DNA of 64,000 bases. It comes from Bacteroidales bacterium (GTDB taxonomy: Bacteria; Bacteroidota; Bacteroidia; Bacteroidales; Salinivirgaceae). Below are positions 1 to 64,000 of this stretch, piece by piece. Both the position numbers and the translations under genes were made by a program. Under the pieces are notes generated by a model. That model saw nothing but the letters and a program-made list of their open reading frames with translations. It ran no database searches and was not told the origin of the DNA. Each line of letters starts with the position of its first letter. Position 1 is the stretch's first letter. Where the stretch lies: the NCBI GenBank assembly GCA_012519055.1, contig JAAYQU010000037.1, forward strand, positions 1 to 64,000, given 5' to 3'.

Positions 1-999
1 GAAGCGGTAAAAAATTCAGGTATCAATCTTGAAACAATCAATAAAGACCGTGCTGGTGTAATATGGGGCTCTGGAATTGGAGGTTTAGACACATTTACTT
101 CGGAAATTTCAGAATGGGCAAAAGGAGACGGAACTCCGCGCTTTAGCCCATTCTTCATTCCGAAAATGATTACAAACATGGCATCGGGATTATTAGCAAT
201 TGAATACGGACTCAAAGGCATTAACTACACTTGCGTATCTGCATGTGCCAGTTCAAGCCACGCTATGGTCGATGCAATGAACTATATTCGCTGGAACAAA
301 GCCGACGTGGTATTAACAGGTGGCTCAGAAGCAGCTGTTAACGAAGCCGGCGTTGGAGGTTTTAACAGCATGAAAGCTATTTCAACCAGAAACGACGATC
401 CAAAAACAGCTTCACGCCCATATGATGCAGATCGTGATGGTTTTGTTATGGCAGAGGGAGGTGTTAGCCTGATTTTTGAAGAGTACGAACACGCTGTTAA
501 ACGCGGTGCAACCATATTAGCAGAAGTTATTGGTGGTGCAATGAATTGCGACGCACACCATATGACTGCCCCAGATCCTGAAGGAGATGGAGCTGCTACA
601 GTTATGAGTCTTGCTATTCAGGATGCAGGGTTAAAACCAACTGATATTGACTACGTTAATACTCACGGAACTTCAACAGGATTAGGTGATATAGCAGAAC
701 CTAAAGCACTGCTAAAAACTTTCGGAGAACACATTTATAAATTAAGTGTAAGCTCTACAAAATCAATGACAGGACACATGTTAGGTGCAGCTGGAGCAAT
801 GGAGGCATTAGCATGTATTAATGCTCTTCGCGAAGGCATTATACCACCCACAATCAACCTGTTCAATCTTGACCCGGAAATAGATCCGAAGATTGACTTT
901 ACTTTTAACAAAGCTAAAAAACGTGATATTAAAGTAGCTCTTTCAAATAATTTTGGATTTGGAGGGCACAATGCTACCATAATATTCAAAAACATGTAA
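1..999 (+). CDS. fabF: 3-oxoacyl-ACP synthase II (FabF), 5' end outside window
   Basis: Condensing enzyme of type II fatty acid synthesis: extends acyl-ACP with malonyl-ACP in the cytoplasm. The frame is open from base 1, so the N-terminal part (roughly 80 residues of a usual 410-420) lies outside the window. The catalytic triad of KAS I/II enzymes is visible: Cys in CVSACASSSHA (codon at 244-246), His in NTHGTSTG and His in KSMTGHMLGAAG, followed by the glycine-rich C-terminal NNFGFGGHN. The first in-frame ATG at 166 is internal. The stop is 11 bases before rnc; fabF-rnc is a common Bacteroidota pairing, usually preceded by acpP, which would lie just left of the window. Confidence 0.96.
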   Translation, partial: EAVKNSGINLETINKDRAGVIWGSGIGGLDTFTSEISEWAKGDGTPRFSPFFIPKMITNMASGLLAIEYGLKGINYTCVSACASSSHAMVDAMNYIRWNKADVVLTGGSEAAVNEAGVGGFNSMKAISTRNDDPKTASRPYDADRDGFVMAEGGVSLIFEEYEHAVKRGATILAEVIGGAMNCDAHHMTAPDPEGDGAATVMSLAIQDAGLKPTDIDYVNTHGTSTGLGDIAEPKALLKTFGEHIYKLSVSSTKSMTGHMLGAAGAMEALACINALREGIIPPTINLFNLDPEIDPKIDFTFNKAKKRDIKVALSNNFGFGGHNATIIFKNM

Positions 1000-1010
1000 C
1001 ATTCTCTTAC

Positions 1011-1733
1011 ATGCATAAAAGTATTAAAGCTTTAGTTTCAATATTTTATTGCAGTAATAGTGGATTAAGAAAAAAGTTAAAGAAAATAATTGGATTTAAT
1101 CCGTTAAACATTGAGTATTACAAGCTAGCCTTAATTCACAAATCGGCTTCCTTCGTTTCATCAGACGGCACTACAATAAACAACGAACGCCTTGAATTTC
1201 TTGGCGACGCTGTGCTTGGTATGACCGTAGCCGAGTATCTCTACAACAAATATCCCGATATGACAGAGGGAGAACTAACTAAAATACGTTCAAGATATGT
1301 GAATGGCACTAATTTAGAAAAGTTTAGTAAAGATTCAGGGATTGATAAAATAATCGTTACACGTGCCAATCTACGAAAATCTATTCACTTAACGGGTGAT
1401 GCTGTTGAGGCTCTGATAGGTGCAATATTTCTCGATAGAGGATTTGGTAAAGCAAAACTCTTTATAATAAACAAGTTTTTACCCTCATGTATATCTGTTC
1501 AAAACAGAAATAATGCAATATATAACTTCAAAAGCGAATTGATTGAGTGGTGTCAACATAAAAAAATTGATTTCAGATACGACACTATACTACATCCTAC
1601 ATCAAACAACCATAGACCGCTTTTTATATCAAATATTTACATTAACGATAGAATAATGGGTGTTGGGGTTGGACGCTCAAAAAAAGATGCAGAACAGGCA
1701 GCCTCACGCGAAGCTCTCTACGCTTTTCAATAA
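1011..1733 (+). CDS. rnc: Ribonuclease III
   Basis: Double-strand-specific endoribonuclease that processes rRNA precursors and structured mRNAs. The 240-residue protein has the RNase III signature NERLEFLGDAVLG at residues 58-70, which carries metal-binding acidic residues, a second conserved segment GDAVEALIGAIFLDRG near 120-135, and a C-terminal double-stranded RNA-binding domain (about 165-238) ending in GRSKKDAEQAASREAL. Length and domain order are normal. The ATG at 1011 follows the fabF stop by 11 bases, so the two are probably co-transcribed. Confidence 0.96.
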   Translation: MHKSIKALVSIFYCSNSGLRKKLKKIIGFNPLNIEYYKLALIHKSASFVSSDGTTINNERLEFLGDAVLGMTVAEYLYNKYPDMTEGELTKIRSRYVNGTNLEKFSKDSGIDKIIVTRANLRKSIHLTGDAVEALIGAIFLDRGFGKAKLFIINKFLPSCISVQNRNNAIYNFKSELIEWCQHKKIDFRYDTILHPTSNNHRPLFISNIYINDRIMGVGVGRSKKDAEQAASREALYAFQ

Positions 1734-1764
1734 TAAGTAATTGCAAAATTACTGAACAAACAGC

Positions 1765-2256
1765 ATGGCAAAAAGGAACATAATAACAACACCCGATATT
1801 ACTAATGATGACAACATTATAATAGGTCTTGTGACAGACATTGTCTCATATATGGCGTGTTATCAAATAAGCTCAATAATGAACTGTCACTTATCAATAC
1901 ATTATTATGAAGATAATGAATCATCAGACGAAACTATATATTTTGAATATTTTAAATGGAGTTCTGAGACTAAGGGTAAAAAAATTTTAGTTATTCCCAA
2001 TATTCAAAGCTTTGATACATTCGAGAAATCGCCCACATCATCACTTTACGCTAATGAAATAACTATCACAACAAAAGATTACACATTACTTCCTGTATGG
2101 AAACATGTAAAATATATTATGCGCTTCGAAGGATATGAAAACAAAGAAATTATTGACATAGCGGAAAAAATTAGGGGGTCAAAAAAAATGCAGCTAGTTA
2201 TAACAAACTACGCATCAGAAATCGACAATATTTCTGTAATATATTTTTTTAATTAA
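1765..2256 (+). CDS. Small conserved protein, divergent IPExxxVDY-like family
   Basis: A 163-residue protein of unknown function, 31 bases behind rnc and in the same direction. No signal peptide or membrane segment. The segment LLPVWKHVKYIMRFEG (about residues 110-125) resembles the I-P-E-x-x-x-V-D-Y hallmark of a small Bacteroidota family that often follows rnc, but the Pro-Glu and Asp-Tyr positions are not exact. Position, size and this segment together suggest a divergent member; the motif alone would not prove it. Its 3' end overlaps the opposite-strand thioredoxin-like gene by 4 bases, a tail-to-tail arrangement. Confidence 0.6.
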   Translation: MAKRNIITTPDITNDDNIIIGLVTDIVSYMACYQISSIMNCHLSIHYYEDNESSDETIYFEYFKWSSETKGKKILVIPNIQSFDTFEKSPTSSLYANEITITTKDYTLLPVWKHVKYIMRFEGYENKEIIDIAEKIRGSKKMQLVITNYASEIDNISVIYFFN

Positions 2257-2777
2257 TTACGCAACTTTTTAGTTTTCAACTCTTTTTCTATCACTTTTAC
2301 CATTTGGTTAAAGCTATCTAAAGTAAAACCATAGCCCTGATATATTAAAACTCCTTTCTTGTTAATAATATAATTTCTAGGTATCATTTTCTCAGCATAC
2401 ATACTATAAATCTTTCTGTCGGGGTCAGCTGCAATATTGAAGGAGAATTTCTTATTACGATTAAATATTTCAAGTTCTCCGATTTGATGCTCTCTGCCTA
2501 TAGAGATTATCACAAACTCATCATCACTATATTTTTGCCTAAGTAAATTTATATGAGGCATTTCCTCCATACATGGGCGGCACCACGTTGCAAAGAAATT
2601 TATAAGAATCACTTTCCCTCTCAACTTGTCAATATCTATAACTTTCCCATCAATGGTTCTGACAGTGAAAGTTGGAGCTGATTTCCCTATATTAACAAAC
2701 GAATAAGCATCTTCGCTCTGAGAACAAACAAGAAGAGGAAAAGATATGATAATAAAAATAATTACAGACTTAATCAT
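2253..2777 (-). CDS. TlpA/ResA-like periplasmic thioredoxin
   Basis: Thiol-disulfide oxidoreductase of the TlpA/ResA group, expected to work outside the cytoplasmic membrane, for example reducing apocytochrome cysteines or other exported thiols. With the ATG at 2777 it has 174 residues: a signal peptide (1-18, MIKSVIIFIIISFPLL then VCSQ) and a thioredoxin fold with redox motif ATWCRPC (Cys66, Cys69), preceded by KVILINFFATW and followed by the cis-Pro region IPRNYII. An in-frame TTG at 2810 would put 11 polar residues before the signal peptide, so the ATG is preferred. No cytochrome gene is adjacent; a link to the multihaem cytochrome further on is only inference. Confidence 0.85.
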   Translation of the reverse strand: MIKSVIIFIIISFPLLVCSQSEDAYSFVNIGKSAPTFTVRTIDGKVIDIDKLRGKVILINFFATWCRPCMEEMPHINLLRQKYSDDEFVIISIGREHQIGELEIFNRNKKFSFNIAADPDRKIYSMYAEKMIPRNYIINKKGVLIYQGYGFTLDSFNQMVKVIEKELKTKKLRN

Positions 2778-2939
2778 CTCAATAGTATCACTGTCTTGGT
2801 ATCGTCTCAAAAATCGTGCAAAGTGTAATTTTTTATATCATTAAATTAATCATTATGGCAATAAAGACGTGTTTTTATGCACCTTTGGAAACAGCATTCC
2901 AATGTATTGATTAATCCTCGATAATACTAAATCTAATAA

Positions 2940-2968
2940 AAAAGCAGCCGAACCTGTCGGCTGCTTTT
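2940..2968 (-). terminator. Intrinsic terminator of the TPR lipoprotein gene
   Basis: A 12-bp perfect stem (AAAAGCAGCCGA pairing with TCGGCTGCTTTT) around a 5-base loop lies just past the stop of the minus-strand gene ending at 2994. Read on the minus strand it is followed by a run of six T, the classic rho-independent layout. Confidence 0.85.
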
Positions 2969-2993
2969 AATCTATAAATAAATTGCTTTCCCG

Positions 2994-4748
2994 TTAACCT
3001 ACAATTGATGTAAATACGGCATCGCTAAAATATTTGAAAAACTCTAGGTCTTTTTTAGCATATTCTTTAAGCTCTGGTAACTTTTCACACGCTGTGCGTA
3101 AATTGTTCATTGTAAGATCTGAATCTTGACGACGAGCACCAATAATAGCTTTCAAGTAATATACATAAGCATCTTCTTTGTTTTCAACTTTATCAAGAAT
3201 TTCAAGAGCAGAGTCGTAAGCTCTTTCATTTTGTGTTTGACTGTAGCTTACTACTTTTTGTAATGCATTGTTGAAAGTATCAAATCCTGCTGAGTTGAAA
3301 AGATTTCCTGCTTGCTCATATTTTCCTTCTTTCAATGCTATTACAGCTTGGTTGTAACTAGCTTCTTTCGAGCCTGAGCCTCCTGCACTTAAAGTTTCTT
3401 TAGCTGCAGCATAATCTTTGCGCATCAATTGGCATGCGCCAACGTTATTTGTTACAGTAGCATTCTTTTCAACATCACCTGCAGCTTTAAAATATTGTTC
3501 AGCTTCGTCATATCTACCTTGTTTAAATGCTGCCCAACCACAGTTGTTGTGTGTTCTCCAATCATCTGCATAAAGCTCAGCTGCTTTTTTGTAGATATTA
3601 TATTGATTGTCTAAATCACCTTCATATAAAGTAGCTGCAAATAAAATTTCTTCGAGTTTTAGTGTATCAGGATTATTGATTGCTAAGTCTTTCAACTCTT
3701 CATCTGTATAACCACTTACAGTTACAATAACTTTAAATTCTGCACGACGAAGGTCGGGTAAAATTTGTTTTTTAATTTCTTCGAAAGCAGCAGTTATGTT
3801 TTTAATCTCTTTTTCACGTACAACGGGATCGGTGTACATTGAAAGAACTCTCAAGATTAAATCTTTATCTTGAATGTCAGATTCCTGCATTAATTTTTGG
3901 AAACCTTCCCAGTCTTCTGCAGTAGAACGAGCTTTATATGCTTCTGGAGCAATCTCAATTTTAGCTTTTTTATATGTTTGATTCAAGAATTTTTGAGAAA
4001 CATCTTTACGTTTTTCCGAAAGTTTGGTGTTCAACTCTATTGGACCATCGGGAGATGCGTAAGCTTCTAAGATTATGTCTTGAATTTCAACTCTTTCTGC
4101 TTGTGAAACTTCAACGATATAATCTTGCAATGCTTTAATCTCTTCTTTTTTCAATTCTGAAGAACGAATGTCTGATTGATTGATAAGGAAGTTGATTTTT
4201 GCTCCTTTTTCTTCGCTTGTTGTACGAACGAAATTATCTGAAGCGCGAACAACCATTGCATCTGCTTGAAGCAACAATGGTGTAATTATTACACCGTCAG
4301 CAATTTTCTTGTCGAAAATTCCAAGCGTTTTACCTTTCATAGAACCTTCTCCTCTTGCAAAAAGTTCTGCTTGCATCATGCCTTCTTCATATGCGAAGAC
4401 ACCTTCGATTTCAAAGCTTCCTCCTGTATCAAACGATATCGTTTGATTGTTTCCTTGGACATCTTCTCCTTGGAATTTTTTAGAAGGAATAGTAACCTCT
4501 TTTCCAGCGAATTTTAGCACTGGAGTAACTTCAAGCTCAGCTTTTTTAATGAAGAATTTCGGAGGAAATGTTCCTTTGATTTTCACTTTTACGCTATCGC
4601 CGTGCAATTCTAATATTTGTGGTGTTACCTCAAATCTAACATCGTCGGCTAGCTTTTTCATTTTTTCAAGGTTTTTACAACCGCCAAGTGCAACAACTGA
4701 AAGTGCTGCAGCTGATAGTAAAATTAGTCTGATTTTTCTCATATTCAT
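2994..4748 (-). CDS. TPR-containing lipoprotein with an OmpA-like segment
   Basis: A 584-residue exported protein, probably an envelope lipoprotein: residues 1-24 form a lipoprotein signal with lipobox LGGC (MRKIRLILLSAAALSVVALGGC). The middle (about 160-260) has an OmpA-C-like stretch with ILEAYASPDG and LNTKLSEKRKDV, as in peptidoglycan-associated domains. The part after about 375 is TPR-like, including NCGWAAFKQGRYDEAEQYFKAA and SYNQAVIALKEGKYEQA. Such proteins are typical Bacteroidota surface or periplasmic scaffolds; no exact function can be assigned. It has a good promoter (4828-4857) and terminator and appears to be a single-gene unit. ATGs at 4748 and 4742 are both possible starts. 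Confidence 0.8.
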   Translation of the reverse strand: MNMRKIRLILLSAAALSVVALGGCKNLEKMKKLADDVRFEVTPQILELHGDSVKVKIKGTFPPKFFIKKAELEVTPVLKFAGKEVTIPSKKFQGEDVQGNNQTISFDTGGSFEIEGVFAYEEGMMQAELFARGEGSMKGKTLGIFDKKIADGVIITPLLLQADAMVVRASDNFVRTTSEEKGAKINFLINQSDIRSSELKKEEIKALQDYIVEVSQAERVEIQDIILEAYASPDGPIELNTKLSEKRKDVSQKFLNQTYKKAKIEIAPEAYKARSTAEDWEGFQKLMQESDIQDKDLILRVLSMYTDPVVREKEIKNITAAFEEIKKQILPDLRRAEFKVIVTVSGYTDEELKDLAINNPDTLKLEEILFAATLYEGDLDNQYNIYKKAAELYADDWRTHNNCGWAAFKQGRYDEAEQYFKAAGDVEKNATVTNNVGACQLMRKDYAAAKETLSAGGSGSKEASYNQAVIALKEGKYEQAGNLFNSAGFDTFNNALQKVVSYSQTQNERAYDSALEILDKVENKEDAYVYYLKAIIGARRQDSDLTMNNLRTACEKLPELKEYAKKDLEFFKYFSDAVFTSIVG

Positions 4749-4827
4749 TTGGTGTTTATGTGATTAATATCAAAAATTATTGTTTTAAAAAATTATTTTC
4801 AAGTACATGATTACTAATACCAGTGTA

Positions 4828-4857
4828 CAAATTTATTAAATCATTTTTAATAACAAA
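4828..4857 (-). promoter_or_regulatory. Bacteroidota-type promoter of the TPR lipoprotein gene
   Basis: On the minus strand TTTG (4857-4854), an 18-base spacer and TAAATTTG (4835-4828) match the Bacteroidota consensus TTTG/TAnnTTTG. Transcription would begin near 4820, about 70 bases before the ATG at 4748. Confidence 0.65.
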
Positions 4858-4878
4858 AACTTTGAGCAAAAAATCTAT

Positions 4879-5499
4879 TTATCTTATCATTTTTATTACA
4901 TTATTTTTTATGTTGTTAACCTCATGATAATTTGTTTTTAACTTTGTTAAGACTGCCAATAGAGTGTTTAAAAAATTGCTAAATACCTTATTTTCACTAC
5001 TTTCTAAAATTTCAATGGCTCTATCTGGATCCCCTTTTACCCCTCTATATTTACCTAGTCCAACAAAAACATTTTTTAGCGTATTTAAGTCTTTATAAAG
5101 AGTCAACCACTTGTTGCGAACAAAAAAGGGCAACATTACTTTACCTTTAAGTGGTATTATGGAAAAATTTTGTAACAAAATAGTGTTTATTTTTTTTTGA
5201 AAATCAAATAATGATAGTTCACAAAATTCTTTCCAATGTTTTGCCAGCACATAATCATATGCCATGTCGGCAATTATTCCGCTGTATCGTCCATGTGATT
5301 CAACAAAAAGCTTCTTTACTTCTCTATACTCTTTGTTTCTATCGGTAACAAAATCAATTTGTCTGTGCATAAGTATCCCGCGCGATATTTCAGAAGGGTA
5401 TTCCTTATATTTGCTTCCTTTAACAAAATCGGCAATAAAATTACCAATCATCAAATCTTCATCTTCGTGTCCTATATATAGATGTGCCAAATAGTTCAT
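4879..5499 (-). CDS. Acyl carrier protein phosphodiesterase homologue (AcpH/DUF479 family)
   Basis: A 206-residue protein of the AcpH family, whose E. coli member removes the 4'-phosphopantetheine arm from holo-ACP. The family start MNYLAHLYIG is clear, followed by the conserved NFIADFVKG and RGILMHRQIDFVTD segments, which carry the Asp/His residues of this HD-like all-helical fold, and by YSGIIADMAYDYVLAKHW. Length is normal (E. coli about 190). The enzymatic activity is established for few members, so the substrate here is inferred. It stands alone between genes of other functions. Confidence 0.85.
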   Translation of the reverse strand: MNYLAHLYIGHEDEDLMIGNFIADFVKGSKYKEYPSEISRGILMHRQIDFVTDRNKEYREVKKLFVESHGRYSGIIADMAYDYVLAKHWKEFCELSLFDFQKKINTILLQNFSIIPLKGKVMLPFFVRNKWLTLYKDLNTLKNVFVGLGKYRGVKGDPDRAIEILESSENKVFSNFLNTLLAVLTKLKTNYHEVNNIKNNVIKMIR

Positions 5500-5593
5500 A
5501 AAATACTGTTCATCAATATCTAATGTTGTATAATATGTTTCTTAACATATACGCTGTGTTAATAAAATGAACACTAATAGTGTTTAATTTTCT

Positions 5594-5635
5594 TAAATTT
5601 GCTAAAAACAAAGTTAATTAAAAAAATAAAGGAGG
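5594..5635 (+). promoter_or_regulatory. -7 promoter element and strong ribosome binding site of the cPGS-like gene
   Basis: TAAATTTG at 5594-5601 matches the Bacteroidota -7 element; a -33 partner is not obvious. AAAGGAGG at 5628-5635 is a near-perfect Shine-Dalgarno sequence 8 bases before the ATG at 5644. Because an upstream in-frame TTG (5599) overlaps the -7 element, these two signals together fix 5644 as the start. Strong Shine-Dalgarno sequences are unusual in this phylum. Confidence 0.65.
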
Positions 5636-5643
5636 ATTTACTT

Positions 5644-6987
5644 ATGTCTAAAAAAAATGTGATTATTATTGGTGCTGCTGGCAGAGATTTTCACAACTTT
5701 AACACTTACTATCGCAATAACGATCAGTTTAATGTGGTAGCATTTACAGCTGCTCAAATTCCCGATATTGACGGCAGAAAATATCCTGCAGAACTAGCAG
5801 GACCTTTATATCCACAGGGAATTCCAATTTACGCTGAGAGCGAATTAATGGACTTAATCAAAAAATTTAAAGTTGATGTATGTGTGTTTTCATACAGTGA
5901 TGTTACCTATCAATATGTTATGAGCCTTGCTGCAAAAATTAACGCTGCAGGAGCAAATTTCGTACTATTAGGAACTAAAGGGACACAAATAAAATCAACA
6001 AAACCCGTAATTGCTGTTTGTGCAGTTCGTACTGGTTGTGGTAAGTCGCAAACATCTCGTCGTATTGTAGAATTACTTGAAGCAAAAGGATTAAAAGTTG
6101 TTACCATTCGCCACCCAATGCCATATGGAAACATTGCAGCGCAAAAAGTACAACGTTTTGCAAAAATTGAAGACTTAGCTAAACATAAATGTACTATCGA
6201 GGAGATGGAAGAGTACGAACCACACGTAGTAGCAGGCAATGTTATCTACTCTGGCGTTGATTATGAAGCTATTCTTCGTGCAGCAGAAAATGATCCCGAT
6301 GGTTGCGACGTGATTCTTTGGGACGGTGGTAATAACGACTTCTCATTTTATGAAACTGACCTTATGGTTACAGTAGTTGACCCACACCGTGCTGGTCATG
6401 AGCTAAATTACTATCCTGGCGAAACCACTTTAAGATTAGCTGATGTTGTTGTAATTAACAAAATTGACACCGCTGATGCTGCAGATATTCAAACGCTACG
6501 CGAAAACATTCAAATGGCTGCACCTAAAGCTGTTGTGGTTGATGCAGCGTCTCCAGTCACTGTAGATAAGCCTGAAATGATTAGAGGTAAAAAAGTATTG
6601 GTAGTTGAAGATGGTCCAACCTTAACACATGGTGACATGAAACTTGGTGCTGGTATTGTCGCAGCTCGCAAATTTAGTGTTGGTGAACTTGTTGACCCAA
6701 GACCATACGCTGTTGGAAAACTTGCAGAGACATTTAAAACATATCCAAATATTGGAACACTACTTCCAGCAATGGGCTACGGAGAACAACAAATCAAAGA
6801 CCTTGAAAAAACTATTAACGCTACTCCTTGTGATGCCGTTATTATTGCTACTCCTATCGATTTAAGCCGTGTTGTTAAAATTAACAAACCAACCATAAAA
6901 ATTGGATACGAGCTTCAAGAGATTGGAGAGCCAAATTTGGCAGGACCAATTAACGATTTCATTAAAAAACACAAATTAGGAAAATAG
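5644..6987 (+). CDS. Cyclic 2,3-diphosphoglycerate synthase-like P-loop protein
   Basis: A 447-residue cytoplasmic protein resembling archaeal cyclic 2,3-diphosphoglycerate synthetase, which closes 2,3-bisphosphoglycerate into a cyclic diester using ATP. Visible parts: an N-terminal Rossmann-like segment KNVIIIGAAGRDFHNFN, a P-loop VRTGCGKSQTSRRI near residues 130-143, and a G3/kinase-like VILWDGGNNDFSF plus VVINKID, which resemble P-loop NTPases of the SIMIBI class. Bacterial members are widespread and mostly uncharacterised, so the reaction is inferred from the family name only. The start is set by a strong Shine-Dalgarno site. A terminator follows, making this a single-gene unit. Confidence 0.8.
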   Translation: MSKKNVIIIGAAGRDFHNFNTYYRNNDQFNVVAFTAAQIPDIDGRKYPAELAGPLYPQGIPIYAESELMDLIKKFKVDVCVFSYSDVTYQYVMSLAAKINAAGANFVLLGTKGTQIKSTKPVIAVCAVRTGCGKSQTSRRIVELLEAKGLKVVTIRHPMPYGNIAAQKVQRFAKIEDLAKHKCTIEEMEEYEPHVVAGNVIYSGVDYEAILRAAENDPDGCDVILWDGGNNDFSFYETDLMVTVVDPHRAGHELNYYPGETTLRLADVVVINKIDTADAADIQTLRENIQMAAPKAVVVDAASPVTVDKPEMIRGKKVLVVEDGPTLTHGDMKLGAGIVAARKFSVGELVDPRPYAVGKLAETFKTYPNIGTLLPAMGYGEQQIKDLEKTINATPCDAVIIATPIDLSRVVKINKPTIKIGYELQEIGEPNLAGPINDFIKKHKLGK

Positions 6988-7005
6988 TTTTGTAGTTTAA
7001 TAACT

Positions 7006-7044
7006 AAAGCCGGCACAAATAATAATTTGGTTGCCGGCTTTTTT
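7006..7044 (+). terminator. Intrinsic terminator after the cPGS-like gene
   Basis: A 10-bp perfect stem AAAGCCGGCA / TGCCGGCTTT with a 16-base AT-rich loop, followed by TTT, 18 bases after the plus-strand stop codon. It may also act on the minus-strand gene read from the other side, which ends at 7053. Confidence 0.8.
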
Positions 7045-7052
7045 ATGATGTT

Positions 7053-7505
7053 TTAAAACATATCACAATAATTGGGAATTTCGCTTAATTGCGATGTGTT
7101 GCCTGTATCAAAATTAACTTTATAACCAAATAGAACCAATCCATTGGTAACTAATAGGTATTCTGCCTTAACTGTTAAGTTGTAATTTGCAATCTGCTCC
7201 AAGGTTTCTTGAGTGATTTTTACAACTGGAGCTTTACATTCAACAATCATAACTGGTTTACCAGTTTTGTCACAAACAATAATATCAGTCCTACGCAATC
7301 CAACATTACTTTTGTGAGCGGCTTCTGTTTTCATCAAAGCCAATGGATAATTTCTGTGACTAATCAGAAAGTCAACAACATGTTGTCGTACCCACTCTTC
7401 TGGAGTTAATACAACCCATGTTTTACGAACTGGATCGAGTATGTATTGTCGATTATCCTCCGTTTTTATTTTTGGATTAATAGGAGGGAATATTAAATCC
7501 TGCAC
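7053..7505 (-). CDS. Stand-alone HsdR-N-like (PD-(D/E)xK fold) protein
   Basis: A 150-residue protein similar to the N-terminal nuclease-fold domain of type I restriction subunit HsdR (HSDR_N family). Key residues of the PD-(D/E)xK core are present: Asp74 in RRTDIIV and Glu89-x-Lys91 in MIVECKAP. The family hallmark LTPEEWVRQH is at 34-42. No helicase domain, HsdM or HsdS is nearby, so it is not a complete restriction system; such short orphan members are common in Bacteroidota and their role is unknown. The start appears to be GTG at 7505, since no in-frame ATG is closer and the next residues match the family N-terminus. Confidence 0.75.
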   Translation of the reverse strand: MQDLIFPPINPKIKTEDNRQYILDPVRKTWVVLTPEEWVRQHVVDFLISHRNYPLALMKTEAAHKSNVGLRRTDIIVCDKTGKPVMIVECKAPVVKITQETLEQIANYNLTVKAEYLLVTNGLVLFGYKVNFDTGNTSQLSEIPNYCDMF

Positions 7506-7741
7506 TTTATAGAATAATATTTGACTGATTGAGTTAAAAACTTTGTTTTAGTACATTTAGCCATAAAAATAGCTAAACCCATTAGTTTGATTTTTTAAAT
7601 ATATAGTATTGTTTATAATTAATAGGTAATTAATATTTCAACAGATTTATGATTTTCCTGTAAACCATTATTATATAGTAACAAAAATTTGTATCCGATT
7701 GTATCACGAAAAATGTATAAAACTTTATTAATAAAATTATC

Positions 7742-8281
7742 TTACAATGAGCTGTTTATTAATTGCATTGATATTTGATCAATCCAACCTGTTTTGGTTC
7801 TTAGCCATTGGTGTTTACGACCGCAAGAAACAAATCCGAGCGACTCAAATAGTTTGATACTAGGTTCATTATCAGCTGGGATTGTACAATAAAGTTGTTT
7901 AAGTAGTAATATGTCAAAAGAGTAGCGTACCAACAGTTTAAGAGCTTCTGAAGCGTAGCCTTTTCTACGATTTTCATCGGCAGCAATTAAGATTCCTACT
8001 CCTGCACGTTGATGCTGTGGGTCAAAATCATACAAATCAATAGAACCTACAGTTATTGCTTGATTGTCATTAGTTTCTATCATTAAGCGGAGCTGTCGCA
8101 TTGCAAAAATATCTCTATTTGCTGTTTTAACATATCGAATTATCTCATCTTTGCTAAATGGAGCTAATGTAGTGCTAATAAGCCAAACTTCTGTATTGTT
8201 CTCCCACTCAAAAATAATTTCAGCATCTTCAGGTTCTACTGCTCGCAAACGTATTGAATTACCTGTTAATGAAATGCTCAT
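7742..8281 (-). CDS. GNAT-family N-acetyltransferase (RimJ/RimL/SpeG-like)
   Basis: A 179-residue GNAT acetyltransferase that would transfer acetyl from acetyl-CoA to an amine; the acceptor (protein N-terminus, polyamine or small molecule) cannot be told. The N-terminal IRLRAVEPEDAEIIFEWENN is typical of RimJ/RimL-like members. The acetyl-CoA loop is at HQRAGVGILIAADENRRKGYASEAL, near residues 90-114, and NEPSIKLFESLGF is the usual C-terminal motif. It lies 7 bases behind the PD40 protein gene in the same direction, so the two are probably co-transcribed. The 236 bases to its left (7506-7741) are AT-rich with no feature I can identify. Confidence 0.85.
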   Translation of the reverse strand: MSISLTGNSIRLRAVEPEDAEIIFEWENNTEVWLISTTLAPFSKDEIIRYVKTANRDIFAMRQLRLMIETNDNQAITVGSIDLYDFDPQHQRAGVGILIAADENRRKGYASEALKLLVRYSFDILLLKQLYCTIPADNEPSIKLFESLGFVSCGRKHQWLRTKTGWIDQISMQLINSSL

Positions 8282-8288
8282 ATAAAAA

Positions 8289-10412
8289 CTATTTTGTTAT
8301 AATTAAAATTGCTGTGCTACTGAATCCCAATATTTTCAGCTGTTTTTGCATCTGCTTAGCTGAGTTTAAATCTTCAAACGGATAAATATAACGATAAATT
8401 CCATTGCGATCTATTATCGTACAAATATTTTGAACTTCTGGCAGTATAGAAATATCTATTGGTTGAGCCGAAGCCCAAATTTGAACGTAAAAGATCTGAT
8501 TTTCAGTTTGATTTGTTGGTATTTGACCCTCTTTTATGGGCTTTATTCTTTCTCTATATTCGTCATAAACAGCAATATAAGCCCGCTTAAAATTACCATT
8601 CGATAATTTTGACATCACGATTGCCGCCTCCCAATAATTTTCAAATATTCCAAGACAATAACGTGGATTCCTTCCTGAATTATCAATCCAAACATTTGTG
8701 TAACCTAATATGTTTATTTTATGATATCGCAATGCGTTAACATCTTCAAAATTATCAGATAAGACAATTGTGTATTTTTGATTCTCGGCACTGTTTCTAA
8801 AATATTTTGCATCTGAAATATCAATAACAGAATATTCAGGATAAATGCGCACAGATGAAGATATTGTAAAAATTCTATTTTCCGGAAAAATATCCAAGTT
8901 ACTATTAATTGCATTTACACTATTTGAAAAATTAGCAGTCTCTTTAATAGAAATATTTTTGTCAGATATTCCATTGTCAACCAGCAACTTTCCAATATAA
9001 TTCCATCGCTCAATAGCAATTTTCGATTTGCTGTTTTTTACCGCCTTGCTCCTACTGATTGAATAATTCCCTTCCGATATTTTTGTTGTCTGTAGCCATG
9101 TTTGCAATTCGCTAAGTTGCATATTATCAATGATACCTACATTCTGATTAAAAAAAACGTCGAAGGAATTATCTGTTTTGTTGTTAAAACTTGCAGCGAA
9201 ATCAACAATATAAAGAGGGTAATTATATTTTGGCGGGATTTTTATATCACGTGTGATAGTTCTAATCTCGTTGCCAGAAATGGTAACGTAAGAGTTTTTA
9301 TCGCTGTTGTTATCTATTTCAAAAACTTTGGAAATGCCATCTATAACTGTTGTTTCTACTAAAATCCCAAGCGAATCTAAAACTGAAACTTGTATATTTT
9401 CACTCTGATTTTCAGACTTACAAGCTACTATCCCTTTGACTTCAGGATAAAAATCACTCTTGTTTTTTGCCGACCGAGATATATTCAACTTACTAGATGT
9501 TTTAAATTCAACTTTAACGTCAATAACTTCATTCTGTTGCAATGTGGCATCTATATCTCTCCTTGTGATAATTCCCATTTTTCCATCATCAAATGTAAAA
9601 AGGCGAACGTCACTTTTTTCTGTATTTATGTTTGAGCCAATGTTTAAGGCTTTATTCCAATTGCCAGCAAATGAACTGGTTGAGTAATAAATATCAAAAC
9701 CTCCAAAGCCTCCTTCCCTATCACTTGAAAATAGTAAAACCGAGTCGTTTTGAGTAAATTGTGGATAAATTTCATTGTAAGTTGTGTTTATCTCAAGCGA
9801 TATACTCTTGATTGATAACGAGTTTTGATTATCCTGCAAGATTACATAAAACAAATCGTAACCTCCCACACTACCCACACGCCGACTCGAAAAAACAACA
9901 GTTTCTCCTTTCATGTCAATAGTTGCCGAGTGAATTGGGAATCCACCATTAGAAAAACCCTTTATAAGTGTGGGTTTAGAGTTGCGCGATTTATTGGTTT
10001 TTAAGGTATAGAGTGATGTTCTTGTTTTTTCATCTGTAAACAAAATTATTGAGCCTGTCTGACTTGAACCCACAATAACTAATTTCTCTTTTTTATAGAT
10101 ATAAGGCGTGCGAAACTCAGGCAATCCCCAAACAGAATCGACAAATGCCGAAACAAATGGAATATTTAACTTAATAGGGAACTCTGTGTCAATACCTTTA
10201 TGTGTTACGGTTTGCTGAAAAAGTATTGTTTTATCGTTTGCCAGAACTATCGGAAAATCAGCATTTTGAAAAGCTGAAACATCGCTAAAAATAGAATCCT
10301 GACTAATTTGATTTGACAAAACAGCTTCATAGTAAATGCTGATTTTTGAATTGCAAAAAAACGTTTGCACTACTGTCAAAAACAAATAAGTAAAAGCTAG
10401 TTGTTTAAACAT
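8289..10412 (-). CDS. Exported PD40 (WD40-like) beta-propeller protein
   Basis: A 707-residue secreted or envelope protein. The ATG at 10412 gives a signal peptide MFKQLAFTYLFLTVVQTFF. PD40/WD40-like repeats follow, with hallmark sequences FSSRRVGSVGGYDLFYV and FSSDREGGFGGFDIYYS (about residues 180-270). The last 160 residues contain two similar stretches, IFENYWEAAIVMSKL and PFEDLNSAKQMQKQL, which look like SPOR-type or related envelope-binding repeats. PD40 proteins in Bacteroidota are often linked to OmpA-like or gliding/secretion machinery, but none of those genes is adjacent. A TTG at 10436 is rejected as start because it overlaps the putative -7 promoter element. Confidence 0.75.
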   Translation of the reverse strand: MFKQLAFTYLFLTVVQTFFCNSKISIYYEAVLSNQISQDSIFSDVSAFQNADFPIVLANDKTILFQQTVTHKGIDTEFPIKLNIPFVSAFVDSVWGLPEFRTPYIYKKEKLVIVGSSQTGSIILFTDEKTRTSLYTLKTNKSRNSKPTLIKGFSNGGFPIHSATIDMKGETVVFSSRRVGSVGGYDLFYVILQDNQNSLSIKSISLEINTTYNEIYPQFTQNDSVLLFSSDREGGFGGFDIYYSTSSFAGNWNKALNIGSNINTEKSDVRLFTFDDGKMGIITRRDIDATLQQNEVIDVKVEFKTSSKLNISRSAKNKSDFYPEVKGIVACKSENQSENIQVSVLDSLGILVETTVIDGISKVFEIDNNSDKNSYVTISGNEIRTITRDIKIPPKYNYPLYIVDFAASFNNKTDNSFDVFFNQNVGIIDNMQLSELQTWLQTTKISEGNYSISRSKAVKNSKSKIAIERWNYIGKLLVDNGISDKNISIKETANFSNSVNAINSNLDIFPENRIFTISSSVRIYPEYSVIDISDAKYFRNSAENQKYTIVLSDNFEDVNALRYHKINILGYTNVWIDNSGRNPRYCLGIFENYWEAAIVMSKLSNGNFKRAYIAVYDEYRERIKPIKEGQIPTNQTENQIFYVQIWASAQPIDISILPEVQNICTIIDRNGIYRYIYPFEDLNSAKQMQKQLKILGFSSTAILIITK

Positions 10413-10433
10413 AATAAACTGATGAAGTAGTGG

Positions 10434-10441
10434 CAAATTTA
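10434..10441 (-). promoter_or_regulatory. Putative -7 promoter element of the PD40/GNAT unit
   Basis: TAAATTTG on the minus strand matches TAnnTTTG and lies about 22 bases before the ATG at 10412. I see no convincing -33 element, so support is partial. Confidence 0.4.
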
Positions 10442-10514
10442 CTCTTTTTAAGTATAGAAAAGTTTTCTATTGCCTAAAATCAGTATTTGGAATTAATTCA
10501 ACAATGGTTTTTAT

Positions 10515-10522
10515 TATCTTTG
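10515..10522 (+). promoter_or_regulatory. Putative -7 promoter element of the M23 peptidase gene
   Basis: TATCTTTG is an exact TAnnTTTG match about 40 bases before the ATG at 10563. A TTTG occurs at 10486-10489 but its spacing (25 bases) is longer than usual. Confidence 0.45.
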
Positions 10523-10562
10523 TTGCTCTAATTAACGCTGTTTTGATAAAAATCTAATTATT

Positions 10563-12290
10563 ATGTTTTTTAAACTATTGGCAATTTGCCTTTTATCACT
10601 TTTAATTACTGTAAACAGCGTAACATCCCAGCCGTATTTTTCAAACCCTTTAGATATTAATCAAACCTTATCGGGCAGTTTTGGCGAACTTCGCTCTTCC
10701 AACTTCCACTCCGGCATTGATATAAAAACCAATGGTGTAACAGGTCATAATATTTACGCAATTGCTGACGGATTTGTAAGTCGCATAAATATTTCCCCTT
10801 TTGGATATGGGAAAGCAATTTATATTGACCACCCTAACGGTTACACATCTGTTTACGCACATTTAGACGGCTTTGTGTTGCAAATTTCGGACTACATTGA
10901 AAGAGAACAGTATGAAAAACAGTCGTTTGCTGTCAATCTGTTTTTAGAGCCAAATGTAATGCCCGTTAAAAAAGGAGACATTATTGGGTTTTCTGGAAAT
11001 AGCGGTACAAGTATGGGACCGCACTTACACTTTGAAATACGCGATACAAGAACACAGAAGGCATTAGATCCACTCAAATTTAATTTCAATATAGTTGATA
11101 ATATTCCACCAAGATTTTACAATCTATATCTATATCCATTTGGGGAAAACAGCCATGTCGACGGTGAAACTCAACGCATTAGAAAACACATTGTTAGAAA
11201 AGGTAATACATTTCAACTTGCCAATAACGATACCATAAAAGCCTTAAATCGAATAGGATTTGCGGCACACGTTAACGATAGGGTAAATAACAGTAATAAT
11301 ATTTGTGGCATTGTTAATCTTATTGTAGAAGTAGATGACATTAAAACGTTTGAGTTAAACATATCTGAAATATCATTTAACGAAGTACGATACGTGCAGT
11401 CGCATATCGACTACGAATTATACCAAAAACAAAAACGTTTAGTACACAAATGTTTTATTGAACCTGGCAATAAGTTTTCCAATTACACCAAAATCAACGG
11501 AAACGGGTATATGCAAGTTGGGCCTACTGACACATTGGATGTCAAGATTACAGCATACGATAGCAATAAAAATCGTTCAACAATAAAGTTTGTAGTTTGC
11601 GGCTCAAAACAAGTTACTGGAAAAGTTCACGAACAAACATATATTCAAAAGTTTGTTCCAAACAGTTCTAACATATTTGAAGATAGTATATTAAAAATAA
11701 TTACTCCTGCTAATGCTCTTTACGATACCGTTTTGTTTAACTATTCTGTTTTGCCTAAAAAATCTAATACAGCAACGTCTGTATATCGAATAGGAAATCC
11801 TAATACTCCTTTGCATAGACCCATTGAAATTGCACTAAAAAACTTATCAATACCGGTAGAGTTATCAGACAAAGTTGTTTTAGTAGATTGTTCTACAGAA
11901 AAAATCACTTCGATTGATGCCAAACCTACTGTGAATGACAATGAAATTATTGGAAAAACCAGAGTGTTTACTGATATATCAATAGCTTACGACACAATTG
12001 CACCAACTATTACTCCTCTCAACATCAAAAACAATGAAAATATTACCTCAAAAAAGTCAATAAAATTAAAAATTATTGATAACTTGAGCGGCATAAAAAG
12101 GTACGACGGTTTTATTGACAACCAATGGGTTATGTTTGATTATGACGCTAAAAACGATTTATTAGAATACACCTTTGATTCTAGATTCCCCAGCGGTATA
12201 GAGCACGTCTTAAGAATTACAGTTTCTGATAATGTGGGAAACATATCAGAACGAGAAATTAAGTTTATAAAAGAGATGCAAAATGACTAA
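10563..12290 (+). CDS. Exported M23-family peptidoglycan endopeptidase
   Basis: A 575-residue zinc metallopeptidase expected to cut peptidoglycan cross-bridges in the periplasm. Residues 1-22 are a signal peptide (MFFKLLAICLLSLLITVNSV). The LytM domain lies at about 30-175, with zinc ligands His49 and Asp53 in NFHSGIDI and the HxH motif GPHLHFEI near 152-157; GYTSVYAHL is also conserved. The remaining 400 residues look like beta-rich domains of unknown role, much longer than a minimal LytM enzyme. It overlaps anmK by 8 bases, linking wall cleavage to wall recycling. Confidence 0.9.
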   Translation: MFFKLLAICLLSLLITVNSVTSQPYFSNPLDINQTLSGSFGELRSSNFHSGIDIKTNGVTGHNIYAIADGFVSRINISPFGYGKAIYIDHPNGYTSVYAHLDGFVLQISDYIEREQYEKQSFAVNLFLEPNVMPVKKGDIIGFSGNSGTSMGPHLHFEIRDTRTQKALDPLKFNFNIVDNIPPRFYNLYLYPFGENSHVDGETQRIRKHIVRKGNTFQLANNDTIKALNRIGFAAHVNDRVNNSNNICGIVNLIVEVDDIKTFELNISEISFNEVRYVQSHIDYELYQKQKRLVHKCFIEPGNKFSNYTKINGNGYMQVGPTDTLDVKITAYDSNKNRSTIKFVVCGSKQVTGKVHEQTYIQKFVPNSSNIFEDSILKIITPANALYDTVLFNYSVLPKKSNTATSVYRIGNPNTPLHRPIEIALKNLSIPVELSDKVVLVDCSTEKITSIDAKPTVNDNEIIGKTRVFTDISIAYDTIAPTITPLNIKNNENITSKKSIKLKIIDNLSGIKRYDGFIDNQWVMFDYDAKNDLLEYTFDSRFPSGIEHVLRITVSDNVGNISEREIKFIKEMQND

Positions 12291-13356
12291 AAAGAAAACC
12301 TATTGTATAGGAGTAATGTCGGGGACATCACTCGATGGCTTAGATATCGCTTTATGCAGCTTCTGGGAAGAAGACAATAAGCCAAAATTTGAAATCATTG
12401 AAGCAGAAACCGTTAACTATTCAAACGATTGGTATTTTAAGCTCTTATATATGCATTATTTTTATGCGTACCAATTTTCATTGCTAAATAACCAATACGG
12501 ACAATTTATTGGCAAACAAGTAAACTCTTTTATCGAAAAACACCGTATAAATAAGAAAGATATCGCTTTCATTGCCTCACATGGTCACACTGTTTTTCAT
12601 ACTCCAGACAAAAACATAACAGTACAAGTTGGTGACGGCTCGGCGATTTATGCCGAAACTGGTATTAAAACTATTTACGATTTTCGACGATTAGACATTT
12701 ATCGGGGAGGTCAAGGTGCACCATTAGTCCCAATTGGCGATCATTTACTTTTTTCCAATTATGAATTATGCCTAAACTTGGGTGGCTTTGCTAATATTTC
12801 ATATGCAAGCGACAATGGCAGAATTGCTTACGATATTGTTCCTGTAAACATCGTTCTTAACGGTATCGCTCAAAGTGTTGGATTAAAATATGATGCAGAA
12901 GGCGAAAAAGCCTCACGTGGCCACACAAATGAAGAGTTATTAGAAAGATTAAATTTATTAGAATATTACACCAAAAAACCTCCTAAATCTTTGGGACGCG
13001 AATGGGTAGAACAGAATATTAATCCATTAATTGAAGTAAACGATATCAATGTAAAAGATATGTTGCGAACATATGTCGAACATATTTGTATCCAGATTAA
13101 CAATGCTGTTTCGAAATTTCCAAAAGGAAAAATACTCGTTACCGGAGGGGGAACTTACAACACATTCTTAATAAATCGGTTACAAGAATTATGTAAACAT
13201 GAATTAGTTATACCTGAAAAAAATATAATTGAATATAAAGAGGCCCTAATTTTTGCATTTTTAGGATATTTAAAAACCACGAGCCGTGTTAACACATTAG
13301 CAAGTGTAACTGGTGCAATCTGCGATTCTATTTCAGGCATCGTTATTGAAGAATAA
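12283..13356 (+). CDS. anmK: Anhydro-N-acetylmuramic acid kinase
   Basis: Cytoplasmic kinase of peptidoglycan recycling: it hydrolyses the 1,6-anhydro ring and phosphorylates anhydro-MurNAc to MurNAc-6-phosphate. The N-terminal ATP-binding signature GVMSGTSLDGLDIALC is at residues 9-24; other family segments are IASHGHTVFH, GGQGAPLVPIGD, LNLGGFANISY and VTGGGTYN. The 357-residue length is normal. Its ATG lies inside the last codons of the upstream M23 peptidase gene, so translation is probably coupled. Confidence 0.93.
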   Translation: MTKKKTYCIGVMSGTSLDGLDIALCSFWEEDNKPKFEIIEAETVNYSNDWYFKLLYMHYFYAYQFSLLNNQYGQFIGKQVNSFIEKHRINKKDIAFIASHGHTVFHTPDKNITVQVGDGSAIYAETGIKTIYDFRRLDIYRGGQGAPLVPIGDHLLFSNYELCLNLGGFANISYASDNGRIAYDIVPVNIVLNGIAQSVGLKYDAEGEKASRGHTNEELLERLNLLEYYTKKPPKSLGREWVEQNINPLIEVNDINVKDMLRTYVEHICIQINNAVSKFPKGKILVTGGGTYNTFLINRLQELCKHELVIPEKNIIEYKEALIFAFLGYLKTTSRVNTLASVTGAICDSISGIVIEE

Positions 13357-13381
13357 TAAAACTGTACCCAAAAGTTAAATA

Positions 13382-14170
13382 ATGCAGCTACAATGTTTTC
13401 AGATTGACGCTTTTACAAACAATTTGTTCGGTGGCAATCCTGCTTGTGTTGTTCCTCTCAACGAATGGCTGTCTGACGAGATTTTACTTAAAATAGCAAA
13501 AGAAAATGCAGTTGCAGAGACTGCTTTTTTTGTCGACAAAGGAGAGAAAATCCATTTAAGATGGTTTACTCCCGATATTGAAATGGATTTATGTGGTCAT
13601 GCAACATTAGCGACAGCTCACTGTTTGAAAACAATTATAGGGTACAAAAAAGAGAGTATCGTTTTTGAAACTCTGAGCAGAGACTTGACTGTTAATGTAG
13701 AAGGAGATATATACAAATTAAATTTCCCTGCAAGAGTGCCACAGCCAGAAAATTTGCCAAAAACTATTAAACAATCACTCAATATTCAACCCGAAGAGGT
13801 GTTAAAATCACGTGACTATCTGCTCGTATATAAGAGTGAAAGCGATGTTAAAAACATAAAAATCGACAAACAGATTTTTAACCAAATAAACATTGATCCG
13901 GGCGGCGTTATTGTTACTGCTAAAGGTGATAATTGCGATTTTGTTTCAAGATTTTTTACACCACAAGCCTCTATTTTAGAAGACCCTGTAACAGGCTCTG
14001 CTCACTGCTCGCTAATTCCTTTTTGGGCAAAAAGACTTAACAAGAACATACTTTCTGCCACACAAATTTCCGAACGAAAAGGCGAACTATTTTGCGAAAA
14101 CAGAGGAGAGAGGGTAATTATCGGAGGTAGGGCAAAAACGTATTTAAAAGGTACTATCTATATAGATTGA
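13382..14170 (+). CDS. PhzF-family isomerase/epimerase-like protein
   Basis: A 262-residue PhzF-like protein with the two-lobed diaminopimelate-epimerase fold. The family start QIDAFTNNLFGGNPACVVPL is at residues 7-26; the conserved Glu in NAVAETAFFV (about residue 46) corresponds to the catalytic acid of PhzF, and DLCGHATLATAH plus EDPVTGSAHCSL are the usual glycine-rich loops. PhzF itself isomerises a phenazine precursor, but most homologues have unknown substrates and no phenazine genes are nearby. It lies 25 bases behind anmK and may be in the same transcript. Confidence 0.88.
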   Translation: MQLQCFQIDAFTNNLFGGNPACVVPLNEWLSDEILLKIAKENAVAETAFFVDKGEKIHLRWFTPDIEMDLCGHATLATAHCLKTIIGYKKESIVFETLSRDLTVNVEGDIYKLNFPARVPQPENLPKTIKQSLNIQPEEVLKSRDYLLVYKSESDVKNIKIDKQIFNQINIDPGGVIVTAKGDNCDFVSRFFTPQASILEDPVTGSAHCSLIPFWAKRLNKNILSATQISERKGELFCENRGERVIIGGRAKTYLKGTIYID

Positions 14171-14214
14171 AAAAGATTGAACACTGAATAACAATTGATT
14201 AAAACTATAAGTAA

Positions 14215-15357
14215 ATGGAAATTTTCAATATATACAACCCTGTTAATGTTCATTTTGGAAAAGACGTCCTCAATGATTTTGAACAAACTGTTGCTCAATA
14301 CGGTAAAACTGTTCTGCTAATTTATGGAGGCACTTCAACTACAAAACACGGTTATGTCGATTTAATAAAAAACAAATTAATCAATCATAAAATTGAAGTT
14401 TTTGAATACAGCGGTGTTAAACCAAACCCGACAGTTGAACAAGTTGCCGAGGCTCAACAAATTGCAATAGAAAAATCGGTTGAATGCATTGTGGCACTTG
14501 GCGGAGGAAGCGTAATAGATGCTGCTAAAATAGTATCAATTTGTGTTCCCGAAAAGTTAAACCCTTGGTTAGTAATGACTCGTAAGCAAAAGGCAACCAA
14601 AGCATTACCTTTAATTACTGTATTAACATTAGCTGCTACTGGAAGCGAAATGAATAATTCTGCAGTAATTCAAAGTCAAAATGCAGGTAAAAAAATAGGA
14701 TTAACTGACCCTTTAATTTATCCTAAACACTCGTTTCTAAATCCTGAGTTTACCACCACAGTACCGGTCGAACAAACCGCCTACGGAGTTGTTGATACAA
14801 TTGCTCACGCTATAGAGGCGTGGTTTGGAACGGGAATGCCAAATCTTACTAAAAAGTTTGTATCCTCGATTATCACAGAAACCATGCACTATGGACCTCT
14901 AGCTATAGCTGACCCTAAAAATTACGAATACAGATTTAACCTTATGTTAGTTGCAACCTGCGCTCTTAACGGAATTACCGAAATTTGCTGCAGTTATGGA
15001 GATTGGGGTGTGCACAGTATAGGGCATGAGCTTAGTTTTCAGTTTGATATTGCCCACGGTGCAAGTTTAAGTATAGTTTTGCCAGCTTGGTTAAGACATC
15101 ATGCCAAACATCTCGACAAAGAGATATCTCAACTCGGAACATACCTTTTCAATCAACCAGACACAATGAAAACCATTGAGTTATTAGAAAAATTCTTTTC
15201 TTCAATTGGTAGTCCTACATCACTCCCATGGAGAAACATAACGAAAGAACACAAACAACAAATTATCGATGGTCTGAATAAAAACCGTGCCGGAGGGTAT
15301 GTTCACAAACTAACCGATGATGATAGAGCATCAATAGTTAATTTAATGTTTAAATAA
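14215..15357 (+). CDS. Iron-containing alcohol dehydrogenase (butanol dehydrogenase-like)
   Basis: A 380-residue group III alcohol dehydrogenase reducing an aldehyde to an alcohol with NAD(P)H. The dinucleotide-binding segment LGGGSVIDAAK is at 95-105. Metal ligands typical of the family are Asp194, His198 (VVDTIAHAIEAW), His267 (GVHSIGHELS) and His281 (DIAHGASLSIVLP). Overall it is closest to the NADPH-dependent YqhD/BdhA group with broad aldehyde range. It follows the phzF-like gene by 44 bases. A fermentative role is inferred; no acyl-CoA-reducing aldehyde dehydrogenase gene is adjacent. Confidence 0.9.
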   Translation: MEIFNIYNPVNVHFGKDVLNDFEQTVAQYGKTVLLIYGGTSTTKHGYVDLIKNKLINHKIEVFEYSGVKPNPTVEQVAEAQQIAIEKSVECIVALGGGSVIDAAKIVSICVPEKLNPWLVMTRKQKATKALPLITVLTLAATGSEMNNSAVIQSQNAGKKIGLTDPLIYPKHSFLNPEFTTTVPVEQTAYGVVDTIAHAIEAWFGTGMPNLTKKFVSSIITETMHYGPLAIADPKNYEYRFNLMLVATCALNGITEICCSYGDWGVHSIGHELSFQFDIAHGASLSIVLPAWLRHHAKHLDKEISQLGTYLFNQPDTMKTIELLEKFFSSIGSPTSLPWRNITKEHKQQIIDGLNKNRAGGYVHKLTDDDRASIVNLMFK

Positions 15358-15483
15358 TTATAACTGCCAAAACCTACTTACCGAATTAATATTTCACTAA
15401 AAAACAGCAACTTAGATGACAAAGTAGCATAAAAGTAAAACAAGCACGGTATTTGCATGCTATATTTTACATATCTTGAATTA

Positions 15484-16272
15484 ATGAAAATACAGAGAGA
15501 AAACTTATACGAAAAATTGCGTTTGATTTTATCTGAAGGAGATCAAAGGGTTAATATTTTGCAGGAATCTGTTGATGTCCTACAGCAGATGTCGTATTAT
15601 AAATTAACAAGAAAGGCGAAGAAAAACATTAAGCAAGATGTTGATTATCTGTCAGATGTGGCGCAACTTTACGATCCTGAGGTGGATTTATCAAGAAAGA
15701 AACTGCTTTTATGTACTCTTGCTTCTATAGATGATCCCAAATACTTCAGGGCTATCGAAACATTTAAAGAAAATGCACCAGAAGAGTTGAAAGATTGGAC
15801 AACTTTAGCTCTTCAAGAGAGTAAAATGTTGTTAGAGTCATCGCTATTAGATACTAAACAGCTGTATATCAGTACAGGACTTGGAGGCAAAGGCGAATCT
15901 TTGCGATTTTTTGCTGCTATTATAAACAAAACTGGCACTCCTTTCGATAGTGCGCAACGCGAAATCATCGAGAAAGAGTTTGACTTTCAGTTCAGACAGC
16001 AAAATGGCGAAATTGAAGAGATTGAGTTCAATGATAAGTATGCTCAAATAATGTGTCTTTTACCTTTAGAACTCAACGTCGGAGATGTCGTAAAAGGAGC
16101 TGTCAAAGAGTGCAATACATACGGCGGATTTATTGAAGATAACTTTTTGCTTACAAACGTTAAAAAGTTAAATACAGAGGAAATCAATCAATTACTTGAA
16201 AATCCGAAAATGGACGATGAAGAAGATGATGACGAGCTGTATATGGATGACTTTGATTTGGAAGAAGAATAG
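15484..16272 (+). CDS. Conserved hypothetical protein with acidic tail
   Basis: A 262-residue cytoplasmic protein I do not recognise by name. The first two thirds are mostly helical and charged, with no membrane segment. The middle has STGLGGKGESLRFFAAIINKTG, followed by an alpha/beta-looking region, and the last 20 residues are almost all Asp/Glu (MDDEEDDDELYMDDFDLEEE). It looks like a conserved Bacteroidota protein rather than a random frame, since codon use is uniform and no other frame competes. An ATG at 15457 would add nine hydrophobic residues (MLYFTYLEL); I prefer 15484 because a TATTTGC promoter-like stretch lies at 15450-15456. Confidence 0.65.
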   Translation: MKIQRENLYEKLRLILSEGDQRVNILQESVDVLQQMSYYKLTRKAKKNIKQDVDYLSDVAQLYDPEVDLSRKKLLLCTLASIDDPKYFRAIETFKENAPEELKDWTTLALQESKMLLESSLLDTKQLYISTGLGGKGESLRFFAAIINKTGTPFDSAQREIIEKEFDFQFRQQNGEIEEIEFNDKYAQIMCLLPLELNVGDVVKGAVKECNTYGGFIEDNFLLTNVKKLNTEEINQLLENPKMDDEEDDDELYMDDFDLEEE

Positions 16273-16490
16273 GCAATTTGCAATTAGCAATGTGCAATGA
16301 ACAATTGAGTTAAATGCATTGCATTGAGCGTAGCCGAAGTGTTAAAAGTTTGTAAAGCGGTGCACTGAGCGCAGCATTTCGGTAAGCTCAATAACCACCG
16401 AAGTGTTGAAAGTAGTTGGAACACAGAACACACAGATTAGACAGATAATCACAGATTTAATGTTGGTGAGACTGCTGTAGTCGCACAAAT
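16273..16490. repeat. Intergenic repeat-derived sequence
   Basis: This non-coding stretch begins with ATTG-type low-complexity repeats (caattagcaatgtgcaatg) similar to the flanks of the REP-like elements elsewhere in the window. It then has two related segments, ttgagcgtagccgaagtgtt and gagcgcagcatttcgg with accgaagtgttgaaag, that look like degenerate copies of one unit. No open frame or RNA gene is evident up to the S41 peptidase stop at 16547. Confidence 0.5.
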
Positions 16491-16546
16491 CTTAATGATT
16501 CAATGTTGGCAATTAACTAACAGCCAGTTGCTTTCAGCTTTTATTT

Positions 16547-17803
16547 TTATTTTGACAACAAATCTAAGGTATATTCAAGCACTGTGTCTTTTCCCTCTAA
16601 ATAATCTTCGGCAGACTGACGGACTAAATGGTGAGGTTCTATACCAACTCCCTCCATCGGAAAGCCCTGTGGAGATATTTGCATTTTTTTGCGCGTAGGT
16701 ATTCTGAAAACGATGCCGTGCGAGGTTTGAAATTCACGCGGTCTATTTCCTGTATCTCCGCCTGTGGGTTCGCCAATTACAGTTACGTTTCCACTCTCTT
16801 TCAAGTCTATAACAAAATTTTCAGCAGCAGAAAATGTTGCATTCCCTATTAATAAATAAACTTTTCCTTTGAAAGATTCTACAACAGGCTCTAATTGTTG
16901 ACCAGAGACACAAGCCGTTTGAGGTTTGGCGATAAAATATTTTGCAATTTTTTCACTCGTACCACTGTTCCCACCACCATTTTCACGCACATCAATTATT
17001 ATATGTGAAGCATTACTCAAACTTGGATAGACTTGTTGGAATTGTGGAAAAATACGATTTCCGCCCATAGTTATAATCTTAAGATAAGCAACACTGTCAT
17101 TCAACATTTTTCCAATAACATATAGTGTGTCTATGTCTGATTTCAAGTCTTTATACAATGGAATAGTAACCTCTGATTCACCCTCTGCATTCCGAATTTT
17201 AAAGGTACGAACCGTATCCGTATAGCTGGTAAAAATGTGATATGTTAATTTTGTAAGTCGGTGTTCTAGAGTTGATGACCCTGCAAAAAGTTTTTCTGCA
17301 TCCAGCCACTCACCAATAGGAATGTTATTAATGGCTACTATCTCATCTTTAGGCTTAATTATTGTTGGATTTAACTCCTTATTTATCACGCCGTCCACAA
17401 AAACGCGATTATCTATAATCGTTGCCCAATAATTACCTTTGTAGCAATAAAAATTTACAGATGTATGCCCATTTTGTAATTCAGCAAAAAACTGAGCTAA
17501 TAAATTGGTGTATTCAATTGAACTTTGGGTATTTTCCACCTGTTTAGCATATTTCTCAGCGAGTTTATCAAAATCTATTCGCTGAATAACAAAAGAGTTT
17601 GTTCCTTTCAGTATTTTACAAACTTCTTCAAAATCACTCACTCGCTCACTTTCCGAAAGAATAAGTTCATTCATATACACCCAAGGATATGACTTTTGTT
17701 GATATGCAATTTTCAAATAAACAAATAAGCCCACTAAAGATATCACGAGCACACCTATTACGATAAAAAACCACTTGAGAATTTTCTTTATTGCTTTTTT
17801 CAT
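16547..17803 (-). CDS. Membrane-anchored S41 (C-terminal processing) peptidase
   Basis: A 418-residue S41-family serine protease. The ATG at 17803 gives a short basic start and one membrane segment (KKILKWFFIVIGVLVISLVGLF), placing the rest outside the cytoplasm. A central PDZ-like stretch (PKDEIVAINNIPIGEW) is followed by the peptidase core: IIIDVRENGGGNSG and the nucleophile serine in GNATFSAAENF, with GEPTGGDTGNRP after it. Substrates are unknown; this type occurs as stand-alone exported proteases in Bacteroidota. An upstream TTG/ATG extension (to 17887) would add 28 residues in front of the anchor and is less likely. Confidence 0.88.
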   Translation of the reverse strand: MKKAIKKILKWFFIVIGVLVISLVGLFVYLKIAYQQKSYPWVYMNELILSESERVSDFEEVCKILKGTNSFVIQRIDFDKLAEKYAKQVENTQSSIEYTNLLAQFFAELQNGHTSVNFYCYKGNYWATIIDNRVFVDGVINKELNPTIIKPKDEIVAINNIPIGEWLDAEKLFAGSSTLEHRLTKLTYHIFTSYTDTVRTFKIRNAEGESEVTIPLYKDLKSDIDTLYVIGKMLNDSVAYLKIITMGGNRIFPQFQQVYPSLSNASHIIIDVRENGGGNSGTSEKIAKYFIAKPQTACVSGQQLEPVVESFKGKVYLLIGNATFSAAENFVIDLKESGNVTVIGEPTGGDTGNRPREFQTSHGIVFRIPTRKKMQISPQGFPMEGVGIEPHHLVRQSAEDYLEGKDTVLEYTLDLLSK

Positions 17804-17906
17804 TGTTGTTATTGTTTTTTTACACTTATATAATCCAAAACAGATACTGTCCAATAAACTTGTAAAGACTAACCAAACTAAATACAATAAAAAGAAGTAG
17901 GTAGAT

Positions 17907-18770
17907 TCAACTATCTTTGCTACTGTCTTGGTTTGTATTCAGGTTCTTTTTATTTAACAGAACTCCTTGTTTAGCACTTAACGAAGAGATTGCTTTTTCG
18001 CCTGTTTTTGCTTCCAATTCAAGACGTGCATTGCGCGCTATTTCCCCACCCTGACGCGCTACATTGCTGTGTTCTTCCATTGTTTCTGGATTTGAGGTTT
18101 CTGATATACGTGTAGTTGACAATTCTGCTAACATATTCAAAACCAACTCGGTATTTGTCATATTATCTCGCAAATTTTCCTTTTTCAACCCCTTGAATTT
18201 CTTATACTCCTTAGCGGTTTTGCCAGCCCATGTCTTGTAGATAATATCGGTTAGGGAAGCAAACTGAACGCCCTCTTGCAACCCACGTTTCTTCCATTCA
18301 TCGGTAAGATCTTTTCGTATTTCAATACTTTTCAAGCGTTGATTTATCCAATTGTCAGAATAACCCAAACGTTTATAATCTTTCATTGCTTGATCTATCG
18401 ACAATTCAGGATCTTGCAGCTGATCCAAGCGTTCGCGGGCTACTTGCGCAATCCACAGCTTAAACGGCTCAGCTTTAGGAGATGGTATAGACTGAATTAA
18501 TCGAAAAAGTTGCTCTGTATCAGCTACATCTGTTAATCTCATTTTGCCATCTGCAGCACGCATTTTCAAACCGTGACAATTCGTCACGGTTTCATTGCCC
18601 TCTTCTTTTAAACGTTGCTTTAGTTTTCGCCAATAGGCGGTAGGATCTACGCTATCCGTGAGTATAGCAACGGTATCTACAATAGAAAAATACCATTTTT
18701 CCTGCTCCTCGTCCCAAACGGTGCGAACCCTTTTCTCCTCAAACAGTTGTACAGCTTCTCGCTGTGTCAT
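17907..18770 (-). CDS. Bro-N / DinD-like antirepressor-family protein
   Basis: A 287-residue protein with an N-terminal Bro-N domain (about 10-110), typical of phage antirepressors: EEKRVRTVWDEEQEKWYFSIVDTVAILTDS, AYWRKLKQRL and LTDVADTEQLFRLIQSIPSPKAEPF. The C-terminal part (KKRGLQEGVQFASLTDIIYKTW, then GGEIARNARLELEAKTGEK) matches the DNA-damage-inducible DinD type. DinD in E. coli is a LexA-regulated inhibitor of RecA filaments; whether that holds here is unknown. It is an orphan: no phage structural or integrase gene is near. A likely horizontally acquired gene between a protease and a cytochrome. Confidence 0.82.
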   Translation of the reverse strand: MTQREAVQLFEEKRVRTVWDEEQEKWYFSIVDTVAILTDSVDPTAYWRKLKQRLKEEGNETVTNCHGLKMRAADGKMRLTDVADTEQLFRLIQSIPSPKAEPFKLWIAQVARERLDQLQDPELSIDQAMKDYKRLGYSDNWINQRLKSIEIRKDLTDEWKKRGLQEGVQFASLTDIIYKTWAGKTAKEYKKFKGLKKENLRDNMTNTELVLNMLAELSTTRISETSNPETMEEHSNVARQGGEIARNARLELEAKTGEKAISSLSAKQGVLLNKKNLNTNQDSSKDS

Positions 18771-18813
18771 ATTATTCTCTTTCTTTAACTTGGTTAATGC
18801 AATTTTGAAGTTT

Positions 18814-21417
18814 TTACTTCGCCTCAGCCGGCGTTTTCAAAAACTTTACAAATCTTTTCCAAAAACGAATCACTTTTTTCCGCTCAATAATTCCCCAAAC
18901 TATTAGCCCTGCTAATACTATAAGTGCCACAACGCCAACTGCTTTAATCCACGCAATCATAAGATTATTGCTGTGCAATAGCTTAGTATGCTGTTCAGGT
19001 GTGGCAAAAGATAATTTCGCTATTTCTGCAATCTTTGTCAACATCCGATTAGGAATAGTGCCTTTTGGAATATCTATATGACATGCTACACAAGAATTTT
19101 TGCGAGTCAATAAATCACGCTGCGATTGTGTTAGCGGTATAGAGGTAGGCCAGTGAGTATCAATAGTTTGTACTTGCTGTCCGTCGGGGGTTAGCAATCG
19201 CATAAAATCTCCGTGTAACTCGCTTATGGCGGCTATTTGTACCTGTGTATATTTACTCACATTATTTCCCTCAGCGTCAACTACATCGGCATAACGAGGT
19301 GTGCCCGGCGTTGCGTCATAAATTCCTCCATCAATGCCGTATCCTGCTGCAACAGGGTTTCCATGACAATCGACACACTCTCTTGATTTTAAAGAAGTTG
19401 TATGTGGATTGAGTGGAGCCAATTCTATAGCGTCGTAACCCTCTTTCGTTTTGGCTACATGGTTCCACACAACGGTTTCACCATCTTTGTCAATCACCGT
19501 GCTAACTGTTTGAATTACACCAACTAATGGAGAAACTCTTCCCTCGCCGTTGACACCAAGCGGGGCGTTCTCCCAACGGATATGGCTGTAGTCACCATAA
19601 GTAGGTGCGCCCGGCTGCATTGCAAACTTCTGATGATAATCGGCTGTTGTTCCGTCCTTTCCGTAGAGTTGTGGCGAGCGTAACCAGTCTGTAGATGATT
19701 TGGAGTAGTCAATCACGTATCTATACCCGTAATATTGTGGCATCCATGTAGCATGACAAGCATAGCACTCCAATTTTTCAATGTGTTTGGTGCTAACCAT
19801 TGCTACTTTGGCATCTATCGGATTTTTCCAACTCTTTTTCTTAGCTATCTCTTTTAGCGTGATAAGTTCAAACTCATTGTTGCTTCCGTCAGAGTGCACA
19901 ATAACGCGGTCGCCACGCCTTACTACGTTGCCTAACGGATTTCCTCGCGCCGATAGCAAATAGCCGTCCTCTTTTGGATAAGTGATACCAAACTCTTGGG
20001 TAACCTTAAGTGGCTCATCGGCTACTCCTCGGGCTTGCTTCATATCTAATGTTTTATCAAACTCGTCGCCGTAGCCCAATGGAAGTTCCCATGGATAGTG
20101 AGTGGGCGTTCCGTGACAGTCGGCGCACTCAATCTCTATCGCACCCAAAGAGGCAACATCAATATTTCCATTACCATGTATGCCTATGGTTGTATGGCAA
20201 TCCTGACACAGAAGTCCGTTAACCATTTTGCCATCTTTTTCTATTTTTCGGTGAACGTCTCCCTGCATATATTTAAAAACATAACCTGCATTGGGCTTTT
20301 GCGGTAACCCTTTTTCATCGAAAGGACCTTTATTATAAGAGGATTCCAATGGCATAAACCCTTGGTAAGAGTGACCAATTCTGCGTCCGCCGGCATGGCA
20401 AGCGGCACATGTAGAGACTTGTACACCACTTAATTTTTGGTCGTTAAAGTTTATACTCGACTTTCTTGTTCCTTGCATGGCGTGTACCATCAAGTGTCCG
20501 GGTCTGTTTTTGGGGATTTCGGGGTCACCACCCTCATAATAGCCCTCATTGCTGTAAACACTGTGACAAGCTGCACAACCCATTCCCCGATAATGTCCTC
20601 TGCCCTGATTTCCTTTATTGCTCAAGTGACAAGCATTACAGTTGCGCAGGTAGGTAAATGCTGCAAGCTCTGGGTTTGTCTTTATATCTTCGGCAGAAAC
20701 AGTGGGAATCTCTTTTAGTTCAGATGGGAACTGTCCTGGGAAAGTAGCTGCCATCTCTTTCATGTAATCAATGTATTGTTGAGTCCCAAAACGGGGTGTT
20801 GCTCCGTCAGTATCAACAAGTGTACTGTTGGCATAAACATGGTCGTAATTTTCGGTGCCAATGCCGAAGCTCCATGCAATTGCTTTCATCTTGCCTGCAT
20901 CGCTGTTCATCATTGATAGTCGAACATTATAGACATGATCCTCATGACACTGTCCACAAGTATTTTCATTTACTTGTAGTGCTGCAGGAACAGGCGTAAA
21001 CGCAGCCAGCAAACTTCCTTTAGGAACTCCGCTGTGTGCCCTGTCTTTATTGTGCAATTCAGATGGTGTGCCTCCATGACAAACAACGCAACCGTTGGGA
21101 TCGCCAAGCGATGCGCCTTTTTCTAATATCTGCTGCATCATCTTCGAGCCGATGGGACGTGCAGGTTCTATCCCCTGATGACAGGCGAGACAGTACTTGT
21201 CTTCGGCAGGAAACGGCTTTTCTGCTACAATTTGCGAAATATCAGGGTGTACATAGTGCTCTGACAAGTCCTGTGTTGATTGTCCACTATCTGCACGTGA
21301 CTCGCCGATAAGATTGGCATAATAAGCTAATATCCAGCCTACTACAAATAGAACAAAAACCATTAATAGCAGGCTGCTTATTTTTCTTTTTCGTGTGTTC
21401 TTATTTTGTTTCGACAT
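18814..21417 (-). CDS. Membrane-anchored 11-haem c-type cytochrome
   Basis: An 867-residue multihaem cytochrome c. Eleven CXXCH haem-binding motifs are visible, beginning at residues 76, 110, 154, 260, 281, 337, 404, 431, 551, 681 and 776. Residues about 13-34 form an N-terminal membrane anchor and about 818-842 (MIAWIKAVGVVALIVLAGLIVW) a C-terminal one, so the haem domain should sit on the periplasmic face tethered at both ends. No CXXCK active-site motif as in NrfA is seen. Function is probably electron transfer to or reduction of an external acceptor; the substrate is not identifiable. It is divergent from an OprO/P-like porin and a haem-lyase gene, suggesting one respiratory module. It does not match a family I know exactly. 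Confidence 0.85.
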   Translation of the reverse strand: MSKQNKNTRKRKISSLLLMVFVLFVVGWILAYYANLIGESRADSGQSTQDLSEHYVHPDISQIVAEKPFPAEDKYCLACHQGIEPARPIGSKMMQQILEKGASLGDPNGCVVCHGGTPSELHNKDRAHSGVPKGSLLAAFTPVPAALQVNENTCGQCHEDHVYNVRLSMMNSDAGKMKAIAWSFGIGTENYDHVYANSTLVDTDGATPRFGTQQYIDYMKEMAATFPGQFPSELKEIPTVSAEDIKTNPELAAFTYLRNCNACHLSNKGNQGRGHYRGMGCAACHSVYSNEGYYEGGDPEIPKNRPGHLMVHAMQGTRKSSINFNDQKLSGVQVSTCAACHAGGRRIGHSYQGFMPLESSYNKGPFDEKGLPQKPNAGYVFKYMQGDVHRKIEKDGKMVNGLLCQDCHTTIGIHGNGNIDVASLGAIEIECADCHGTPTHYPWELPLGYGDEFDKTLDMKQARGVADEPLKVTQEFGITYPKEDGYLLSARGNPLGNVVRRGDRVIVHSDGSNNEFELITLKEIAKKKSWKNPIDAKVAMVSTKHIEKLECYACHATWMPQYYGYRYVIDYSKSSTDWLRSPQLYGKDGTTADYHQKFAMQPGAPTYGDYSHIRWENAPLGVNGEGRVSPLVGVIQTVSTVIDKDGETVVWNHVAKTKEGYDAIELAPLNPHTTSLKSRECVDCHGNPVAAGYGIDGGIYDATPGTPRYADVVDAEGNNVSKYTQVQIAAISELHGDFMRLLTPDGQQVQTIDTHWPTSIPLTQSQRDLLTRKNSCVACHIDIPKGTIPNRMLTKIAEIAKLSFATPEQHTKLLHSNNLMIAWIKAVGVVALIVLAGLIVWGIIERKKVIRFWKRFVKFLKTPAEAK

Positions 21418-21549
21418 AATGCATTCTTTTAATATATTTGTGCAATATCACTATTTTTTTTCAAATAAACATTTAAAACTTATTAATAAATCTTAATAAG
21501 ATTATCCACAATAAATTCGTCTAAAAAGCGAAACTAAAATTAAAACATT
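21418..21549. promoter_or_regulatory. Divergent control region between cytochrome and porin genes
   Basis: The 132 bases between the two divergent starts are very AT-rich. They hold TATATTTG at 21433-21440 (plus-strand -7-like), a GTG-N6-CAC dyad next to it (about 21439-21453, reminiscent of Crp/Fnr-type sites but weak), and an inverted repeat CTTATTAA/TTAATAAG at 21479-21500. Regulation of the module from here is plausible; the individual sites are unproven. Confidence 0.4.
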
Positions 21550-22740
21550 ATGAATAGGATTTTCACATTTTTCATTGCAATCATTTCAACCACTCTTGTA
21601 GGTTATCTAAACTGCTCGTCTCTGTTGGCTCAAGCAACTGACCAAGAGACATCTATCACCGATTCTTCTGCGCAAAATACAAAGCAATCTGTGGATGCCG
21701 CACTACACCTGCGCCCCGCTTATCACGCACAATTCGCAGGGAAACCCATGGGGTTTGACGATGGCTCATTCCGTTTCGACCACGTAATGATTGACTTTGC
21801 AGGACAAATTGTCCCAAAACTCTCTTACAAATACCTACAACGATTAAATAAGGTTTCACCGATTTTTTCAAAAGAAAACTTGCCTTCCTCGATCGATTAC
21901 GCCTATTTAAAATATGCGTTTAACGAACAATTTTATATGATCGCCGGAAAACAAGCCCTTTCCATTGGAGGTTTCGAATACTACAAATATCCTGTAGAAG
22001 TTTATGATTACAGCGGTATAATAAATAGTGTAACGTGTTATCTTACTGGTGCACAGATAGCGTACGCCCCTACAAAGAGTCAAGAGCTGACCTTTCAGGT
22101 TCTCAACAACCGTATGGGTACTTGGGAAGAAGCTGTAGGAAGACCACAGGTAGGCTTACAGATTGAGGCACCCACCGTGCCACTATACTATTCGCTTGGC
22201 TGGAATAGCAACTATTTCAACAACGCTCTGCAACTTCGTTATGCTGTAAACTACACTTCACCTGCAAAAAACAAAACACTATTTATGGTAAGCGGAGGAC
22301 AAAAGTTTCAATCAGGTCCTTTTAGCATCTATATTGATGCTTTCTACCAACGCTCCGAAATTGACTATCTTGGCGAAATTAGAAAACTGACTGCTGATCC
22401 GATAAATATTGCAGAGTATGTTGACTATCTTTCGGTGCTTGGCGAAGTAAATTACAGATTTCATTCCAAATGGAATATTCTTTTGAAATGTTTTTACAAC
22501 GATTTTTCTACTTATAAATCAAGTGGTTATTTAGACAAAGGCAGTTGTCTGACTTCGCTGAATTATCAAGCTGGTATTGAGTACTATCCTTTAGAAGATG
22601 ACAATTTGCACTTCTTTTTCACCTCAACATTTAAACAATATAGCGAATCAAAAATGGTACAAATAACCACGCCTGCCGATGAACTCAGACTCTCGGTTGG
22701 CTTAGTTTATCGAGTTCCTGTTCTTTCGCTAAAGCGTTGA
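21550..22740 (+). CDS. Outer-membrane porin, OprO/OprP-like
   Basis: A 396-residue exported beta-barrel protein. A signal peptide (about 1-27, ending SLLAQA) is followed by a run of amphipathic strands with frequent aromatic girdle residues. MIDFAGQIVPKLSYKYLQRLN and LKYAFNEQFYMIAGKQALSIGGFEYY resemble the phosphate-selective porin O/P family, and the C-terminus ends LRLSVGLVYRVPVLSLKR, typical of barrels with alternating residues. The specific solute cannot be inferred. It lies 31 bases before the haem-lyase gene and is divergent from the 11-haem cytochrome, so it may admit the electron acceptor used by that cytochrome. Confidence 0.78.
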   Translation: MNRIFTFFIAIISTTLVGYLNCSSLLAQATDQETSITDSSAQNTKQSVDAALHLRPAYHAQFAGKPMGFDDGSFRFDHVMIDFAGQIVPKLSYKYLQRLNKVSPIFSKENLPSSIDYAYLKYAFNEQFYMIAGKQALSIGGFEYYKYPVEVYDYSGIINSVTCYLTGAQIAYAPTKSQELTFQVLNNRMGTWEEAVGRPQVGLQIEAPTVPLYYSLGWNSNYFNNALQLRYAVNYTSPAKNKTLFMVSGGQKFQSGPFSIYIDAFYQRSEIDYLGEIRKLTADPINIAEYVDYLSVLGEVNYRFHSKWNILLKCFYNDFSTYKSSGYLDKGSCLTSLNYQAGIEYYPLEDDNLHFFFTSTFKQYSESKMVQITTPADELRLSVGLVYRVPVLSLKR

Positions 22741-22771
22741 TTTAGTATATACGTAACGAAAAACGTTATTT

Positions 22772-25174
22772 ATGGAAAAAACTAAACGCTACCTTTCGTC
22801 ATACAAAACAACAATAGTCTTGCTACTGACTTACGCGGCAGCAATGGCTATTGCTACTTTTGTCGAAAAAGATTACGGAACAGAAATGGCAAAAAAGTGG
22901 GTCTACTACTCTCCCGCTTTTTTCCTCTTGCAGTTTTTGTTAGTGCTAAATTTTATTTTTGCATGGAGAAGATATGGCTACTTAAAGCAGAAGCGTTGGG
23001 CTCTTTTAACCGTGCATCTGGCTTTTGTTGTGATTTTGGGAGGTGCACTAACAACGCATCTTTTTGGGAAAGAGGGCACTGTACATATTCGCGAGGGAAG
23101 TAAAACCGACGAAATGATTGTCCGCACAGGCGACAAGCTTAGCATTGAGAAGTTGCCGTTTGTGTTGGAACTGACCGATTTTCGCCTAAATCGCTATCCC
23201 GGTTCGGCAAGTCCTTCATCATACGAAAGCGACTTGTTAGTACATGTTGACGGCAAAACACAAGAGGCAAAAGTATTTATGAATAACGTTTTAGACGTGA
23301 AAGGATTCCGATTTTTTCAAGCCTCGTATGACCAAGATGAGCTTGGAACAATTCTATCTGTAAACAAAGATGTGGCAGGCAGAACTATAACTTACATAGG
23401 TTACCTTTTGCTTTTCTGTGGATTTTTACTCGGCTTTATAACGAAAAACTCTCGTTTTCGACAGTTAAGCCACCGGCTTAAAAGTTTACGAGAGGATAGT
23501 AAATATCTTATAATCACTTTATTATTCTTGCTGGTTGGAGCAACCGCCATACAAGCACAATCCACAGAGAACGTGCAAAATGTTACAATTCCACAGGAAC
23601 ATGCCGCTCAGTTTGCTGCATTACCCGTGCAATCGGGTGGTAGAATTATGCCACTGCACACACTTTCATCAGAAATAGTGAGAAAAGTTTACAAGGAGCA
23701 AAAAATGGCACAATTTAGCCCCGAACAGTTTTTGCTAAGCTTCCTTGCAATGCCACGAGTGTGGATTAATGAACCATTTATCGCAATAGATAATAGCGAA
23801 ATCTCATCGCTCTACGGGTTACCCAAAGATTATGCCTCTTATGTTCAGTTTTTCGATGAAAATGGTAATTATAAGTTGCTTAATCAGATGCAAAAGATTT
23901 ACGGGAAGTCTCCTGCTGAACGTTCAGCAACCGATAAGGACATGATGAAATTAGATGAGAGAGTCAACATTGTCTTTCAGCTATTGGACTACAGTCTGTT
24001 ACGAATTTTTCCCGACCCAAACGATGAGACACACACTTGGTATTCGCCAAACGTTAATCCGTCTATTTTTCCAAAAGAGGATTCTCTGTTTATTGCTTAC
24101 TCTTTCAAACAGTATCTTGTTGAAGTTAACAACTCGCTACGAAGCGGAGAGTGGAGCAAGCCCGAACAGTTACTTACCGAACTGAAAGAGTTTCAATTGA
24201 AAAACGACATCGGAAAGCATATTGACGATGGAAAGATAAAAGCAGAAATCAGCTACAATAAACTGCGAGTTTTCGACCGGTGTAAGTTGTCATATTTTAT
24301 TTTAGGTGGTTTACTACTTGTTTTTGCCTTTATGCAGTTGCTTAAAAAGCGAAAATGGGAGAATATCGGCATTAAAATTTTGACTATCGCTATCTGGTGC
24401 ATTTTCTTATTTCACGCTTTCGGCATGGGAATGCGTTGGTATATAGGCGGTTATGCTCCGTGGAGCAACTCCTACGAGACAATGGTGTATGTAGCTTGGG
24501 CAACTGTTTTGGCAGGAATTATCTTTGGCAGAAAAAGTGCCATTACAATGGCGTTAGCAACGCTTTTCGGCGGGATAATTCTGTTTGTTTCAGGATTAAA
24601 CTGGATGGATCCAGAAATCGGGACGTTGGTACCTGTGCTTAAATCGCCTTGGCTGATGTTTCACGTGGCAGCTTACGGTTTCTTTGGTATTGGCTTTTTA
24701 TTGGGAATTGCTAACCTTTCTTTGATTGCTTTTGCAAAAAAGAGCGAGTTAATTCGCTTCAGAATAAAGGAGTTGAGCATTACAAACAATATGGCTCTGC
24801 TTGTGGGGCTTGCACTGATGACTATCGGCACGTTTCTCGGAGCCATCTGGGCAAATGAGTCGTGGGGACGTTACTGGGGCTGGGACCCTAAAGAAACCTG
24901 GGCACTTATAACGGTGGTTGTTTACACCATTGTAACGCATATTCACTTAACTAAAAAACGAGATAATATTTGGATTTTTAACCTATTATCTGTACTTGCA
25001 TTCGCCTCGGTTTTAATGACTTTCTTTGGGGTCAACTACTTGCTGAGCGGCATGCACTCCTACGGAGTAACGGAAGGAGTCTCTGCTGTATTTATCTATA
25101 TTGTCCTTGCTTTTGTGGCTTTAGGCGTGTTGGGTGTTATTTCTTATCAGAAGAAATATTTGAATCAAAGGTAG
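22772..25174 (+). CDS. ccsBA: CcsBA-type cytochrome c haem lyase (ResB-CcsA fusion)
   Basis: An 800-residue membrane protein combining the two halves of system II cytochrome c synthesis. The ResB/CcsB-like half (about 1-230) has membrane segments including TTIVLLLTYAAAMAIATFVE and a periplasmic part. A second hydrophobic segment near 245-265 leads to a long periplasmic domain (about 265-505), and the CcsA half (about 506-800) contains the haem-handling WWD motif at about 695-710 (ESWGRYWGWDPKETW). System II attaches haem to CXXCH motifs outside the membrane, so this protein is the obvious partner for the adjacent 11-haem cytochrome. Its stop codon lies inside a 28-base perfect palindrome. Confidence 0.93.
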   Translation: MEKTKRYLSSYKTTIVLLLTYAAAMAIATFVEKDYGTEMAKKWVYYSPAFFLLQFLLVLNFIFAWRRYGYLKQKRWALLTVHLAFVVILGGALTTHLFGKEGTVHIREGSKTDEMIVRTGDKLSIEKLPFVLELTDFRLNRYPGSASPSSYESDLLVHVDGKTQEAKVFMNNVLDVKGFRFFQASYDQDELGTILSVNKDVAGRTITYIGYLLLFCGFLLGFITKNSRFRQLSHRLKSLREDSKYLIITLLFLLVGATAIQAQSTENVQNVTIPQEHAAQFAALPVQSGGRIMPLHTLSSEIVRKVYKEQKMAQFSPEQFLLSFLAMPRVWINEPFIAIDNSEISSLYGLPKDYASYVQFFDENGNYKLLNQMQKIYGKSPAERSATDKDMMKLDERVNIVFQLLDYSLLRIFPDPNDETHTWYSPNVNPSIFPKEDSLFIAYSFKQYLVEVNNSLRSGEWSKPEQLLTELKEFQLKNDIGKHIDDGKIKAEISYNKLRVFDRCKLSYFILGGLLLVFAFMQLLKKRKWENIGIKILTIAIWCIFLFHAFGMGMRWYIGGYAPWSNSYETMVYVAWATVLAGIIFGRKSAITMALATLFGGIILFVSGLNWMDPEIGTLVPVLKSPWLMFHVAAYGFFGIGFLLGIANLSLIAFAKKSELIRFRIKELSITNNMALLVGLALMTIGTFLGAIWANESWGRYWGWDPKETWALITVVVYTIVTHIHLTKKRDNIWIFNLLSVLAFASVLMTFFGVNYLLSGMHSYGVTEGVSAVFIYIVLAFVALGVLGVISYQKKYLNQR

Positions 25175-25198
25175 AGACAGGGCATGCCCTGTCTCTAC
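25171..25198. repeat. 28-base perfect palindrome at the ccsBA stop codon
   Basis: GTAGAGACAGGGCA / TGCCCTGTCTCTAC is a perfect dyad with no spacer; the TAG stop of ccsBA (25172-25174) is part of it. It ends in the same GTAGAGAC/GTCTCTAC arms as the inverted repeat at 30019-30047, so it belongs to a dispersed repeat type. It could also fold in mRNA as a bidirectional transcription stop between convergent genes. Confidence 0.7.
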
Positions 25199-25206
25199 GT
25201 GTCGAT

Positions 25207-25244
25207 ATTGTCCTAAAACATGTTTACATTTAAAAGAGGACAAT
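25207..25244. repeat. Hairpin between convergent genes
   Basis: An 8-bp stem ATTGTCCT / AGGACAAT with a 22-base loop, just right of the palindrome and left of the rsmI stop at 25264. There is no T-run typical of an intrinsic terminator, so its role is unclear. Confidence 0.4.
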
Positions 25245-25263
25245 AAAATGGTTTGGTGATATT

Positions 25264-25929
25264 TTATTTAGCACCGCCAACAACAATTACTATTTCGCCT
25301 CTGGGAGCATTTTCAGAAAAATATTCGATAAGTTCAGACAATGTTCCCCGTTTTATCTCCTCGTGCAGCTTGCTTATTTCGCGGCATACAGCAGCTTTTC
25401 TATCTTCTCCAAATGCCTCCTTAAATAGTTCCAAACTTTTAACAAGGCGGTTGGGCGATTCGTAAAAAATCATAGTACGCTGTTCACTCTTAAGCATCTC
25501 TACTAATTTGTTTCTACCTTTTTTTTGAGGTAAAAACCCTTCAAATACAAACTTATCGCAGGGCAGTCCACTACTTACAACAGCTGGAATCATTGCAGTT
25601 GCACCGGGTAGGGTAACTACCTGAATATCATTGCTAATTGCTTCTCGTACCAACAAAAAACCCGGGTCGCTAATTCCGGGTGTTCCTGCATCGGAAATCA
25701 AAGCTAATGTTTCACCTTGCAACATCTTATCAATCAATGATGTTACTATTTTATGCTCATTAAACTTATGAAAAGATATCAAAGGTTTTGATATTGAGTA
25801 GTGTTTCAACAATATCCCACTCGTTCGAGTATCTTCAGCAACAACAGCATCAACTTCTTTAAGAATTCTAATTGCTCTTAAAGTAATATCTTCCAAATTA
25901 CCTATCGGTGTGGGAACAACGTAAAGCAT
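25264..25929 (-). CDS. rsmI: 16S rRNA (cytidine-1402-2'-O)-methyltransferase
   Basis: SAM-dependent methyltransferase modifying C1402 in the decoding centre of 16S rRNA. The 221-residue protein has the tetrapyrrole-methylase fold: VVPTPIGNLEDITLRAI (residues 4-20), VVAEDTRTSGILL, ALISDAGTPGISDPGFLLV and LPGATAMIPAVVSSGLP. Slightly short compared with about 225-290 in other phyla, as usual for Bacteroidota. It lies 3 bases behind the upstream hypothetical gene, so they share a transcript from the promoter at 26850-26881. Confidence 0.95.
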   Translation of the reverse strand: MLYVVPTPIGNLEDITLRAIRILKEVDAVVAEDTRTSGILLKHYSISKPLISFHKFNEHKIVTSLIDKMLQGETLALISDAGTPGISDPGFLLVREAISNDIQVVTLPGATAMIPAVVSSGLPCDKFVFEGFLPQKKGRNKLVEMLKSEQRTMIFYESPNRLVKSLELFKEAFGEDRKAAVCREISKLHEEIKRGTLSELIEYFSENAPRGEIVIVVGGAK

Positions 25930-25932
25930 ATT

Positions 25933-26811
25933 TTATTGTATATATCGGCGATAAACGATGTCTATAAACATTTTAAAATTTTCCGAATCCTGGTCCCACA
26001 CAAAGTTTTCGCTCAAAAAACTGAATGCCTGTTCAAAATCCTCAAAGTTATTTAACTTATCAATTGTATTAGCGTACAGTTGTGCATCTCCTGCAAAAAG
26101 CTCACGAACAAAACCAAGTCTTTCGTTAATTTTTATGGCTTTATTAATATCGCTAACAGGCTTTTGACCTAAAGATGATGCTCTGTCAGTGGTTCCCCCC
26201 GGTTGGCCCACCATTTCATTGAGCGAGAAATTTTTATCGATATATTGATCAGCTAGTGTTTTGCGACTAACACCACCATCCTTTGTTGATTCAACTTTTG
26301 TTTGATTTTCAACTTTTACCTGAACTTGCTTAACAGTATCTGACTTTGACACTTCTGGTTCTTTTACTAATTTTTCAGCTGGTTCTGATTTTTTGACCTC
26401 AATAACTTCTGCTTTTTTTTCAACGACCAATTTATCAGATTTTGATTCAGACTTATTTTTCTCAACTATAGAAATATCCGTTTTTTCATCACTTGCTTTA
26501 TGAGTAATAATCGCCTCTGTTGACTTTTTTACAACTGTTTTGGAATCAATTTGTAAATTATCTTTACTATTATCATCCTTACCAATTGACACTTTTGGTT
26601 TGTTTAAATCATTATCAACAGCTGCCAAATTGCTTTTTTCTATAATTTGGCTCAATAAACTTTTAATTTCGTTAGATAAACTTGTTATTCTGGATTTAAG
26701 GATTTGTACCTCAATTTTACTTAAACAGTACCCCGGTTCAAGTATTTCTGCAATATCTTCTAAATCAGACAGATCTCGTAACAAAATGTTTTTTAGCGAT
26801 TCTATTTGCAT
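25933..26811 (-). CDS. Conserved hypothetical protein with long charged linker
   Basis: A 292-residue cytoplasmic protein I do not recognise. Residues 1-65 are helical (SLKNILLRDLSDLEDIAEIL). Residues about 70-185 are a low-complexity, Lys/Glu/Ser/Val-rich linker (SEPAEKLVKEPEVSKSDTVK and similar) that is probably disordered. Residues about 195-292 form a helical domain containing KTLADQYIDKNFSLNEMVGQ, KINERLGFVRELFAGD and FAGDAQLYANTIDKLNNFED, ending FKMFIDIVYRRYIQ. The conserved-looking ends joined by a variable linker suggest an adaptor protein. It is co-transcribed with rsmI (3-base gap), and has a good promoter. Confidence 0.7.
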   Translation of the reverse strand: MQIESLKNILLRDLSDLEDIAEILEPGYCLSKIEVQILKSRITSLSNEIKSLLSQIIEKSNLAAVDNDLNKPKVSIGKDDNSKDNLQIDSKTVVKKSTEAIITHKASDEKTDISIVEKNKSESKSDKLVVEKKAEVIEVKKSEPAEKLVKEPEVSKSDTVKQVQVKVENQTKVESTKDGGVSRKTLADQYIDKNFSLNEMVGQPGGTTDRASSLGQKPVSDINKAIKINERLGFVRELFAGDAQLYANTIDKLNNFEDFEQAFSFLSENFVWDQDSENFKMFIDIVYRRYIQ

Positions 26812-26849
26812 ATTTCTAATTAATAAGTTATTTCTATATCAAATTTTTG

Positions 26850-26881
26850 CAAATTTAACGATGTTTAAGTCAATTAGCAAA
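26850..26881 (-). promoter_or_regulatory. Bacteroidota-type promoter of the hypothetical-rsmI unit
   Basis: On the minus strand TTTG (26881-26878), a 20-base spacer and TAAATTTG (26857-26850) match the phylum consensus. Transcription would begin near 26843, about 30 bases before the ATG at 26811. Confidence 0.65.
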
Positions 26882-27046
26882 ACATAAAAGTACTACAAAA
26901 ATGAGTTATTAGCTACACAATATTATATAATTACCATCAAAACTATAAAAAGTTAATTTACGATATTTGAATTATAATGTTTTTTAGCGATATTTGAGGG
27001 TTGTAAAATGTGAATTTTCAATTTTTTGAAATCAAAACAAAACAAT

Positions 27047-29980
27047 ATGGCTGCAAAGTTTTTCAGAAATCTAAATATCAACGGACAGATGTTGATATTT
27101 GTACTAGGGACTACAATGTTGATTTTTATACTTTCAATAGTGTACGTCAGCTACAGTTCACGGCATATGGCATATAACGAATCTGTAACATTGGTAAAAA
27201 CCGTTTCTAAATCATCGGCTTTACAAGTAGAAAATGAGCTTAATAAAAGTATGGATGTAGTTCGAACAATGGCACAAATGTACAGTGTCTACAACTATTT
27301 ACCTGAAGAACAGTGGAAAGGGTTATTCATTAAAATGTATAAAAATGTTTTTAAAGACAATTCACAATTTTATAAACTTTGGGACAGCTGGGAACTAAAA
27401 GCAATAGACTCAACATATACAAAAGATCACGGAAGATACGTAGTCACTTACTTTCGTGAAAACGGCAATATTAGACACCAAACAAATTTAAGAAGTTTGG
27501 AGGGAGACCCTACAATATATGCAAAAATCAAAAAAGAAACTACGGAATTGATATGGGAACCATACTGGGATCAGTTTTCCGAAGATGTTGGTACTAAAAA
27601 ATTTATGACATCGCTTTCCGTACCGATGATAATTGGTGGGGAATATACTGGTATTGTAGCCGTAGATATCACTATGGATAAAATTCAGGAAGATGTTGAG
27701 AAAATAAAGCCTTTCGACGAGAGCTACGCTTTTCTCTTATCAGCAGAAGGAGTGTTTGTTAGCTATCCTGACAAAGAGTTTATTGGCAAAACTTTTGCCG
27801 CTCAAATGCCTGAAATAGAAAGCAAATACAATATTACCGATAAAATTAAACGTGGTGAGAATATAGATTTGGTGTTGCATGATCCGCTAACTGGCAAAAA
27901 TGTTTTAATGGTTTTTAATCGTGTTCAAATAGGGAAAACCACCACACCTTGGTCAATTGCGATTACAGTTCCAATTGAAGTTATAATGAGCAAAGCAAAT
28001 CGAGGTTTTGTAATCAGTATGATTGTTGCCCTGATAGGATTAATTATTCTGTTTGTAGTTATTTTTAGAATCTCTAGAAGCATCAGTAAATCAATGCAAC
28101 ACACTACACAATTGCTGAAAAAAATGTCTTTAGGAGAGATAGATTCAGTTGAACAACTAAAAACAAACAGAGCTGATGAAATTGGACAAATGACTGAATC
28201 CTTAAATAAACTTATAGAAGGATTAAACAGAACTGCTCACTTTGCAAAAGAGATCGGAAAGGGTAATTTAGAACAGGAATTTCAGCCTTTAGGAAATGGT
28301 GATGTTCTTGGCAACGCACTTTTAGATATGCGAAAAAGCCTAAAAACAGCTGCAGAAGAAGAAGAAAAACGAAAAGAAGAAGGCGAAAAACAAAGATGGG
28401 CAACGGAGGGTCTTGCAAAATTTGGCGAAATTTTAAGAAATAACAGTAACGATTTGAAAAAACTCTCGTTCCAACTAATGTCAAACCTTGTCAACTACCT
28501 AGAAGCAAATCAAGGTGCCTTATTTGTTATAAACGACGATAATGAAGAAGATGTTTATTTTGAAATAACAAGCGCAATTGCCTATAATCGTGAAAAGCTT
28601 GTAAAAAAACGTATAAAAATTGGTGAAGATTTAGTTGGTCGTTGTGCTCACGAGCGCATGACAATTTATATGACCGATATTCCTGAAGATTATATTGAAA
28701 TAACCTCAGGAATGGGAACAGCAAACCCAAGATGTTTAGTTTTAGTGCCCGTTTTGCTGAATGATGAAGTGTACGGAATAATTGAAATTGCATCATTCAA
28801 AAACATTGAAAAGCATCAAATAGAATTCCTTGAAAAGATTGGTGAGAGCGTGGCTTCAACAATCTCGAGTGTTCGTGTAAACGAAAAAACGCAAAAGCTC
28901 CTTCTTCAATCACAACAACAGCGTGAAGAGCTTTCTGCACAAGAGGAGGAAATGCGTCAAAACCTTGAAGAATTACAAGCCACGCAAGAAGAATCTCTAC
29001 GAAAAGAGTTTGAAATGCGCGGTTTAGTTAGGGCATTAAGTACTTCCACGTGTACAGTAGAATATGATCTTGACGGCAGGATAACGTCAGTTAATGAGGG
29101 TATGGCACAGCTTTTAGGAGTAAATCCAGATCAAATTGTTGGAGCATACCATAAAGACGGTTCCGATTTCAAAAACCTTACTCCAGAAGAATACGAGATT
29201 TTCTGGAGTAGTTTAAAAAACGGTGTTACCCAAAAAAGGGTCACACACTTCGTACACAATGGACGAGATATATATCTATCTGAAACGTACACCCCAATAC
29301 TCAATGACGACGATGTGCCATATAAAATTTTAAAAATTGGTTTTGAAATAACCGATTTGCAGAAAAGAGATTTTGAAGCCAAAAAGTCAGAAAAAGAGAT
29401 AATCAAATTAAAAAATGAAATTGAAACACAAAGCGAACTAATTGAAAAATTAGAAAATGAAGTCGAGGAATTAAAACAATCTGTGGATAATCAAGTAGAT
29501 GCCAAACCCGATAAAGATACTCAAGAAACAAATGCCAAAGACAAAGGCAAACTTGCTCCTTTAGTTCCAGAAGGAGAACCTTTTATTGAAAAATCACCAG
29601 AATTAGAGACTGGAATAAACGAAATAGACGAACAACACAGTCGCATTATAACATTGGTCAACCAACTTTATGAAGCATTTATCGCTGAACGTTCCAAAAA
29701 AGAGATAAGAGAAATAATTAAAAATTTATCGGATTTTTCGTCATATCATTTCAACACAGAAGAGCGATACTTTAAACAGTTTGGTTATGAAAAAGCTTCT
29801 GAACATCAGCAAAGTCATAATTTATTTACTGACGAGCTAGCTAAGTTCAGAAAAGCTTATCAAGCCGGAAAATCTTTTGATATAAAAGAATTTATGTTAT
29901 TCTTGCAAAACTGGATATTAAAGCACTTTAGCACAGATGATCAGGATTTTGTTGAGTTATTTATCCAAAACGGTCTTTAA
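27047..29980 (+). CDS. Multidomain sensor: dCache-HAMP-GAF-PAS with C-terminal haemerythrin
   Basis: A 977-residue membrane receptor. Order: membrane segment (about 15-36); extracytoplasmic dCache-like ligand domain (about 40-318, with WEPYWDQFSEDVG and GIVAVDITMD); second membrane segment (319-343); HAMP (about 344-400); GAF (about 464-608); Gln/Glu-rich coiled coil; PAS (about 661-771, YDLDGRITSVNEGMAQLLGV); coiled coil; bacteriohaemerythrin (about 854-977). All expected di-iron ligands are visible: DEQHSRI, YHFNTEERY, HQQSH and HFSTDDQD. No kinase, GGDEF, EAL or methyl-accepting domain is seen. The nearest ATG (27047) is preferred to an in-frame TTG at 27026. Likely senses a small molecule outside and oxygen or iron inside; partners are unknown. 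Confidence 0.85.
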   Translation: MAAKFFRNLNINGQMLIFVLGTTMLIFILSIVYVSYSSRHMAYNESVTLVKTVSKSSALQVENELNKSMDVVRTMAQMYSVYNYLPEEQWKGLFIKMYKNVFKDNSQFYKLWDSWELKAIDSTYTKDHGRYVVTYFRENGNIRHQTNLRSLEGDPTIYAKIKKETTELIWEPYWDQFSEDVGTKKFMTSLSVPMIIGGEYTGIVAVDITMDKIQEDVEKIKPFDESYAFLLSAEGVFVSYPDKEFIGKTFAAQMPEIESKYNITDKIKRGENIDLVLHDPLTGKNVLMVFNRVQIGKTTTPWSIAITVPIEVIMSKANRGFVISMIVALIGLIILFVVIFRISRSISKSMQHTTQLLKKMSLGEIDSVEQLKTNRADEIGQMTESLNKLIEGLNRTAHFAKEIGKGNLEQEFQPLGNGDVLGNALLDMRKSLKTAAEEEEKRKEEGEKQRWATEGLAKFGEILRNNSNDLKKLSFQLMSNLVNYLEANQGALFVINDDNEEDVYFEITSAIAYNREKLVKKRIKIGEDLVGRCAHERMTIYMTDIPEDYIEITSGMGTANPRCLVLVPVLLNDEVYGIIEIASFKNIEKHQIEFLEKIGESVASTISSVRVNEKTQKLLLQSQQQREELSAQEEEMRQNLEELQATQEESLRKEFEMRGLVRALSTSTCTVEYDLDGRITSVNEGMAQLLGVNPDQIVGAYHKDGSDFKNLTPEEYEIFWSSLKNGVTQKRVTHFVHNGRDIYLSETYTPILNDDDVPYKILKIGFEITDLQKRDFEAKKSEKEIIKLKNEIETQSELIEKLENEVEELKQSVDNQVDAKPDKDTQETNAKDKGKLAPLVPEGEPFIEKSPELETGINEIDEQHSRIITLVNQLYEAFIAERSKKEIREIIKNLSDFSSYHFNTEERYFKQFGYEKASEHQQSHNLFTDELAKFRKAYQAGKSFDIKEFMLFLQNWILKHFSTDDQDFVELFIQNGL

Positions 29981-30018
29981 AGTGTGATTTTAAACCATTA
30001 AGGCATTAAGAAAAACAA

Positions 30019-30047
30019 GTAGAGACGTCACATTGTGGCGTCTCTAC
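30019..30047. repeat. GTAGAGACG/CGTCTCTAC inverted repeat
   Basis: A 29-base element with 9-base perfect arms GTAGAGACG and CGTCTCTAC around TCACATTGTGG, whose CAC..GTG extends the pairing imperfectly. It shares arms with the 28-base palindrome at 25171-25198. It lies 39 bases past the sensor stop and may act as a transcript-end hairpin. Confidence 0.6.
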
Positions 30048-30090
30048 TATATTTTGATTTTCAGTTATTTATTCGCAAATTGTTTCCAAA

Positions 30091-30214
30091 TTCAAGCTAA
30101 AGACCAAAACACGTGTGTCAACCCTACCAACCAACGACTTAAAAGTCGTTTGCTATTGATGTAACAATCACCCTATCAACTAATTGTTAATTGATAATTG
30201 TACATTGCTAATTG
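30091..30214. repeat. REP-like two-hairpin element, copy A
   Basis: This shares the sequence order of copies B and C: a degenerate GGGCTAAAGCCC hairpin (here aagctaaagacc), AAAACACGTGTGTCAA, the AACGACTT-AA-AAGTCGTT hairpin at 30133-30150, then gctattgat and ATTG-rich low-complexity sequence. It fills most of the 235 bases between the sensor gene and the zinc-peptidase gene; no gene is seen there. Confidence 0.7.
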
Positions 30215-30215
30215 C

Positions 30216-30896
30216 CTAGTCTCTACGTCCCATAAAAATAGCAATATAATAAAGCAACGTTGCAAGTGACGACAATGCTGCAACCACGTACGTGTAAGCT
30301 GCCCAACGCAATGCCTCTTTAGCTTTCGGATGAGACTCAGATGTCGTTATTCCTGCAGAATTAAGCCAAGTCAATGCTCTTTGGCTGGCGTTAATTTCAA
30401 CTGGTAGCGTTATAAATGAGAAAAGTGTTGTAAGTGCAAACAAAAGTATTCCAATAAAAAGTATTGCCGGAAATGATTCAATTAACAATATCCCTGCTAA
30501 TATCACCCACTGTACCCACTGCGAAGCAAAACTCACAACTGGCACAAGAGCCGAACGCATCTCTAAAAATGCATAAGCTCTGGCATGTTGTACGGCGTGA
30601 CCACACTCATGTGCTGCAACAGCAGCGGCGGCAACATGTCGTCCGTTATAGACATCTGGACTTAAGTTAACTGTCTTATTTTTAGGGTTATAGTGATCTG
30701 AAAGATAGCCCTTAACCGAAACAACTTTCACATCGTAAATGCCGTTTTCTTTTAGCATTTGCTCGGCAACCTCTTTGCCACTCTGTCCGGCACTTGTTGG
30801 TATTTTCGAATATGCAGCAAATTTCGATTTAAGTCGAGCTCCGACAAGCCAACTTATACCCATTGTTGCAAAAAATATGATCCAAATCAATGACAT
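30216..30896 (-). CDS. Membrane-associated zinc metallopeptidase (YugP-like)
   Basis: A 226-residue protein of the putative zinc-peptidase family PF04298 (B. subtilis YugP). The zinc-binding HEXXH-type motif appears as AAHECGHAVQHA (about 92-103). Hydrophobic segments lie at the N-terminus (LIWIIFFATMGISWLVGARL) and at about 120-160 and 205-222, with VEINASQRALTWLNSAGI between. Substrate unknown. It appears to be transcribed alone, ending against repeat copy A. Confidence 0.88.
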   Translation of the reverse strand: MSLIWIIFFATMGISWLVGARLKSKFAAYSKIPTSAGQSGKEVAEQMLKENGIYDVKVVSVKGYLSDHYNPKNKTVNLSPDVYNGRHVAAAAVAAHECGHAVQHARAYAFLEMRSALVPVVSFASQWVQWVILAGILLIESFPAILFIGILLFALTTLFSFITLPVEINASQRALTWLNSAGITTSESHPKAKEALRWAAYTYVVAALSSLATLLYYIAIFMGRRD

Positions 30897-31042
30897 AATA
30901 TTAAATTTTAATTACGTAAATTTTTTTATAATGTTGTCGCAAAAACTTTACCAATAGTTAATACGCCAAATTGACAGTAATAATTGTGTGTTAAGACAGA
31001 CAACCTATTCGCAATCAATGTGTTTTGTTTAATTTTTGCAAA

Positions 31043-32005
31043 CTATATTAAACCCTTATTCTTCTTTTCTCTGATTTTTTCCAACATATCAACTGTCATT
31101 GAAGCCAAATCGTATGTAGGTTTCCAGCCCCACTCTTTTCTTGCACAGCTGTCATCAAGGCTGTTGGGCCAGCTGTTGGCGATTTGTTGTTTTACAGGGT
31201 CAATTTTGTAATCCATTGTAAACTGTGGGATATGTTTTTTAATCTCGTTGGCGATAATTTCAGGGTCGAAGCTCATTGCCGTGACGTTGAAAGAGTTTCT
31301 GTGAACAAGTTTGTCGGGATTAGCTTCCATCAAATCAACACATGCTTTAAGGGCATCGGGCATATACATCATATCCAAGAAAGTTCCTTTTTCAAGATTG
31401 CATGTATAGCACTGTTTTTTAATGGCTTCGTAGTATATTTCAACTGCATAGTCGGTTGTTCCACCACCGGGAAGGGTTACGTTTGAAATTAATCCTGGGA
31501 AACGCACCGAACGAGTATCTACGCCAAAACGGGTAAAATAGTAGTTGCTTAGTAATTCGCCTGCTACTTTGCAAACACCGTAGATTGTTGTTGGACGCAT
31601 TATGGTGTCTTGTGGTGTATTATCGGCTGGAGTGTTTGGTCCAAAAGCTCCTATTGAACTTGGGGTAAATACGGCGCATTTCTCCTCTCGTGCTATCTCT
31701 AAGCTGTTTTCTAATGCACCCATATTGATTTTCCACGCTAACGTTGGGTTTTTCTCTCCTGTTGCCGAAAGCAGTGCAACTAAATTATAGATAGTGTCAA
31801 TTTTATATTTTTTGACTATCTCGTGAAACTGCTTACTATCGGTAGCATCCAACTTCTCAAAAGGTCCAGATTCTGCTAATGCTTTACATTTTGTTTCATC
31901 AAGATCTGCTGCTACGACATTCTGCGCACCATATATCTTACGTGTGTAAGGGACAAGTTCCGAGCCTATTTGACCGCCGGCTCCGATAACTAATATTTTT
32001 TTCAT
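31043..32005 (-). CDS. tdh: SDR-type L-threonine 3-dehydrogenase
   Basis: A 320-residue extended short-chain dehydrogenase resembling UDP-galactose 4-epimerases but specific in Bacteroidota for L-threonine, oxidised with NAD to 2-amino-3-ketobutyrate. The nucleotide-binding motif GAGGQIG is at residues 8-14. The active-site tyrosine and lysine are in YGVCK; TPSSIGAFGPNTP and SVRFPGLISNVTLPGGGTTDYA are shared by this group. The usual partner kbl (glycine C-acetyltransferase) is not in the window. Assignment rests on family resemblance; an epimerase activity cannot be fully excluded. Confidence 0.85.
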   Translation of the reverse strand: MKKILVIGAGGQIGSELVPYTRKIYGAQNVVAADLDETKCKALAESGPFEKLDATDSKQFHEIVKKYKIDTIYNLVALLSATGEKNPTLAWKINMGALENSLEIAREEKCAVFTPSSIGAFGPNTPADNTPQDTIMRPTTIYGVCKVAGELLSNYYFTRFGVDTRSVRFPGLISNVTLPGGGTTDYAVEIYYEAIKKQCYTCNLEKGTFLDMMYMPDALKACVDLMEANPDKLVHRNSFNVTAMSFDPEIIANEIKKHIPQFTMDYKIDPVKQQIANSWPNSLDDSCARKEWGWKPTYDLASMTVDMLEKIREKKNKGLI

Positions 32006-32048
32006 ATCTATACTGTTTTATATGTGAACGTAATCAATTAGCAATGAA

Positions 32049-32056
32049 CAAAGATA
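32049..32056 (-). promoter_or_regulatory. Putative -7 element of the threonine dehydrogenase gene
   Basis: TATCTTTG on the minus strand is an exact TAnnTTTG match 43 bases before the ATG at 32005. No clear -33 partner. Confidence 0.4.
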
Positions 32057-32159
32057 GTAAAAATGTTGCTGATATTGCTTATAGCACTTCTACAACATAC
32101 TAACGTGTCTTTTATTTATGTGTAGTAATACCGATTGTAAAAAACAGTGTTATTAAACA

Positions 32160-32684
32160 TCAACCGTTTTGTTCTTTATACCAACCGGCGTACATTAAAT
32201 AGTTGTTGGCTATTTTTTCAATCATATTTTTCGACTGCTCTGGCTCTATCTCCTTTACTTTTTTTGCAGGGATACCTGCATAAACAGAGTTTGGCTCAAC
32301 AACCTGACCTGCTAAAACTACCGAACCCGCTGCAATTATTGAATTGCTACCTATTCGGGCATCATCTAACACAACAGCTCCGATTCCTACTAAAACATTA
32401 TCTTCGATGATACAGCCGTGTAAAGTGACATTATGGCTTACCGTAACGTTGTTTCCGATATGTATTTGCGATTTCTGATACAACGTGTGCAAAACCGCAC
32501 AATCTTGGATATTTACACGGTTTCCTGTTCTTATAGAATTAACATCTCCGCGTAGTACAGCATTGTACCATACACTACATTCATTGCCAAGAATAACATC
32601 ACCAACAATTACGGCTGTTTCAGCAAAAAAACAGTTTTCGCCATATTTTGGAACAAATCCACGGACTTCTCTAATAATAGCCAT
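32160..32684 (-). CDS. Gamma-class carbonic anhydrase-like hexapeptide protein
   Basis: A 174-residue left-handed beta-helix protein of the gamma-carbonic anhydrase/YrdA group. Hexapeptide repeats run through most of the length, and the zinc-ligand histidines appear as expected in AVLHTLYQ and VTVSHNVTLHGC; NAVLRGDVNSIRTG carries the conserved Arg/Asp/Gln-side residues. Many members lack measured carbonic anhydrase activity, so the exact role is open. It lies 15 bases past the ABC ATPase gene in the same direction, so the two may be co-transcribed. Confidence 0.88.
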   Translation of the reverse strand: MAIIREVRGFVPKYGENCFFAETAVIVGDVILGNECSVWYNAVLRGDVNSIRTGNRVNIQDCAVLHTLYQKSQIHIGNNVTVSHNVTLHGCIIEDNVLVGIGAVVLDDARIGSNSIIAAGSVVLAGQVVEPNSVYAGIPAKKVKEIEPEQSKNMIEKIANNYLMYAGWYKEQNG

Positions 32685-32699
32685 GACTTAAAATTTACA

Positions 32700-33353
32700 T
32701 TAATTGATTAAAAGTCCATCACGCATCTCAATTCGTCTGTCAGCCATTGTTGAGAGTTCACTATCGTGGGTAACGATTACGAAAGTTTGCCCATACATAT
32801 CGCGAAGCTTAAAAAAGAGTTGGTGCAGTTCTGTGCGGTTTTTAGAATCGAGGTTTCCACTTGGCTCGTCAGCGAGAATAAATGATGGATTATTCATTAA
32901 TGCACGGGCAACTGCTACACGCTGCTGCTCTCCACCTGATAATTCGGAAGGTTTGTGATTTACTCTCTCACCTAACCCAATTTGAGACAACAACTCATGT
33001 GCTCTCTTTTTTGATTTTTTTAGGCTTGCTCCTCCAATCATTGCAGGAATACAAACATTCTCAAGAGCAGTAAATTCAGGCAATAGACGATGGAATTGGA
33101 AAATAAATCCAATATTACTGTTTCTAAACTCCGATAGCTTTTGATCTTTCAGGGAGCTAATTTTAACACCTTGAATAAAAACCTCACCCTCATCTGGTTT
33201 ATCGAGCGTTCCAATAATATTCAACAAAGTTGTTTTTCCTGCACCCGATGGACCTACAATTGCAACGACCTCGCCTTTGCTTATCTCTAAATCAATACCT
33301 TTCAAAACGGTTAAGGTGTCATATCTTTTAACAATATTTTGAGCCTGAATCAT
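32700..33353 (-). CDS. ABC transporter ATP-binding protein, LolD/MacB type
   Basis: A 217-residue ATPase of the LolD/MacB group. Walker [13 protein letters not shown] (about 35-46), signature [15 protein letters not shown], Walker [13 protein letters not shown] and the H-loop VTHD are all intact. LolD works with LolCE to release outer-membrane lipoproteins; no LolC/E-like permease is adjacent, so lipoprotein export is likely but not shown. The ATG at 33353 is preferred; an in-frame TTG at 33389 would overlap the secDF terminator. Confidence 0.88.
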
Positions 33354-33387
33354 AATCGAGGGGTTAAAGTGTAAATAAAAGCAAAGC

Positions 33388-33427
33388 AAAACTACCCTTG
33401 CCGAAGAGTTCGATAAGGGTAGTTTTT
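33388..33427 (-). terminator. Intrinsic terminator of secDF
   Basis: A 12-bp perfect stem (AAAACTACCCTT with AAGGGTAGTTTT, 33388-33399 and 33415-33426) around a 15-base loop, located 30 bases past the secDF stop. T-rich sequence follows on both sides, so it may work in both directions. Confidence 0.75.
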
Positions 33428-33456
33428 ATATTTAAAAGGATAGTTGTATTTCTATT

Positions 33457-36400
33457 TTACTTTTGGTCTTCATCTGCTTTAATAGCTTTCCTTTTCATTA
33501 AATCGTAAGTGATTGGAGATGCGATAAATAGCGATGAATATGTACCAACGGCGATACCGAGCATCATTGCAAAAACAAATCCACGTATCACTTCACCTCC
33601 GAATGCAAATATTATAAACAGCACCAAAAATGTTGTTGATGACGTAATTATCGTACGGCTTAATGTTGCGTTCAATGATTGGTTCATAACAAGACCTATC
33701 TCTCTGTTTTTGTACAATCCGAGATACTCTCTAACACGGTCGAATACAACAACAGTATCGTTGATTGTGTAACCAGCCACAGTCAGAATTGCTGCTATAA
33801 AAGATTGGTCAATCTCCATTGAGAATGGCATTGCGTAGGCAAACAGTGAATAGAATCCCAAAATAAAGATTACGTTGTGTGTAAGACCAACAACTGCACC
33901 TAAACTGTAACGCCAATTTGAAAAACGTACTAAAATATATAAGAAAATAACAAACAGAGCAGCAATAATTGAGTAGACAGCTGATGTTTTGATATCATCT
34001 GCAACGGTAGGTCCTACTTTCATCGAACTCATTCTACCTATTGATTTTTGTCCATCGCTAACAAAATCGTTGTAGCTTAAATCAGTGTAGAATTTAGACA
34101 AACCATTATACAGTTTGGCTTCAACAATATCGTTAACTTCTACTGTTTTTTCAGGGTCGTTATTTCCTGATATTATGCGATATTCTGCTATCTCCTCATC
34201 GGTTAGTTCGTGGTCGGGGTCAATCAAGTGTCGAGTTGTGATTTTTACTTGATCTGTGCCTCCGAATGTTTTAACATCAGGTGTGGTTCCATATTCTTCT
34301 TCCAAAGCATCACGAACATCTTGTACCGTAACTTCCTTATCAAACCGTACTATATATGAGTAACCTCCCGTAAAGTCAACACCTAAATTAAATCCTTTGA
34401 CTACTAAAGAAATTATTGATATAATCACAATAGCACCAGAAATTGTATATGAAAATTTGCGTTTCTCAAGGAAATTGAATTCTGTGTTTCTAAACGCTTT
34501 TTCTGAAATTTTTGTAGATAATGTAATTGGTTTGTTCCTTTTTAGCATTGCTTCAAAAACAAGCCTTGTAATGAAAATTGCTGAGAACAACGAGGTTAAA
34601 ATACCAATTCCCAAAGTAATAGCAAAACCATAGATAGGTCCTTTGCCGAAATAACCAATAATAATGGCTGTCAGCAATGTTGTAATGTTGGAGTCGAGAA
34701 TGGCTGAGTAGGAGTTTTTGAAACCATCGGCAATTGCTGTTTTAATGCCTTTACCTGCTAAAAGTTCCTCTTTTACACGCTCATAGATTAGAACGTTGGC
34801 GTCAATCGCCATACCCATTGTCAGCACAATACCTGCAATACCCGGCAACGTTAGAACAGCTCCAAGCGATGCTAAAACTCCCATTAGGAAGAAGAGGTTG
34901 GCTAACAATGCAATATTGGCTACTAAACCTGCGTGTCGGTAGTAGAACAGCATAAACAGAAGAACTGCCGCAAACGCAATAACGAATGACCACAACCCTT
35001 TGTTTATTGTCTCTGTACCAAGCGATGGACCAACAATTTCTTCTTGGATAATTCTTGCTGCAGCAGGCATTTTACCCGATTTAAGGATATTTGCCAAGTC
35101 TTTTGCTTCAGCCACAGTAAAGTTTCCTGAAATTGATGAACGACCCTCGCTTATTTCCGTTTGAACAACCGGATAGCTGTAAACATAATCATCAAGAACA
35201 ATTGCTATTTGTTGTCCAATATTGTTTTTAGTTAAGCGCGCCCATTTTTTTGCACCTTCGCTATTCATCACCATTGTTACTTGTGCCGTAGCTTGGCGAT
35301 CGCCGAACTCTTCACGTGCATCAACTATAACGTCACCAGATAGAGCTGCAAGCCCTTCGCGGTTATTTACTTTGATAGCTATAAGTTCGAAGTAATTCTT
35401 TTCAGCATCAATAGGTTTAACACCCCACAAAAACCTAATACGCATTGAGCGTGGGAAAATGTTTTTAACCTCTTCTAAATTTAACATCCTATTTACTAAC
35501 GCAGTATCTTTTTTATGCGCATAACCAACTGCAGCTCCCTGACCTATTGAGCCATCTTGCATTACACGTGGGTTAAGTATAGCAAAAAGCGGGTTTTCTT
35601 CTTTCCATTTATTGGCGTCAAACTCCTCTTTTGCTTCAACTTGAGTTGTATCAACGATTTCTAAAAGTGATTTACTCTCTTCTTCAACTTTTTCTTCTTG
35701 AACAACAGCCACACTATCAGCAACTACATCAGCTTTTTCGGCTTCATCGGTTACAATGGATTGTTTAGCGAGGTTTATTTCACGTATCCTTTGGTTTGCT
35801 TGAAACAGATATTGGTAAACCTCTTCATTTGAGTATGTTTCCCAAAACTCAAGGCTTGCCGTTCCTTGCAAAAGTTTTTTCACCCTTTCGGGGTCTTTAA
35901 TACCGGGAAGTTCAACCAATATTTGTCCATCAACACCGAGTGGCTGGATATTTGGTTGTGCAACTCCAAATCGGTCGATACGATTTCTTAAAATAGTAAA
36001 AGAGTTGTCAATAGCTGCACGTGTCTCCTCTTCAATTATCTTTAGCACTTGTTCATTAGTGCTATTGAAGCTGATTTTTTCTTTTAGGTTTTTTGTTCCG
36101 AAAATAGCCGCTAATTGTCCATTAGGTGAAAGCTCAGAATAGGCACGTCCGAAAAGGGTTACAAAACTCTCTTGGCTATTACGTTGATAGCGTTTTGCTA
36201 ATTTAAGTGCTTCCCGGAATGTACTGTCTTGTGAATTATCGGCTAAGGCAACAATAACGTCTTCAACTGCAACTTGCAAAATAACGTTCATACCGCCTTT
36301 AAGGTCAAGACCGAGTCCGATTTCTCTATCTTGTACTTCTGCGAAGTTAAATTTTCTAATCCACAAAAAATTATATACCGGTTCACTTGCCATTGAGTCA

Positions 36401-36564
36401 AGATAAAATGCTTCTCTATCACTATCAACAAGATTATCGGGTCCGGTTGCATATTCTTTTGCCTGTTTGCGTACTTTGCCTGCTATAAAAGTGAAAGACA
36501 ACTGATACAGACATACTAAAGCTAATGCAATAGCTACAAATTTGATTGCTCCTTTATTTTGCAT
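33457..36564 (-). CDS. secDF: Fused protein translocase subunit SecD-SecF
   Basis: A 1,035-residue fusion of SecD (about 1-690) and SecF (about 700-1035), proton-driven RND-like proteins that help pull exported proteins through SecYEG. SecD parts include GLGLDLKGGMNVILQV at about 80-95, the periplasmic P1 domain with a Bacteroidota-type acidic insertion (about 265-330), and AMIDANVLIYERVKEELLAGK with the membrane-embedded Asp. SecF begins around SLVVKGFNLGVDFTGGYSY and ends with YTINDTVVVFDRVRE. Single-chain SecDF is normal in this phylum. Confidence 0.96.
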   Translation of the reverse strand: MQNKGAIKFVAIALALVCLYQLSFTFIAGKVRKQAKEYATGPDNLVDSDREAFYLDSMASEPVYNFLWIRKFNFAEVQDREIGLGLDLKGGMNVILQVAVEDVIVALADNSQDSTFREALKLAKRYQRNSQESFVTLFGRAYSELSPNGQLAAIFGTKNLKEKISFNSTNEQVLKIIEEETRAAIDNSFTILRNRIDRFGVAQPNIQPLGVDGQILVELPGIKDPERVKKLLQGTASLEFWETYSNEEVYQYLFQANQRIREINLAKQSIVTDEAEKADVVADSVAVVQEEKVEEESKSLLEIVDTTQVEAKEEFDANKWKEENPLFAILNPRVMQDGSIGQGAAVGYAHKKDTALVNRMLNLEEVKNIFPRSMRIRFLWGVKPIDAEKNYFELIAIKVNNREGLAALSGDVIVDAREEFGDRQATAQVTMVMNSEGAKKWARLTKNNIGQQIAIVLDDYVYSYPVVQTEISEGRSSISGNFTVAEAKDLANILKSGKMPAAARIIQEEIVGPSLGTETINKGLWSFVIAFAAVLLFMLFYYRHAGLVANIALLANLFFLMGVLASLGAVLTLPGIAGIVLTMGMAIDANVLIYERVKEELLAGKGIKTAIADGFKNSYSAILDSNITTLLTAIIIGYFGKGPIYGFAITLGIGILTSLFSAIFITRLVFEAMLKRNKPITLSTKISEKAFRNTEFNFLEKRKFSYTISGAIVIISIISLVVKGFNLGVDFTGGYSYIVRFDKEVTVQDVRDALEEEYGTTPDVKTFGGTDQVKITTRHLIDPDHELTDEEIAEYRIISGNNDPEKTVEVNDIVEAKLYNGLSKFYTDLSYNDFVSDGQKSIGRMSSMKVGPTVADDIKTSAVYSIIAALFVIFLYILVRFSNWRYSLGAVVGLTHNVIFILGFYSLFAYAMPFSMEIDQSFIAAILTVAGYTINDTVVVFDRVREYLGLYKNREIGLVMNQSLNATLSRTIITSSTTFLVLFIIFAFGGEVIRGFVFAMMLGIAVGTYSSLFIASPITYDLMKRKAIKADEDQK

Positions 36565-36614
36565 TGTAATTTATGTTTAAAATATCTGACAAATTATTTT
36601 TTCAAATCGAAGCG

Positions 36615-36622
36615 CAAAGGTA
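36615..36622 (-). promoter_or_regulatory. Putative -7 element of secDF
   Basis: TACCTTTG on the minus strand matches TAnnTTTG about 50 bases before the ATG at 36564. No -33 element at the expected spacing. Confidence 0.4.
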
Positions 36623-36678
36623 TCTAATTTTTTACAATTATTTTGTTACTATCTGTTTTTTTTCAAACCGTAACAGTT

Positions 36679-37347
36679 TTAGACATTTTGTTCTGCGTTT
36701 TCGTTTACTGTTTTTTTATTTTTATCTATTGTTTTAAAAAATTTGCTTTGAAATAAAATTAGGTATATAACCCCGCAAGTTATTGCACTGTCAGCAATAT
36801 TGAAAACCGGACGGAAAAACAGAAAGTGCTTATTAGCCCAAAATGGAAACCACGATGGTAGATGTGTATCAATAATCGGAAAATAGAGCATATCAACTAC
36901 ATGTCCTTGAAATAGAGGCGCATAGCCACCGGCTGCGGGTAAAAATTCGGCTACTTGACCATAACTTGATGAAAAGAGAACTCCGTAAAAAACACTGTCG
37001 AAAATATTGCCCATTGCTCCCGCCAAGACAAGCGAAACGCCTACAATAACACCTTTTGGAGCGTTGTGCTTTTTAATTAAATAATTCAAATACCACAGTA
37101 TTCCAATAACAGCAGCAATTCTTATAAGTGTTAACACTATTTTCCCGAAAGTTCCACCGAATGCCATTCCAAAAGCCATTCCGGGATTTTCTGTAAAATG
37201 TATCAAAAACCAATTTCCAAAAACCGAGAACTCCTGCCCAATAACCATATTTGTTTTAACCAAGATTTTCGACACCTGATCGATTATCAATGTGGCTGAA
37301 ACAACTAATATTATAAGGTTTTTTGGTTTTTTAAAGTTTAACTTCAT
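36679..37347 (-). CDS. lspA: Lipoprotein signal peptidase (signal peptidase II)
   Basis: A 222-residue aspartic membrane peptidase that removes lipoprotein signal peptides. Four hydrophobic segments are visible. The conserved catalytic regions are ENPGMAFGMAF (about 53-63), AGAMGNIFDSVFYG (first Asp) and PVFNIADSAITCGV (second Asp). The protein is longer than the E. coli one (164) because of a periplasmic insertion between the catalytic blocks (about 122-165), a usual feature of Bacteroidota LspA. It lies between dksA-like and secDF genes, in a run conserved in the phylum. Confidence 0.95.
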   Translation of the reverse strand: MKLNFKKPKNLIILVVSATLIIDQVSKILVKTNMVIGQEFSVFGNWFLIHFTENPGMAFGMAFGGTFGKIVLTLIRIAAVIGILWYLNYLIKKHNAPKGVIVGVSLVLAGAMGNIFDSVFYGVLFSSSYGQVAEFLPAAGGYAPLFQGHVVDMLYFPIIDTHLPSWFPFWANKHFLFFRPVFNIADSAITCGVIYLILFQSKFFKTIDKNKKTVNENAEQNV

Positions 37348-37422
37348 AGAATCACAACAAATCTACATGCCTTACAATCATCTACTTGTATATCAAGTTT
37401 TGATTGGCATGTAATTTTAAGA

Positions 37423-37430
37423 CAAATTTA
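37423..37430 (-). promoter_or_regulatory. Putative -7 element of lspA
   Basis: TAAATTTG on the minus strand in the 96 bases between dksA-like and lspA genes; an 8-bp inverted repeat (TACATGCC/GGCATGTA, 37364-37371 and 37406-37413) would lie in the leader. No convincing -33. Confidence 0.35.
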
Positions 37431-37443
37431 TCCACAACAATAT

Positions 37444-37827
37444 TTAGTTTTTGTTTTGGGCATTTTTTGCTTCAATGCTCAATGTTGCATGTGGCACAGC
37501 CATTAAACGTTCCTTTGGAATTAGTTTTCCTGTCTCTCTGCAAACGCCGTATGTTTTGTTTTCAATACGCACTAAAGCAGCTTTCAAATGCTGAATAAAT
37601 TGCAGTTGTCGTTGTGCTAATCTGCTTGTCTCTTCTTTCGATAAAACAGCTGCCCCCTCTTCAAGCACCTTGAATGTTGGAGATGTATCTTGTGTATCAT
37701 TTCCATCGTTATGTGCAAGAGAATCACGTAATATTTCATAATCGTGCTGAGCCTGTTCTAACTTTTTTAGAATAACTTCCTTAAACTCGGCAAGTTCTTC
37801 TTCGGAGTATCTTGTTTTCTCGCTCAT
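37444..37827 (-). CDS. TraR/DksA-family protein with degenerate zinc finger
   Basis: A 127-residue homologue of DksA, the RNA-polymerase secondary-channel protein that works with ppGpp. An N-terminal coiled coil (about 8-85) is followed by the C-terminal finger region YGVCRETGKLIPKERLMAVPHATLS. Only one of the four zinc-binding cysteines of classic DksA remains; the others are replaced (T, V, H). Such reduced fingers are common in Bacteroidota members, which may not need zinc. It lies 19 bases behind ileS and is followed by lspA; co-transcription with ileS is likely. Confidence 0.88.
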   Translation of the reverse strand: MSEKTRYSEEELAEFKEVILKKLEQAQHDYEILRDSLAHNDGNDTQDTSPTFKVLEEGAAVLSKEETSRLAQRQLQFIQHLKAALVRIENKTYGVCRETGKLIPKERLMAVPHATLSIEAKNAQNKN

Positions 37828-37846
37828 TGCCCTTCCTCCTTATTTT

Positions 37847-40800
37847 TTAGTTAACTTTTTCGATTAATATTTGGGTTGTCAAATCTTCTTCCAACTCTAC
37901 ATCTTTAGCATCTTCAACTTCTTGATCATCAAAAAGTACTATTTCTGCTGCTAAGACTTGCGTTGAAATATATTCACTATGATTATTTACAGCCGTATCT
38001 ATTAGTTTGTGACGACGAATATACAACTTTATTTTATCAGTCACATCTAAACCGCTATCTTTTCGCATATTTTGAATACGATTAATCAACTCTCGTGCTA
38101 TTCCTTCATATCTAAGCTCTTCGCTTATCTGAATATCTAAGGCTACTGTAAGCTGACCTTCCGATGATACCGCCAATCCGGGAATATCTTCCGAAACTAT
38201 CTCAACATCATCAATTCCTATTTCAAACTCTCCTGACGCTCCTTGCAAAACAATTTTGTTTTCAGCTTCAATCTGATTGATTTGCTTTTGTGTCATTGCT
38301 GTGATTGTAGCTGCAACATCTTTCATCTGTTTGCCAAAGCGAGGTCCGAGCGTTTTAAAGTTTGGTTTTACTTTCTTAACCAAAATATCGTCTGAACTTA
38401 AGATATACTCAATTTCCTTAATATTTACCTCCGACAGTATAATGTTTTCAACCTCTGCGATATCATTTTTCATGCGCTCATCGAGTACAGGTATCAATAT
38501 TTTTTGTAGCGGTTGACGAACGCGTATATTGACTTTTCTTCTTAGACCCAAAATCATTGAAGATATTCGTTGAGCCAATTTCATTTTGCGCTCCAAGTCG
38601 GTATTAATCACCGAGTTATCCGCCTTTGGAAAATATGACAGGTGTACGCTTTGTGATTCTTTGCCTGCATTAGTTAAATCGCGGAATAATCTGTCTGAGA
38701 AGAATGGTGCTATAGGTGCCGACAATTGAGCAATTACCTTTAAACAGGTGTATAGTGTTTGGTATGCTGCAATTTTATCAGCGTTGTACTCTCCGCCCCA
38801 AAAACGTTTTCTGTTCAATCGAACGTACCAGTTACTTAAATCTTCATCAACAAAATTGGCAATCAAGCGTCCAGCACGTGTTGGCTCGTAGGTGTCGTAC
38901 AACTCTGTAACCTCTTTGATTAGAGAATTTAATCCGCTTAATACCCAACGGTCAATTTCCGGGCGATTTGCAACAGGTATTTGCTCTTCCTTGTTTGCAA
39001 AGCCGTCAACATTGGCATATAGCGCAAAGAATGAGTATGTATTATAAAGTGTGCCAAAAAACTTGCGACTTACCTCTGCAACTCCCTCAATATCAAACTT
39101 TAAGTTATCCCAAGGCTGCGAGTTTGTTATCATGTACCAACGAAGTGGGTCGGCACCGTATTGATCAATAACTATAAACGGGTCAACGGCATTGCCAAGT
39201 CGCTTGGACATTTTATTTCCATTTTTATCTAACACCAAACCGTTGCTGACAATGTTTTTGAACGATACGCTATCACTTATTATCGTGGCGATTGCGTGAA
39301 GCGTAAAAAACCAACCACGAGTTTGATCAACGCCTTCGGCTATAAAATCTGCCGGAAATAGTTTGTCGAAATTCTCCCTGTTTTCAAATGGATAGTGCCA
39401 CTGCGCATAAGGCATTGCGCCCGAATCGAACCAAACGTCTATTAGGTCTAACTCGCGTTGCATTGGTTGCCCTGTTTCGCTTACCAACAAAATATCATCG
39501 ACAAATGGGCGGTGAAGGTCTATTTTTTCGTAGTTCTCTTTAGAGTAATCGCCAACGGTAAATCCTTTTAACGGATTCTTTTTCATAACGCCCTTAGTAA
39601 CAGCCTTCTCAATTTCTGAATACAACTCCTCGACTGAGCCAATACATTTAATCTCTTTCCTGTCGGCTGACATCCAGATAGGTAGCGGTGTTCCCCAGTA
39701 GCGTGAACGAGAAAGGTTCCAATCTACAAGGTTTTCTAACCATTTACCGAAACGTCCCTCGCCTGTAGATTGCGGTTTCCAGTTGATTGTCTTGTTCAAC
39801 TCAATCATTCTGTCCTTTACTGCGGTGGTCTTAATAAACCAAGAATCAAGAGGATAGTACAGAATAGGTTTGTCCGTGCGCCAGCAGTGTGGATAGTTGT
39901 GGACATATTTCTCTATTCTAAATGCCTTGTTCTCTTTTTTAAGCATTACGCTTATATCAACATCGGTATTCTCTTCCGACTTTCCGTCCCATGCAGGGTC
40001 GTATTCGTTTTTAACATATCGTCCGGCAAAATCGCGATATGTGTTTATATCAACATATTTTTTTACAAAATCGTCGTCTAAATCCTCAATGCGATAAAAT
40101 CTCCCTTTTCTGTCAACCATTGGTTCGGGGGCTAACGCTTTGTCTCTCAATATCAGAGGAGATATGCCGTACTGTTTGGCAACGCGGTCGTCATCGGCAC
40201 CGAAAGTTGGCGCGATGTGGACAATTCCGGTTCCCTCTTCTGTTGTAACAAAATCACCAACAATTACCTTAAAGGCGTTGCCTTCGGGTTTAATCCATGG
40301 TATAAGCTGGTTGTAGCTTATACCCTCTAACTCTTTTCCTGTGAATTTGGCTAATACTTTAAACGGAATTTTTTTATCGCCCGTATTGTACTCATTCATA
40401 GGGATTTCAGCATTTGCAGGGCTGAAATATGTGTCTAACTTATCTTCTGATAATATTACCGAAATAGGCTCGCCTGTATAGGGATTAAATGATTTGACAA
40501 AAACATAGTTGATGTTTGCTCCTACAGCCAAAGCTGTGTTAGACGGCAGTGTCCAAGGTGTTGTCGTCCAGGCTAATATATAAACCTCTGTATCGGTTTT
40601 GTCAAAAAGTATTGATGATTTTTTATCTTTAATGACTGAGAATTGCGCAACAACCGTTGTGTCTTTTACATCACGATAGCAACCGGGCTGGTTCAACTCG
40701 TGGGTACTTAATCCTGTTCCTGCGGCGGGTGAAAAAGGTTGAATGGTTTTGCCCTTGTATAGCAATCCTTTATTAAATATCTCTTTCAGCAGGTACCACA

Positions 40801-41281
40801 ATGTTTCGATATAACGGTTATCGTAAGTGATATATGGGTTATCCATATCAACCCAGTATCCCATTTTATCGGTAAGCTCTTCCCATGCGTCTGTAAAGCG
40901 CATAACGTCAACGCGACAGTGGTTGTTGTACTCCTCAATAGATATGGTTTTTCCGATATCCTCTTTGGTGATTCCGAGCGATTTTTCAACTCCAAGCTCT
41001 ACAGGAAGTCCGTGAGTATCCCACCCTGCTTTTCTATCGACTCTAAATCCCTGCATTGTTTTGTAACGGCAGAAAACGTCTTTAATGGCGCGCGCCATAA
41101 CGTGGTGGATTCCGGGCATTCCGTTTGCCGATGGCGGTCCCTCGAAGAAGATATATTCAGGACCATCTTTTCGTGTCTCTAAACTTTGTTCGAATGCCTT
41201 TTCACTCTCCCACTGTTTTAGTATCTCTTTGTTTACAGATGGCAGGTCAAGTCCTTTGTACTCTTTGTATTTCCTTGTCAT
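37847..41281 (-). CDS. ileS: Isoleucyl-tRNA synthetase
   Basis: Class I aminoacyl-tRNA synthetase charging tRNA-Ile; 1,144 residues. The HIGH-type motif reads GPPSANGMPGIHHVMARA (about 48-65), the KMSKS motif appears as NKMSKRLGN, and the CP1 editing domain with WTTTPWTLPSNTALAV is present. The ATG at 41281 is favoured because an in-frame TTG at 41305 would leave almost no leader after the promoter at 41314-41343. The length and the KMSKR variant fit the eukaryote-like IleRS2 type found in this phylum. Confidence 0.97.
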   Translation of the reverse strand: MTRKYKEYKGLDLPSVNKEILKQWESEKAFEQSLETRKDGPEYIFFEGPPSANGMPGIHHVMARAIKDVFCRYKTMQGFRVDRKAGWDTHGLPVELGVEKSLGITKEDIGKTISIEEYNNHCRVDVMRFTDAWEELTDKMGYWVDMDNPYITYDNRYIETLWYLLKEIFNKGLLYKGKTIQPFSPAAGTGLSTHELNQPGCYRDVKDTTVVAQFSVIKDKKSSILFDKTDTEVYILAWTTTPWTLPSNTALAVGANINYVFVKSFNPYTGEPISVILSEDKLDTYFSPANAEIPMNEYNTGDKKIPFKVLAKFTGKELEGISYNQLIPWIKPEGNAFKVIVGDFVTTEEGTGIVHIAPTFGADDDRVAKQYGISPLILRDKALAPEPMVDRKGRFYRIEDLDDDFVKKYVDINTYRDFAGRYVKNEYDPAWDGKSEENTDVDISVMLKKENKAFRIEKYVHNYPHCWRTDKPILYYPLDSWFIKTTAVKDRMIELNKTINWKPQSTGEGRFGKWLENLVDWNLSRSRYWGTPLPIWMSADRKEIKCIGSVEELYSEIEKAVTKGVMKKNPLKGFTVGDYSKENYEKIDLHRPFVDDILLVSETGQPMQRELDLIDVWFDSGAMPYAQWHYPFENRENFDKLFPADFIAEGVDQTRGWFFTLHAIATIISDSVSFKNIVSNGLVLDKNGNKMSKRLGNAVDPFIVIDQYGADPLRWYMITNSQPWDNLKFDIEGVAEVSRKFFGTLYNTYSFFALYANVDGFANKEEQIPVANRPEIDRWVLSGLNSLIKEVTELYDTYEPTRAGRLIANFVDEDLSNWYVRLNRKRFWGGEYNADKIAAYQTLYTCLKVIAQLSAPIAPFFSDRLFRDLTNAGKESQSVHLSYFPKADNSVINTDLERKMKLAQRISSMILGLRRKVNIRVRQPLQKILIPVLDERMKNDIAEVENIILSEVNIKEIEYILSSDDILVKKVKPNFKTLGPRFGKQMKDVAATITAMTQKQINQIEAENKIVLQGASGEFEIGIDDVEIVSEDIPGLAVSSEGQLTVALDIQISEELRYEGIARELINRIQNMRKDSGLDVTDKIKLYIRRHKLIDTAVNNHSEYISTQVLAAEIVLFDDQEVEDAKDVELEEDLTTQILIEKVN

Positions 41282-41313
41282 GAGAATTGTATATGCTTGT
41301 ATCAAAAATTCGG

Positions 41314-41343
41314 CAAATATACGAATTTACGGTTTAAATGCAA
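41314..41343 (-). promoter_or_regulatory. Bacteroidota-type promoter of ileS
   Basis: On the minus strand TTG (41343-41341), a 19-base spacer and TATATTTG (41321-41314) match the consensus; transcription would start near 41307, giving a leader of about 25 bases before the ATG at 41281. Confidence 0.7.
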
Positions 41344-41584
41344 GGGGGTTTTGGGATTTATAGTAAACGGAGTTGTTGGTTTGTATTAGCTACCTAAATT
41401 GTCGGACAGTATTATAGGAAATAAACTGTAAATTTGTAGCAATAAAGAAGAGAACTTTCTGCAAAAACGATACACGAATTATTAGTTTTACGTTTAGGAT
41501 TGTATTATATTTGTTTCGTAAATTATACGTTAGCACCAATTAAAACAACGAACCAAACAACAGTCATAAATAGAAAATATTAAA
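41344..41584 (+). promoter_or_regulatory. Non-coding region and promoter ahead of mrr
   Basis: The 303-base gap between ileS and mrr holds the ileS promoter on its left side. Further right, TATATTTG at 41506-41513 is an exact -7 element for mrr, with only weak T-rich sequence (TTTTA, 41486-41490) at the -33 place. GTTAGCACCA at 41529-41538 lies in the presumed leader and is repeated inverted right after the mrr stop. Nothing else is recognisable. Confidence 0.5.
41529..41538 (+). repeat. Left 10-base inverted repeat flanking mrr
   Basis: GTTAGCACCA is the exact reverse complement of TGGTGCTAAC at 42525-42534. The pair encloses the mrr gene with 46 bases before its ATG and 1 base after its stop, suggesting cassette boundaries. 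Confidence 0.55.
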
Positions 41585-42523
41585 ATGGCAATACCTGACT
41601 TTCAATCATTTTTTTATCCCGTTTTGAAATATAGTTCAGAACACAACGAAATTTCTTTGAACGAAATACGCGAGTTTTTAACTCATTATTTTTCTCTGAC
41701 AGATGAAGATAAAGCTGAACGAATTCCAAGCGGGACACAGACAAAATTTGACAATCGTATTTATTGGACAAAAAGTTATTTTTCAAAAGCCAAGCTAATT
41801 GAAAATACAAAGCGTTCACATTTCAAAATAACTGATAGAGGACGCAGTTTTTTGAAAAAGTTTACCAACTATATTTCAATCAACGACTTAAAAACTATTG
41901 ATGAGTTTAGAGAATTTAACGAAGGAACAACTTCAACAAATGAACAAGGTACAAAAATCACAGATACAACAGTAACTGAAACTGTTACGAACATTGAAAC
42001 AAAAACCCCACTAGAAAGACTTGAAGAAAGTTACCAGTTCATAAAACGTGAATTAGCTTCTGACCTTTTAGAAAAAATTCGTGTAAACACTTGGCAGTTT
42101 TTTGAAGACTTAGTTATTGACCTAATGGTAAAAATGGGTTATGGTGGTTCACGAAACAAAGCAGGCGAATCTATCAAAAGAAGAAATGACGAAGGCATTG
42201 ATGGAATCATAAATGAAGACAAACTTGGCTTAGACGTAATTTACTTACAGGCAAAAATGTGGAAAGAAGAAACGAATATTGGACGACCAGAAATTCAAAA
42301 ATTTGTCGGTGCTTTACACGGACAACGAGCAAAAAAAGGGGTTTTCATAACGACAAGTTCTTTCGCAAAAACTGCAATTGACTATGTAAAATCAATAGAC
42401 CCTAAAGTTATTCTTATTGACGGAGAAACTTTGGCGAATTTAATGATTGAATATAATGTTGGCGTGACACCAATTGAAACGTATCAAATTAAAAAATTAG
42501 ACTTGGACTATTTTGAACAATAA
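41585..42523 (+). CDS. mrr: Mrr-like restriction endonuclease
   Basis: A 312-residue Mrr-type restriction protein, expected to cut DNA carrying foreign methylation (type IV restriction). Residues 1-95 form the Mrr N-terminal winged-helix-like domain (SLNEIREFLTHYFSLTDEDK, RIYWTKSYFSKAKLIENTKR). A linker follows, then the nuclease domain from about 150: WQFFEDLVIDLMVKMGYGG, the catalytic core DEGIDGIINEDKLG (about 200-215) and YLQAKMW with the QxK form of the PD-(D/E)xK motif (about 220-226). It sits alone between housekeeping genes, flanked by inverted repeats, and looks horizontally acquired. Confidence 0.93.
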   Translation: MAIPDFQSFFYPVLKYSSEHNEISLNEIREFLTHYFSLTDEDKAERIPSGTQTKFDNRIYWTKSYFSKAKLIENTKRSHFKITDRGRSFLKKFTNYISINDLKTIDEFREFNEGTTSTNEQGTKITDTTVTETVTNIETKTPLERLEESYQFIKRELASDLLEKIRVNTWQFFEDLVIDLMVKMGYGGSRNKAGESIKRRNDEGIDGIINEDKLGLDVIYLQAKMWKEETNIGRPEIQKFVGALHGQRAKKGVFITTSSFAKTAIDYVKSIDPKVILIDGETLANLMIEYNVGVTPIETYQIKKLDLDYFEQ

Positions 42524-42524
42524 C

Positions 42525-42661
42525 TGGTGCTAACACGGGTTTTGCGTCATGCGGGGTTAGTTGCAAATTTAAAGTTTTGTCGCCCGCACCAGCGTTCGCC
42601 TCGTGTTGACAGGACTTCGTCCCGCAAACCAGCCCGAACGCAAACCCCCGTCCGTTACCCC
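42525..42661 (+). repeat. GC-rich imperfect palindrome after mrr, attC-like or cassette end
   Basis: About 137 bases, much more GC-rich than the surroundings. The outer arms pair imperfectly: GCTAACACGGGTTTTGCGT on the left with ACGCAAACCCCCGTCCGTTA on the right. Inner sequence includes small hairpins such as GGACTTCGTCC. Length, folding and arms ending in CTAAC/GTTA recall integron attC sites, but the consensus cores RYYYAAC and GTTRRRY are not matched exactly and no integrase is present. The sequence contains a short open frame that I regard as chance. Confidence 0.5.
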
Positions 42662-42680
42662 AAAACTACTACACAAAACA

Positions 42681-42715
42681 AAAGGGGGCTAACCCAATAT
42701 AAAGCAACCCCCTTT
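42681..42715. terminator. Terminator at the end of the kam operon
   Basis: An 8-bp stem AAAGGGGG / CCCCCTTT, extended inside by GCT/AGC with a small bulge, lies 26 bases past the kamE stop. Read on the minus strand it is followed by TTTTGTTTTG. It could stop transcription from the mrr side as well. Confidence 0.7.
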
Positions 42716-42740
42716 CTTTATTCTATAAACTTTTACATTT

Positions 42741-43526
42741 CTACCCCCTCCTCTTAACAAACTCCTGAGCAATAAACGACGCCACATCATCAGCATAGGT
42801 GTTCATGCCGAAACCTGCATCGTAGCCAAGCTCTTTGGCTAACTCGTGCGAAATGCGTGGACCTCCGCAACAGAGTATTACCTTGCTTCGTAAGCCTTCG
42901 GCTTCTAACATCTCTACTAACTCTACCATATTATGTATATGCACATCTTTTTGTGTAACCGTTTGAGATACTAATAGTGCATCGGCTTTTAGCTCAATTG
43001 CTTTAGCAATAAACTCCTCGTTTGCTACCTGACTTCCTAAGTTATGCGCTTCAAAACCCTCGTAACGCTCTAATCCGAAATGTCCGGCGTAGCCTTTCAT
43101 GTTCATAATGGCGTCAATACCAACTGTGTGCGCATCGGTGCCTGTGCTTGCTCCAATTACTATAAGTTTACGACCGATGTTCTCTTTTATATATTGGTCT
43201 GTTTCAGCCATATCCCATGTTGTTGACTCAACCTTAGGGACGTGTATTGAAGTATAATCAACCGTGTGCACGCATTTGCCATAACAGTTGAAGAAAGTAT
43301 ATCCTGGGGTTAGCTCCTTGTAGAATACCACTTGTGGCTCGTCGAAACCCATTTTTTTCATTAAAAGTTTTGCTGCCTCAATAGCCTCGTTACCGGCAGG
43401 AACGGGCAAAGTAAAGCTAAGTTGCGTTTTGCCGTCGTTCATGGTATCGCCATAAGGCTTTATGTTTTTAAGATCAAGCGTAGTGTCAAACGTACGCTCC
43501 TCCATTGAATATAAACCTCCGCTCAT
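42741..43526 (-). CDS. kamE: Lysine 5,6-aminomutase beta subunit
   Basis: Cobalamin- and PLP-binding subunit of lysine 5,6-aminomutase, which moves the terminal amino group of beta-lysine from C6 to C5 to give 3,5-diaminohexanoate. In the 261-residue protein the B12 motif DxHxxG is Asp131-Ala-His133-Thr-Val-Gly136, and Lys144 follows. These match the numbering of the cobalt ligand His133 and the PLP lysine Lys144 known for the clostridial enzyme, so the active site is intact. It follows kamD by 22 bases and is the last gene of the operon, before a terminator. Confidence 0.95.
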   Translation of the reverse strand: MSGGLYSMEERTFDTTLDLKNIKPYGDTMNDGKTQLSFTLPVPAGNEAIEAAKLLMKKMGFDEPQVVFYKELTPGYTFFNCYGKCVHTVDYTSIHVPKVESTTWDMAETDQYIKENIGRKLIVIGASTGTDAHTVGIDAIMNMKGYAGHFGLERYEGFEAHNLGSQVANEEFIAKAIELKADALLVSQTVTQKDVHIHNMVELVEMLEAEGLRSKVILCCGGPRISHELAKELGYDAGFGMNTYADDVASFIAQEFVKRRG

Positions 43527-43548
43527 TTTTGTTCAGATTTTATATGAT

Positions 43549-45105
43549 TTATTTTCTATTCTTCATTAATTCAATAAACGGGTTGCTATAGTTTGCACCT
43601 CGTTCTACAACTCCATCAAGTCCTTTACCACCTGTACGCGGGCGTTTTACAGCACCAAACTTACCTTGCTCCAAAGCATTAAACAAACCTTCTGTTTCCA
43701 GCACCTCTAAAAGTTTGATAGCATTTTCGAGTACCTCTTTTGCTCTATTGCGGATTATACCGCCCTCTTTAAACTCAACCTCGCTACCAAGATCTTTCAT
43801 ATTGTTGAAAATATATTTGGCGTTCTCAATAGCAAGATATCTGTCCGACATAAACGGTGTATGAACAGCCTCGGTAAGCATTCCCAAAAGCTGTATCCCT
43901 TGACCTGTCCAGATTGATATTTGATTGAAAAGAGCGTTCTGTACGTGCCCTAAGAAAATATTACCTGTCATAAACTTTGTTGGTGGCATATATTTAAGTG
44001 GTGCTTTCGGGAAAATCTCGCGAGTCATCTGCGCCTGCGCCAGTTCGTAAAGAAAACCGTTTTCAAGTTTCGGATCCATCTCAAAGGCGTGTCCAAGCCC
44101 CATTTGCTCCTCGGGCAATGCTGCTGAAAGTGCCAGCTGTTCGTTAATTAGGTCGGATGCGAGCACCGTGTGTGCCTCATCGTAGGCGTCAGCAGTGGTA
44201 AGATAGTTGTCCTCGCCTGTATTGATAATAACTCCGGCGTATCCGTTAATAATCCTCGAAAAATACTGGTCAACAAGCGTACGCTGCATATTGATATCGC
44301 GGAAGAGGATACCATAAAGAGCGTCGTTAAGCATAACGTCAAGACCCTCTAAGGCTCCCATTGCTGCTATCTCAGGCATACAAAGACCTGAACAATAGTT
44401 ACATAGGCGAATATATCTACCGACCTCTTCACCAACCTCGTCTAAAGCTTTACGCATAATGCGGAAGTTCTCCTGAGTTGCATAAGTTCCGCCGAAACCC
44501 TCGGTTGTAGCGCCGTAGGGCACATAGTCCAACAAACTTTGCCCTGTTGTTCGGATAACTGCAATAATATCAGCACCTTGACGTGCGGCGGCTTGCGCTT
44601 GAACAACGTCTTCGTAGATATTTCCGGTGGCTACGATAACATATAAGTATGGTCGCGCTCCTTCGCCAATTGTTTCCAAATAGTGTTCGCGCCGTGCTTT
44701 GCGTTTTTTTATACGATTGAGCGTCTCTGTAATAATTGGTTCAAGTGCCTTATTAATCTTCTCTTGGGGGTTAATTTTAAGGGTCGTCAAATCCAATTTT
44801 CCTGCGTTAACCTGCTCTGCTATTTGCTGTGGGGTCAATCCTGTTTCAATAATAGCATTCCCTATATAGAAGATAACTCCCTGTCCGAGAACACCTTTAT
44901 CTTTCAGTGAGTCGACCACGATATTTGGCAGAGGCACGGCGTTTTCGTCAATTCCGTCAATACCTAACAGTCGGCACAATGTGCGCTCAACAGCGACTGT
45001 CGTATAATTTTCCACAAAATTTTGAACATCGTCAGCAATATTTCTGGCGAGGCTCCTGGCGTACTCCACTCGTTTAAAATCGAGTCCTAATTTACTGTTC
45101 TGCAT
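43549..45105 (-). CDS. kamD: Lysine 5,6-aminomutase alpha subunit
   Basis: The 518-residue large subunit of lysine 5,6-aminomutase, a TIM-barrel protein that binds the lysine-derived substrate and pairs with KamE. Family segments include YLYVIVATGNIYEDVVQAQA and QGADIIAVIRTTGQSLLDYVPYGATTEGFGGTYATQ (about 160-215), and SGLCMPEIAAMGALEGLDVMLNDALYGI, followed by ERGANYSNPFIELM at the C-terminus. Length fits the family (about 515-520). It lies between kamC (30 bases upstream) and kamE (22 bases downstream). Confidence 0.95.
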   Translation of the reverse strand: MQNSKLGLDFKRVEYARSLARNIADDVQNFVENYTTVAVERTLCRLLGIDGIDENAVPLPNIVVDSLKDKGVLGQGVIFYIGNAIIETGLTPQQIAEQVNAGKLDLTTLKINPQEKINKALEPIITETLNRIKKRKARREHYLETIGEGARPYLYVIVATGNIYEDVVQAQAAARQGADIIAVIRTTGQSLLDYVPYGATTEGFGGTYATQENFRIMRKALDEVGEEVGRYIRLCNYCSGLCMPEIAAMGALEGLDVMLNDALYGILFRDINMQRTLVDQYFSRIINGYAGVIINTGEDNYLTTADAYDEAHTVLASDLINEQLALSAALPEEQMGLGHAFEMDPKLENGFLYELAQAQMTREIFPKAPLKYMPPTKFMTGNIFLGHVQNALFNQISIWTGQGIQLLGMLTEAVHTPFMSDRYLAIENAKYIFNNMKDLGSEVEFKEGGIIRNRAKEVLENAIKLLEVLETEGLFNALEQGKFGAVKRPRTGGKGLDGVVERGANYSNPFIELMKNRK

Positions 45106-45135
45106 ATTATATTATTATTAATCTGACTTTCTAAC

Positions 45136-46563
45136 TTATTTATTATCAATCAATCGCGCCGCTTCGGAGATTATCTCACTGTCGAAGTCAAGGATTTGAG
45201 CAATCCTAAGTGCCTCGTGCGGGACATCAGTTTCGTTATCCTCTATCAGCGAGTAGTCGATAAAATCGCCAATATTTTGTAATGTAACTTGCGATTGATC
45301 ACTATCTTCTACAAATCCTTTGACACGAAGTTTACGACACTGTGTACTCAATCCTCCATAGTGAGTTGTTATTACTGCTTTGACATTCAGCTGGTTGAAA
45401 TAGTTTGCCACTGCACTTACAATCGCTCTGCCCTCGGTTGGATTGGTTGTCCTTGCAAGCTCATCAATTAACAAAAGCAATGGGCTCTGTTTTTTAGATA
45501 TCTGTACCATTTCGTTTACGCACATCATCTCGGCGGCGTAAGAGGATAGCCCTGACAAAACGCTCTGATTATCGTGAAAGCTGTACATTATTTGGTTTAC
45601 CAACACTATCTTGGCACTCTCGGCAGGCACGAAAAAGCCGAATTGACACATCGCTTGGCTTAACCCTAAAGTTTTCAACAATACGGTTTTACCTGCCATA
45701 TTTGCTCCTGTAATCAAACACGAGCCGTTTAATAGCTCAATATCAATCGGTTGACAACGCTTGTTCTGTTTGTTTAAAGCATCTTTAAGCTCTGGGAAAA
45801 AGAGACCTTTGTATGATGTTACATCAGTAGCAATTTCAGGCTTAACAAACTTGTACTCAATCACCTGCTTTGCCTTAGCAATAAGTATATCAATATCTGC
45901 AACGGCAGCCAACGAGTCATTAAGCTGCGAGACGTGAGCAAACAACTGTTCAGAGAGTTCTGCTCTAATCTTATCCTCTAATTCAGTTATCTGGTTTCTT
46001 ATATCGTTCGACTGTTGATAAAGCTCTGAGTCGCCTCCACTTATATCTCCAAGGCTCTCCAACAAAAACTCTACTTTAATTAGCTCCTTGCGCAGTGCTC
46101 CAAGGTTTGGGTCAAAGGCATTGCTAACATAAAACGATGGTGTTCTTGACTTTTCAGGGTCAAGAATCTCTATTACAGCGTTGAGGTTGGGTATTTTGGT
46201 ATGTATAAAATCTATATCTGAAAAAAGCTCTTTGATTTCGGAAACTAAAAGCGCGAAGCTTTTTACCTCAAACAGCTCTATATCGTTGAGGGTTAAGCGT
46301 TTTTGAATGTTTTTTATAGTCCCTGCAATATCCCTAATTTGCGCAAGTTTGATTTCAGCTTTATCGAAAACGGATTTTTTATCTCCTTGCTTGTAAATAT
46401 TTATCGTTTCGTCTATCTGGTTTAACTGATAGTCAACATCTTTTGCATTAACCATAAACTTCGTTGAAAGCAAAACACGCTGCCCGAGTTTCGATTTAAT
46501 GTCGAGATTTTCAACAATATACCGAAGTCCGCTTATCTCCGAAAAAAGGTTTTTAATATTCAT
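45136..46563 (-). CDS. kamC: MutS-like ATPase, probable lysine 5,6-aminomutase reactivase subunit KamC
   Basis: A 475-residue protein with only the lever and ATPase parts of MutS. The Walker A motif is GANMAGKTVLLKTLG, with LFLPV-like VLVNQIMYSFHDNQS, the Walker B region LLLIDELARTTNPTEG and the C-terminal VITTHYGGLS. No mismatch-binding domain is present. In lysine-fermenting bacteria a MutS-like protein is encoded beside kamDE and is proposed to exchange damaged cobalamin in the aminomutase; the name kamC is based on this gene order. The ATG at 46563 is preferred to TTG at 46572. Repeat copy B lies just upstream. Confidence 0.85.
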   Translation of the reverse strand: MNIKNLFSEISGLRYIVENLDIKSKLGQRVLLSTKFMVNAKDVDYQLNQIDETINIYKQGDKKSVFDKAEIKLAQIRDIAGTIKNIQKRLTLNDIELFEVKSFALLVSEIKELFSDIDFIHTKIPNLNAVIEILDPEKSRTPSFYVSNAFDPNLGALRKELIKVEFLLESLGDISGGDSELYQQSNDIRNQITELEDKIRAELSEQLFAHVSQLNDSLAAVADIDILIAKAKQVIEYKFVKPEIATDVTSYKGLFFPELKDALNKQNKRCQPIDIELLNGSCLITGANMAGKTVLLKTLGLSQAMCQFGFFVPAESAKIVLVNQIMYSFHDNQSVLSGLSSYAAEMMCVNEMVQISKKQSPLLLLIDELARTTNPTEGRAIVSAVANYFNQLNVKAVITTHYGGLSTQCRKLRVKGFVEDSDQSQVTLQNIGDFIDYSLIEDNETDVPHEALRIAQILDFDSEIISEAARLIDNK

Positions 46564-46578
46564 TATATTCAATTATTG

Positions 46579-46731
46579 AGCAATGAACCATTAAGACATT
46601 AAGAAACATTAAGTTTGGGCTAAAGCCCAAAACTTGTGTCAACCTACCAACCAACGACTTAAAAGTCGTTGCTATTGATAAAACAATCACCCTATTAATT
46701 GTTAATTGCACATTGTTCATTGTTAATTGTC
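46579..46731. repeat. REP-like two-hairpin element, copy B
   Basis: Contains TTGGGCT-AA-AGCCCAA (46615-46630) and AACGACTT-AA-AAGTCGTT (46653-46670) separated by 22 bases, bounded by CATTAAGAAACATTAAG on the left and ATTG-type low-complexity sequence on the right. It fills the gap between the FISUMP gene and kamC and overlaps the last codons of the FISUMP gene slightly. Confidence 0.75.
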
Positions 46732-47538
46732 TCTAAGGCATCGAACAGAAAACGCATAATGCGTAGGGCAGTAATTATGAGTTACTTCACTGTCATCAAA
46801 GTACACTCCACAACCGAACGAGCACATTTCATCAAACGCCGTCGTACTCCACCAACCATTATAGTATCCAAGCATAGTAAAGTCTCCATATCCATTATAG
46901 AGACCTCCCGGAATTGCAGTAAAACCTGTCTTGTTTGTTGCTCCTGTATTTGGCTCTTCCCAATGTTCCGTTCCTGCTTCTTTAAGTGGACCTCCTGCAA
47001 CTGCCTCTCCACCAAGTAAATCGAGTAATTGTACCCACTCAGTATCGCTGGGGATATGCCAACCTGCCGGACATATACCTTGCACGCCACTGGGATTAGT
47101 ATTACTACTTGTTGCACCATTCATAACTGCTGCCCAGTTATACAGCACACCATAGGTTATGTAATTCTCTGTTGCTTTTGCAGCTGCGATATCAGTACTA
47201 TCATAACCGTAAACATAGTAACACGGTTCAGTATTTGAACTTGTATCAGGAACAACTATACTTGGTAAGTACTTTAGGTTCTCTGCCATCCAAATCTGCT
47301 CACCGATTCTCACCCATTTATATACTGTACTGTCGCGTGCATCGGTAAAAGTTCCTGTTTCTATACCTCCTACTTCGGGTCTATAAAAAATAATACTGTC
47401 AATATCGGCTACTTTGTATTCCCATATCACACTGCCATCTTTCATAATGAAAATGCTGTCGTTTTGCGCAAAAACTGTGTTTAACGACAAGCCGAAAATT
47501 GCTGTTAATAGACCAATTATTGAAATAAACTTTTTCAT
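46723..47538 (-). CDS. Exported FISUMP-domain protein inserted in the kam operon
   Basis: A 271-residue secreted protein. A signal peptide (MKKFISIIGLLTAIFGLSLNTVFA) leads to a C-terminal domain of the Fibrobacter succinogenes major paralogous family (FISUMP), with IGEQIWMAENLKYLP, GVLYNWAAVMNG, GICPAGWHIPSDTEWVQLLDLLGG, TGFTAIPGGLYNG and AFSVRCLRDN. Such domains occur in many copies in Bacteroidota and Fibrobacteres and are mostly uncharacterised surface proteins. Its position between kamB and kamC, flanked on both sides by ATTG-rich repeat sequence, suggests it was inserted into the operon; a function in lysine metabolism is unlikely. Residues 20-60 have IFIMKDGSVIWEYKVADIDSIIFY, another Bacteroidota repeat-protein lead. 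Confidence 0.85.
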   Translation of the reverse strand: MKKFISIIGLLTAIFGLSLNTVFAQNDSIFIMKDGSVIWEYKVADIDSIIFYRPEVGGIETGTFTDARDSTVYKWVRIGEQIWMAENLKYLPSIVVPDTSSNTEPCYYVYGYDSTDIAAAKATENYITYGVLYNWAAVMNGATSSNTNPSGVQGICPAGWHIPSDTEWVQLLDLLGGEAVAGGPLKEAGTEHWEEPNTGATNKTGFTAIPGGLYNGYGDFTMLGYYNGWWSTTAFDEMCSFGCGVYFDDSEVTHNYCPTHYAFSVRCLRDN

Positions 47539-47569
47539 TGTTAATTGAGTTGAAAGTTATTTTTCATTG

Positions 47570-48580
47570 CTAATTGAGATTTTTTATATCATAAACAGGC
47601 AATTGCAATGCATCTTGCAACGCCGTTCTAAGTTCGTTCGAATTTAATTTATATCCTTGTGGCGATATTGGATTGATACAAACCGCCGCAAGATTTGTTT
47701 TTTGTACAACCTTTACTGTGCCTCCTCGTGTTATAAATAAATAAAACAGATTTGGAGTTGCAAATATCTTTGTAAAATCTTTAACTATCAACTCAATATC
47801 TGACAGGTTTTTCTGCATTCGCAAAAATTCAAAAAGATTGTTACTTGCTGCTCCCGCAACGTACAGTCGATTGCCATGGACAAATATAGTCTCTTTTGAT
47901 TTTTCTAACACAAAAACCGATTTTATATTCAAATCGTGTATTTCTCCCGCATCATCAATCGCGTGAATGCCCTCGTCAATCATATCTAATTTATCTTTCA
48001 ACGGTTGCTCTACTTCGGGCAAGGCAATCAAATCAACCACATACTTTGTTTTCCTTACAAGCTTTGGAATATTTGCTGAAAGAGCTGCACCTGTAGCAAG
48101 AACCATTCCTTCAGTAACAGCCGGCGATGCCAAACTTAGACGTGATAACGCGCCATCGACAATTGTCAAATCTATCCCGTATTTATCCATTTCAGATATT
48201 AGATCTTTAAGTGTATGAGTATCAGGCGGTCCTGAAAGCAGAACTTTATCAGCTGATATTGCTCTTGCTATCACTAATCTGCCCAACGATGTGCGGATAT
48301 TGCTTACATCTAATATTTCTGAAGTGATACGTCTTTGTAAATAGTGTTTTTCGGCAGAAATGAAAATCGTGCCTTTCCCTATTTTAATTTCTGGTTTAGG
48401 TGTATTGGTAACGATATCTTTACTTTCACCATCAATGCCTATTGATGTTAAAGCAATTCTCTTTTCCGAGTCTTTCAATCTGCCCAAAATATAATTAAGA
48501 CATTCGGTTTTGCCTGTATTTTTCTCAAGCCCGACAATCGAAAGACTTTTAAAAGTTGCGATATCGTTAATAAACGGCAT
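47570..48580 (-). CDS. kamB: P-loop protein, probable lysine 5,6-aminomutase reactivase subunit KamB
   Basis: A 336-residue cytoplasmic protein. The N-terminal P-loop SIVGLEKNTGKTECLNYIL (about 13-31) is clear and is followed by KRIALTSIGIDGES; the rest is alpha/beta with KVLLSGPPDTHTLKDLI and LTIVDGALSRLS. It has no close match to named families, but a protein of this type sits between kamA and the MutS-like gene in lysine-fermentation clusters and is called KamB. It probably acts with KamC to keep KamDE loaded with intact cobalamin. Only a hairpin-containing gap separates it from kamA. Confidence 0.8.
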   Translation of the reverse strand: MPFINDIATFKSLSIVGLEKNTGKTECLNYILGRLKDSEKRIALTSIGIDGESKDIVTNTPKPEIKIGKGTIFISAEKHYLQRRITSEILDVSNIRTSLGRLVIARAISADKVLLSGPPDTHTLKDLISEMDKYGIDLTIVDGALSRLSLASPAVTEGMVLATGAALSANIPKLVRKTKYVVDLIALPEVEQPLKDKLDMIDEGIHAIDDAGEIHDLNIKSVFVLEKSKETIFVHGNRLYVAGAASNNLFEFLRMQKNLSDIELIVKDFTKIFATPNLFYLFITRGGTVKVVQKTNLAAVCINPISPQGYKLNSNELRTALQDALQLPVYDIKNLN

Positions 48581-48601
48581 ATTTATTTTATTAAAAAACG
48601 A

Positions 48602-48646
48602 AACGCATTACCCAAAAACAATTTACGATTTTGAGAGTAATGCGTT
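48602..48646 (-). terminator. Hairpin with T-run between kamA and kamB
   Basis: A 10-bp perfect stem AACGCATTAC / GTAATGCGTT with a 25-base loop. On the minus strand it lies 13 bases past the kamA stop and is followed by TCGTTTTTTAATAAAA, directly before kamB. It looks like a partial terminator that would lower expression of kamB-E relative to kamA. Confidence 0.6.
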
Positions 48647-48658
48647 CCAGTGTAAAAG

Positions 48659-49918
48659 TTATTTACTCAGACCTCTTGATTTTCGAGCTAGTTTCTCTGG
48701 TTCAATGGATATGTTGTTGCCATGCATCAAGCCTGCAACACCATCTTCTTTTGATGCTCCCTTGGTATCGTAACACTTACAAGTGCTACTATATTCTGTA
48801 GGCTCTGTGTAAGAGGCTATTACTCCCTCAAAGTTTCGGAGAACAACTTTTCCTGGCGCTTGCGAAATCAAATATTGCGGCATAACCGGAATCTTTCCTC
48901 CACCGCCCGGAGCGTCAACAACGAATGTTGGCACAGCAAAGCCCGAGGTATGACCACGCAAACTCTCAATAATCTCGATACCTTTAGAAACAGGTGTTCT
49001 AAAATGTTCTAGACCCATCGACAAGTCGCACTGATAAATATAATATGGTCTTACTCTGATTTTTACCAAATCATGGACAAGCTGTTTCATAACAGTTGTA
49101 CAATCATTCACCCCTCGCAACAGAACTGATTGATTTCCAAGTGGAACACCTGCATCTGCTAAGCGTTCACATGCCAAGGCACTTTCGGGTGTTACTTCGT
49201 TAGAGTGATTAAAGTGAGTATTTAACCAAACAGGGTGGTGTTTTTTAAGCATATTTACCAAATCCTCTGTAATACGTTGTGGCAGCACAACAGGTGTACG
49301 GGTTCCGATACGAATAATCTCGACATGCGGAATTTCTCGCAAACGTTTGATAATGTTTTCAAGTCGTTTGTCGGAAACCAACAGAGCATCTCCACCTGAG
49401 AGAAGTACGTCACGCACTTCTGGGTGTTTTGCAATATACTCTATTCCTTTATCGACATTATCCTGCGATGTCTCGGCATCTTTTTGTCCTGCAAAACGTC
49501 TGCGAGTACAGTGTCTGCAATACATTGAACACATGTCTGTTATCAAAAACAGAACTCTGTCGGGATAGCGGTGTGTTAATCCCGGAACCGGCGAGTCTTC
49601 ATCCTCATGTAATGGGTCTAACAAATCAGCCGGTGATTGATATGTTTCTTGAATAGAAGGGATTGCCTGTTTTCGCACGGGACAATTTGGATTGTCTTTA
49701 TCAATAAGCGAAAGATAGTACGGCGTGATTGCCATACGTAGGGTTTGCAATGATTTGCGAACTCCCTCCTCCTCTTCTTTTGTTAAGTTGATGTATTTTT
49801 TTAGCTCATCAAGCGTCTCGATGCGGTTGCGAACTTGCCATTTCCAATCGTTCCATTCGTTATCCGGAACATTTGGGAACAGCTCCTTACGCCTACTTTT
49901 GTTTTCTATCTTGACCAT
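48659..49918 (-). CDS. kamA: Lysine 2,3-aminomutase
   Basis: Radical-SAM, PLP-dependent enzyme converting L-lysine to L-beta-lysine, the first step of lysine fermentation. The 419-residue protein has the cluster motif CxxxCxxC at Cys130, Cys134, Cys137 ([14 protein letters not shown]). The substrate-binding Asp298 ([14 protein letters not shown]) and Asp335 and the PLP lysine Lys342 ([13 protein letters not shown]) are each five positions beyond the known clostridial residues 293, 330 and 337, so spacing is conserved. This separates it from EF-P lysine mutases, which are shorter and lack this context. Confidence 0.96.
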
Positions 49919-49947
49919 GATAAATTATTTAGTTAAAAGTTTTTATC

Positions 49948-50152
49948 AATTAACAATTAGCAATGTGTAATGAACAATAAACCATTAAGAAATTAAGAAA
50001 CATTAAGATTGGGCTAAAGCCCAAAACACGTGTGTAAACACACGAACCAACGACTTAAAAGTCGTTGCTATTGATAAATAACATCCCAATTAATTCATAA
50101 TTCGTAACTCGTAATTGCTCATTGTTAATTGTTAATTGTTGATTGTTCATTG
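49948..50152. repeat. REP-like two-hairpin element, copy C
   Basis: The most complete copy: ATTG-rich flank, CATTAAGAAATTAAGAAACATTAAG, TTGGGCT-AA-AGCCCAA (50009-50024), a CGTGTG-TAAA-CACACG hairpin, AACGACTT-AA-AAGTCGTT (50049-50066), gctattgata, then another ATTG-rich flank. It occupies the 236-base gap between kdd and kamA within the lysine operon. Confidence 0.8.
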
Positions 50153-50154
50153 AT

Positions 50155-51195
50155 TTAAGCATATAGCTCATTAAAAATATTTCGTATTACTTCGCTTTCG
50201 CGCAATATCTGTAATGTTATCTCTGCGTGACCTTTGGTATATCCGTTGCCAACAATCATTGTAACATCGCTACCTACGCCCTCTGCTCCCAATGCAGCTT
50301 TGGTAAAGCTTGTAGCCATTGAGAAAAAGTAAACAATACCTGTATCTTTTGTACAAAGAATGCTTGTCATTTCGGTGTCGGGGATATTTACGTTGTTAAT
50401 TGTAACGTCTGCCATTTGTCCGTTGGTAAGCTCTTCCATTTTTTCAAGAATAGGCACCGGCATAGTTGCGTCAGCAGCAAAAACGTGGTCGCAAATGTTA
50501 AGGCTTAGAAGTCTGTCGGTACTTCTTTGACTGTGAGTCATACCAATAACTTTACCTGTAACGCCAACGCGTTTTTTAGCTTCATAGCAGCACAACATTC
50601 CAGATTTTCCACCTGCACCTATTATAAGCACAGTATCACCGGGTTTGCAAAGTTTAGCTGTTTGTGCCGGAGCACCTGCAACGTCAAGTGCAGAAAGAGC
50701 AAGCTTTTCGGGTAAATCGGAAGGTATTTTTGCATAGATACCACTTTCAAACAGAATAGCTTTACCGTCAATGTCCACTTGGTCAACATCGGGGCGAATC
50801 TCTTTGATTTTATCAATACGAAGCGGTGTAAGCGATAGTGAAACTAAAGTTGCAATTTTATCGCCAACTTTAAGGTCTGTTTTGCCTTTTAGAGCATCGC
50901 CAATTTTTTCGACTGTGCCCAAAAGCATTCCACCCGAACCTGTCCAAGGATTACGATGTTTTCCTTGTTTGTCAACAATTTCGTGCATTATTTCGGCTAT
51001 TTTCTTGTGGTCATTGTTTGCACGAGCTTTAATGTCAGTAAACGATGCCGAATCTATGTTTAATGTTTGTACGTCGATGAGAATTTCGTTGTCGTAAATC
51101 TCATCCATATTGTTATCGATTTTGTTTGCTGGTTGCGGTAGAACTCCTTTGGGTTCAATTACTCTGTGAATACCGTATTTGTTTCCTTTTTTCAT
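50155..51195 (-). CDS. kdd: L-erythro-3,5-diaminohexanoate dehydrogenase
   Basis: Oxidative deamination of 3,5-diaminohexanoate to 3-keto-5-aminohexanoate with NAD, the third lysine-fermentation step. The 346-residue protein has a Rossmann-type nucleotide-binding segment DTVLIIGAGGKSGMLCCYEAK (about 192-212), preceded by KLALSALDVAGAPAQTAKLC, and HRNPWTGSGGMLLGTVEKIG in the N-terminal lobe, all typical of Kdd. The ends VTINNVNIPDTEMTSIL and FFSMATSFTKAALGAEGVG are also characteristic. It follows kce across a 114-base gap that holds a large hairpin. Confidence 0.95.
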   Translation of the reverse strand: MKKGNKYGIHRVIEPKGVLPQPANKIDNNMDEIYDNEILIDVQTLNIDSASFTDIKARANNDHKKIAEIMHEIVDKQGKHRNPWTGSGGMLLGTVEKIGDALKGKTDLKVGDKIATLVSLSLTPLRIDKIKEIRPDVDQVDIDGKAILFESGIYAKIPSDLPEKLALSALDVAGAPAQTAKLCKPGDTVLIIGAGGKSGMLCCYEAKKRVGVTGKVIGMTHSQRSTDRLLSLNICDHVFAADATMPVPILEKMEELTNGQMADVTINNVNIPDTEMTSILCTKDTGIVYFFSMATSFTKAALGAEGVGSDVTMIVGNGYTKGHAEITLQILRESEVIRNIFNELYA

Positions 51196-51226
51196 TATAT
51201 GATATATTATTGTGTTGTTATAATCA

Positions 51227-51290
51227 AATAAAACTCACATGTTAGTTCTTTTTGTTGTGTACAAATTGAGGCTTACACGTGAGTTTTATT
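51227..51290 (-). terminator. Large hairpin between kce and kdd
   Basis: A 12-bp perfect stem AATAAAACTCAC / GTGAGTTTTATT, extendable after one mismatch, encloses a 40-base loop. On the minus strand it starts 20 bases past the kce stop. The T-run is only moderate (TTTTATTTG), so it may be an attenuator or processing site rather than a full stop. Confidence 0.45.
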
Positions 51291-51309
51291 CTGTTAAATT
51301 GTTTTTATT

Positions 51310-52137
51310 TTATCTTTTTTTTAATCCCAATATTTCTCGTGCTTCAGCCGATGTTGCAATTGGTCTTCCCAGCTCTTTTGCTATTCTGACAACTCTTGAA
51401 ACCAGTTCGCCGTTTGATTTAGCTAAAACGCCTCTATCTAAATAAAGATTGTCCTCAAATCCCACTCTTACGTGTCCGCCCATAGCAATTGCGTGTGCTG
51501 CCAATGGAAACTCGTGACGACCTACGCCTGTAGCGCACCATGTTGAACCTGTTGGAATTGCATTTACCATCCAAGCCAAGTTATTGATACTTGCGCTTGC
51601 ACAGCCCGGAACACCAAGGACAAAATTAAAATGCAATGGAGCACCTGGTGCTTCACCTTTTCTTACCAAATGTAGGATTGTTTCCAAATGTCCCATTTCA
51701 AAACATTCGTATTCCGGTTTAATTCCATTTTCTATCATTCGTTTTCCGAAAGCTCGCATCATTGGAATTGTGTTTTCAAACACCTCATCACCAAAGTTAC
51801 AAGTTCCGCAATCGAGAGTAGCCATTTCAATTGGCAACTCAGTTGGTTGCAGACGTGCTTCGGCTGACATTCCTACTGCACCACCTGTGGAAGGAATAAG
51901 TATCACTTCAGGACACTCTTTTAAAATAGCGTCAATATTTTCTTTAAAACGAGCTTTATCTTGTGTTGGAGTTCCGTCGTCATGACGAACATGTAGGTGT
52001 ACAATTGCAGCACCAGCATCAACAGCTGACTTTGCTTCTCTAACAATCTCTTTAACCGTATAAGGTACAGCAGGGTTCATCTCTTTGGTGACTTCAGCAC
52101 CACAAATTGCTGCTGTTATAATTAATTTATTACTCAT
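51310..52137 (-). CDS. kce: 3-keto-5-aminohexanoate cleavage enzyme
   Basis: Zinc-dependent BKACE-family (DUF849) enzyme that reacts 3-keto-5-aminohexanoate with acetyl-CoA to give 3-aminobutyryl-CoA and acetoacetate. The 275-residue TIM barrel begins KLIITAAICGAEVTKEMNP (4-22), with metal ligands His47 and His49 in AIVHLHVRHDDGTPT, and includes MATLDCGTCNFGDEVFENTI and GHVRVGFEDNLYL, where the Glu is the expected third ligand. The ATG at 52137 (third codon of the longer TTG-start frame) is chosen. Followed by the kdd gene; preceded by kal with a 12-base gap. Confidence 0.96.
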   Translation of the reverse strand: MSNKLIITAAICGAEVTKEMNPAVPYTVKEIVREAKSAVDAGAAIVHLHVRHDDGTPTQDKARFKENIDAILKECPEVILIPSTGGAVGMSAEARLQPTELPIEMATLDCGTCNFGDEVFENTIPMMRAFGKRMIENGIKPEYECFEMGHLETILHLVRKGEAPGAPLHFNFVLGVPGCASASINNLAWMVNAIPTGSTWCATGVGRHEFPLAAHAIAMGGHVRVGFEDNLYLDRGVLAKSNGELVSRVVRIAKELGRPIATSAEAREILGLKKR

Positions 52138-52149
52138 AATCAAATAGTT

Positions 52150-52536
52150 TTATTTACGTTGGCAATTTTTTGGTACAACACATGTACCACTTGCACGACA
52201 AACAACAATAGGTTCATCTAAAAAATCTGCTGCCGAAGCAGAAATATCTGTGCGTGGAACAATAACTTTACGCGCTTCGAATGTCATTTTCCGTGATGAG
52301 TTTCCCTCACTTGTTATCTCTCCAGTGGCTTCTATAAAATCGCCGGCATGAACAGGAGCTAAAAACTCTACCTTGTCGTATGCAACAAAAAGACCTTCAT
52401 CGCCATCGCGTCTGATTAATAGTTCGGTTGCTACATCACCAAATAGTTGTAGCATTTTTGCGCCGTCAACCAAACCTCCACCATAGTGAGCATCTTGCGA
52501 GCTCATTCTTACTCTGATAATTGCCTTGTTCTTCAT
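52150..52536 (-). CDS. kal: 3-aminobutyryl-CoA ammonia-lyase
   Basis: Hotdog-fold enzyme that removes ammonia from L-3-aminobutyryl-CoA to give crotonyl-CoA. The 128-residue protein carries the family segments [27 protein letters not shown] (split around residues 11-37) and [21 protein letters not shown], with [14 protein letters not shown] after. Size is normal for Kal. Its product is the branch point to butyryl-CoA. It sits between the CoA-transferase A subunit (8 bases upstream) and kce. Confidence 0.94.
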
Positions 52537-52544
52537 AATATATT

Positions 52545-53201
52545 TTATTTAATTTGTTTAACAATGTAATCCACAAATATTGACTGTGTTCTAACGCTTT
52601 CAGGAGCTATCTCACCAATCTCAACAATCTCTTCTGCCTCAGCAATTACAATGTCGGCTGCTGTAGCCATTATTGGATTAAAGTTTTGTGATGAGCCTTT
52701 ATAAAGCAAGTTTCCAATTTTATCAGAAACATTAGCACCTAACAATGCCACGTCTGCTCGCAGCGGTTTTTCTAATAGGTAATCGCGACCATCAACATTG
52801 ATTTTGGTCTTATTTTCTTCAACAACAGTACCTATTCCAATCGGAGTAAGAACACCACCTAAACCTGCTCCAGCACACCTGATACGCTCAACCAATGTTC
52901 CTTGTGGATTAAACTCAATTTCTATCTCTTTGTTGTTATATTGCTCAATGGTACTTGGATTTGTTCCAATATGCGATGCGATAACTTTTTTAACTTGCTT
53001 GTTTGCAATCAAAAGTCCCACACCTTTGTCCGGGAATGCGGTATCATTACAAATAATTGTAAGATTTTTCACTTTGCGTTCTACTAATTTATCAATAATG
53101 CTCACCGGACTTCCAACTGCCATAAAGCCACCAAACATGACTGTCATGCCATCTTTTACCATTGCGGCAGCTTCATCGACTGAAATAATTTTTTTACTCA
53201 T
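52545..53201 (-). CDS. atoD: CoA-transferase alpha subunit (AtoD-like)
   Basis: Alpha subunit of a family I 3-oxoacid CoA-transferase, expected to move CoA to acetoacetate from butyryl-CoA or acetyl-CoA. The 218-residue protein has the N-terminal [16 protein letters not shown] (about 17-32), the glycine-rich [18 protein letters not shown] and the end [13 protein letters not shown]. An ATG at 53201 is preferred over a TTG at 53219. The matching beta subunit gene is not next to it but at 55686-56345, three genes upstream in the same operon. Confidence 0.92.
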
Positions 53202-53222
53202 AATAGATATTCTAAACAATTT

Positions 53223-53966
53223 TTAAATGGTCATTCCTCCATCAACGCTTAATACAGCTCCGTTGATATATGCAGCCTCATCGGAAGCAAGGAAAAGATA
53301 CGCTGATGCAATCTCTTCCGGCAAGCCTAACCGTCCCGATGGAACTTTAGCTTTCATTCCGTCCAATACATTTTCTGGCATTTTAGCAACCATTTCAGTT
53401 GCTATAAATCCCGGTGCAACAGCATTAACTGTAACTCCTTTACGTCCTAGCTCACGCGCCCATGTTTTGGTCATACCAATAAGTCCCGATTTTGCTGCAA
53501 CGTAGTTTGTTTGTCCGAAATTACCGTACAATGCCACTACCGATGAAGCATTTAAAATTCGACCATAGTTTTTTTCGACCATATAGTCTGAAATAATTTT
53601 GGTACAATAGAAAACACCTGAAAGGTTAACATCAATAACTTGTTGCCAAAGTTCGGGGGTCATTTTTTTGAGAGAGCTATCGCGTGTAATACCTGCGTTA
53701 TTGATTAAAATATCAATTTTACCGTGCTTCTCAACTACTGCTTTAGCTGCTTTTTCAATCTCGGAAAAGTTTGCGGTATTTACTTTTGCAAATTCTGCTT
53801 TCTGCCCTTTGCTGTTAAGCTTGGCTGATAATTCCTTGCCACGCGCTTCATCTAAATCCCAAATTATTGTTATTGCACCTTCGGCAGCAAACCTTGTTGC
53901 TGTGGCTGCACCTATACCTGCTGCTCCTCCTGTTATTATAGCTACTTTATTTTCTAATCTTTTCAT
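53223..53966 (-). CDS. SDR-family acetoacetyl-CoA reductase-like (PhaB/FabG type)
   Basis: A 247-residue short-chain dehydrogenase. The cofactor motif GGAAGIG is at residues 13-19, NNAG near 89-92, and the catalytic Ser and YxxxK are in NASSVVALYG and TNYVAAKSGLIGM (Tyr about 155), with VNAVAPGFIATEM following. In this operon the likely reaction is NAD(P)H reduction of acetoacetyl-CoA to (R)-3-hydroxybutyryl-CoA, but FabG-type 3-oxoacyl-ACP reduction cannot be excluded by sequence. It lies between the MaoC hydratase and the CoA-transferase alpha subunit. Confidence 0.88.
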   Translation of the reverse strand: MKRLENKVAIITGGAAGIGAATATRFAAEGAITIIWDLDEARGKELSAKLNSKGQKAEFAKVNTANFSEIEKAAKAVVEKHGKIDILINNAGITRDSSLKKMTPELWQQVIDVNLSGVFYCTKIISDYMVEKNYGRILNASSVVALYGNFGQTNYVAAKSGLIGMTKTWARELGRKGVTVNAVAPGFIATEMVAKMPENVLDGMKAKVPSGRLGLPEEIASAYLFLASDEAAYINGAVLSVDGGMTI

Positions 53967-54040
53967 TTGTCTGTAATTTTTTCAGTTTAATTAAAACTCG
54001 GATATTCTCAACAAAAAATCAGTTTCATTGCTAATTTGGA

Positions 54041-54445
54041 TTACACAAATTGTGCATCATTTTTTAGCTTAGCTACGCCAACAATACAAGGCTTTTCTTC
54101 GGCATCAACCAAAGAACAGCTAATTGTACCGATATGTTTTTCAGTATTCACTTCAGTTACTTCAAAACGTGCCTCATATTGAACTCCTACTAAAACCGGA
54201 GCAGTAAATTTCATCTCTTGTGAAAGATAAATTGTCCCTTCACCCGGGAAAAGTGTGCCGAACACTTTAGAAAACACTGCGCCTGAAAGAAATCCATGTA
54301 CAATAGGTTTTTTGAACATTGTTTTTGCAGCATAATCTTTATCTAAGTGGATTGGATTGAAATCTCCTGTAACTTCAGCAAATTTCACAACATCATCCTG
54401 CGTAAAGCTAATTTTATGTGAATATTTATCTCCTTGCTTAATCAT
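54041..54445 (-). CDS. phaJ: MaoC-type (R)-specific enoyl-CoA hydratase
   Basis: A 134-residue single-hotdog hydratase of the PhaJ type, interconverting (R)-3-hydroxyacyl-CoA and trans-2-enoyl-CoA. The active-site motif appears as TGDFNPIHLDKDYA (about 24-37, Asp and His catalytic), followed by KPIVHGFLSGAVFSKVFGTLFPG. With the adjacent SDR it would join acetoacetyl-CoA to crotonyl-CoA via the (R) isomer. It is 27 bases downstream of the thiolase gene and 74 bases before the SDR gene. Confidence 0.9.
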   Translation of the reverse strand: MIKQGDKYSHKISFTQDDVVKFAEVTGDFNPIHLDKDYAAKTMFKKPIVHGFLSGAVFSKVFGTLFPGEGTIYLSQEMKFTAPVLVGVQYEARFEVTEVNTEKHIGTISCSLVDAEEKPCIVGVAKLKNDAQFV

Positions 54446-54472
54446 AACTTTTGTATTTAATCTATTGTGTAA

Positions 54473-55678
54473 CTAAACATTTTTTAAAATAACTGCTGTT
54501 CCCATACCACCGCCAATACACAGAGATGCCAAGCCATATTTTTTATTGCTTCGCTTCATTTCATATATTAAGCTAACTGTAATTCTATTGCCTGATGCTC
54601 CAATTGGGTGTCCTAAAGCAATTGCTCCACCATTGACGTTACATACTTTGTCGAACCAGTCACGTGTAACGTTATGATCTTTACAAAGTTGTGTAATAAC
54701 TCCAAGTGATTGTGCTGCAAAAGCTTCGTTGAGTTCCACCACCTCCATATCGGTAAGCTTCATATTAGCTTTTTTCAGTACGTTAGCAATAGCTGGAACT
54801 GGTCCCATTCCCATAATTGCCGGATCGACTGCTCCTTGTCCTGTTGCAACAATTTCAACAAGTGGAGTTAATTTATACTTCGACACAGCCTCTTCGGACG
54901 CTACAAGCACAAACGATGCTCCATCATTAAGTCCTGAAGCGTTGCCAGCGGTAACAGTACCATCTTTTTTGAATGCTGGACGTAATTTTCCTAATTTTTC
55001 AAGATTTGTTGTTCGATTAACATGTTCGTCAGTATCGAAAACGATTGTCTCTTTTCGGGTGACAACTTCAACCGGAACTATCTCTCCTTTAAAGCGTCCT
55101 GCATCTATTGCAGCAATAGCTTTTTGTTGCGAAGCGAAGGCAAATTCGTCTTGCGCCTCACGTGAAAGATTATACTTTTCTGCTATATTTTCTGCTGTAA
55201 TTCCCATATGATAACCTTGGAAAGCATCTGTAAGTCCGTCTGTGACCATGTGGTCTAAAACTGTAATATCGCCCATTTTTTGACCATTTCTAACAGCTGC
55301 AGGTATAACAAATCCTGCGTCTGACATCGATTCTGTTCCTCCTGCCAAAATAAGATTTGCGTCTCCTGCTTTTATACTTGCTACGGCGTTAATAATTGAT
55401 TTCATGCCGCTTCCGCAAATCATATTTATTCCATAAGCGGGAACTTCTTGTGGTATTCCAGCTTTGATAGATGCTTGACGTGCAATCCCTTGTTTTTGTC
55501 CTGCCATGAGAATATTTCCCACGACAACCTCATCGATTACGGCTGGGTCAATTTTTGTCTCCTTGATGATGTCCTTGATTACAACCGCTGCAAGATCTGC
55601 TGCTGATACGTTTGCTACTGTTCCGAGAAATCTGCCAACTGCTGTTCGTTTGGCAGCTACTATAAATACTTTGCTCAT
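54473..55678 (-). CDS. atoB: Acetyl-CoA C-acetyltransferase (thiolase)
   Basis: A 401-residue type II thiolase interconverting two acetyl-CoA and acetoacetyl-CoA. The acyl-binding Cys88 is in NMICGSGMKSI, with ELNEAFAAQ, GGAIALGHPIGASG (catalytic His) and SLCIGGGMG (second Cys) toward the end. It may work in the cleaving direction on acetoacetyl-CoA from lysine, or in synthesis to feed the (R)-hydroxybutyryl branch. It lies 7 bases behind the CoA-transferase beta subunit gene. Confidence 0.95.
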   Translation of the reverse strand: MSKVFIVAAKRTAVGRFLGTVANVSAADLAAVVIKDIIKETKIDPAVIDEVVVGNILMAGQKQGIARQASIKAGIPQEVPAYGINMICGSGMKSIINAVASIKAGDANLILAGGTESMSDAGFVIPAAVRNGQKMGDITVLDHMVTDGLTDAFQGYHMGITAENIAEKYNLSREAQDEFAFASQQKAIAAIDAGRFKGEIVPVEVVTRKETIVFDTDEHVNRTTNLEKLGKLRPAFKKDGTVTAGNASGLNDGASFVLVASEEAVSKYKLTPLVEIVATGQGAVDPAIMGMGPVPAIANVLKKANMKLTDMEVVELNEAFAAQSLGVITQLCKDHNVTRDWFDKVCNVNGGAIALGHPIGASGNRITVSLIYEMKRSNKKYGLASLCIGGGMGTAVILKNV

Positions 55679-55685
55679 AATAATA

Positions 55686-56345
55686 TTATTGTTGTATGGT
55701 TTTTAAATCTTTTGAAATAATTAATTTAGCTTCAGTGGCTGCCTGAACTTCCTCAACAGTGAACTTAGGATTAATTTCTACCAGCATTATTCCTTCAGGA
55801 GTGATTATTTTAACACCCATCTCGGTAATTATCATATTTACCCGTCCGACTGCTGTCAAAGGCAATGTACATTTTTTCATAATTTTATGTCTTCCCTTAG
55901 CAGTATGTTCCATTGCTAATATTACTTTCTTTGCGCCCATAAGTAAATCCATTGCACCACCCATTCCGGGAGTAAGTTTACCGGGAATCATCCAGTTGGC
56001 TAAGTCGCCTTTTTCGTCAACTTGTAAAGCTCCGAGTATGGTTACATCAACATGTCCCCCTCGTATAATTCCAAAAGAGGTTGCGCTGTCGAAGCATGAT
56101 GCACCTCTTTCAAGAGTTACATGTCCACCTCCGGCATTCGTCAAGTTTTTATCCTCTTTACCAGGTTCTGGGGAGGCTCCCACTCCTATAAGACCGTTCT
56201 CACTTTGCAAAATCACGTTAACTCCTTCCGGTATATAATCAGGTACCATGGTTGGTAATCCAATGCCTAAATTTACCAAATAACCGTCTTTTAGCTCAAG
56301 CGCTGCACGGCGAGCAATCACCTCACGTATTTGATCTTTATCCAT
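55686..56345 (-). CDS. atoA: CoA-transferase beta subunit (AtoA-like)
   Basis: Beta subunit of a 3-oxoacid CoA-transferase, partner of the alpha subunit at 52545-53201. In the 219-residue protein the catalytic Glu49 is in LQSENGLIGVG, followed by DKNLTNAGGGHVTLERGASCFDS and GGAMDLLMGAKKVILAMEHT. It is the first gene of the fourteen-gene operon ending at kamE, placing CoA-transfer at the head of the transcript. Confidence 0.94.
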   Translation of the reverse strand: MDKDQIREVIARRAALELKDGYLVNLGIGLPTMVPDYIPEGVNVILQSENGLIGVGASPEPGKEDKNLTNAGGGHVTLERGASCFDSATSFGIIRGGHVDVTILGALQVDEKGDLANWMIPGKLTPGMGGAMDLLMGAKKVILAMEHTAKGRHKIMKKCTLPLTAVGRVNMIITEMGVKIITPEGIMLVEINPKFTVEEVQAATEAKLIISKDLKTIQQ

Positions 56346-56407
56346 AATAAAACGTATATATTGTTATAGTTAAATTACTTTGTAATGAGTTTTTTATTAA
56401 AGCCCTA

Positions 56408-56415
56408 CAAATATA
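56408..56415 (-). promoter_or_regulatory. Putative -7 element heading the lysine-fermentation operon
   Basis: TATATTTG on the minus strand matches TAnnTTTG about 63 bases before the first gene (ATG at 56345). I see no good -33. The rest of the 177-base gap to the nucleoside phosphorylase gene is AT-rich, with a weak TTTTATCTCGA-type repeat near 56485-56515. Confidence 0.45.
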
Positions 56416-56522
56416 GTGTTAATTTTTGGTAATTTTTAAAGAAAACAGATGTTTTTAGAAACAACCCTCCCAGGTCAATATTTTGAGATAAAATTTAACA
56501 TTTTATCTCGAAAAACAAAATT

Positions 56523-57338
56523 CTACATCCTGTTTATAAGCCCAGTAATTATTTTTGTCATGTACGGCTCAACAGAACCTGCCACATCTTGAACTTCATC
56601 GTGGGTAGTCCCTTTTTCAGCATCTGTGGGTTTATCAGTATTTGCAATAACCGACATACCAAAAACCTCAATTCCCATATGAGTTGCCACAATAACCTCT
56701 GGTACTGTTGACATTCCTGTAGCATCGGCTCCCCAAATGCGAAACATGTTGTACTCCGAAGCTGTTTCTAATGTGGGACCTGACGAGCCAATATAAACCC
56801 CTTGTTGAACAAGTATTGAGTTCTCTTTTGCGATTTCGAGTGCAAGTTTTATCAATCTTTGCGAATATGGTTTACTCATATCTGGGAATCGCGGTCCTAG
56901 GTGATCATAGTTTTTACCTCGCAAAGGATTTTCAGGAAAAAAATTGATATGATCTTTTATTATCATAATGTCGCCAGCCTTAAAATCTCGGTTTAATCCG
57001 CCTGCGGCATTCGACACAATAAGGGTCTTGATACCTAAAAATTTCATTACTCGAATAGGAAATGTTACCTGATGCATGTTGTATCCCTCGTAGTAGTGGA
57101 AACGACCTTGCATTGCAAGCACCTGTTTATTTCCCAACTTTCCAATAACCAATTGACCGCTATGTCCTTCTACAGTTGATATAGGAAAATTTGGAATATC
57201 GGTGTACGGGATTTTCACCTCTGCATCAATTTTATTTCCGAGGTTTCCCAGTCCACTTCCTAGAATTATTCCCACTTCGGGAAGATTTTTGATTTTTGAT
57301 TTGATAAAATCTGCTGTTTCAATAAATTTCTGTGTCAT
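56523..57338 (-). CDS. punA: Purine-nucleoside phosphorylase
   Basis: Phosphorolyses purine nucleosides to free base and (deoxy)ribose-1-phosphate in the salvage pathway. The 271-residue protein is of the trimeric guanosine/inosine type: GIILGSGLGNLG (about 25-36), AMQGRFHYYEGYNMHQVTFPIRVMK with the phosphate-binding residues (about 76-100), VSNAAGGLN, and GADATGMSTVPEVIVATHMG near 195-215. Length is typical. Promoter not recognised. Confidence 0.94.
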   Translation of the reverse strand: MTQKFIETADFIKSKIKNLPEVGIILGSGLGNLGNKIDAEVKIPYTDIPNFPISTVEGHSGQLVIGKLGNKQVLAMQGRFHYYEGYNMHQVTFPIRVMKFLGIKTLIVSNAAGGLNRDFKAGDIMIIKDHINFFPENPLRGKNYDHLGPRFPDMSKPYSQRLIKLALEIAKENSILVQQGVYIGSSGPTLETASEYNMFRIWGADATGMSTVPEVIVATHMGIEVFGMSVIANTDKPTDAEKGTTHDEVQDVAGSVEPYMTKIITGLINRM

Positions 57339-57407
57339 AATTTTCAGTTCTTGTTTTCTGTAAAAATAGGGATTTATAAAAAAGCAACCTAAAAAATAGT
57401 GCCTTTT

Positions 57408-58292
57408 CTAAAATTTTACGATTAGCCCCATCTCTTTATTAGAAAAAAATGGGACAACCGTATATTTTCCCTCTGACTTGTGGTATCTGTTCACAACTTT
57501 TCTTGCCACTAGATGTGAAATCCCTGCTGCAAAAACAACGTCTGACATCCAATGGTCACCGGCGATAATTCTCGAAACGCTTATTGAACCTGCGAACAGG
57601 TATAATACCGGAGGAACCCAAGAAACATCCTTATACTCTAAAGCAAAAACTGTCGCAACCGAGAAAAGCGCAGTTGTATGACCCGAATAAAAAGAACGTT
57701 TATGATTCTCCTGCCAATTTGGTCCATACCACATATCGTTGTTGGTAGAATAATCTGGTCGCAATCGACCGCTTAAATGCTTGGTTACATAGCATAATGT
57801 CATTGAAATTATAAAAGAGTGCGCTGACAAATACGTTGTTCTACTTAGTTGACTATTTTTCGATATCAACCCTGCCGCTCCCAATCCTAAAACAGTTGAT
57901 CCTACAAAAACAGGATTGCCAAATTCGCTCACTGTTTTTCCGAATCTCTTTCCTGATTCAGAAATATTATCATCTATAAAGTCTTTGCAAATTTCATCTA
58001 TAAAAAAATATGAAAACGATGCTGACCCAAATAACAAAATAGTATTGTATATTTTGGTGTTATCCCATTTTTGAAAAGGACTTGTAACCACGTCTATTCC
58101 CGTTTTAAAAGTTTCGACAATAGATATGTCTGTGAACTTAAAAACAGAGCTTTCTGTTTGATCAACCGAAACAGTATCAATTTGCTGTTGTGCCACACCT
58201 CTTATGGAAAACAGCAAAACCACTACGACAACTACAGCTCTGACTATCAATTTAATAAAAATATTAGTTGAACAAAAAACATTCTTCAACAA
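57408..58292 (-). CDS. PAP2-family membrane phosphatase
   Basis: A 294-residue phosphatidic-acid phosphatase-type protein. All three motifs are present: KHLSGRLRP, SGHT (in RSFYSGHTTALFSV) and SRIIAGDHWMSDV, with several hydrophobic segments between about 65 and 245. The hydrophobic start (LIVRAVVVVVVLLFSIRGVAQQ) looks like a signal peptide or anchor. Possible substrates are undecaprenyl-pyrophosphate or lipid A phosphate; proximity to lpxC-fabZ-lpxA favours an envelope role, though it is divergent from them. No in-frame ATG precedes the coding region; TTG at 58292 is the likely start. Confidence 0.85.
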   Translation of the reverse strand: MLKNVFCSTNIFIKLIVRAVVVVVVLLFSIRGVAQQQIDTVSVDQTESSVFKFTDISIVETFKTGIDVVTSPFQKWDNTKIYNTILLFGSASFSYFFIDEICKDFIDDNISESGKRFGKTVSEFGNPVFVGSTVLGLGAAGLISKNSQLSRTTYLSAHSFIISMTLCYVTKHLSGRLRPDYSTNNDMWYGPNWQENHKRSFYSGHTTALFSVATVFALEYKDVSWVPPVLYLFAGSISVSRIIAGDHWMSDVVFAAGISHLVARKVVNRYHKSEGKYTVVPFFSNKEMGLIVKF

Positions 58293-58338
58293 AGTTAGCT
58301 GATTAATTGATATTTACCACGTTTTAAAGGAAGCAACA

Positions 58339-58367
58339 TTGTTTTTCAAATACAATAATTATCTTTG
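58339..58367 (+). promoter_or_regulatory. Bacteroidota-type promoter of lpxC-fabZ
   Basis: TTG at 58339-58341, an 18-base spacer and TATCTTTG at 58360-58367 match the phylum consensus, about 30 bases before the ATG at 58397. Confidence 0.7.
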
Positions 58368-58396
58368 TAGGATTAAAGCAAAACTTTTTAAAAACT

Positions 58397-59791
58397 ATGA
58401 CAAAAAAACAAATTACTCTTAAACAGTCTTTTACAATAGAAGGCATTGGTCTTCACACAGGTTCCACAAACAAAGTTACGGTACATCCAGCACCTGAAAA
58501 TTATGGATACAAATTTGTATTAACCAACGTAGAAGGAGAGCCTGAGATTCCTGCTTTAGCTGAATTTGTAGCAACCTCTGAACGTTGTACAACCCTGCAA
58601 AGAAATGACCACAAAATTATGACAATGGAGCATCTTTTGGCTGCCCTATATGGCATGCAGGTTGACAATGCAAGGATTGAAGTAGATGGTAACGAAGTGC
58701 CAATCTTAGATGGCAGTGCATTACCTTGGGTAAATGCAATAAAAAAAGCAGGATTGGTTGAGCAAGAGTTGGATAAAGAGTATTATGCCATAAATGAAAC
58801 TGTAACTTACTCTGTTCCTGAAAAAGGGATTGAAATAAAGATAGAGCCTGCCGATGATTTTACGATTGACGTAATGATTGACTATAATAGTAAAGTTCTT
58901 GGCAATCAATACGCTCGATTAACCGATATAAATAAATTTGAAACCGAAATAGCACCTTGCCGTACATTTGTATTCTTTCACGAATTAGAGGCTCTGTTCA
59001 AAAATAACCTGATAAAAGGTGGAGACTGGGACAATGCGATTGTTATTGTCGAACATCCGGTAACAAAAGAACAGGTTCAGCATCTTGCCAAATTATTCAA
59101 TAAACCGGCAATAGAGGTTAAACCTGAGGGAATTTTGAACAATTTAGAGCTACGTTTCCACAACGAACCAGCAAGACACAAACTTCTAGACGTTATTGGA
59201 GATTTAGCACTTTGCGGAATGCCGTTAAAAGGCAGGGTTACGGCTGTTTGCCCGGGACATATGAGCAATACAGAACTTGCAAAAATCTTGCGTAAAAAAA
59301 TCAGAGATTTAAGGAACAATCCACTTCCTCCAAAATACGATCCATTAGCTGAACCGATTTATGATATCAACAGGATAAAAGAGACATTACCACATCGTCC
59401 TCCATTCTTACTTGTTGACAAGATAATGGAAATAAGTGATACTCACGTTATTGGAATTAAAAATGTGACTATGAACGAACCATTCTTTGTTGGTCACTTC
59501 CCAGACGAGCCAGTTATGCCTGGAGTGTTGCAAATCGAAGCTATGGCGCAAACCGGTGGGATTTTAGCGCTCAGTACCGTTCCCGATCCGGAAAATTATG
59601 CGACTTATTTTCTAAAAATTGACGGAGTCAAGTTCAAGAAAAAAGTGGTGCCTGGTGATGTTTTAGTATTTGAATTACGATTAGCCGAACCTATAAGAAG
59701 GGGAATAGTAATAATGTCGGGACGTACTTTTGTTGGTAATACTATGGTATCAGAGGCATTTATGACTGCACAAATTGTAAAAGTAAAATAA
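58397..59791 (+). CDS. lpxC-fabZ: Fused UDP-3-O-acyl-GlcNAc deacetylase / 3-hydroxyacyl-ACP dehydratase
   Basis: A 464-residue bifunctional protein. Residues 1 to about 310 are LpxC, the zinc deacetylase committing to lipid A synthesis: KQSFTIEGIGLHTG at the start, TMEHLLAALYG with zinc-ligand His (His76 region), and RHKLLDVIGDLALCG with another metal ligand. From about 320 FabZ follows, the dehydratase of fatty acid synthesis: LPHRPPFLLVDKI with active-site His, and GHFPDEPVMPGVLQIEAMAQTGG with the catalytic Glu. This fusion is characteristic of Bacteroidota and Chlorobi-type genomes and couples supply of acyl chains with lipid A assembly. Confidence 0.97.
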   Translation: MTKKQITLKQSFTIEGIGLHTGSTNKVTVHPAPENYGYKFVLTNVEGEPEIPALAEFVATSERCTTLQRNDHKIMTMEHLLAALYGMQVDNARIEVDGNEVPILDGSALPWVNAIKKAGLVEQELDKEYYAINETVTYSVPEKGIEIKIEPADDFTIDVMIDYNSKVLGNQYARLTDINKFETEIAPCRTFVFFHELEALFKNNLIKGGDWDNAIVIVEHPVTKEQVQHLAKLFNKPAIEVKPEGILNNLELRFHNEPARHKLLDVIGDLALCGMPLKGRVTAVCPGHMSNTELAKILRKKIRDLRNNPLPPKYDPLAEPIYDINRIKETLPHRPPFLLVDKIMEISDTHVIGIKNVTMNEPFFVGHFPDEPVMPGVLQIEAMAQTGGILALSTVPDPENYATYFLKIDGVKFKKKVVPGDVLVFELRLAEPIRRGIVIMSGRTFVGNTMVSEAFMTAQIVKVK

Positions 59792-59857
59792 TTATCATAA
59801 AAAACATTCATAGTATTTGAATTTTTATTAATTTGCACACGATTAAATCAAGGACAT

Positions 59858-60640
59858 ATGATCAGCAATTTAGCCTGTGTACATAAGGAAGCAAAAATTG
59901 GGTCTAATGTAAAAATAGATCCTTTCGCATATATTGATGCAGATGTTGTAATTGGCGATAACTGTTGGATTGGACCTCATGCAACTGTTTTTAGTGGTTC
60001 AAGAATAGGAAATAATTGCAAAGTGTTTCCGGGAGCTGTTGTCGGAGCTATTCCTCAAGATTTAAAATTCGCAGGAGAATATACCACAGTAGAAATAGGA
60101 GATAACACAACTCTTAGAGAAGCTGTTACAGTAAACAGAGGTACTGCAGCAAAAGGCAAAACCGTTATAGGAAACAATGTTCTACTTATGGCATGCGCAC
60201 ACGTTGGACACGATTGTATAATAGGCAACAATGTTGTAGTTGCAAATTCCTCTCTTTTTGGAGGCGAAGTTATTGTAGACGATTTTGCAATTATTGGAGG
60301 AGCATCTGCTATTCATCAATTTGTTCATATAGGAGCACATTCAATTCTTGCAGGAGGTTCATTAGTTGGCAAAGATATTCCTCCATACGTAAAGGCTGCT
60401 CGTTTGCCTATTTCGTATTGTGGAGTAAACTCTATTGGACTGCGCAGACGCAATTTTAGCAATGAAACCATTCAAGAAATACAAGATATTTACAGAATAT
60501 TATTCATGAGAGGGTTAAATTACTCAGACGCAGTAGAATATATAGAAACTGAATTAGCCGCATCTAAAGAACGTGACGAAATAATTATGTTTGTAAGAAA
60601 CTCGAAACGTGGCATAATGAAAGGATATACTGGTCAATAA
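59858..60640 (+). CDS. lpxA: UDP-N-acetylglucosamine O-acyltransferase
   Basis: First acyltransferase of lipid A synthesis, moving 3-hydroxyacyl from ACP to UDP-GlcNAc. The 260-residue protein has the left-handed hexapeptide helix (about 1-185, for example IGDNCWIGPHATVF, IGNNVLLMACAHVGHDC with the catalytic His) and a helical C-terminus containing NSIGLRRRNFS. Length matches the family (about 260). It follows lpxC-fabZ by 66 bases and is probably co-transcribed. Confidence 0.96.
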   Translation: MISNLACVHKEAKIGSNVKIDPFAYIDADVVIGDNCWIGPHATVFSGSRIGNNCKVFPGAVVGAIPQDLKFAGEYTTVEIGDNTTLREAVTVNRGTAAKGKTVIGNNVLLMACAHVGHDCIIGNNVVVANSSLFGGEVIVDDFAIIGGASAIHQFVHIGAHSILAGGSLVGKDIPPYVKAARLPISYCGVNSIGLRRRNFSNETIQEIQDIYRILFMRGLNYSDAVEYIETELAASKERDEIIMFVRNSKRGIMKGYTGQ

Positions 60641-60665
60641 TAACAAATTATAAGTCAAAAACATC

Positions 60666-60695
60666 TTGTATCATAACATAAATTTCTTATATTTG
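60666..60695 (+). promoter_or_regulatory. Bacteroidota-type promoter of the universal stress protein gene
   Basis: TTG (60666-60668), a 19-base spacer and TATATTTG (60688-60695) match the consensus; the leader would be about 20-25 bases to the ATG at 60725. Confidence 0.7.
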
Positions 60696-60724
60696 GCTCA
60701 AGACAAACCAAAAAACCACATAAT

Positions 60725-61552
60725 ATGCTGAACGGAAAAAATATAGCTGTCACCTGGGATTTCACAGAAATGTCCGAATATGCTGCGGCACACGCCGTTA
60801 AATTGGCTAAACACTTAAATTGTAATGTGCTGCTATTACATATTGTAAAAAGAGAGTCGGAACGTGCTGATGCTGAGCAGAGATTACAAGAAGCAGCAGA
60901 AAAAATTAACCAAAATTACAACATCATGCCACTTACCCAGATTGTAGTTGGCGATATATTTAGAAGTATCGGACAATTTACCTCTGACAGCAAAAATGAT
61001 ATTAACATGGTGGTAATGGGAACTCATGGTATGAGAGGCATGCAAAAAATAACTGGCAGCTGGGCTTTGAAAGTTATCGCCAGCTCAACAGTCCCATTTA
61101 TTGTAGTGCAAGACATGCCTTCAGAAAAGAAACTTACCGACATTGTGTTTCCAGTAGACTTTAGAGCAGAAAACAAAGAAAAGCTAGTTTGGGCTATAAA
61201 CCTCGCTCAATATTTTACTTTAAAAATTCACATATTTAAAGAACTTGTTGAGGATCAGCTACATTTGAAAAAGATAAACTCAAACTTACTATTTGCAGAT
61301 AAGTTTTTGTCAAAGTATGGCATTGAATATGAAATACATACTGCAAAATCGAAAGGTAATTTTGAAACACAGTTGGTTGATTTTGCAATAGATATTAACG
61401 CCGATTTAATCTTAGTGATGACGACTAAAAACATTGGCTTTACCGACTACGTTTTTGGAGCAAGTGAGCAATCCATAATTGCCAACAACGCTAAAGTGCC
61501 TATTTTATGTGTTAATCCACGAAAAGATCTTGCAGGCTCAAGTTCCTGGTAA
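60725..61552 (+). CDS. Tandem universal stress protein
   Basis: A 275-residue cytoplasmic protein with two UspA-like domains (about 1-140 and 141-275). The first has the ATP-binding G2xG9xG(S/T)-like stretch MGTHGMRGMQKITGS near residues 98-112; in the second the equivalent loop is changed (VMTTKNIGFTDYVFGASEQS), so only the first is likely to bind nucleotide fully. Such proteins respond to stress and energy state; the exact role is unknown. It has its own good promoter. Confidence 0.88.
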   Translation: MLNGKNIAVTWDFTEMSEYAAAHAVKLAKHLNCNVLLLHIVKRESERADAEQRLQEAAEKINQNYNIMPLTQIVVGDIFRSIGQFTSDSKNDINMVVMGTHGMRGMQKITGSWALKVIASSTVPFIVVQDMPSEKKLTDIVFPVDFRAENKEKLVWAINLAQYFTLKIHIFKELVEDQLHLKKINSNLLFADKFLSKYGIEYEIHTAKSKGNFETQLVDFAIDINADLILVMTTKNIGFTDYVFGASEQSIIANNAKVPILCVNPRKDLAGSSSW

Positions 61553-61588
61553 ATATTTGAAACACAACTAATAATTTGTTGTCTTGTG

Positions 61589-61630
61589 TCCGAAATAGAG
61601 AATTAATAAACTCCATTTCGGACATTTTAT
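61589..61630 (+). terminator. Hairpin after the universal stress protein gene
   Basis: A 12-bp stem with one mismatch, TCCGAAATAGAG / CTCCATTTCGGA (61589-61600 and 61611-61622), 10-base loop, followed by CATTTTATTTAT. It probably ends the usp transcript; it also lies just before the -7 element of the next gene. Confidence 0.55.
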
Positions 61631-61631
61631 T

Positions 61632-61639
61632 TATATTTG
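61632..61639 (+). promoter_or_regulatory. Putative -7 element of the Crp/Fnr regulator gene
   Basis: TATATTTG, an exact TAnnTTTG match, 34 bases before the ATG at 61674; no clear -33 partner because the usp hairpin occupies that place. Confidence 0.45.
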
Positions 61640-61673
61640 TAAGCCATACTAATTTCTCCACACTAGCCGTACT

Positions 61674-62381
61674 ATGATAAAACAGAAACCAAAGATCCCT
61701 TCGTGCAATGAATGTGTTTCTGACATGAGTAGTCTATTCAGACATCTCACCAACGAGCAGTTAGAGACACTTAATTATGATAAAAGTTGTCAGTTTTACC
61801 ATCGTGGCGATTATGTGTTTCACGAAGGAAATAGGGCAACAGGTTGTTACTGTATATATTCTGGAGTTGTCAAATTATACAAAACCGGAATTGAAGGGAA
61901 AAAACAGATAATAATTTTAGCAAAAAAAGGAGATATTATTGGTTATCGTTCAGTTATAGCAGCAGAACCATTTTGCACAACCGCACAAGTTCACGAAGAT
62001 GCTTCACTCTGTTTTATTCCTTCTGACGTTATTCACAAGCTTATACAACAAAATCATGCTTTTAGCCTTGCAATGCTAAAATTGGTATGCAAAGAGCTTG
62101 GAGAGGCAAACAACATAATTACAGATATTGCACAGAAAACTGTTAAAGAGAGATTGGCAGAGGCACTTTTAGTACTTCAATCTTCGTTCGGAAATGACAC
62201 AGATGGTTTTTTACGCATTACGCTTACACGCGAAGAGTTATCGAATATTGTTGGGACTGCAACAGAGTCGGTAATAAGACAACTGTCTGATTTCAAGAGC
62301 GATAGACTTATTGAACTTTGTGGTAGAAAAATAAAACTACTAAATATTAAGCAATTAGAGCGTTACGCTAATATGCCATAA
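61674..62381 (+). CDS. Crp/Fnr-family transcriptional regulator
   Basis: A 235-residue regulator with a cyclic-nucleotide-binding-like beta domain (about 20-130, YVFHEGNRATGCYCIYSGVVKLYK) and a C-terminal winged helix (about 150-225; recognition region TREELSNIVGTATESVIRQLSDF). Cysteines at 11 and 14 (SCNEC), with Cys39 and Cys101, could hold an iron-sulfur cluster as in Fnr, though the spacing differs from E. coli Fnr. Likely senses oxygen, nitric oxide or redox state; targets unknown. It could control the anaerobic genes of this region, but nothing in the sequence proves it. Confidence 0.88.
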   Translation: MIKQKPKIPSCNECVSDMSSLFRHLTNEQLETLNYDKSCQFYHRGDYVFHEGNRATGCYCIYSGVVKLYKTGIEGKKQIIILAKKGDIIGYRSVIAAEPFCTTAQVHEDASLCFIPSDVIHKLIQQNHAFSLAMLKLVCKELGEANNIITDIAQKTVKERLAEALLVLQSSFGNDTDGFLRITLTREELSNIVGTATESVIRQLSDFKSDRLIELCGRKIKLLNIKQLERYANMP

Positions 62382-62383
62382 GC

Positions 62384-62508
62384 AATTAGCAATGAACAAT
62401 GTGCAATTAACAATTAATCAATTGATTATCATCAATTGCCACGACTTTTAAGTCGTGGAACAGATTGACACATGTTTATGGGATTTAGCCCAAGTTTAAA
62501 GATACCGC
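62384..62508. repeat. REP-like two-hairpin element, copy D (inverted)
   Basis: Inverted relative to copies A-C: ATTG-rich flank, CCACGACTT-TT-AAGTCGTGG (62439-62458), CAGATTGACACATGTTTATG, degenerate GGGATTTAGCCC, then CAAGTTTAAAG. It fills the gap between the convergent Crp/Fnr and dnaG genes. Confidence 0.7.
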
Positions 62509-62509
62509 C

Positions 62510-64000
62510 TTAGAATATTGAACGTGAGCCATATTCTGATGATAGTTGCTTTTTAATCTGATTTATTCTGTTCAGTTTATCAAAAACTATTGCAAGCTCC
62601 TCTTCTTGAATATTGGGGTCTTTTAATTTTTTAGACAATTCCTTTTGTAATCGTTTAAGTCTTCGCCACTTATACTCGTTTGTGATTTTGTGAATTGCTT
62701 TTGCAAGCTGTAGCTCTTCGGCAACTGGATTTATTGTGTCTCGCTCCCATATTTTTGAAAGAGTGTGTCCGGGTGCTAGTATTTCAGAGGCTTTTATTGA
62801 AATCTCTATTTCTGGATTATGGGTAAAGTAGTATCGCGAGAGTGGCACATTCTTCTTTAACGAATCGCTATAAATGGAGAAAATTTTTGCTAAAGTACTG
62901 TCGAGCGGCACCATATCGTCACGTTCAAGCTCTTCAACAATAAACTCAGCTACAGTAATATAGGTCTGGCTTTTCGACTCAATATCAGATTCAACTGTAA
63001 AAACATCACGCTCGCCATATTCGAGCATAAAACGAATTAATTCAATTTCTGTTACGGCAATCTCATTGTATACGGAGCTGGTTTTTCCCATTTTTCCAAC
63101 ATCAGATGTTTCTGCTGAAACAGCCTCATCGGGTTTTATTTGACTTTCGCTCTGAGCCTTAAGAAATTCCTTTTGGTCGCGCTTTTTTATGATTTTATTC
63201 GTAGCACTGTGTAAAACATCTTCGGAAATATCCAACATACGGCTACACTCCTGAATATAAACACTACGCGTAATCATATTTGGAATACACGATATTGATT
63301 GCACTATATCATTGACCATCGACGCTTTTTTAATAGGATCGCCTTTGGCATCATCAAGCATCAACTTAACTTTAAAGCGGATAAAGTCGGTTTCATTCTT
63401 GTTTATGTAATCAACAAACGCACTTGCGCTGTTTTTGCGCGCAAACGAGTCAGGGTCTTCTCCATCGGGCAAAAGACACACTTTAACGTTTAACCCTTCG
63501 GTAAGAATCATGTCAATACCGCGCAACGAAGCCTTAATCCCTGCACTATCGCCATCGTAAAGGACTGTCAGATTTTGCGTAAAACGTCTAATAAGGCGTA
63601 TCTGTTCGGTAGTTAACGATGTTCCTGACGAGGCTACTACGTTTTCTACTCCACACTGGTGCATACTTAAAACATCGGTATATCCCTCGACAAGAAAACA
63701 GGAGTCGTTTTGAGTTATCGCTCTGCGGGACTGGTAGATACCATACAGTACTTTACTTTTTTGATATAAAACTGTTTCAGGCGAATTTAAATATTTGGCT
63801 ATGTTGCTCTCCTTTTGCATAGTACGCCCACCAAAGCCAATTGTTTGCCCCGTTATTCCCTGAATGGGAAATATTACTCTGTCATAAAAGCGGTCGTAAA
63901 GGGTACCATTTCTCTCAATCGACATACCACTTTCAGTTAAAACATCAGCTTTAAATCCCTTTTTTAGTGCGGCTTGCGAAAAGGCTCTACGATCTGATGG
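62510..64000 (-). CDS. dnaG: DNA primase, N-terminal part outside window
   Basis: Primase synthesising RNA primers for replication. The open frame continues to the window edge at 64000, so only the last 496 residues are present; the zinc-binding N-terminal domain is missing. The RNA-polymerase core begins near the edge (DRFYDRVIFPIQGITGQTIGFGGR). The Toprim motifs are clear: LVEGYTDVLSMHQCG with the catalytic Glu, then VLYDGDSAGIKASLRG and LLPDGEDPDSFARK. The C-terminal region is mostly helical and less conserved, as usual. An internal ATG at 63925 is not the start. Confidence 0.96.
   Translation of the reverse strand, partial: PSDRRAFSQAALKKGFKADVLTESGMSIERNGTLYDRFYDRVIFPIQGITGQTIGFGGRTMQKESNIAKYLNSPETVLYQKSKVLYGIYQSRRAITQNDSCFLVEGYTDVLSMHQCGVENVVASSGTSLTTEQIRLIRRFTQNLTVLYDGDSAGIKASLRGIDMILTEGLNVKVCLLPDGEDPDSFARKNSASAFVDYINKNETDFIRFKVKLMLDDAKGDPIKKASMVNDIVQSISCIPNMITRSVYIQECSRMLDISEDVLHSATNKIIKKRDQKEFLKAQSESQIKPDEAVSAETSDVGKMGKTSSVYNEIAVTEIELIRFMLEYGERDVFTVESDIESKSQTYITVAEFIVEELERDDMVPLDSTLAKIFSIYSDSLKKNVPLSRYYFTHNPEIEISIKASEILAPGHTLSKIWERDTINPVAEELQLAKAIHKITNEYKWRRLKRLQKELSKKLKDPNIQEEELAIVFDKLNRINQIKKQLSSEYGSRSIF

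Follow-up and report, generated by a model that had tools for sequence, protein, structure and literature searches.

An ExtM-like, 11-haem, doubly anchored cytochrome c encoded beside an outer-membrane porin and a CcsBA haem lyase in a member of the Bacteroidales

What might a multihaem cytochrome c do in a member of the Bacteroidales when its gene lies beside genes for an outer-membrane porin and a haem lyase, and to which family does it belong? The question is raised by a 64,000-nucleotide stretch of DNA, here called the window, which comprises positions 1-64,000 (forward strand) of contig JAAYQU010000037.1 in assembly GCA_012519055.1 of a Bacteroidales bacterium (Salinivirgaceae). A reverse-strand frame at 18814-21417 starts with ATG and encodes a cytochrome of 867 residues with CXXCH motifs at residues 76, 110, 154, 260, 281, 337, 404, 431, 551, 681, and 776, and all 22 cysteines of the protein sit inside these motifs. 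At the DNA level, the window contains 12 CXXCH-type matches versus a mean of 4.23 and a maximum of 10 in 100 shuffles, 11 of them inside the cytochrome gene, and no second multihaem frame is found in the 64 kb. Hydropathy places one hydrophobic segment at about residues 11-39 (21301-21387, reverse strand) and another at about residues 816-850 (18868-18972, reverse strand). Across a divergent intergenic region of 132 bp (21418-21549), the forward strand carries genes for a 396-residue porin (21550-22740) and, after a gap of 31 bp, an 800-residue CcsBA fusion (22772-25174). The first-pass annotation had described eleven motifs in 867 residues with a hydrophobic segment at each end, divergent from a porin and a CcsBA fusion, and the frame, the motif count, the hydropathy, and the domains of both neighbors bear this description out.

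The same annotation could match the cytochrome to no named family, which does not hold. Its most significant NCBIfam match is ExtM (NF040943; E 1.8e-50), followed by weaker matches to ExtN and ExtO. The ExtM match extends over model positions 18-127 and 129-510 of 599 and reaches 171.9 bits, compared with an equivalog cut-off of 800 bits. Pfam domains above cut-off are Cytochrome_C7, Cytochrome_C554, Cytochrom_c3_2, and the MtrC/F II-IV domain (36.5 bits, cut-off 30). Judged by sequence, the cytochrome is a distant relative of ExtM and not the founder of an unplaceable new reductase family, and it probably works like an ext-type electron-transfer or terminal cytochrome. With ExtM (GSU2935) of the Geobacter ext cluster it shares significant homology, a multihaem nature, and an OprP-like porin gene in the neighborhood. 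In contrast, Geobacter ExtM has 12 haems and the window cytochrome 11, the window cytochrome exceeds the 599-position model by 268 residues and has a C-terminal hydrophobic anchor, and the gene context differs. ExtM is encoded together with ExtI, ExtKL, ExtN, and cytochrome b and Rieske genes, whereas the five window genes scanned include no further ext gene: besides the cytochrome gene, these were the genes for Porin_O_P, CcsBA, a Bro-N protein, and an S41 peptidase, and no Ext model matches any of the four. Because its score, haem number, and gene context all depart from those of ExtM, the cytochrome is placed outside the ExtM equivalog. In a literature search on the ExtM cytochrome, the bacterial protein was treated only for Geobacter and cable bacteria, and a second search returned no paper joining phosphate-selective porin, multiheme, and Bacteroidetes.

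Better known multihaem reductases were considered as well. The absence of an NrfA-type CXXCK motif and of NrfH, stated previously, is confirmed, since no CXXCK is present in the 867-residue protein and its own genome has no match to NrfA (PF02335) or NapC/NirT (PF03264). NrfA identity is thus ruled out. So is NapC/NirT/NrfH identity, with which a comparison had been proposed, given that PF03264 is not among the Pfam matches of the cytochrome to E 1; the NrfH model gives a weak match (E 5.8e-6) in one of 16 aligned relatives (alignment A3, see below). A comparison with the octahaem reductases OTR, HAO, and MccA had also been suggested, and at the sequence level it yields no likeness: octahaem reductases are absent from the PDB matches of the single cytochrome sequence (to E 10; best E 1.2, nothing significant) and of the A3 profile (to E 1; best 0.42, nothing significant). 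MccA carries a CX15CH-type motif, and no motif with 3 to 17 residues between C and CH is found in the 867-residue cytochrome. A profile of five ExtM-like outgroup proteins (alignment A4) matches cytochrome c nitrite reductases of solved structure at E 0.0003-0.004, in short local matches only, and eight-haem nitrite reductases at E 0.16. AlphaFold2 models of the full cytochrome with six near relatives (pLDDT 29.5) and of residues 240-450 (pLDDT 32.5) are unusable. Elsewhere in the genome there is no further ExtM match; the CXXCH pattern occurs 209 times versus 146 in a reversed control, and among the 100 of these 209 matches that were listed no three fall within 2 kb of each other on the same strand (by eye). 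Among the nine near-clade genomes tested for other cytochromes (the own genome and G400-G407), NrfA is above cut-off in G403 and G405 and NapC/NirT matches occur in G403-G406, so that the absence of these proteins is no rule of the near clade.

Relatives of the cytochrome fall into three groups: an 11-haem clade, 12-haem proteins of Bacteroidales, and ExtM-like proteins from other parts of the phylum. The first, called the near clade, consists of the window protein and eight loci of public genomes (L001-L008; best segments 79-90% identical). The second includes, among others, L034 and L047-L054, which are 42-45% identical to the window cytochrome and resemble it in having hydrophobic segments at both ends. 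The third is represented by L011-L015 of other Bacteroidota, the five proteins of A4; L014 is assigned to them by alignment and not by an NCBIfam scan of its own. Alignment A1 contains seven near proteins, without L007 and L008, in whose assemblies the cytochrome gene is split over two frames by assembly error or decay. A3 contains 16 proteins (6 near, 10 twelve-haem; L005, L007, L008, L055, and L057 omitted), and the tree 21 (L007, L008, L055, L056, and L057 omitted; midpoint root only). Weak or fragmentary matches (L010, L016, L043/L058, L044) were kept out of every alignment. All 16 members of A3 match ExtM, and comparison of A3 with the five ExtM-like proteins gives E 3.2e-56 across 544 columns, so that these are homologous to the near and 12-haem proteins. 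In a sample of the order, 15 of 393 genomes match it at E <=1e-10, 13 of them with at least 620 bits, and two of these 13 fall in the close clade, namely the own genome and G513, the genome of L002. Seven of 395 genomes match in a sample of the phylum, including the own one; the other six do so more weakly (E 1e-10 to 1e-17), and the four proteins scanned from these six all have an ExtM match (E 1e-73 to 1e-78) that stays below cut-off. Within the same family, the own genome alone has a match (1/6).

The difference between 11 and 12 haems can be traced to one position. At residues 562-566 (19720-19734, reverse strand) the window protein reads YYGYR where 12-haem relatives read CYGCH, the latter in 10 of 10 twelve-haem proteins of A3, and a CXXCH is kept at this position in all five ExtM-like proteins as well. 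YYGYR or YYGYK is present in the six near proteins of A3 and also in L005. As the near clade forms one group with a support of 100/100 in the 21-protein tree (the 12-haem proteins forming a clade or a grade), and as both other groups keep the site, the most parsimonious explanation is a single loss along the long branch of the near clade; the ancestor of the 11-haem clade probably lost one haem there. Histidines outside the motifs differ between the groups too. His 89, 377, 390, 585, and 754 are conserved in the 12-haem group and missing in the near clade, which has conserved histidines of its own at 57 (a gap elsewhere), 193, 349, 440, 612, 735, and 815. Ten such histidines are common to the near and most 12-haem proteins; among these, His161 is present in 7/9 and His308 in 9/10, and the remaining eight occur in every protein compared. 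The seven proteins of A1 have 17 invariant non-motif histidines, more than their 11 haems, and therefore all 11 haems may be bis-His coordinated. One could imagine that the heme loss at 562-566 and the rearranged conserved histidines opened a substrate pocket for which the porin is the door, turning a cytochrome for electron transfer into a self-sufficient quinol-to-anion reductase that spreads horizontally among fermenting Bacteroidales as a supplementary respiration; we regard this as improbable. No sequence mark of a catalytic five-coordinate haem is found, and there are enough conserved histidines to ligate every one of the 11 haems. Two variants were seen among the 12-haem relatives. L054:3119-5620 (reverse strand) has CAACY at haem site 5 and a lysine in the position aligned to His308, which suggests that the proximal and the distal ligand of one haem changed together and hence offers a hint on ligand pairing. 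L049, L052, L053, and L054, four of the nine 12-haem relatives, have CX4CH spacing at the first haem site.

The two forward-strand neighbors belong to known families. The porin matches Porin_O_P (PF07396; E 1.6e-36), as do all eight members of alignment A2 (the window porin and seven near relatives), and thus belongs to the same family as ExtI and OprO/OprP; its profile has no match at E 0.01 among solved structures. CcsBA is an ordinary member of its family and consists, like other System II haem lyases, of fused ResB and CcsA, both over cut-off (PF05140, 78.1 bits; PF01578, 116.4 bits), and scores 158.4 bits against TIGR03144, under the cut-off of 187.6. It is the only ResB match in its own genome and therefore probably serves the 11-haem cytochrome. 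Upstream of the cytochrome, the intergenic region contains ATATTGCAC, which recurs by eye in six of seven near-clade cytochrome upstream regions and is absent in L001. On the other side, the cytochrome adjoins a reverse-strand gene (17907-18770) whose product has a Bro-N domain and matches DdrC weakly; the third-position GC of this gene is 0.368, above the window mean.

The three genes do not form a fixed block. In 7 of 8 near loci the cytochrome gene has a porin gene in its vicinity, and among the relatives such a neighbor was found in the near clade only. Between porin and cytochrome, L002 has one PHP-domain gene and L007 two; the contig of L001 ends just past a PHP gene, and its porin and CcsBA genes lie together on another contig, away from the cytochrome. 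A CcsBA gene neighbors the porin gene in the window and likewise in the L001, L002, L003, and L007 genomes. In L004-L006 porin and cytochrome are together and CcsBA is not there; in L008 a contig end cuts the neighborhood off. The genomes of L005 and L006 encode a 59-62% identical CcsBA elsewhere, near NapC/NirT-domain genes, and in the L005 genome this NapC/NirT domain is fused to a sulfatase-modifying-factor domain. A fusion of NapC/NirT with a sulfatase-modifying-factor (FGE) domain is encoded at L060:13092-14669 (reverse strand), near CcsBA, GFO/IDH/MocA, and xylose-isomerase-type genes. Hence conservation of the three-gene block, proposed as a check, does not extend across the near clade, and porin and CcsBA are unlinked in L004-L006, a finding that the first-pass annotation had itself named as one that would refute its reading. 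Of the self-contained respiratory module postulated by the first-pass annotation, the lack of NrfA and NrfH, the porin nearby in most near loci, and the sole ResB match stand, and a fixed three-gene block does not.

Beside the 12-haem relatives, which retain the twelfth haem site, neither porin nor CcsBA is recognised. BLAST at 1e-6 gives no match around 12 loci in 11 genomes, several of them ended by the contig, although a highly diverged porin might escape notice at this threshold, and a Pfam scan of 13 genes neighboring 12-haem relatives reveals neither protein; ResB matches occur somewhere in all nine tested genomes of these relatives. The porin may therefore be a later or incidental partner. 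The cytochrome might even act alone, as the 12-haem relatives seem to, with porin and CcsBA as passengers or general-purpose neighbors, and the unlinked CcsBA in L004-L006 would fit. However, the porin is kept near the cytochrome throughout the near clade with a single exception, while further neighbors differ between the window, L003, the set of L002/L007/L008, and the set of L004/L005/L006, and we consider a cytochrome acting alone to be rather unlikely.

The ends of the cytochrome bear on where it works. All 16 proteins of A3 have the C-terminal hydrophobic segment, in contrast to none of the five ExtM-like proteins of A4. Because the N-terminus and the C-terminal tail are both basic, a topology with the two ends in the cytoplasm and the haems in the periplasm is plausible, and the presence of an anchor at either end points to the inner membrane; the N-terminal segment may instead be a cleaved signal peptide. 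The proposed place in the inner membrane does not derive from Geobacter ExtM, because PMC5877670 reports that protein from the outer and cytoplasmic membranes and from the periplasm, and PMC13194489 lists it as extracellular. A predicted position in the inner membrane speaks against a relay for extracellular electron transfer, in which the cytochrome would carry electrons through the periplasm in the direction of the outer membrane, with humics, minerals, or a partner cell as their destination and the porin as part of the exit route. Such a relay would agree with the MtrC/F II-IV domain of the cytochrome, and Geobacter extIJKLM is classed with porin-cytochrome conduits in PMC13194489. Four of the eight near loci carry 'AS..' isolate names. 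These isolates presumably come from anaerobic digesters, which would suit this relay too. On the other hand, the 396-residue Porin_O_P protein is small for a conduit barrel (MtrB has 28 predicted segments according to PMC5877670) and the window has no second multihaem gene. For the window, an Mtr/Omb-type porin-cytochrome conduit is therefore rejected, and we hold the relay to be unlikely.

How the block reached this genome can be judged from its relatives of the same genus. No cytochrome match is found in two same-genus genomes (96% and 92% complete). In one of them, G395, orthologues of genes 15457-16272 and 25264-25929 keep their order with only a sensor-kinase/LytTR pair between them; in G396, where one border was compared, the orthologue of the 221-residue protein likewise has a gene of similar size alongside (959 aa). 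The 221-residue protein encoded by 25264-25929, which we take to be RsmI, is 77% and 72% identical to its counterparts in the same-genus genomes, whereas the cytochrome is 86% identical to L002 of G513, a genome of another family. The three block genes have a third-position GC of 0.365-0.424 versus a window mean of 0.312 (sd 0.053; 45 frames), but composition alone is weak because several other window genes reach the same values. Together, the absence in same-genus genomes, the content of the site in G395, the identities, and the GC favor horizontal gain. The cytochrome block was thus probably acquired by horizontal transfer; loss of the cytochrome in the two same-genus relatives is less likely.

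Our preferred explanation, adopted tentatively and held at somewhat below an even chance, is that the protein is an ExtM-derived, inner-membrane, quinol-fed cytochrome whose electrons go to a small soluble acceptor that the porin lets in. It would drain the quinone pool, directly or through a partner, and electrons would run along a mostly bis-histidine haem chain to the acceptor in the periplasm. The porin would admit this acceptor through the outer membrane, and CcsBA would attach the haems. No quinol-oxidising subunit is seen in the three-gene block. Quinol-derived electrons are pointed to by natural fusions of a cytochrome b domain with an ExtM-like multihaem cytochrome (L011:151-2937, forward strand; L014:610-3339, reverse strand), by the cytochrome b and Rieske genes that, according to PMC2825233, belong to the Geobacter ExtM cluster, and by L001, in which the next two same-strand genes after the cytochrome encode ETF:quinone oxidoreductase and ETF, an arrangement found in one of the eight near loci. 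By analogy, a small soluble acceptor entering by the porin is our best guess, as PMC5877670 reports that the OprP-like ExtI of Geobacter is needed for normal reduction of selenite and tellurite, not of Fe(III) citrate or fumarate. The homology to ExtM and the OprP-type porin neighbor, as in Geobacter, could be taken further, to a detoxifying or dissimilatory reductase of chalcogen oxyanions (selenite and tellurite), the job proposed for the ext cluster. Yet this mutant phenotype, as described there, belongs to ExtI and not ExtM, no ExtI-named NCBIfam model matches any of the eight porins to E 1 (the library may hold none), and of the five window genes scanned the cytochrome alone matches Ext models; such a specific function therefore seems very improbable.

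A general electron sink with a supposed soluble acceptor suits what else the window encodes. At 42741-56345 (reverse strand) lies a gene set for lysine fermentation, with lysine 5,6-aminomutase alpha and B12-binding subunits, KamB reactivase, lysine 2,3-aminomutase, Kdd, Kce, thiolase, and CoA-transferase subunit B. The host is probably fermentative, and given this pathway it would use the cytochrome as an accessory electron sink, brought in with a block that was itself probably gained horizontally. The relationship to ExtM now extends into the Bacteroidales, and the clean loss of one site offers a natural comparison between an 11- and a 12-haem chain. For a fermentative cell, horizontal gain of a cytochrome together with a porin, and in many cases a haem lyase too, would offer a compact way to acquire an electron sink.
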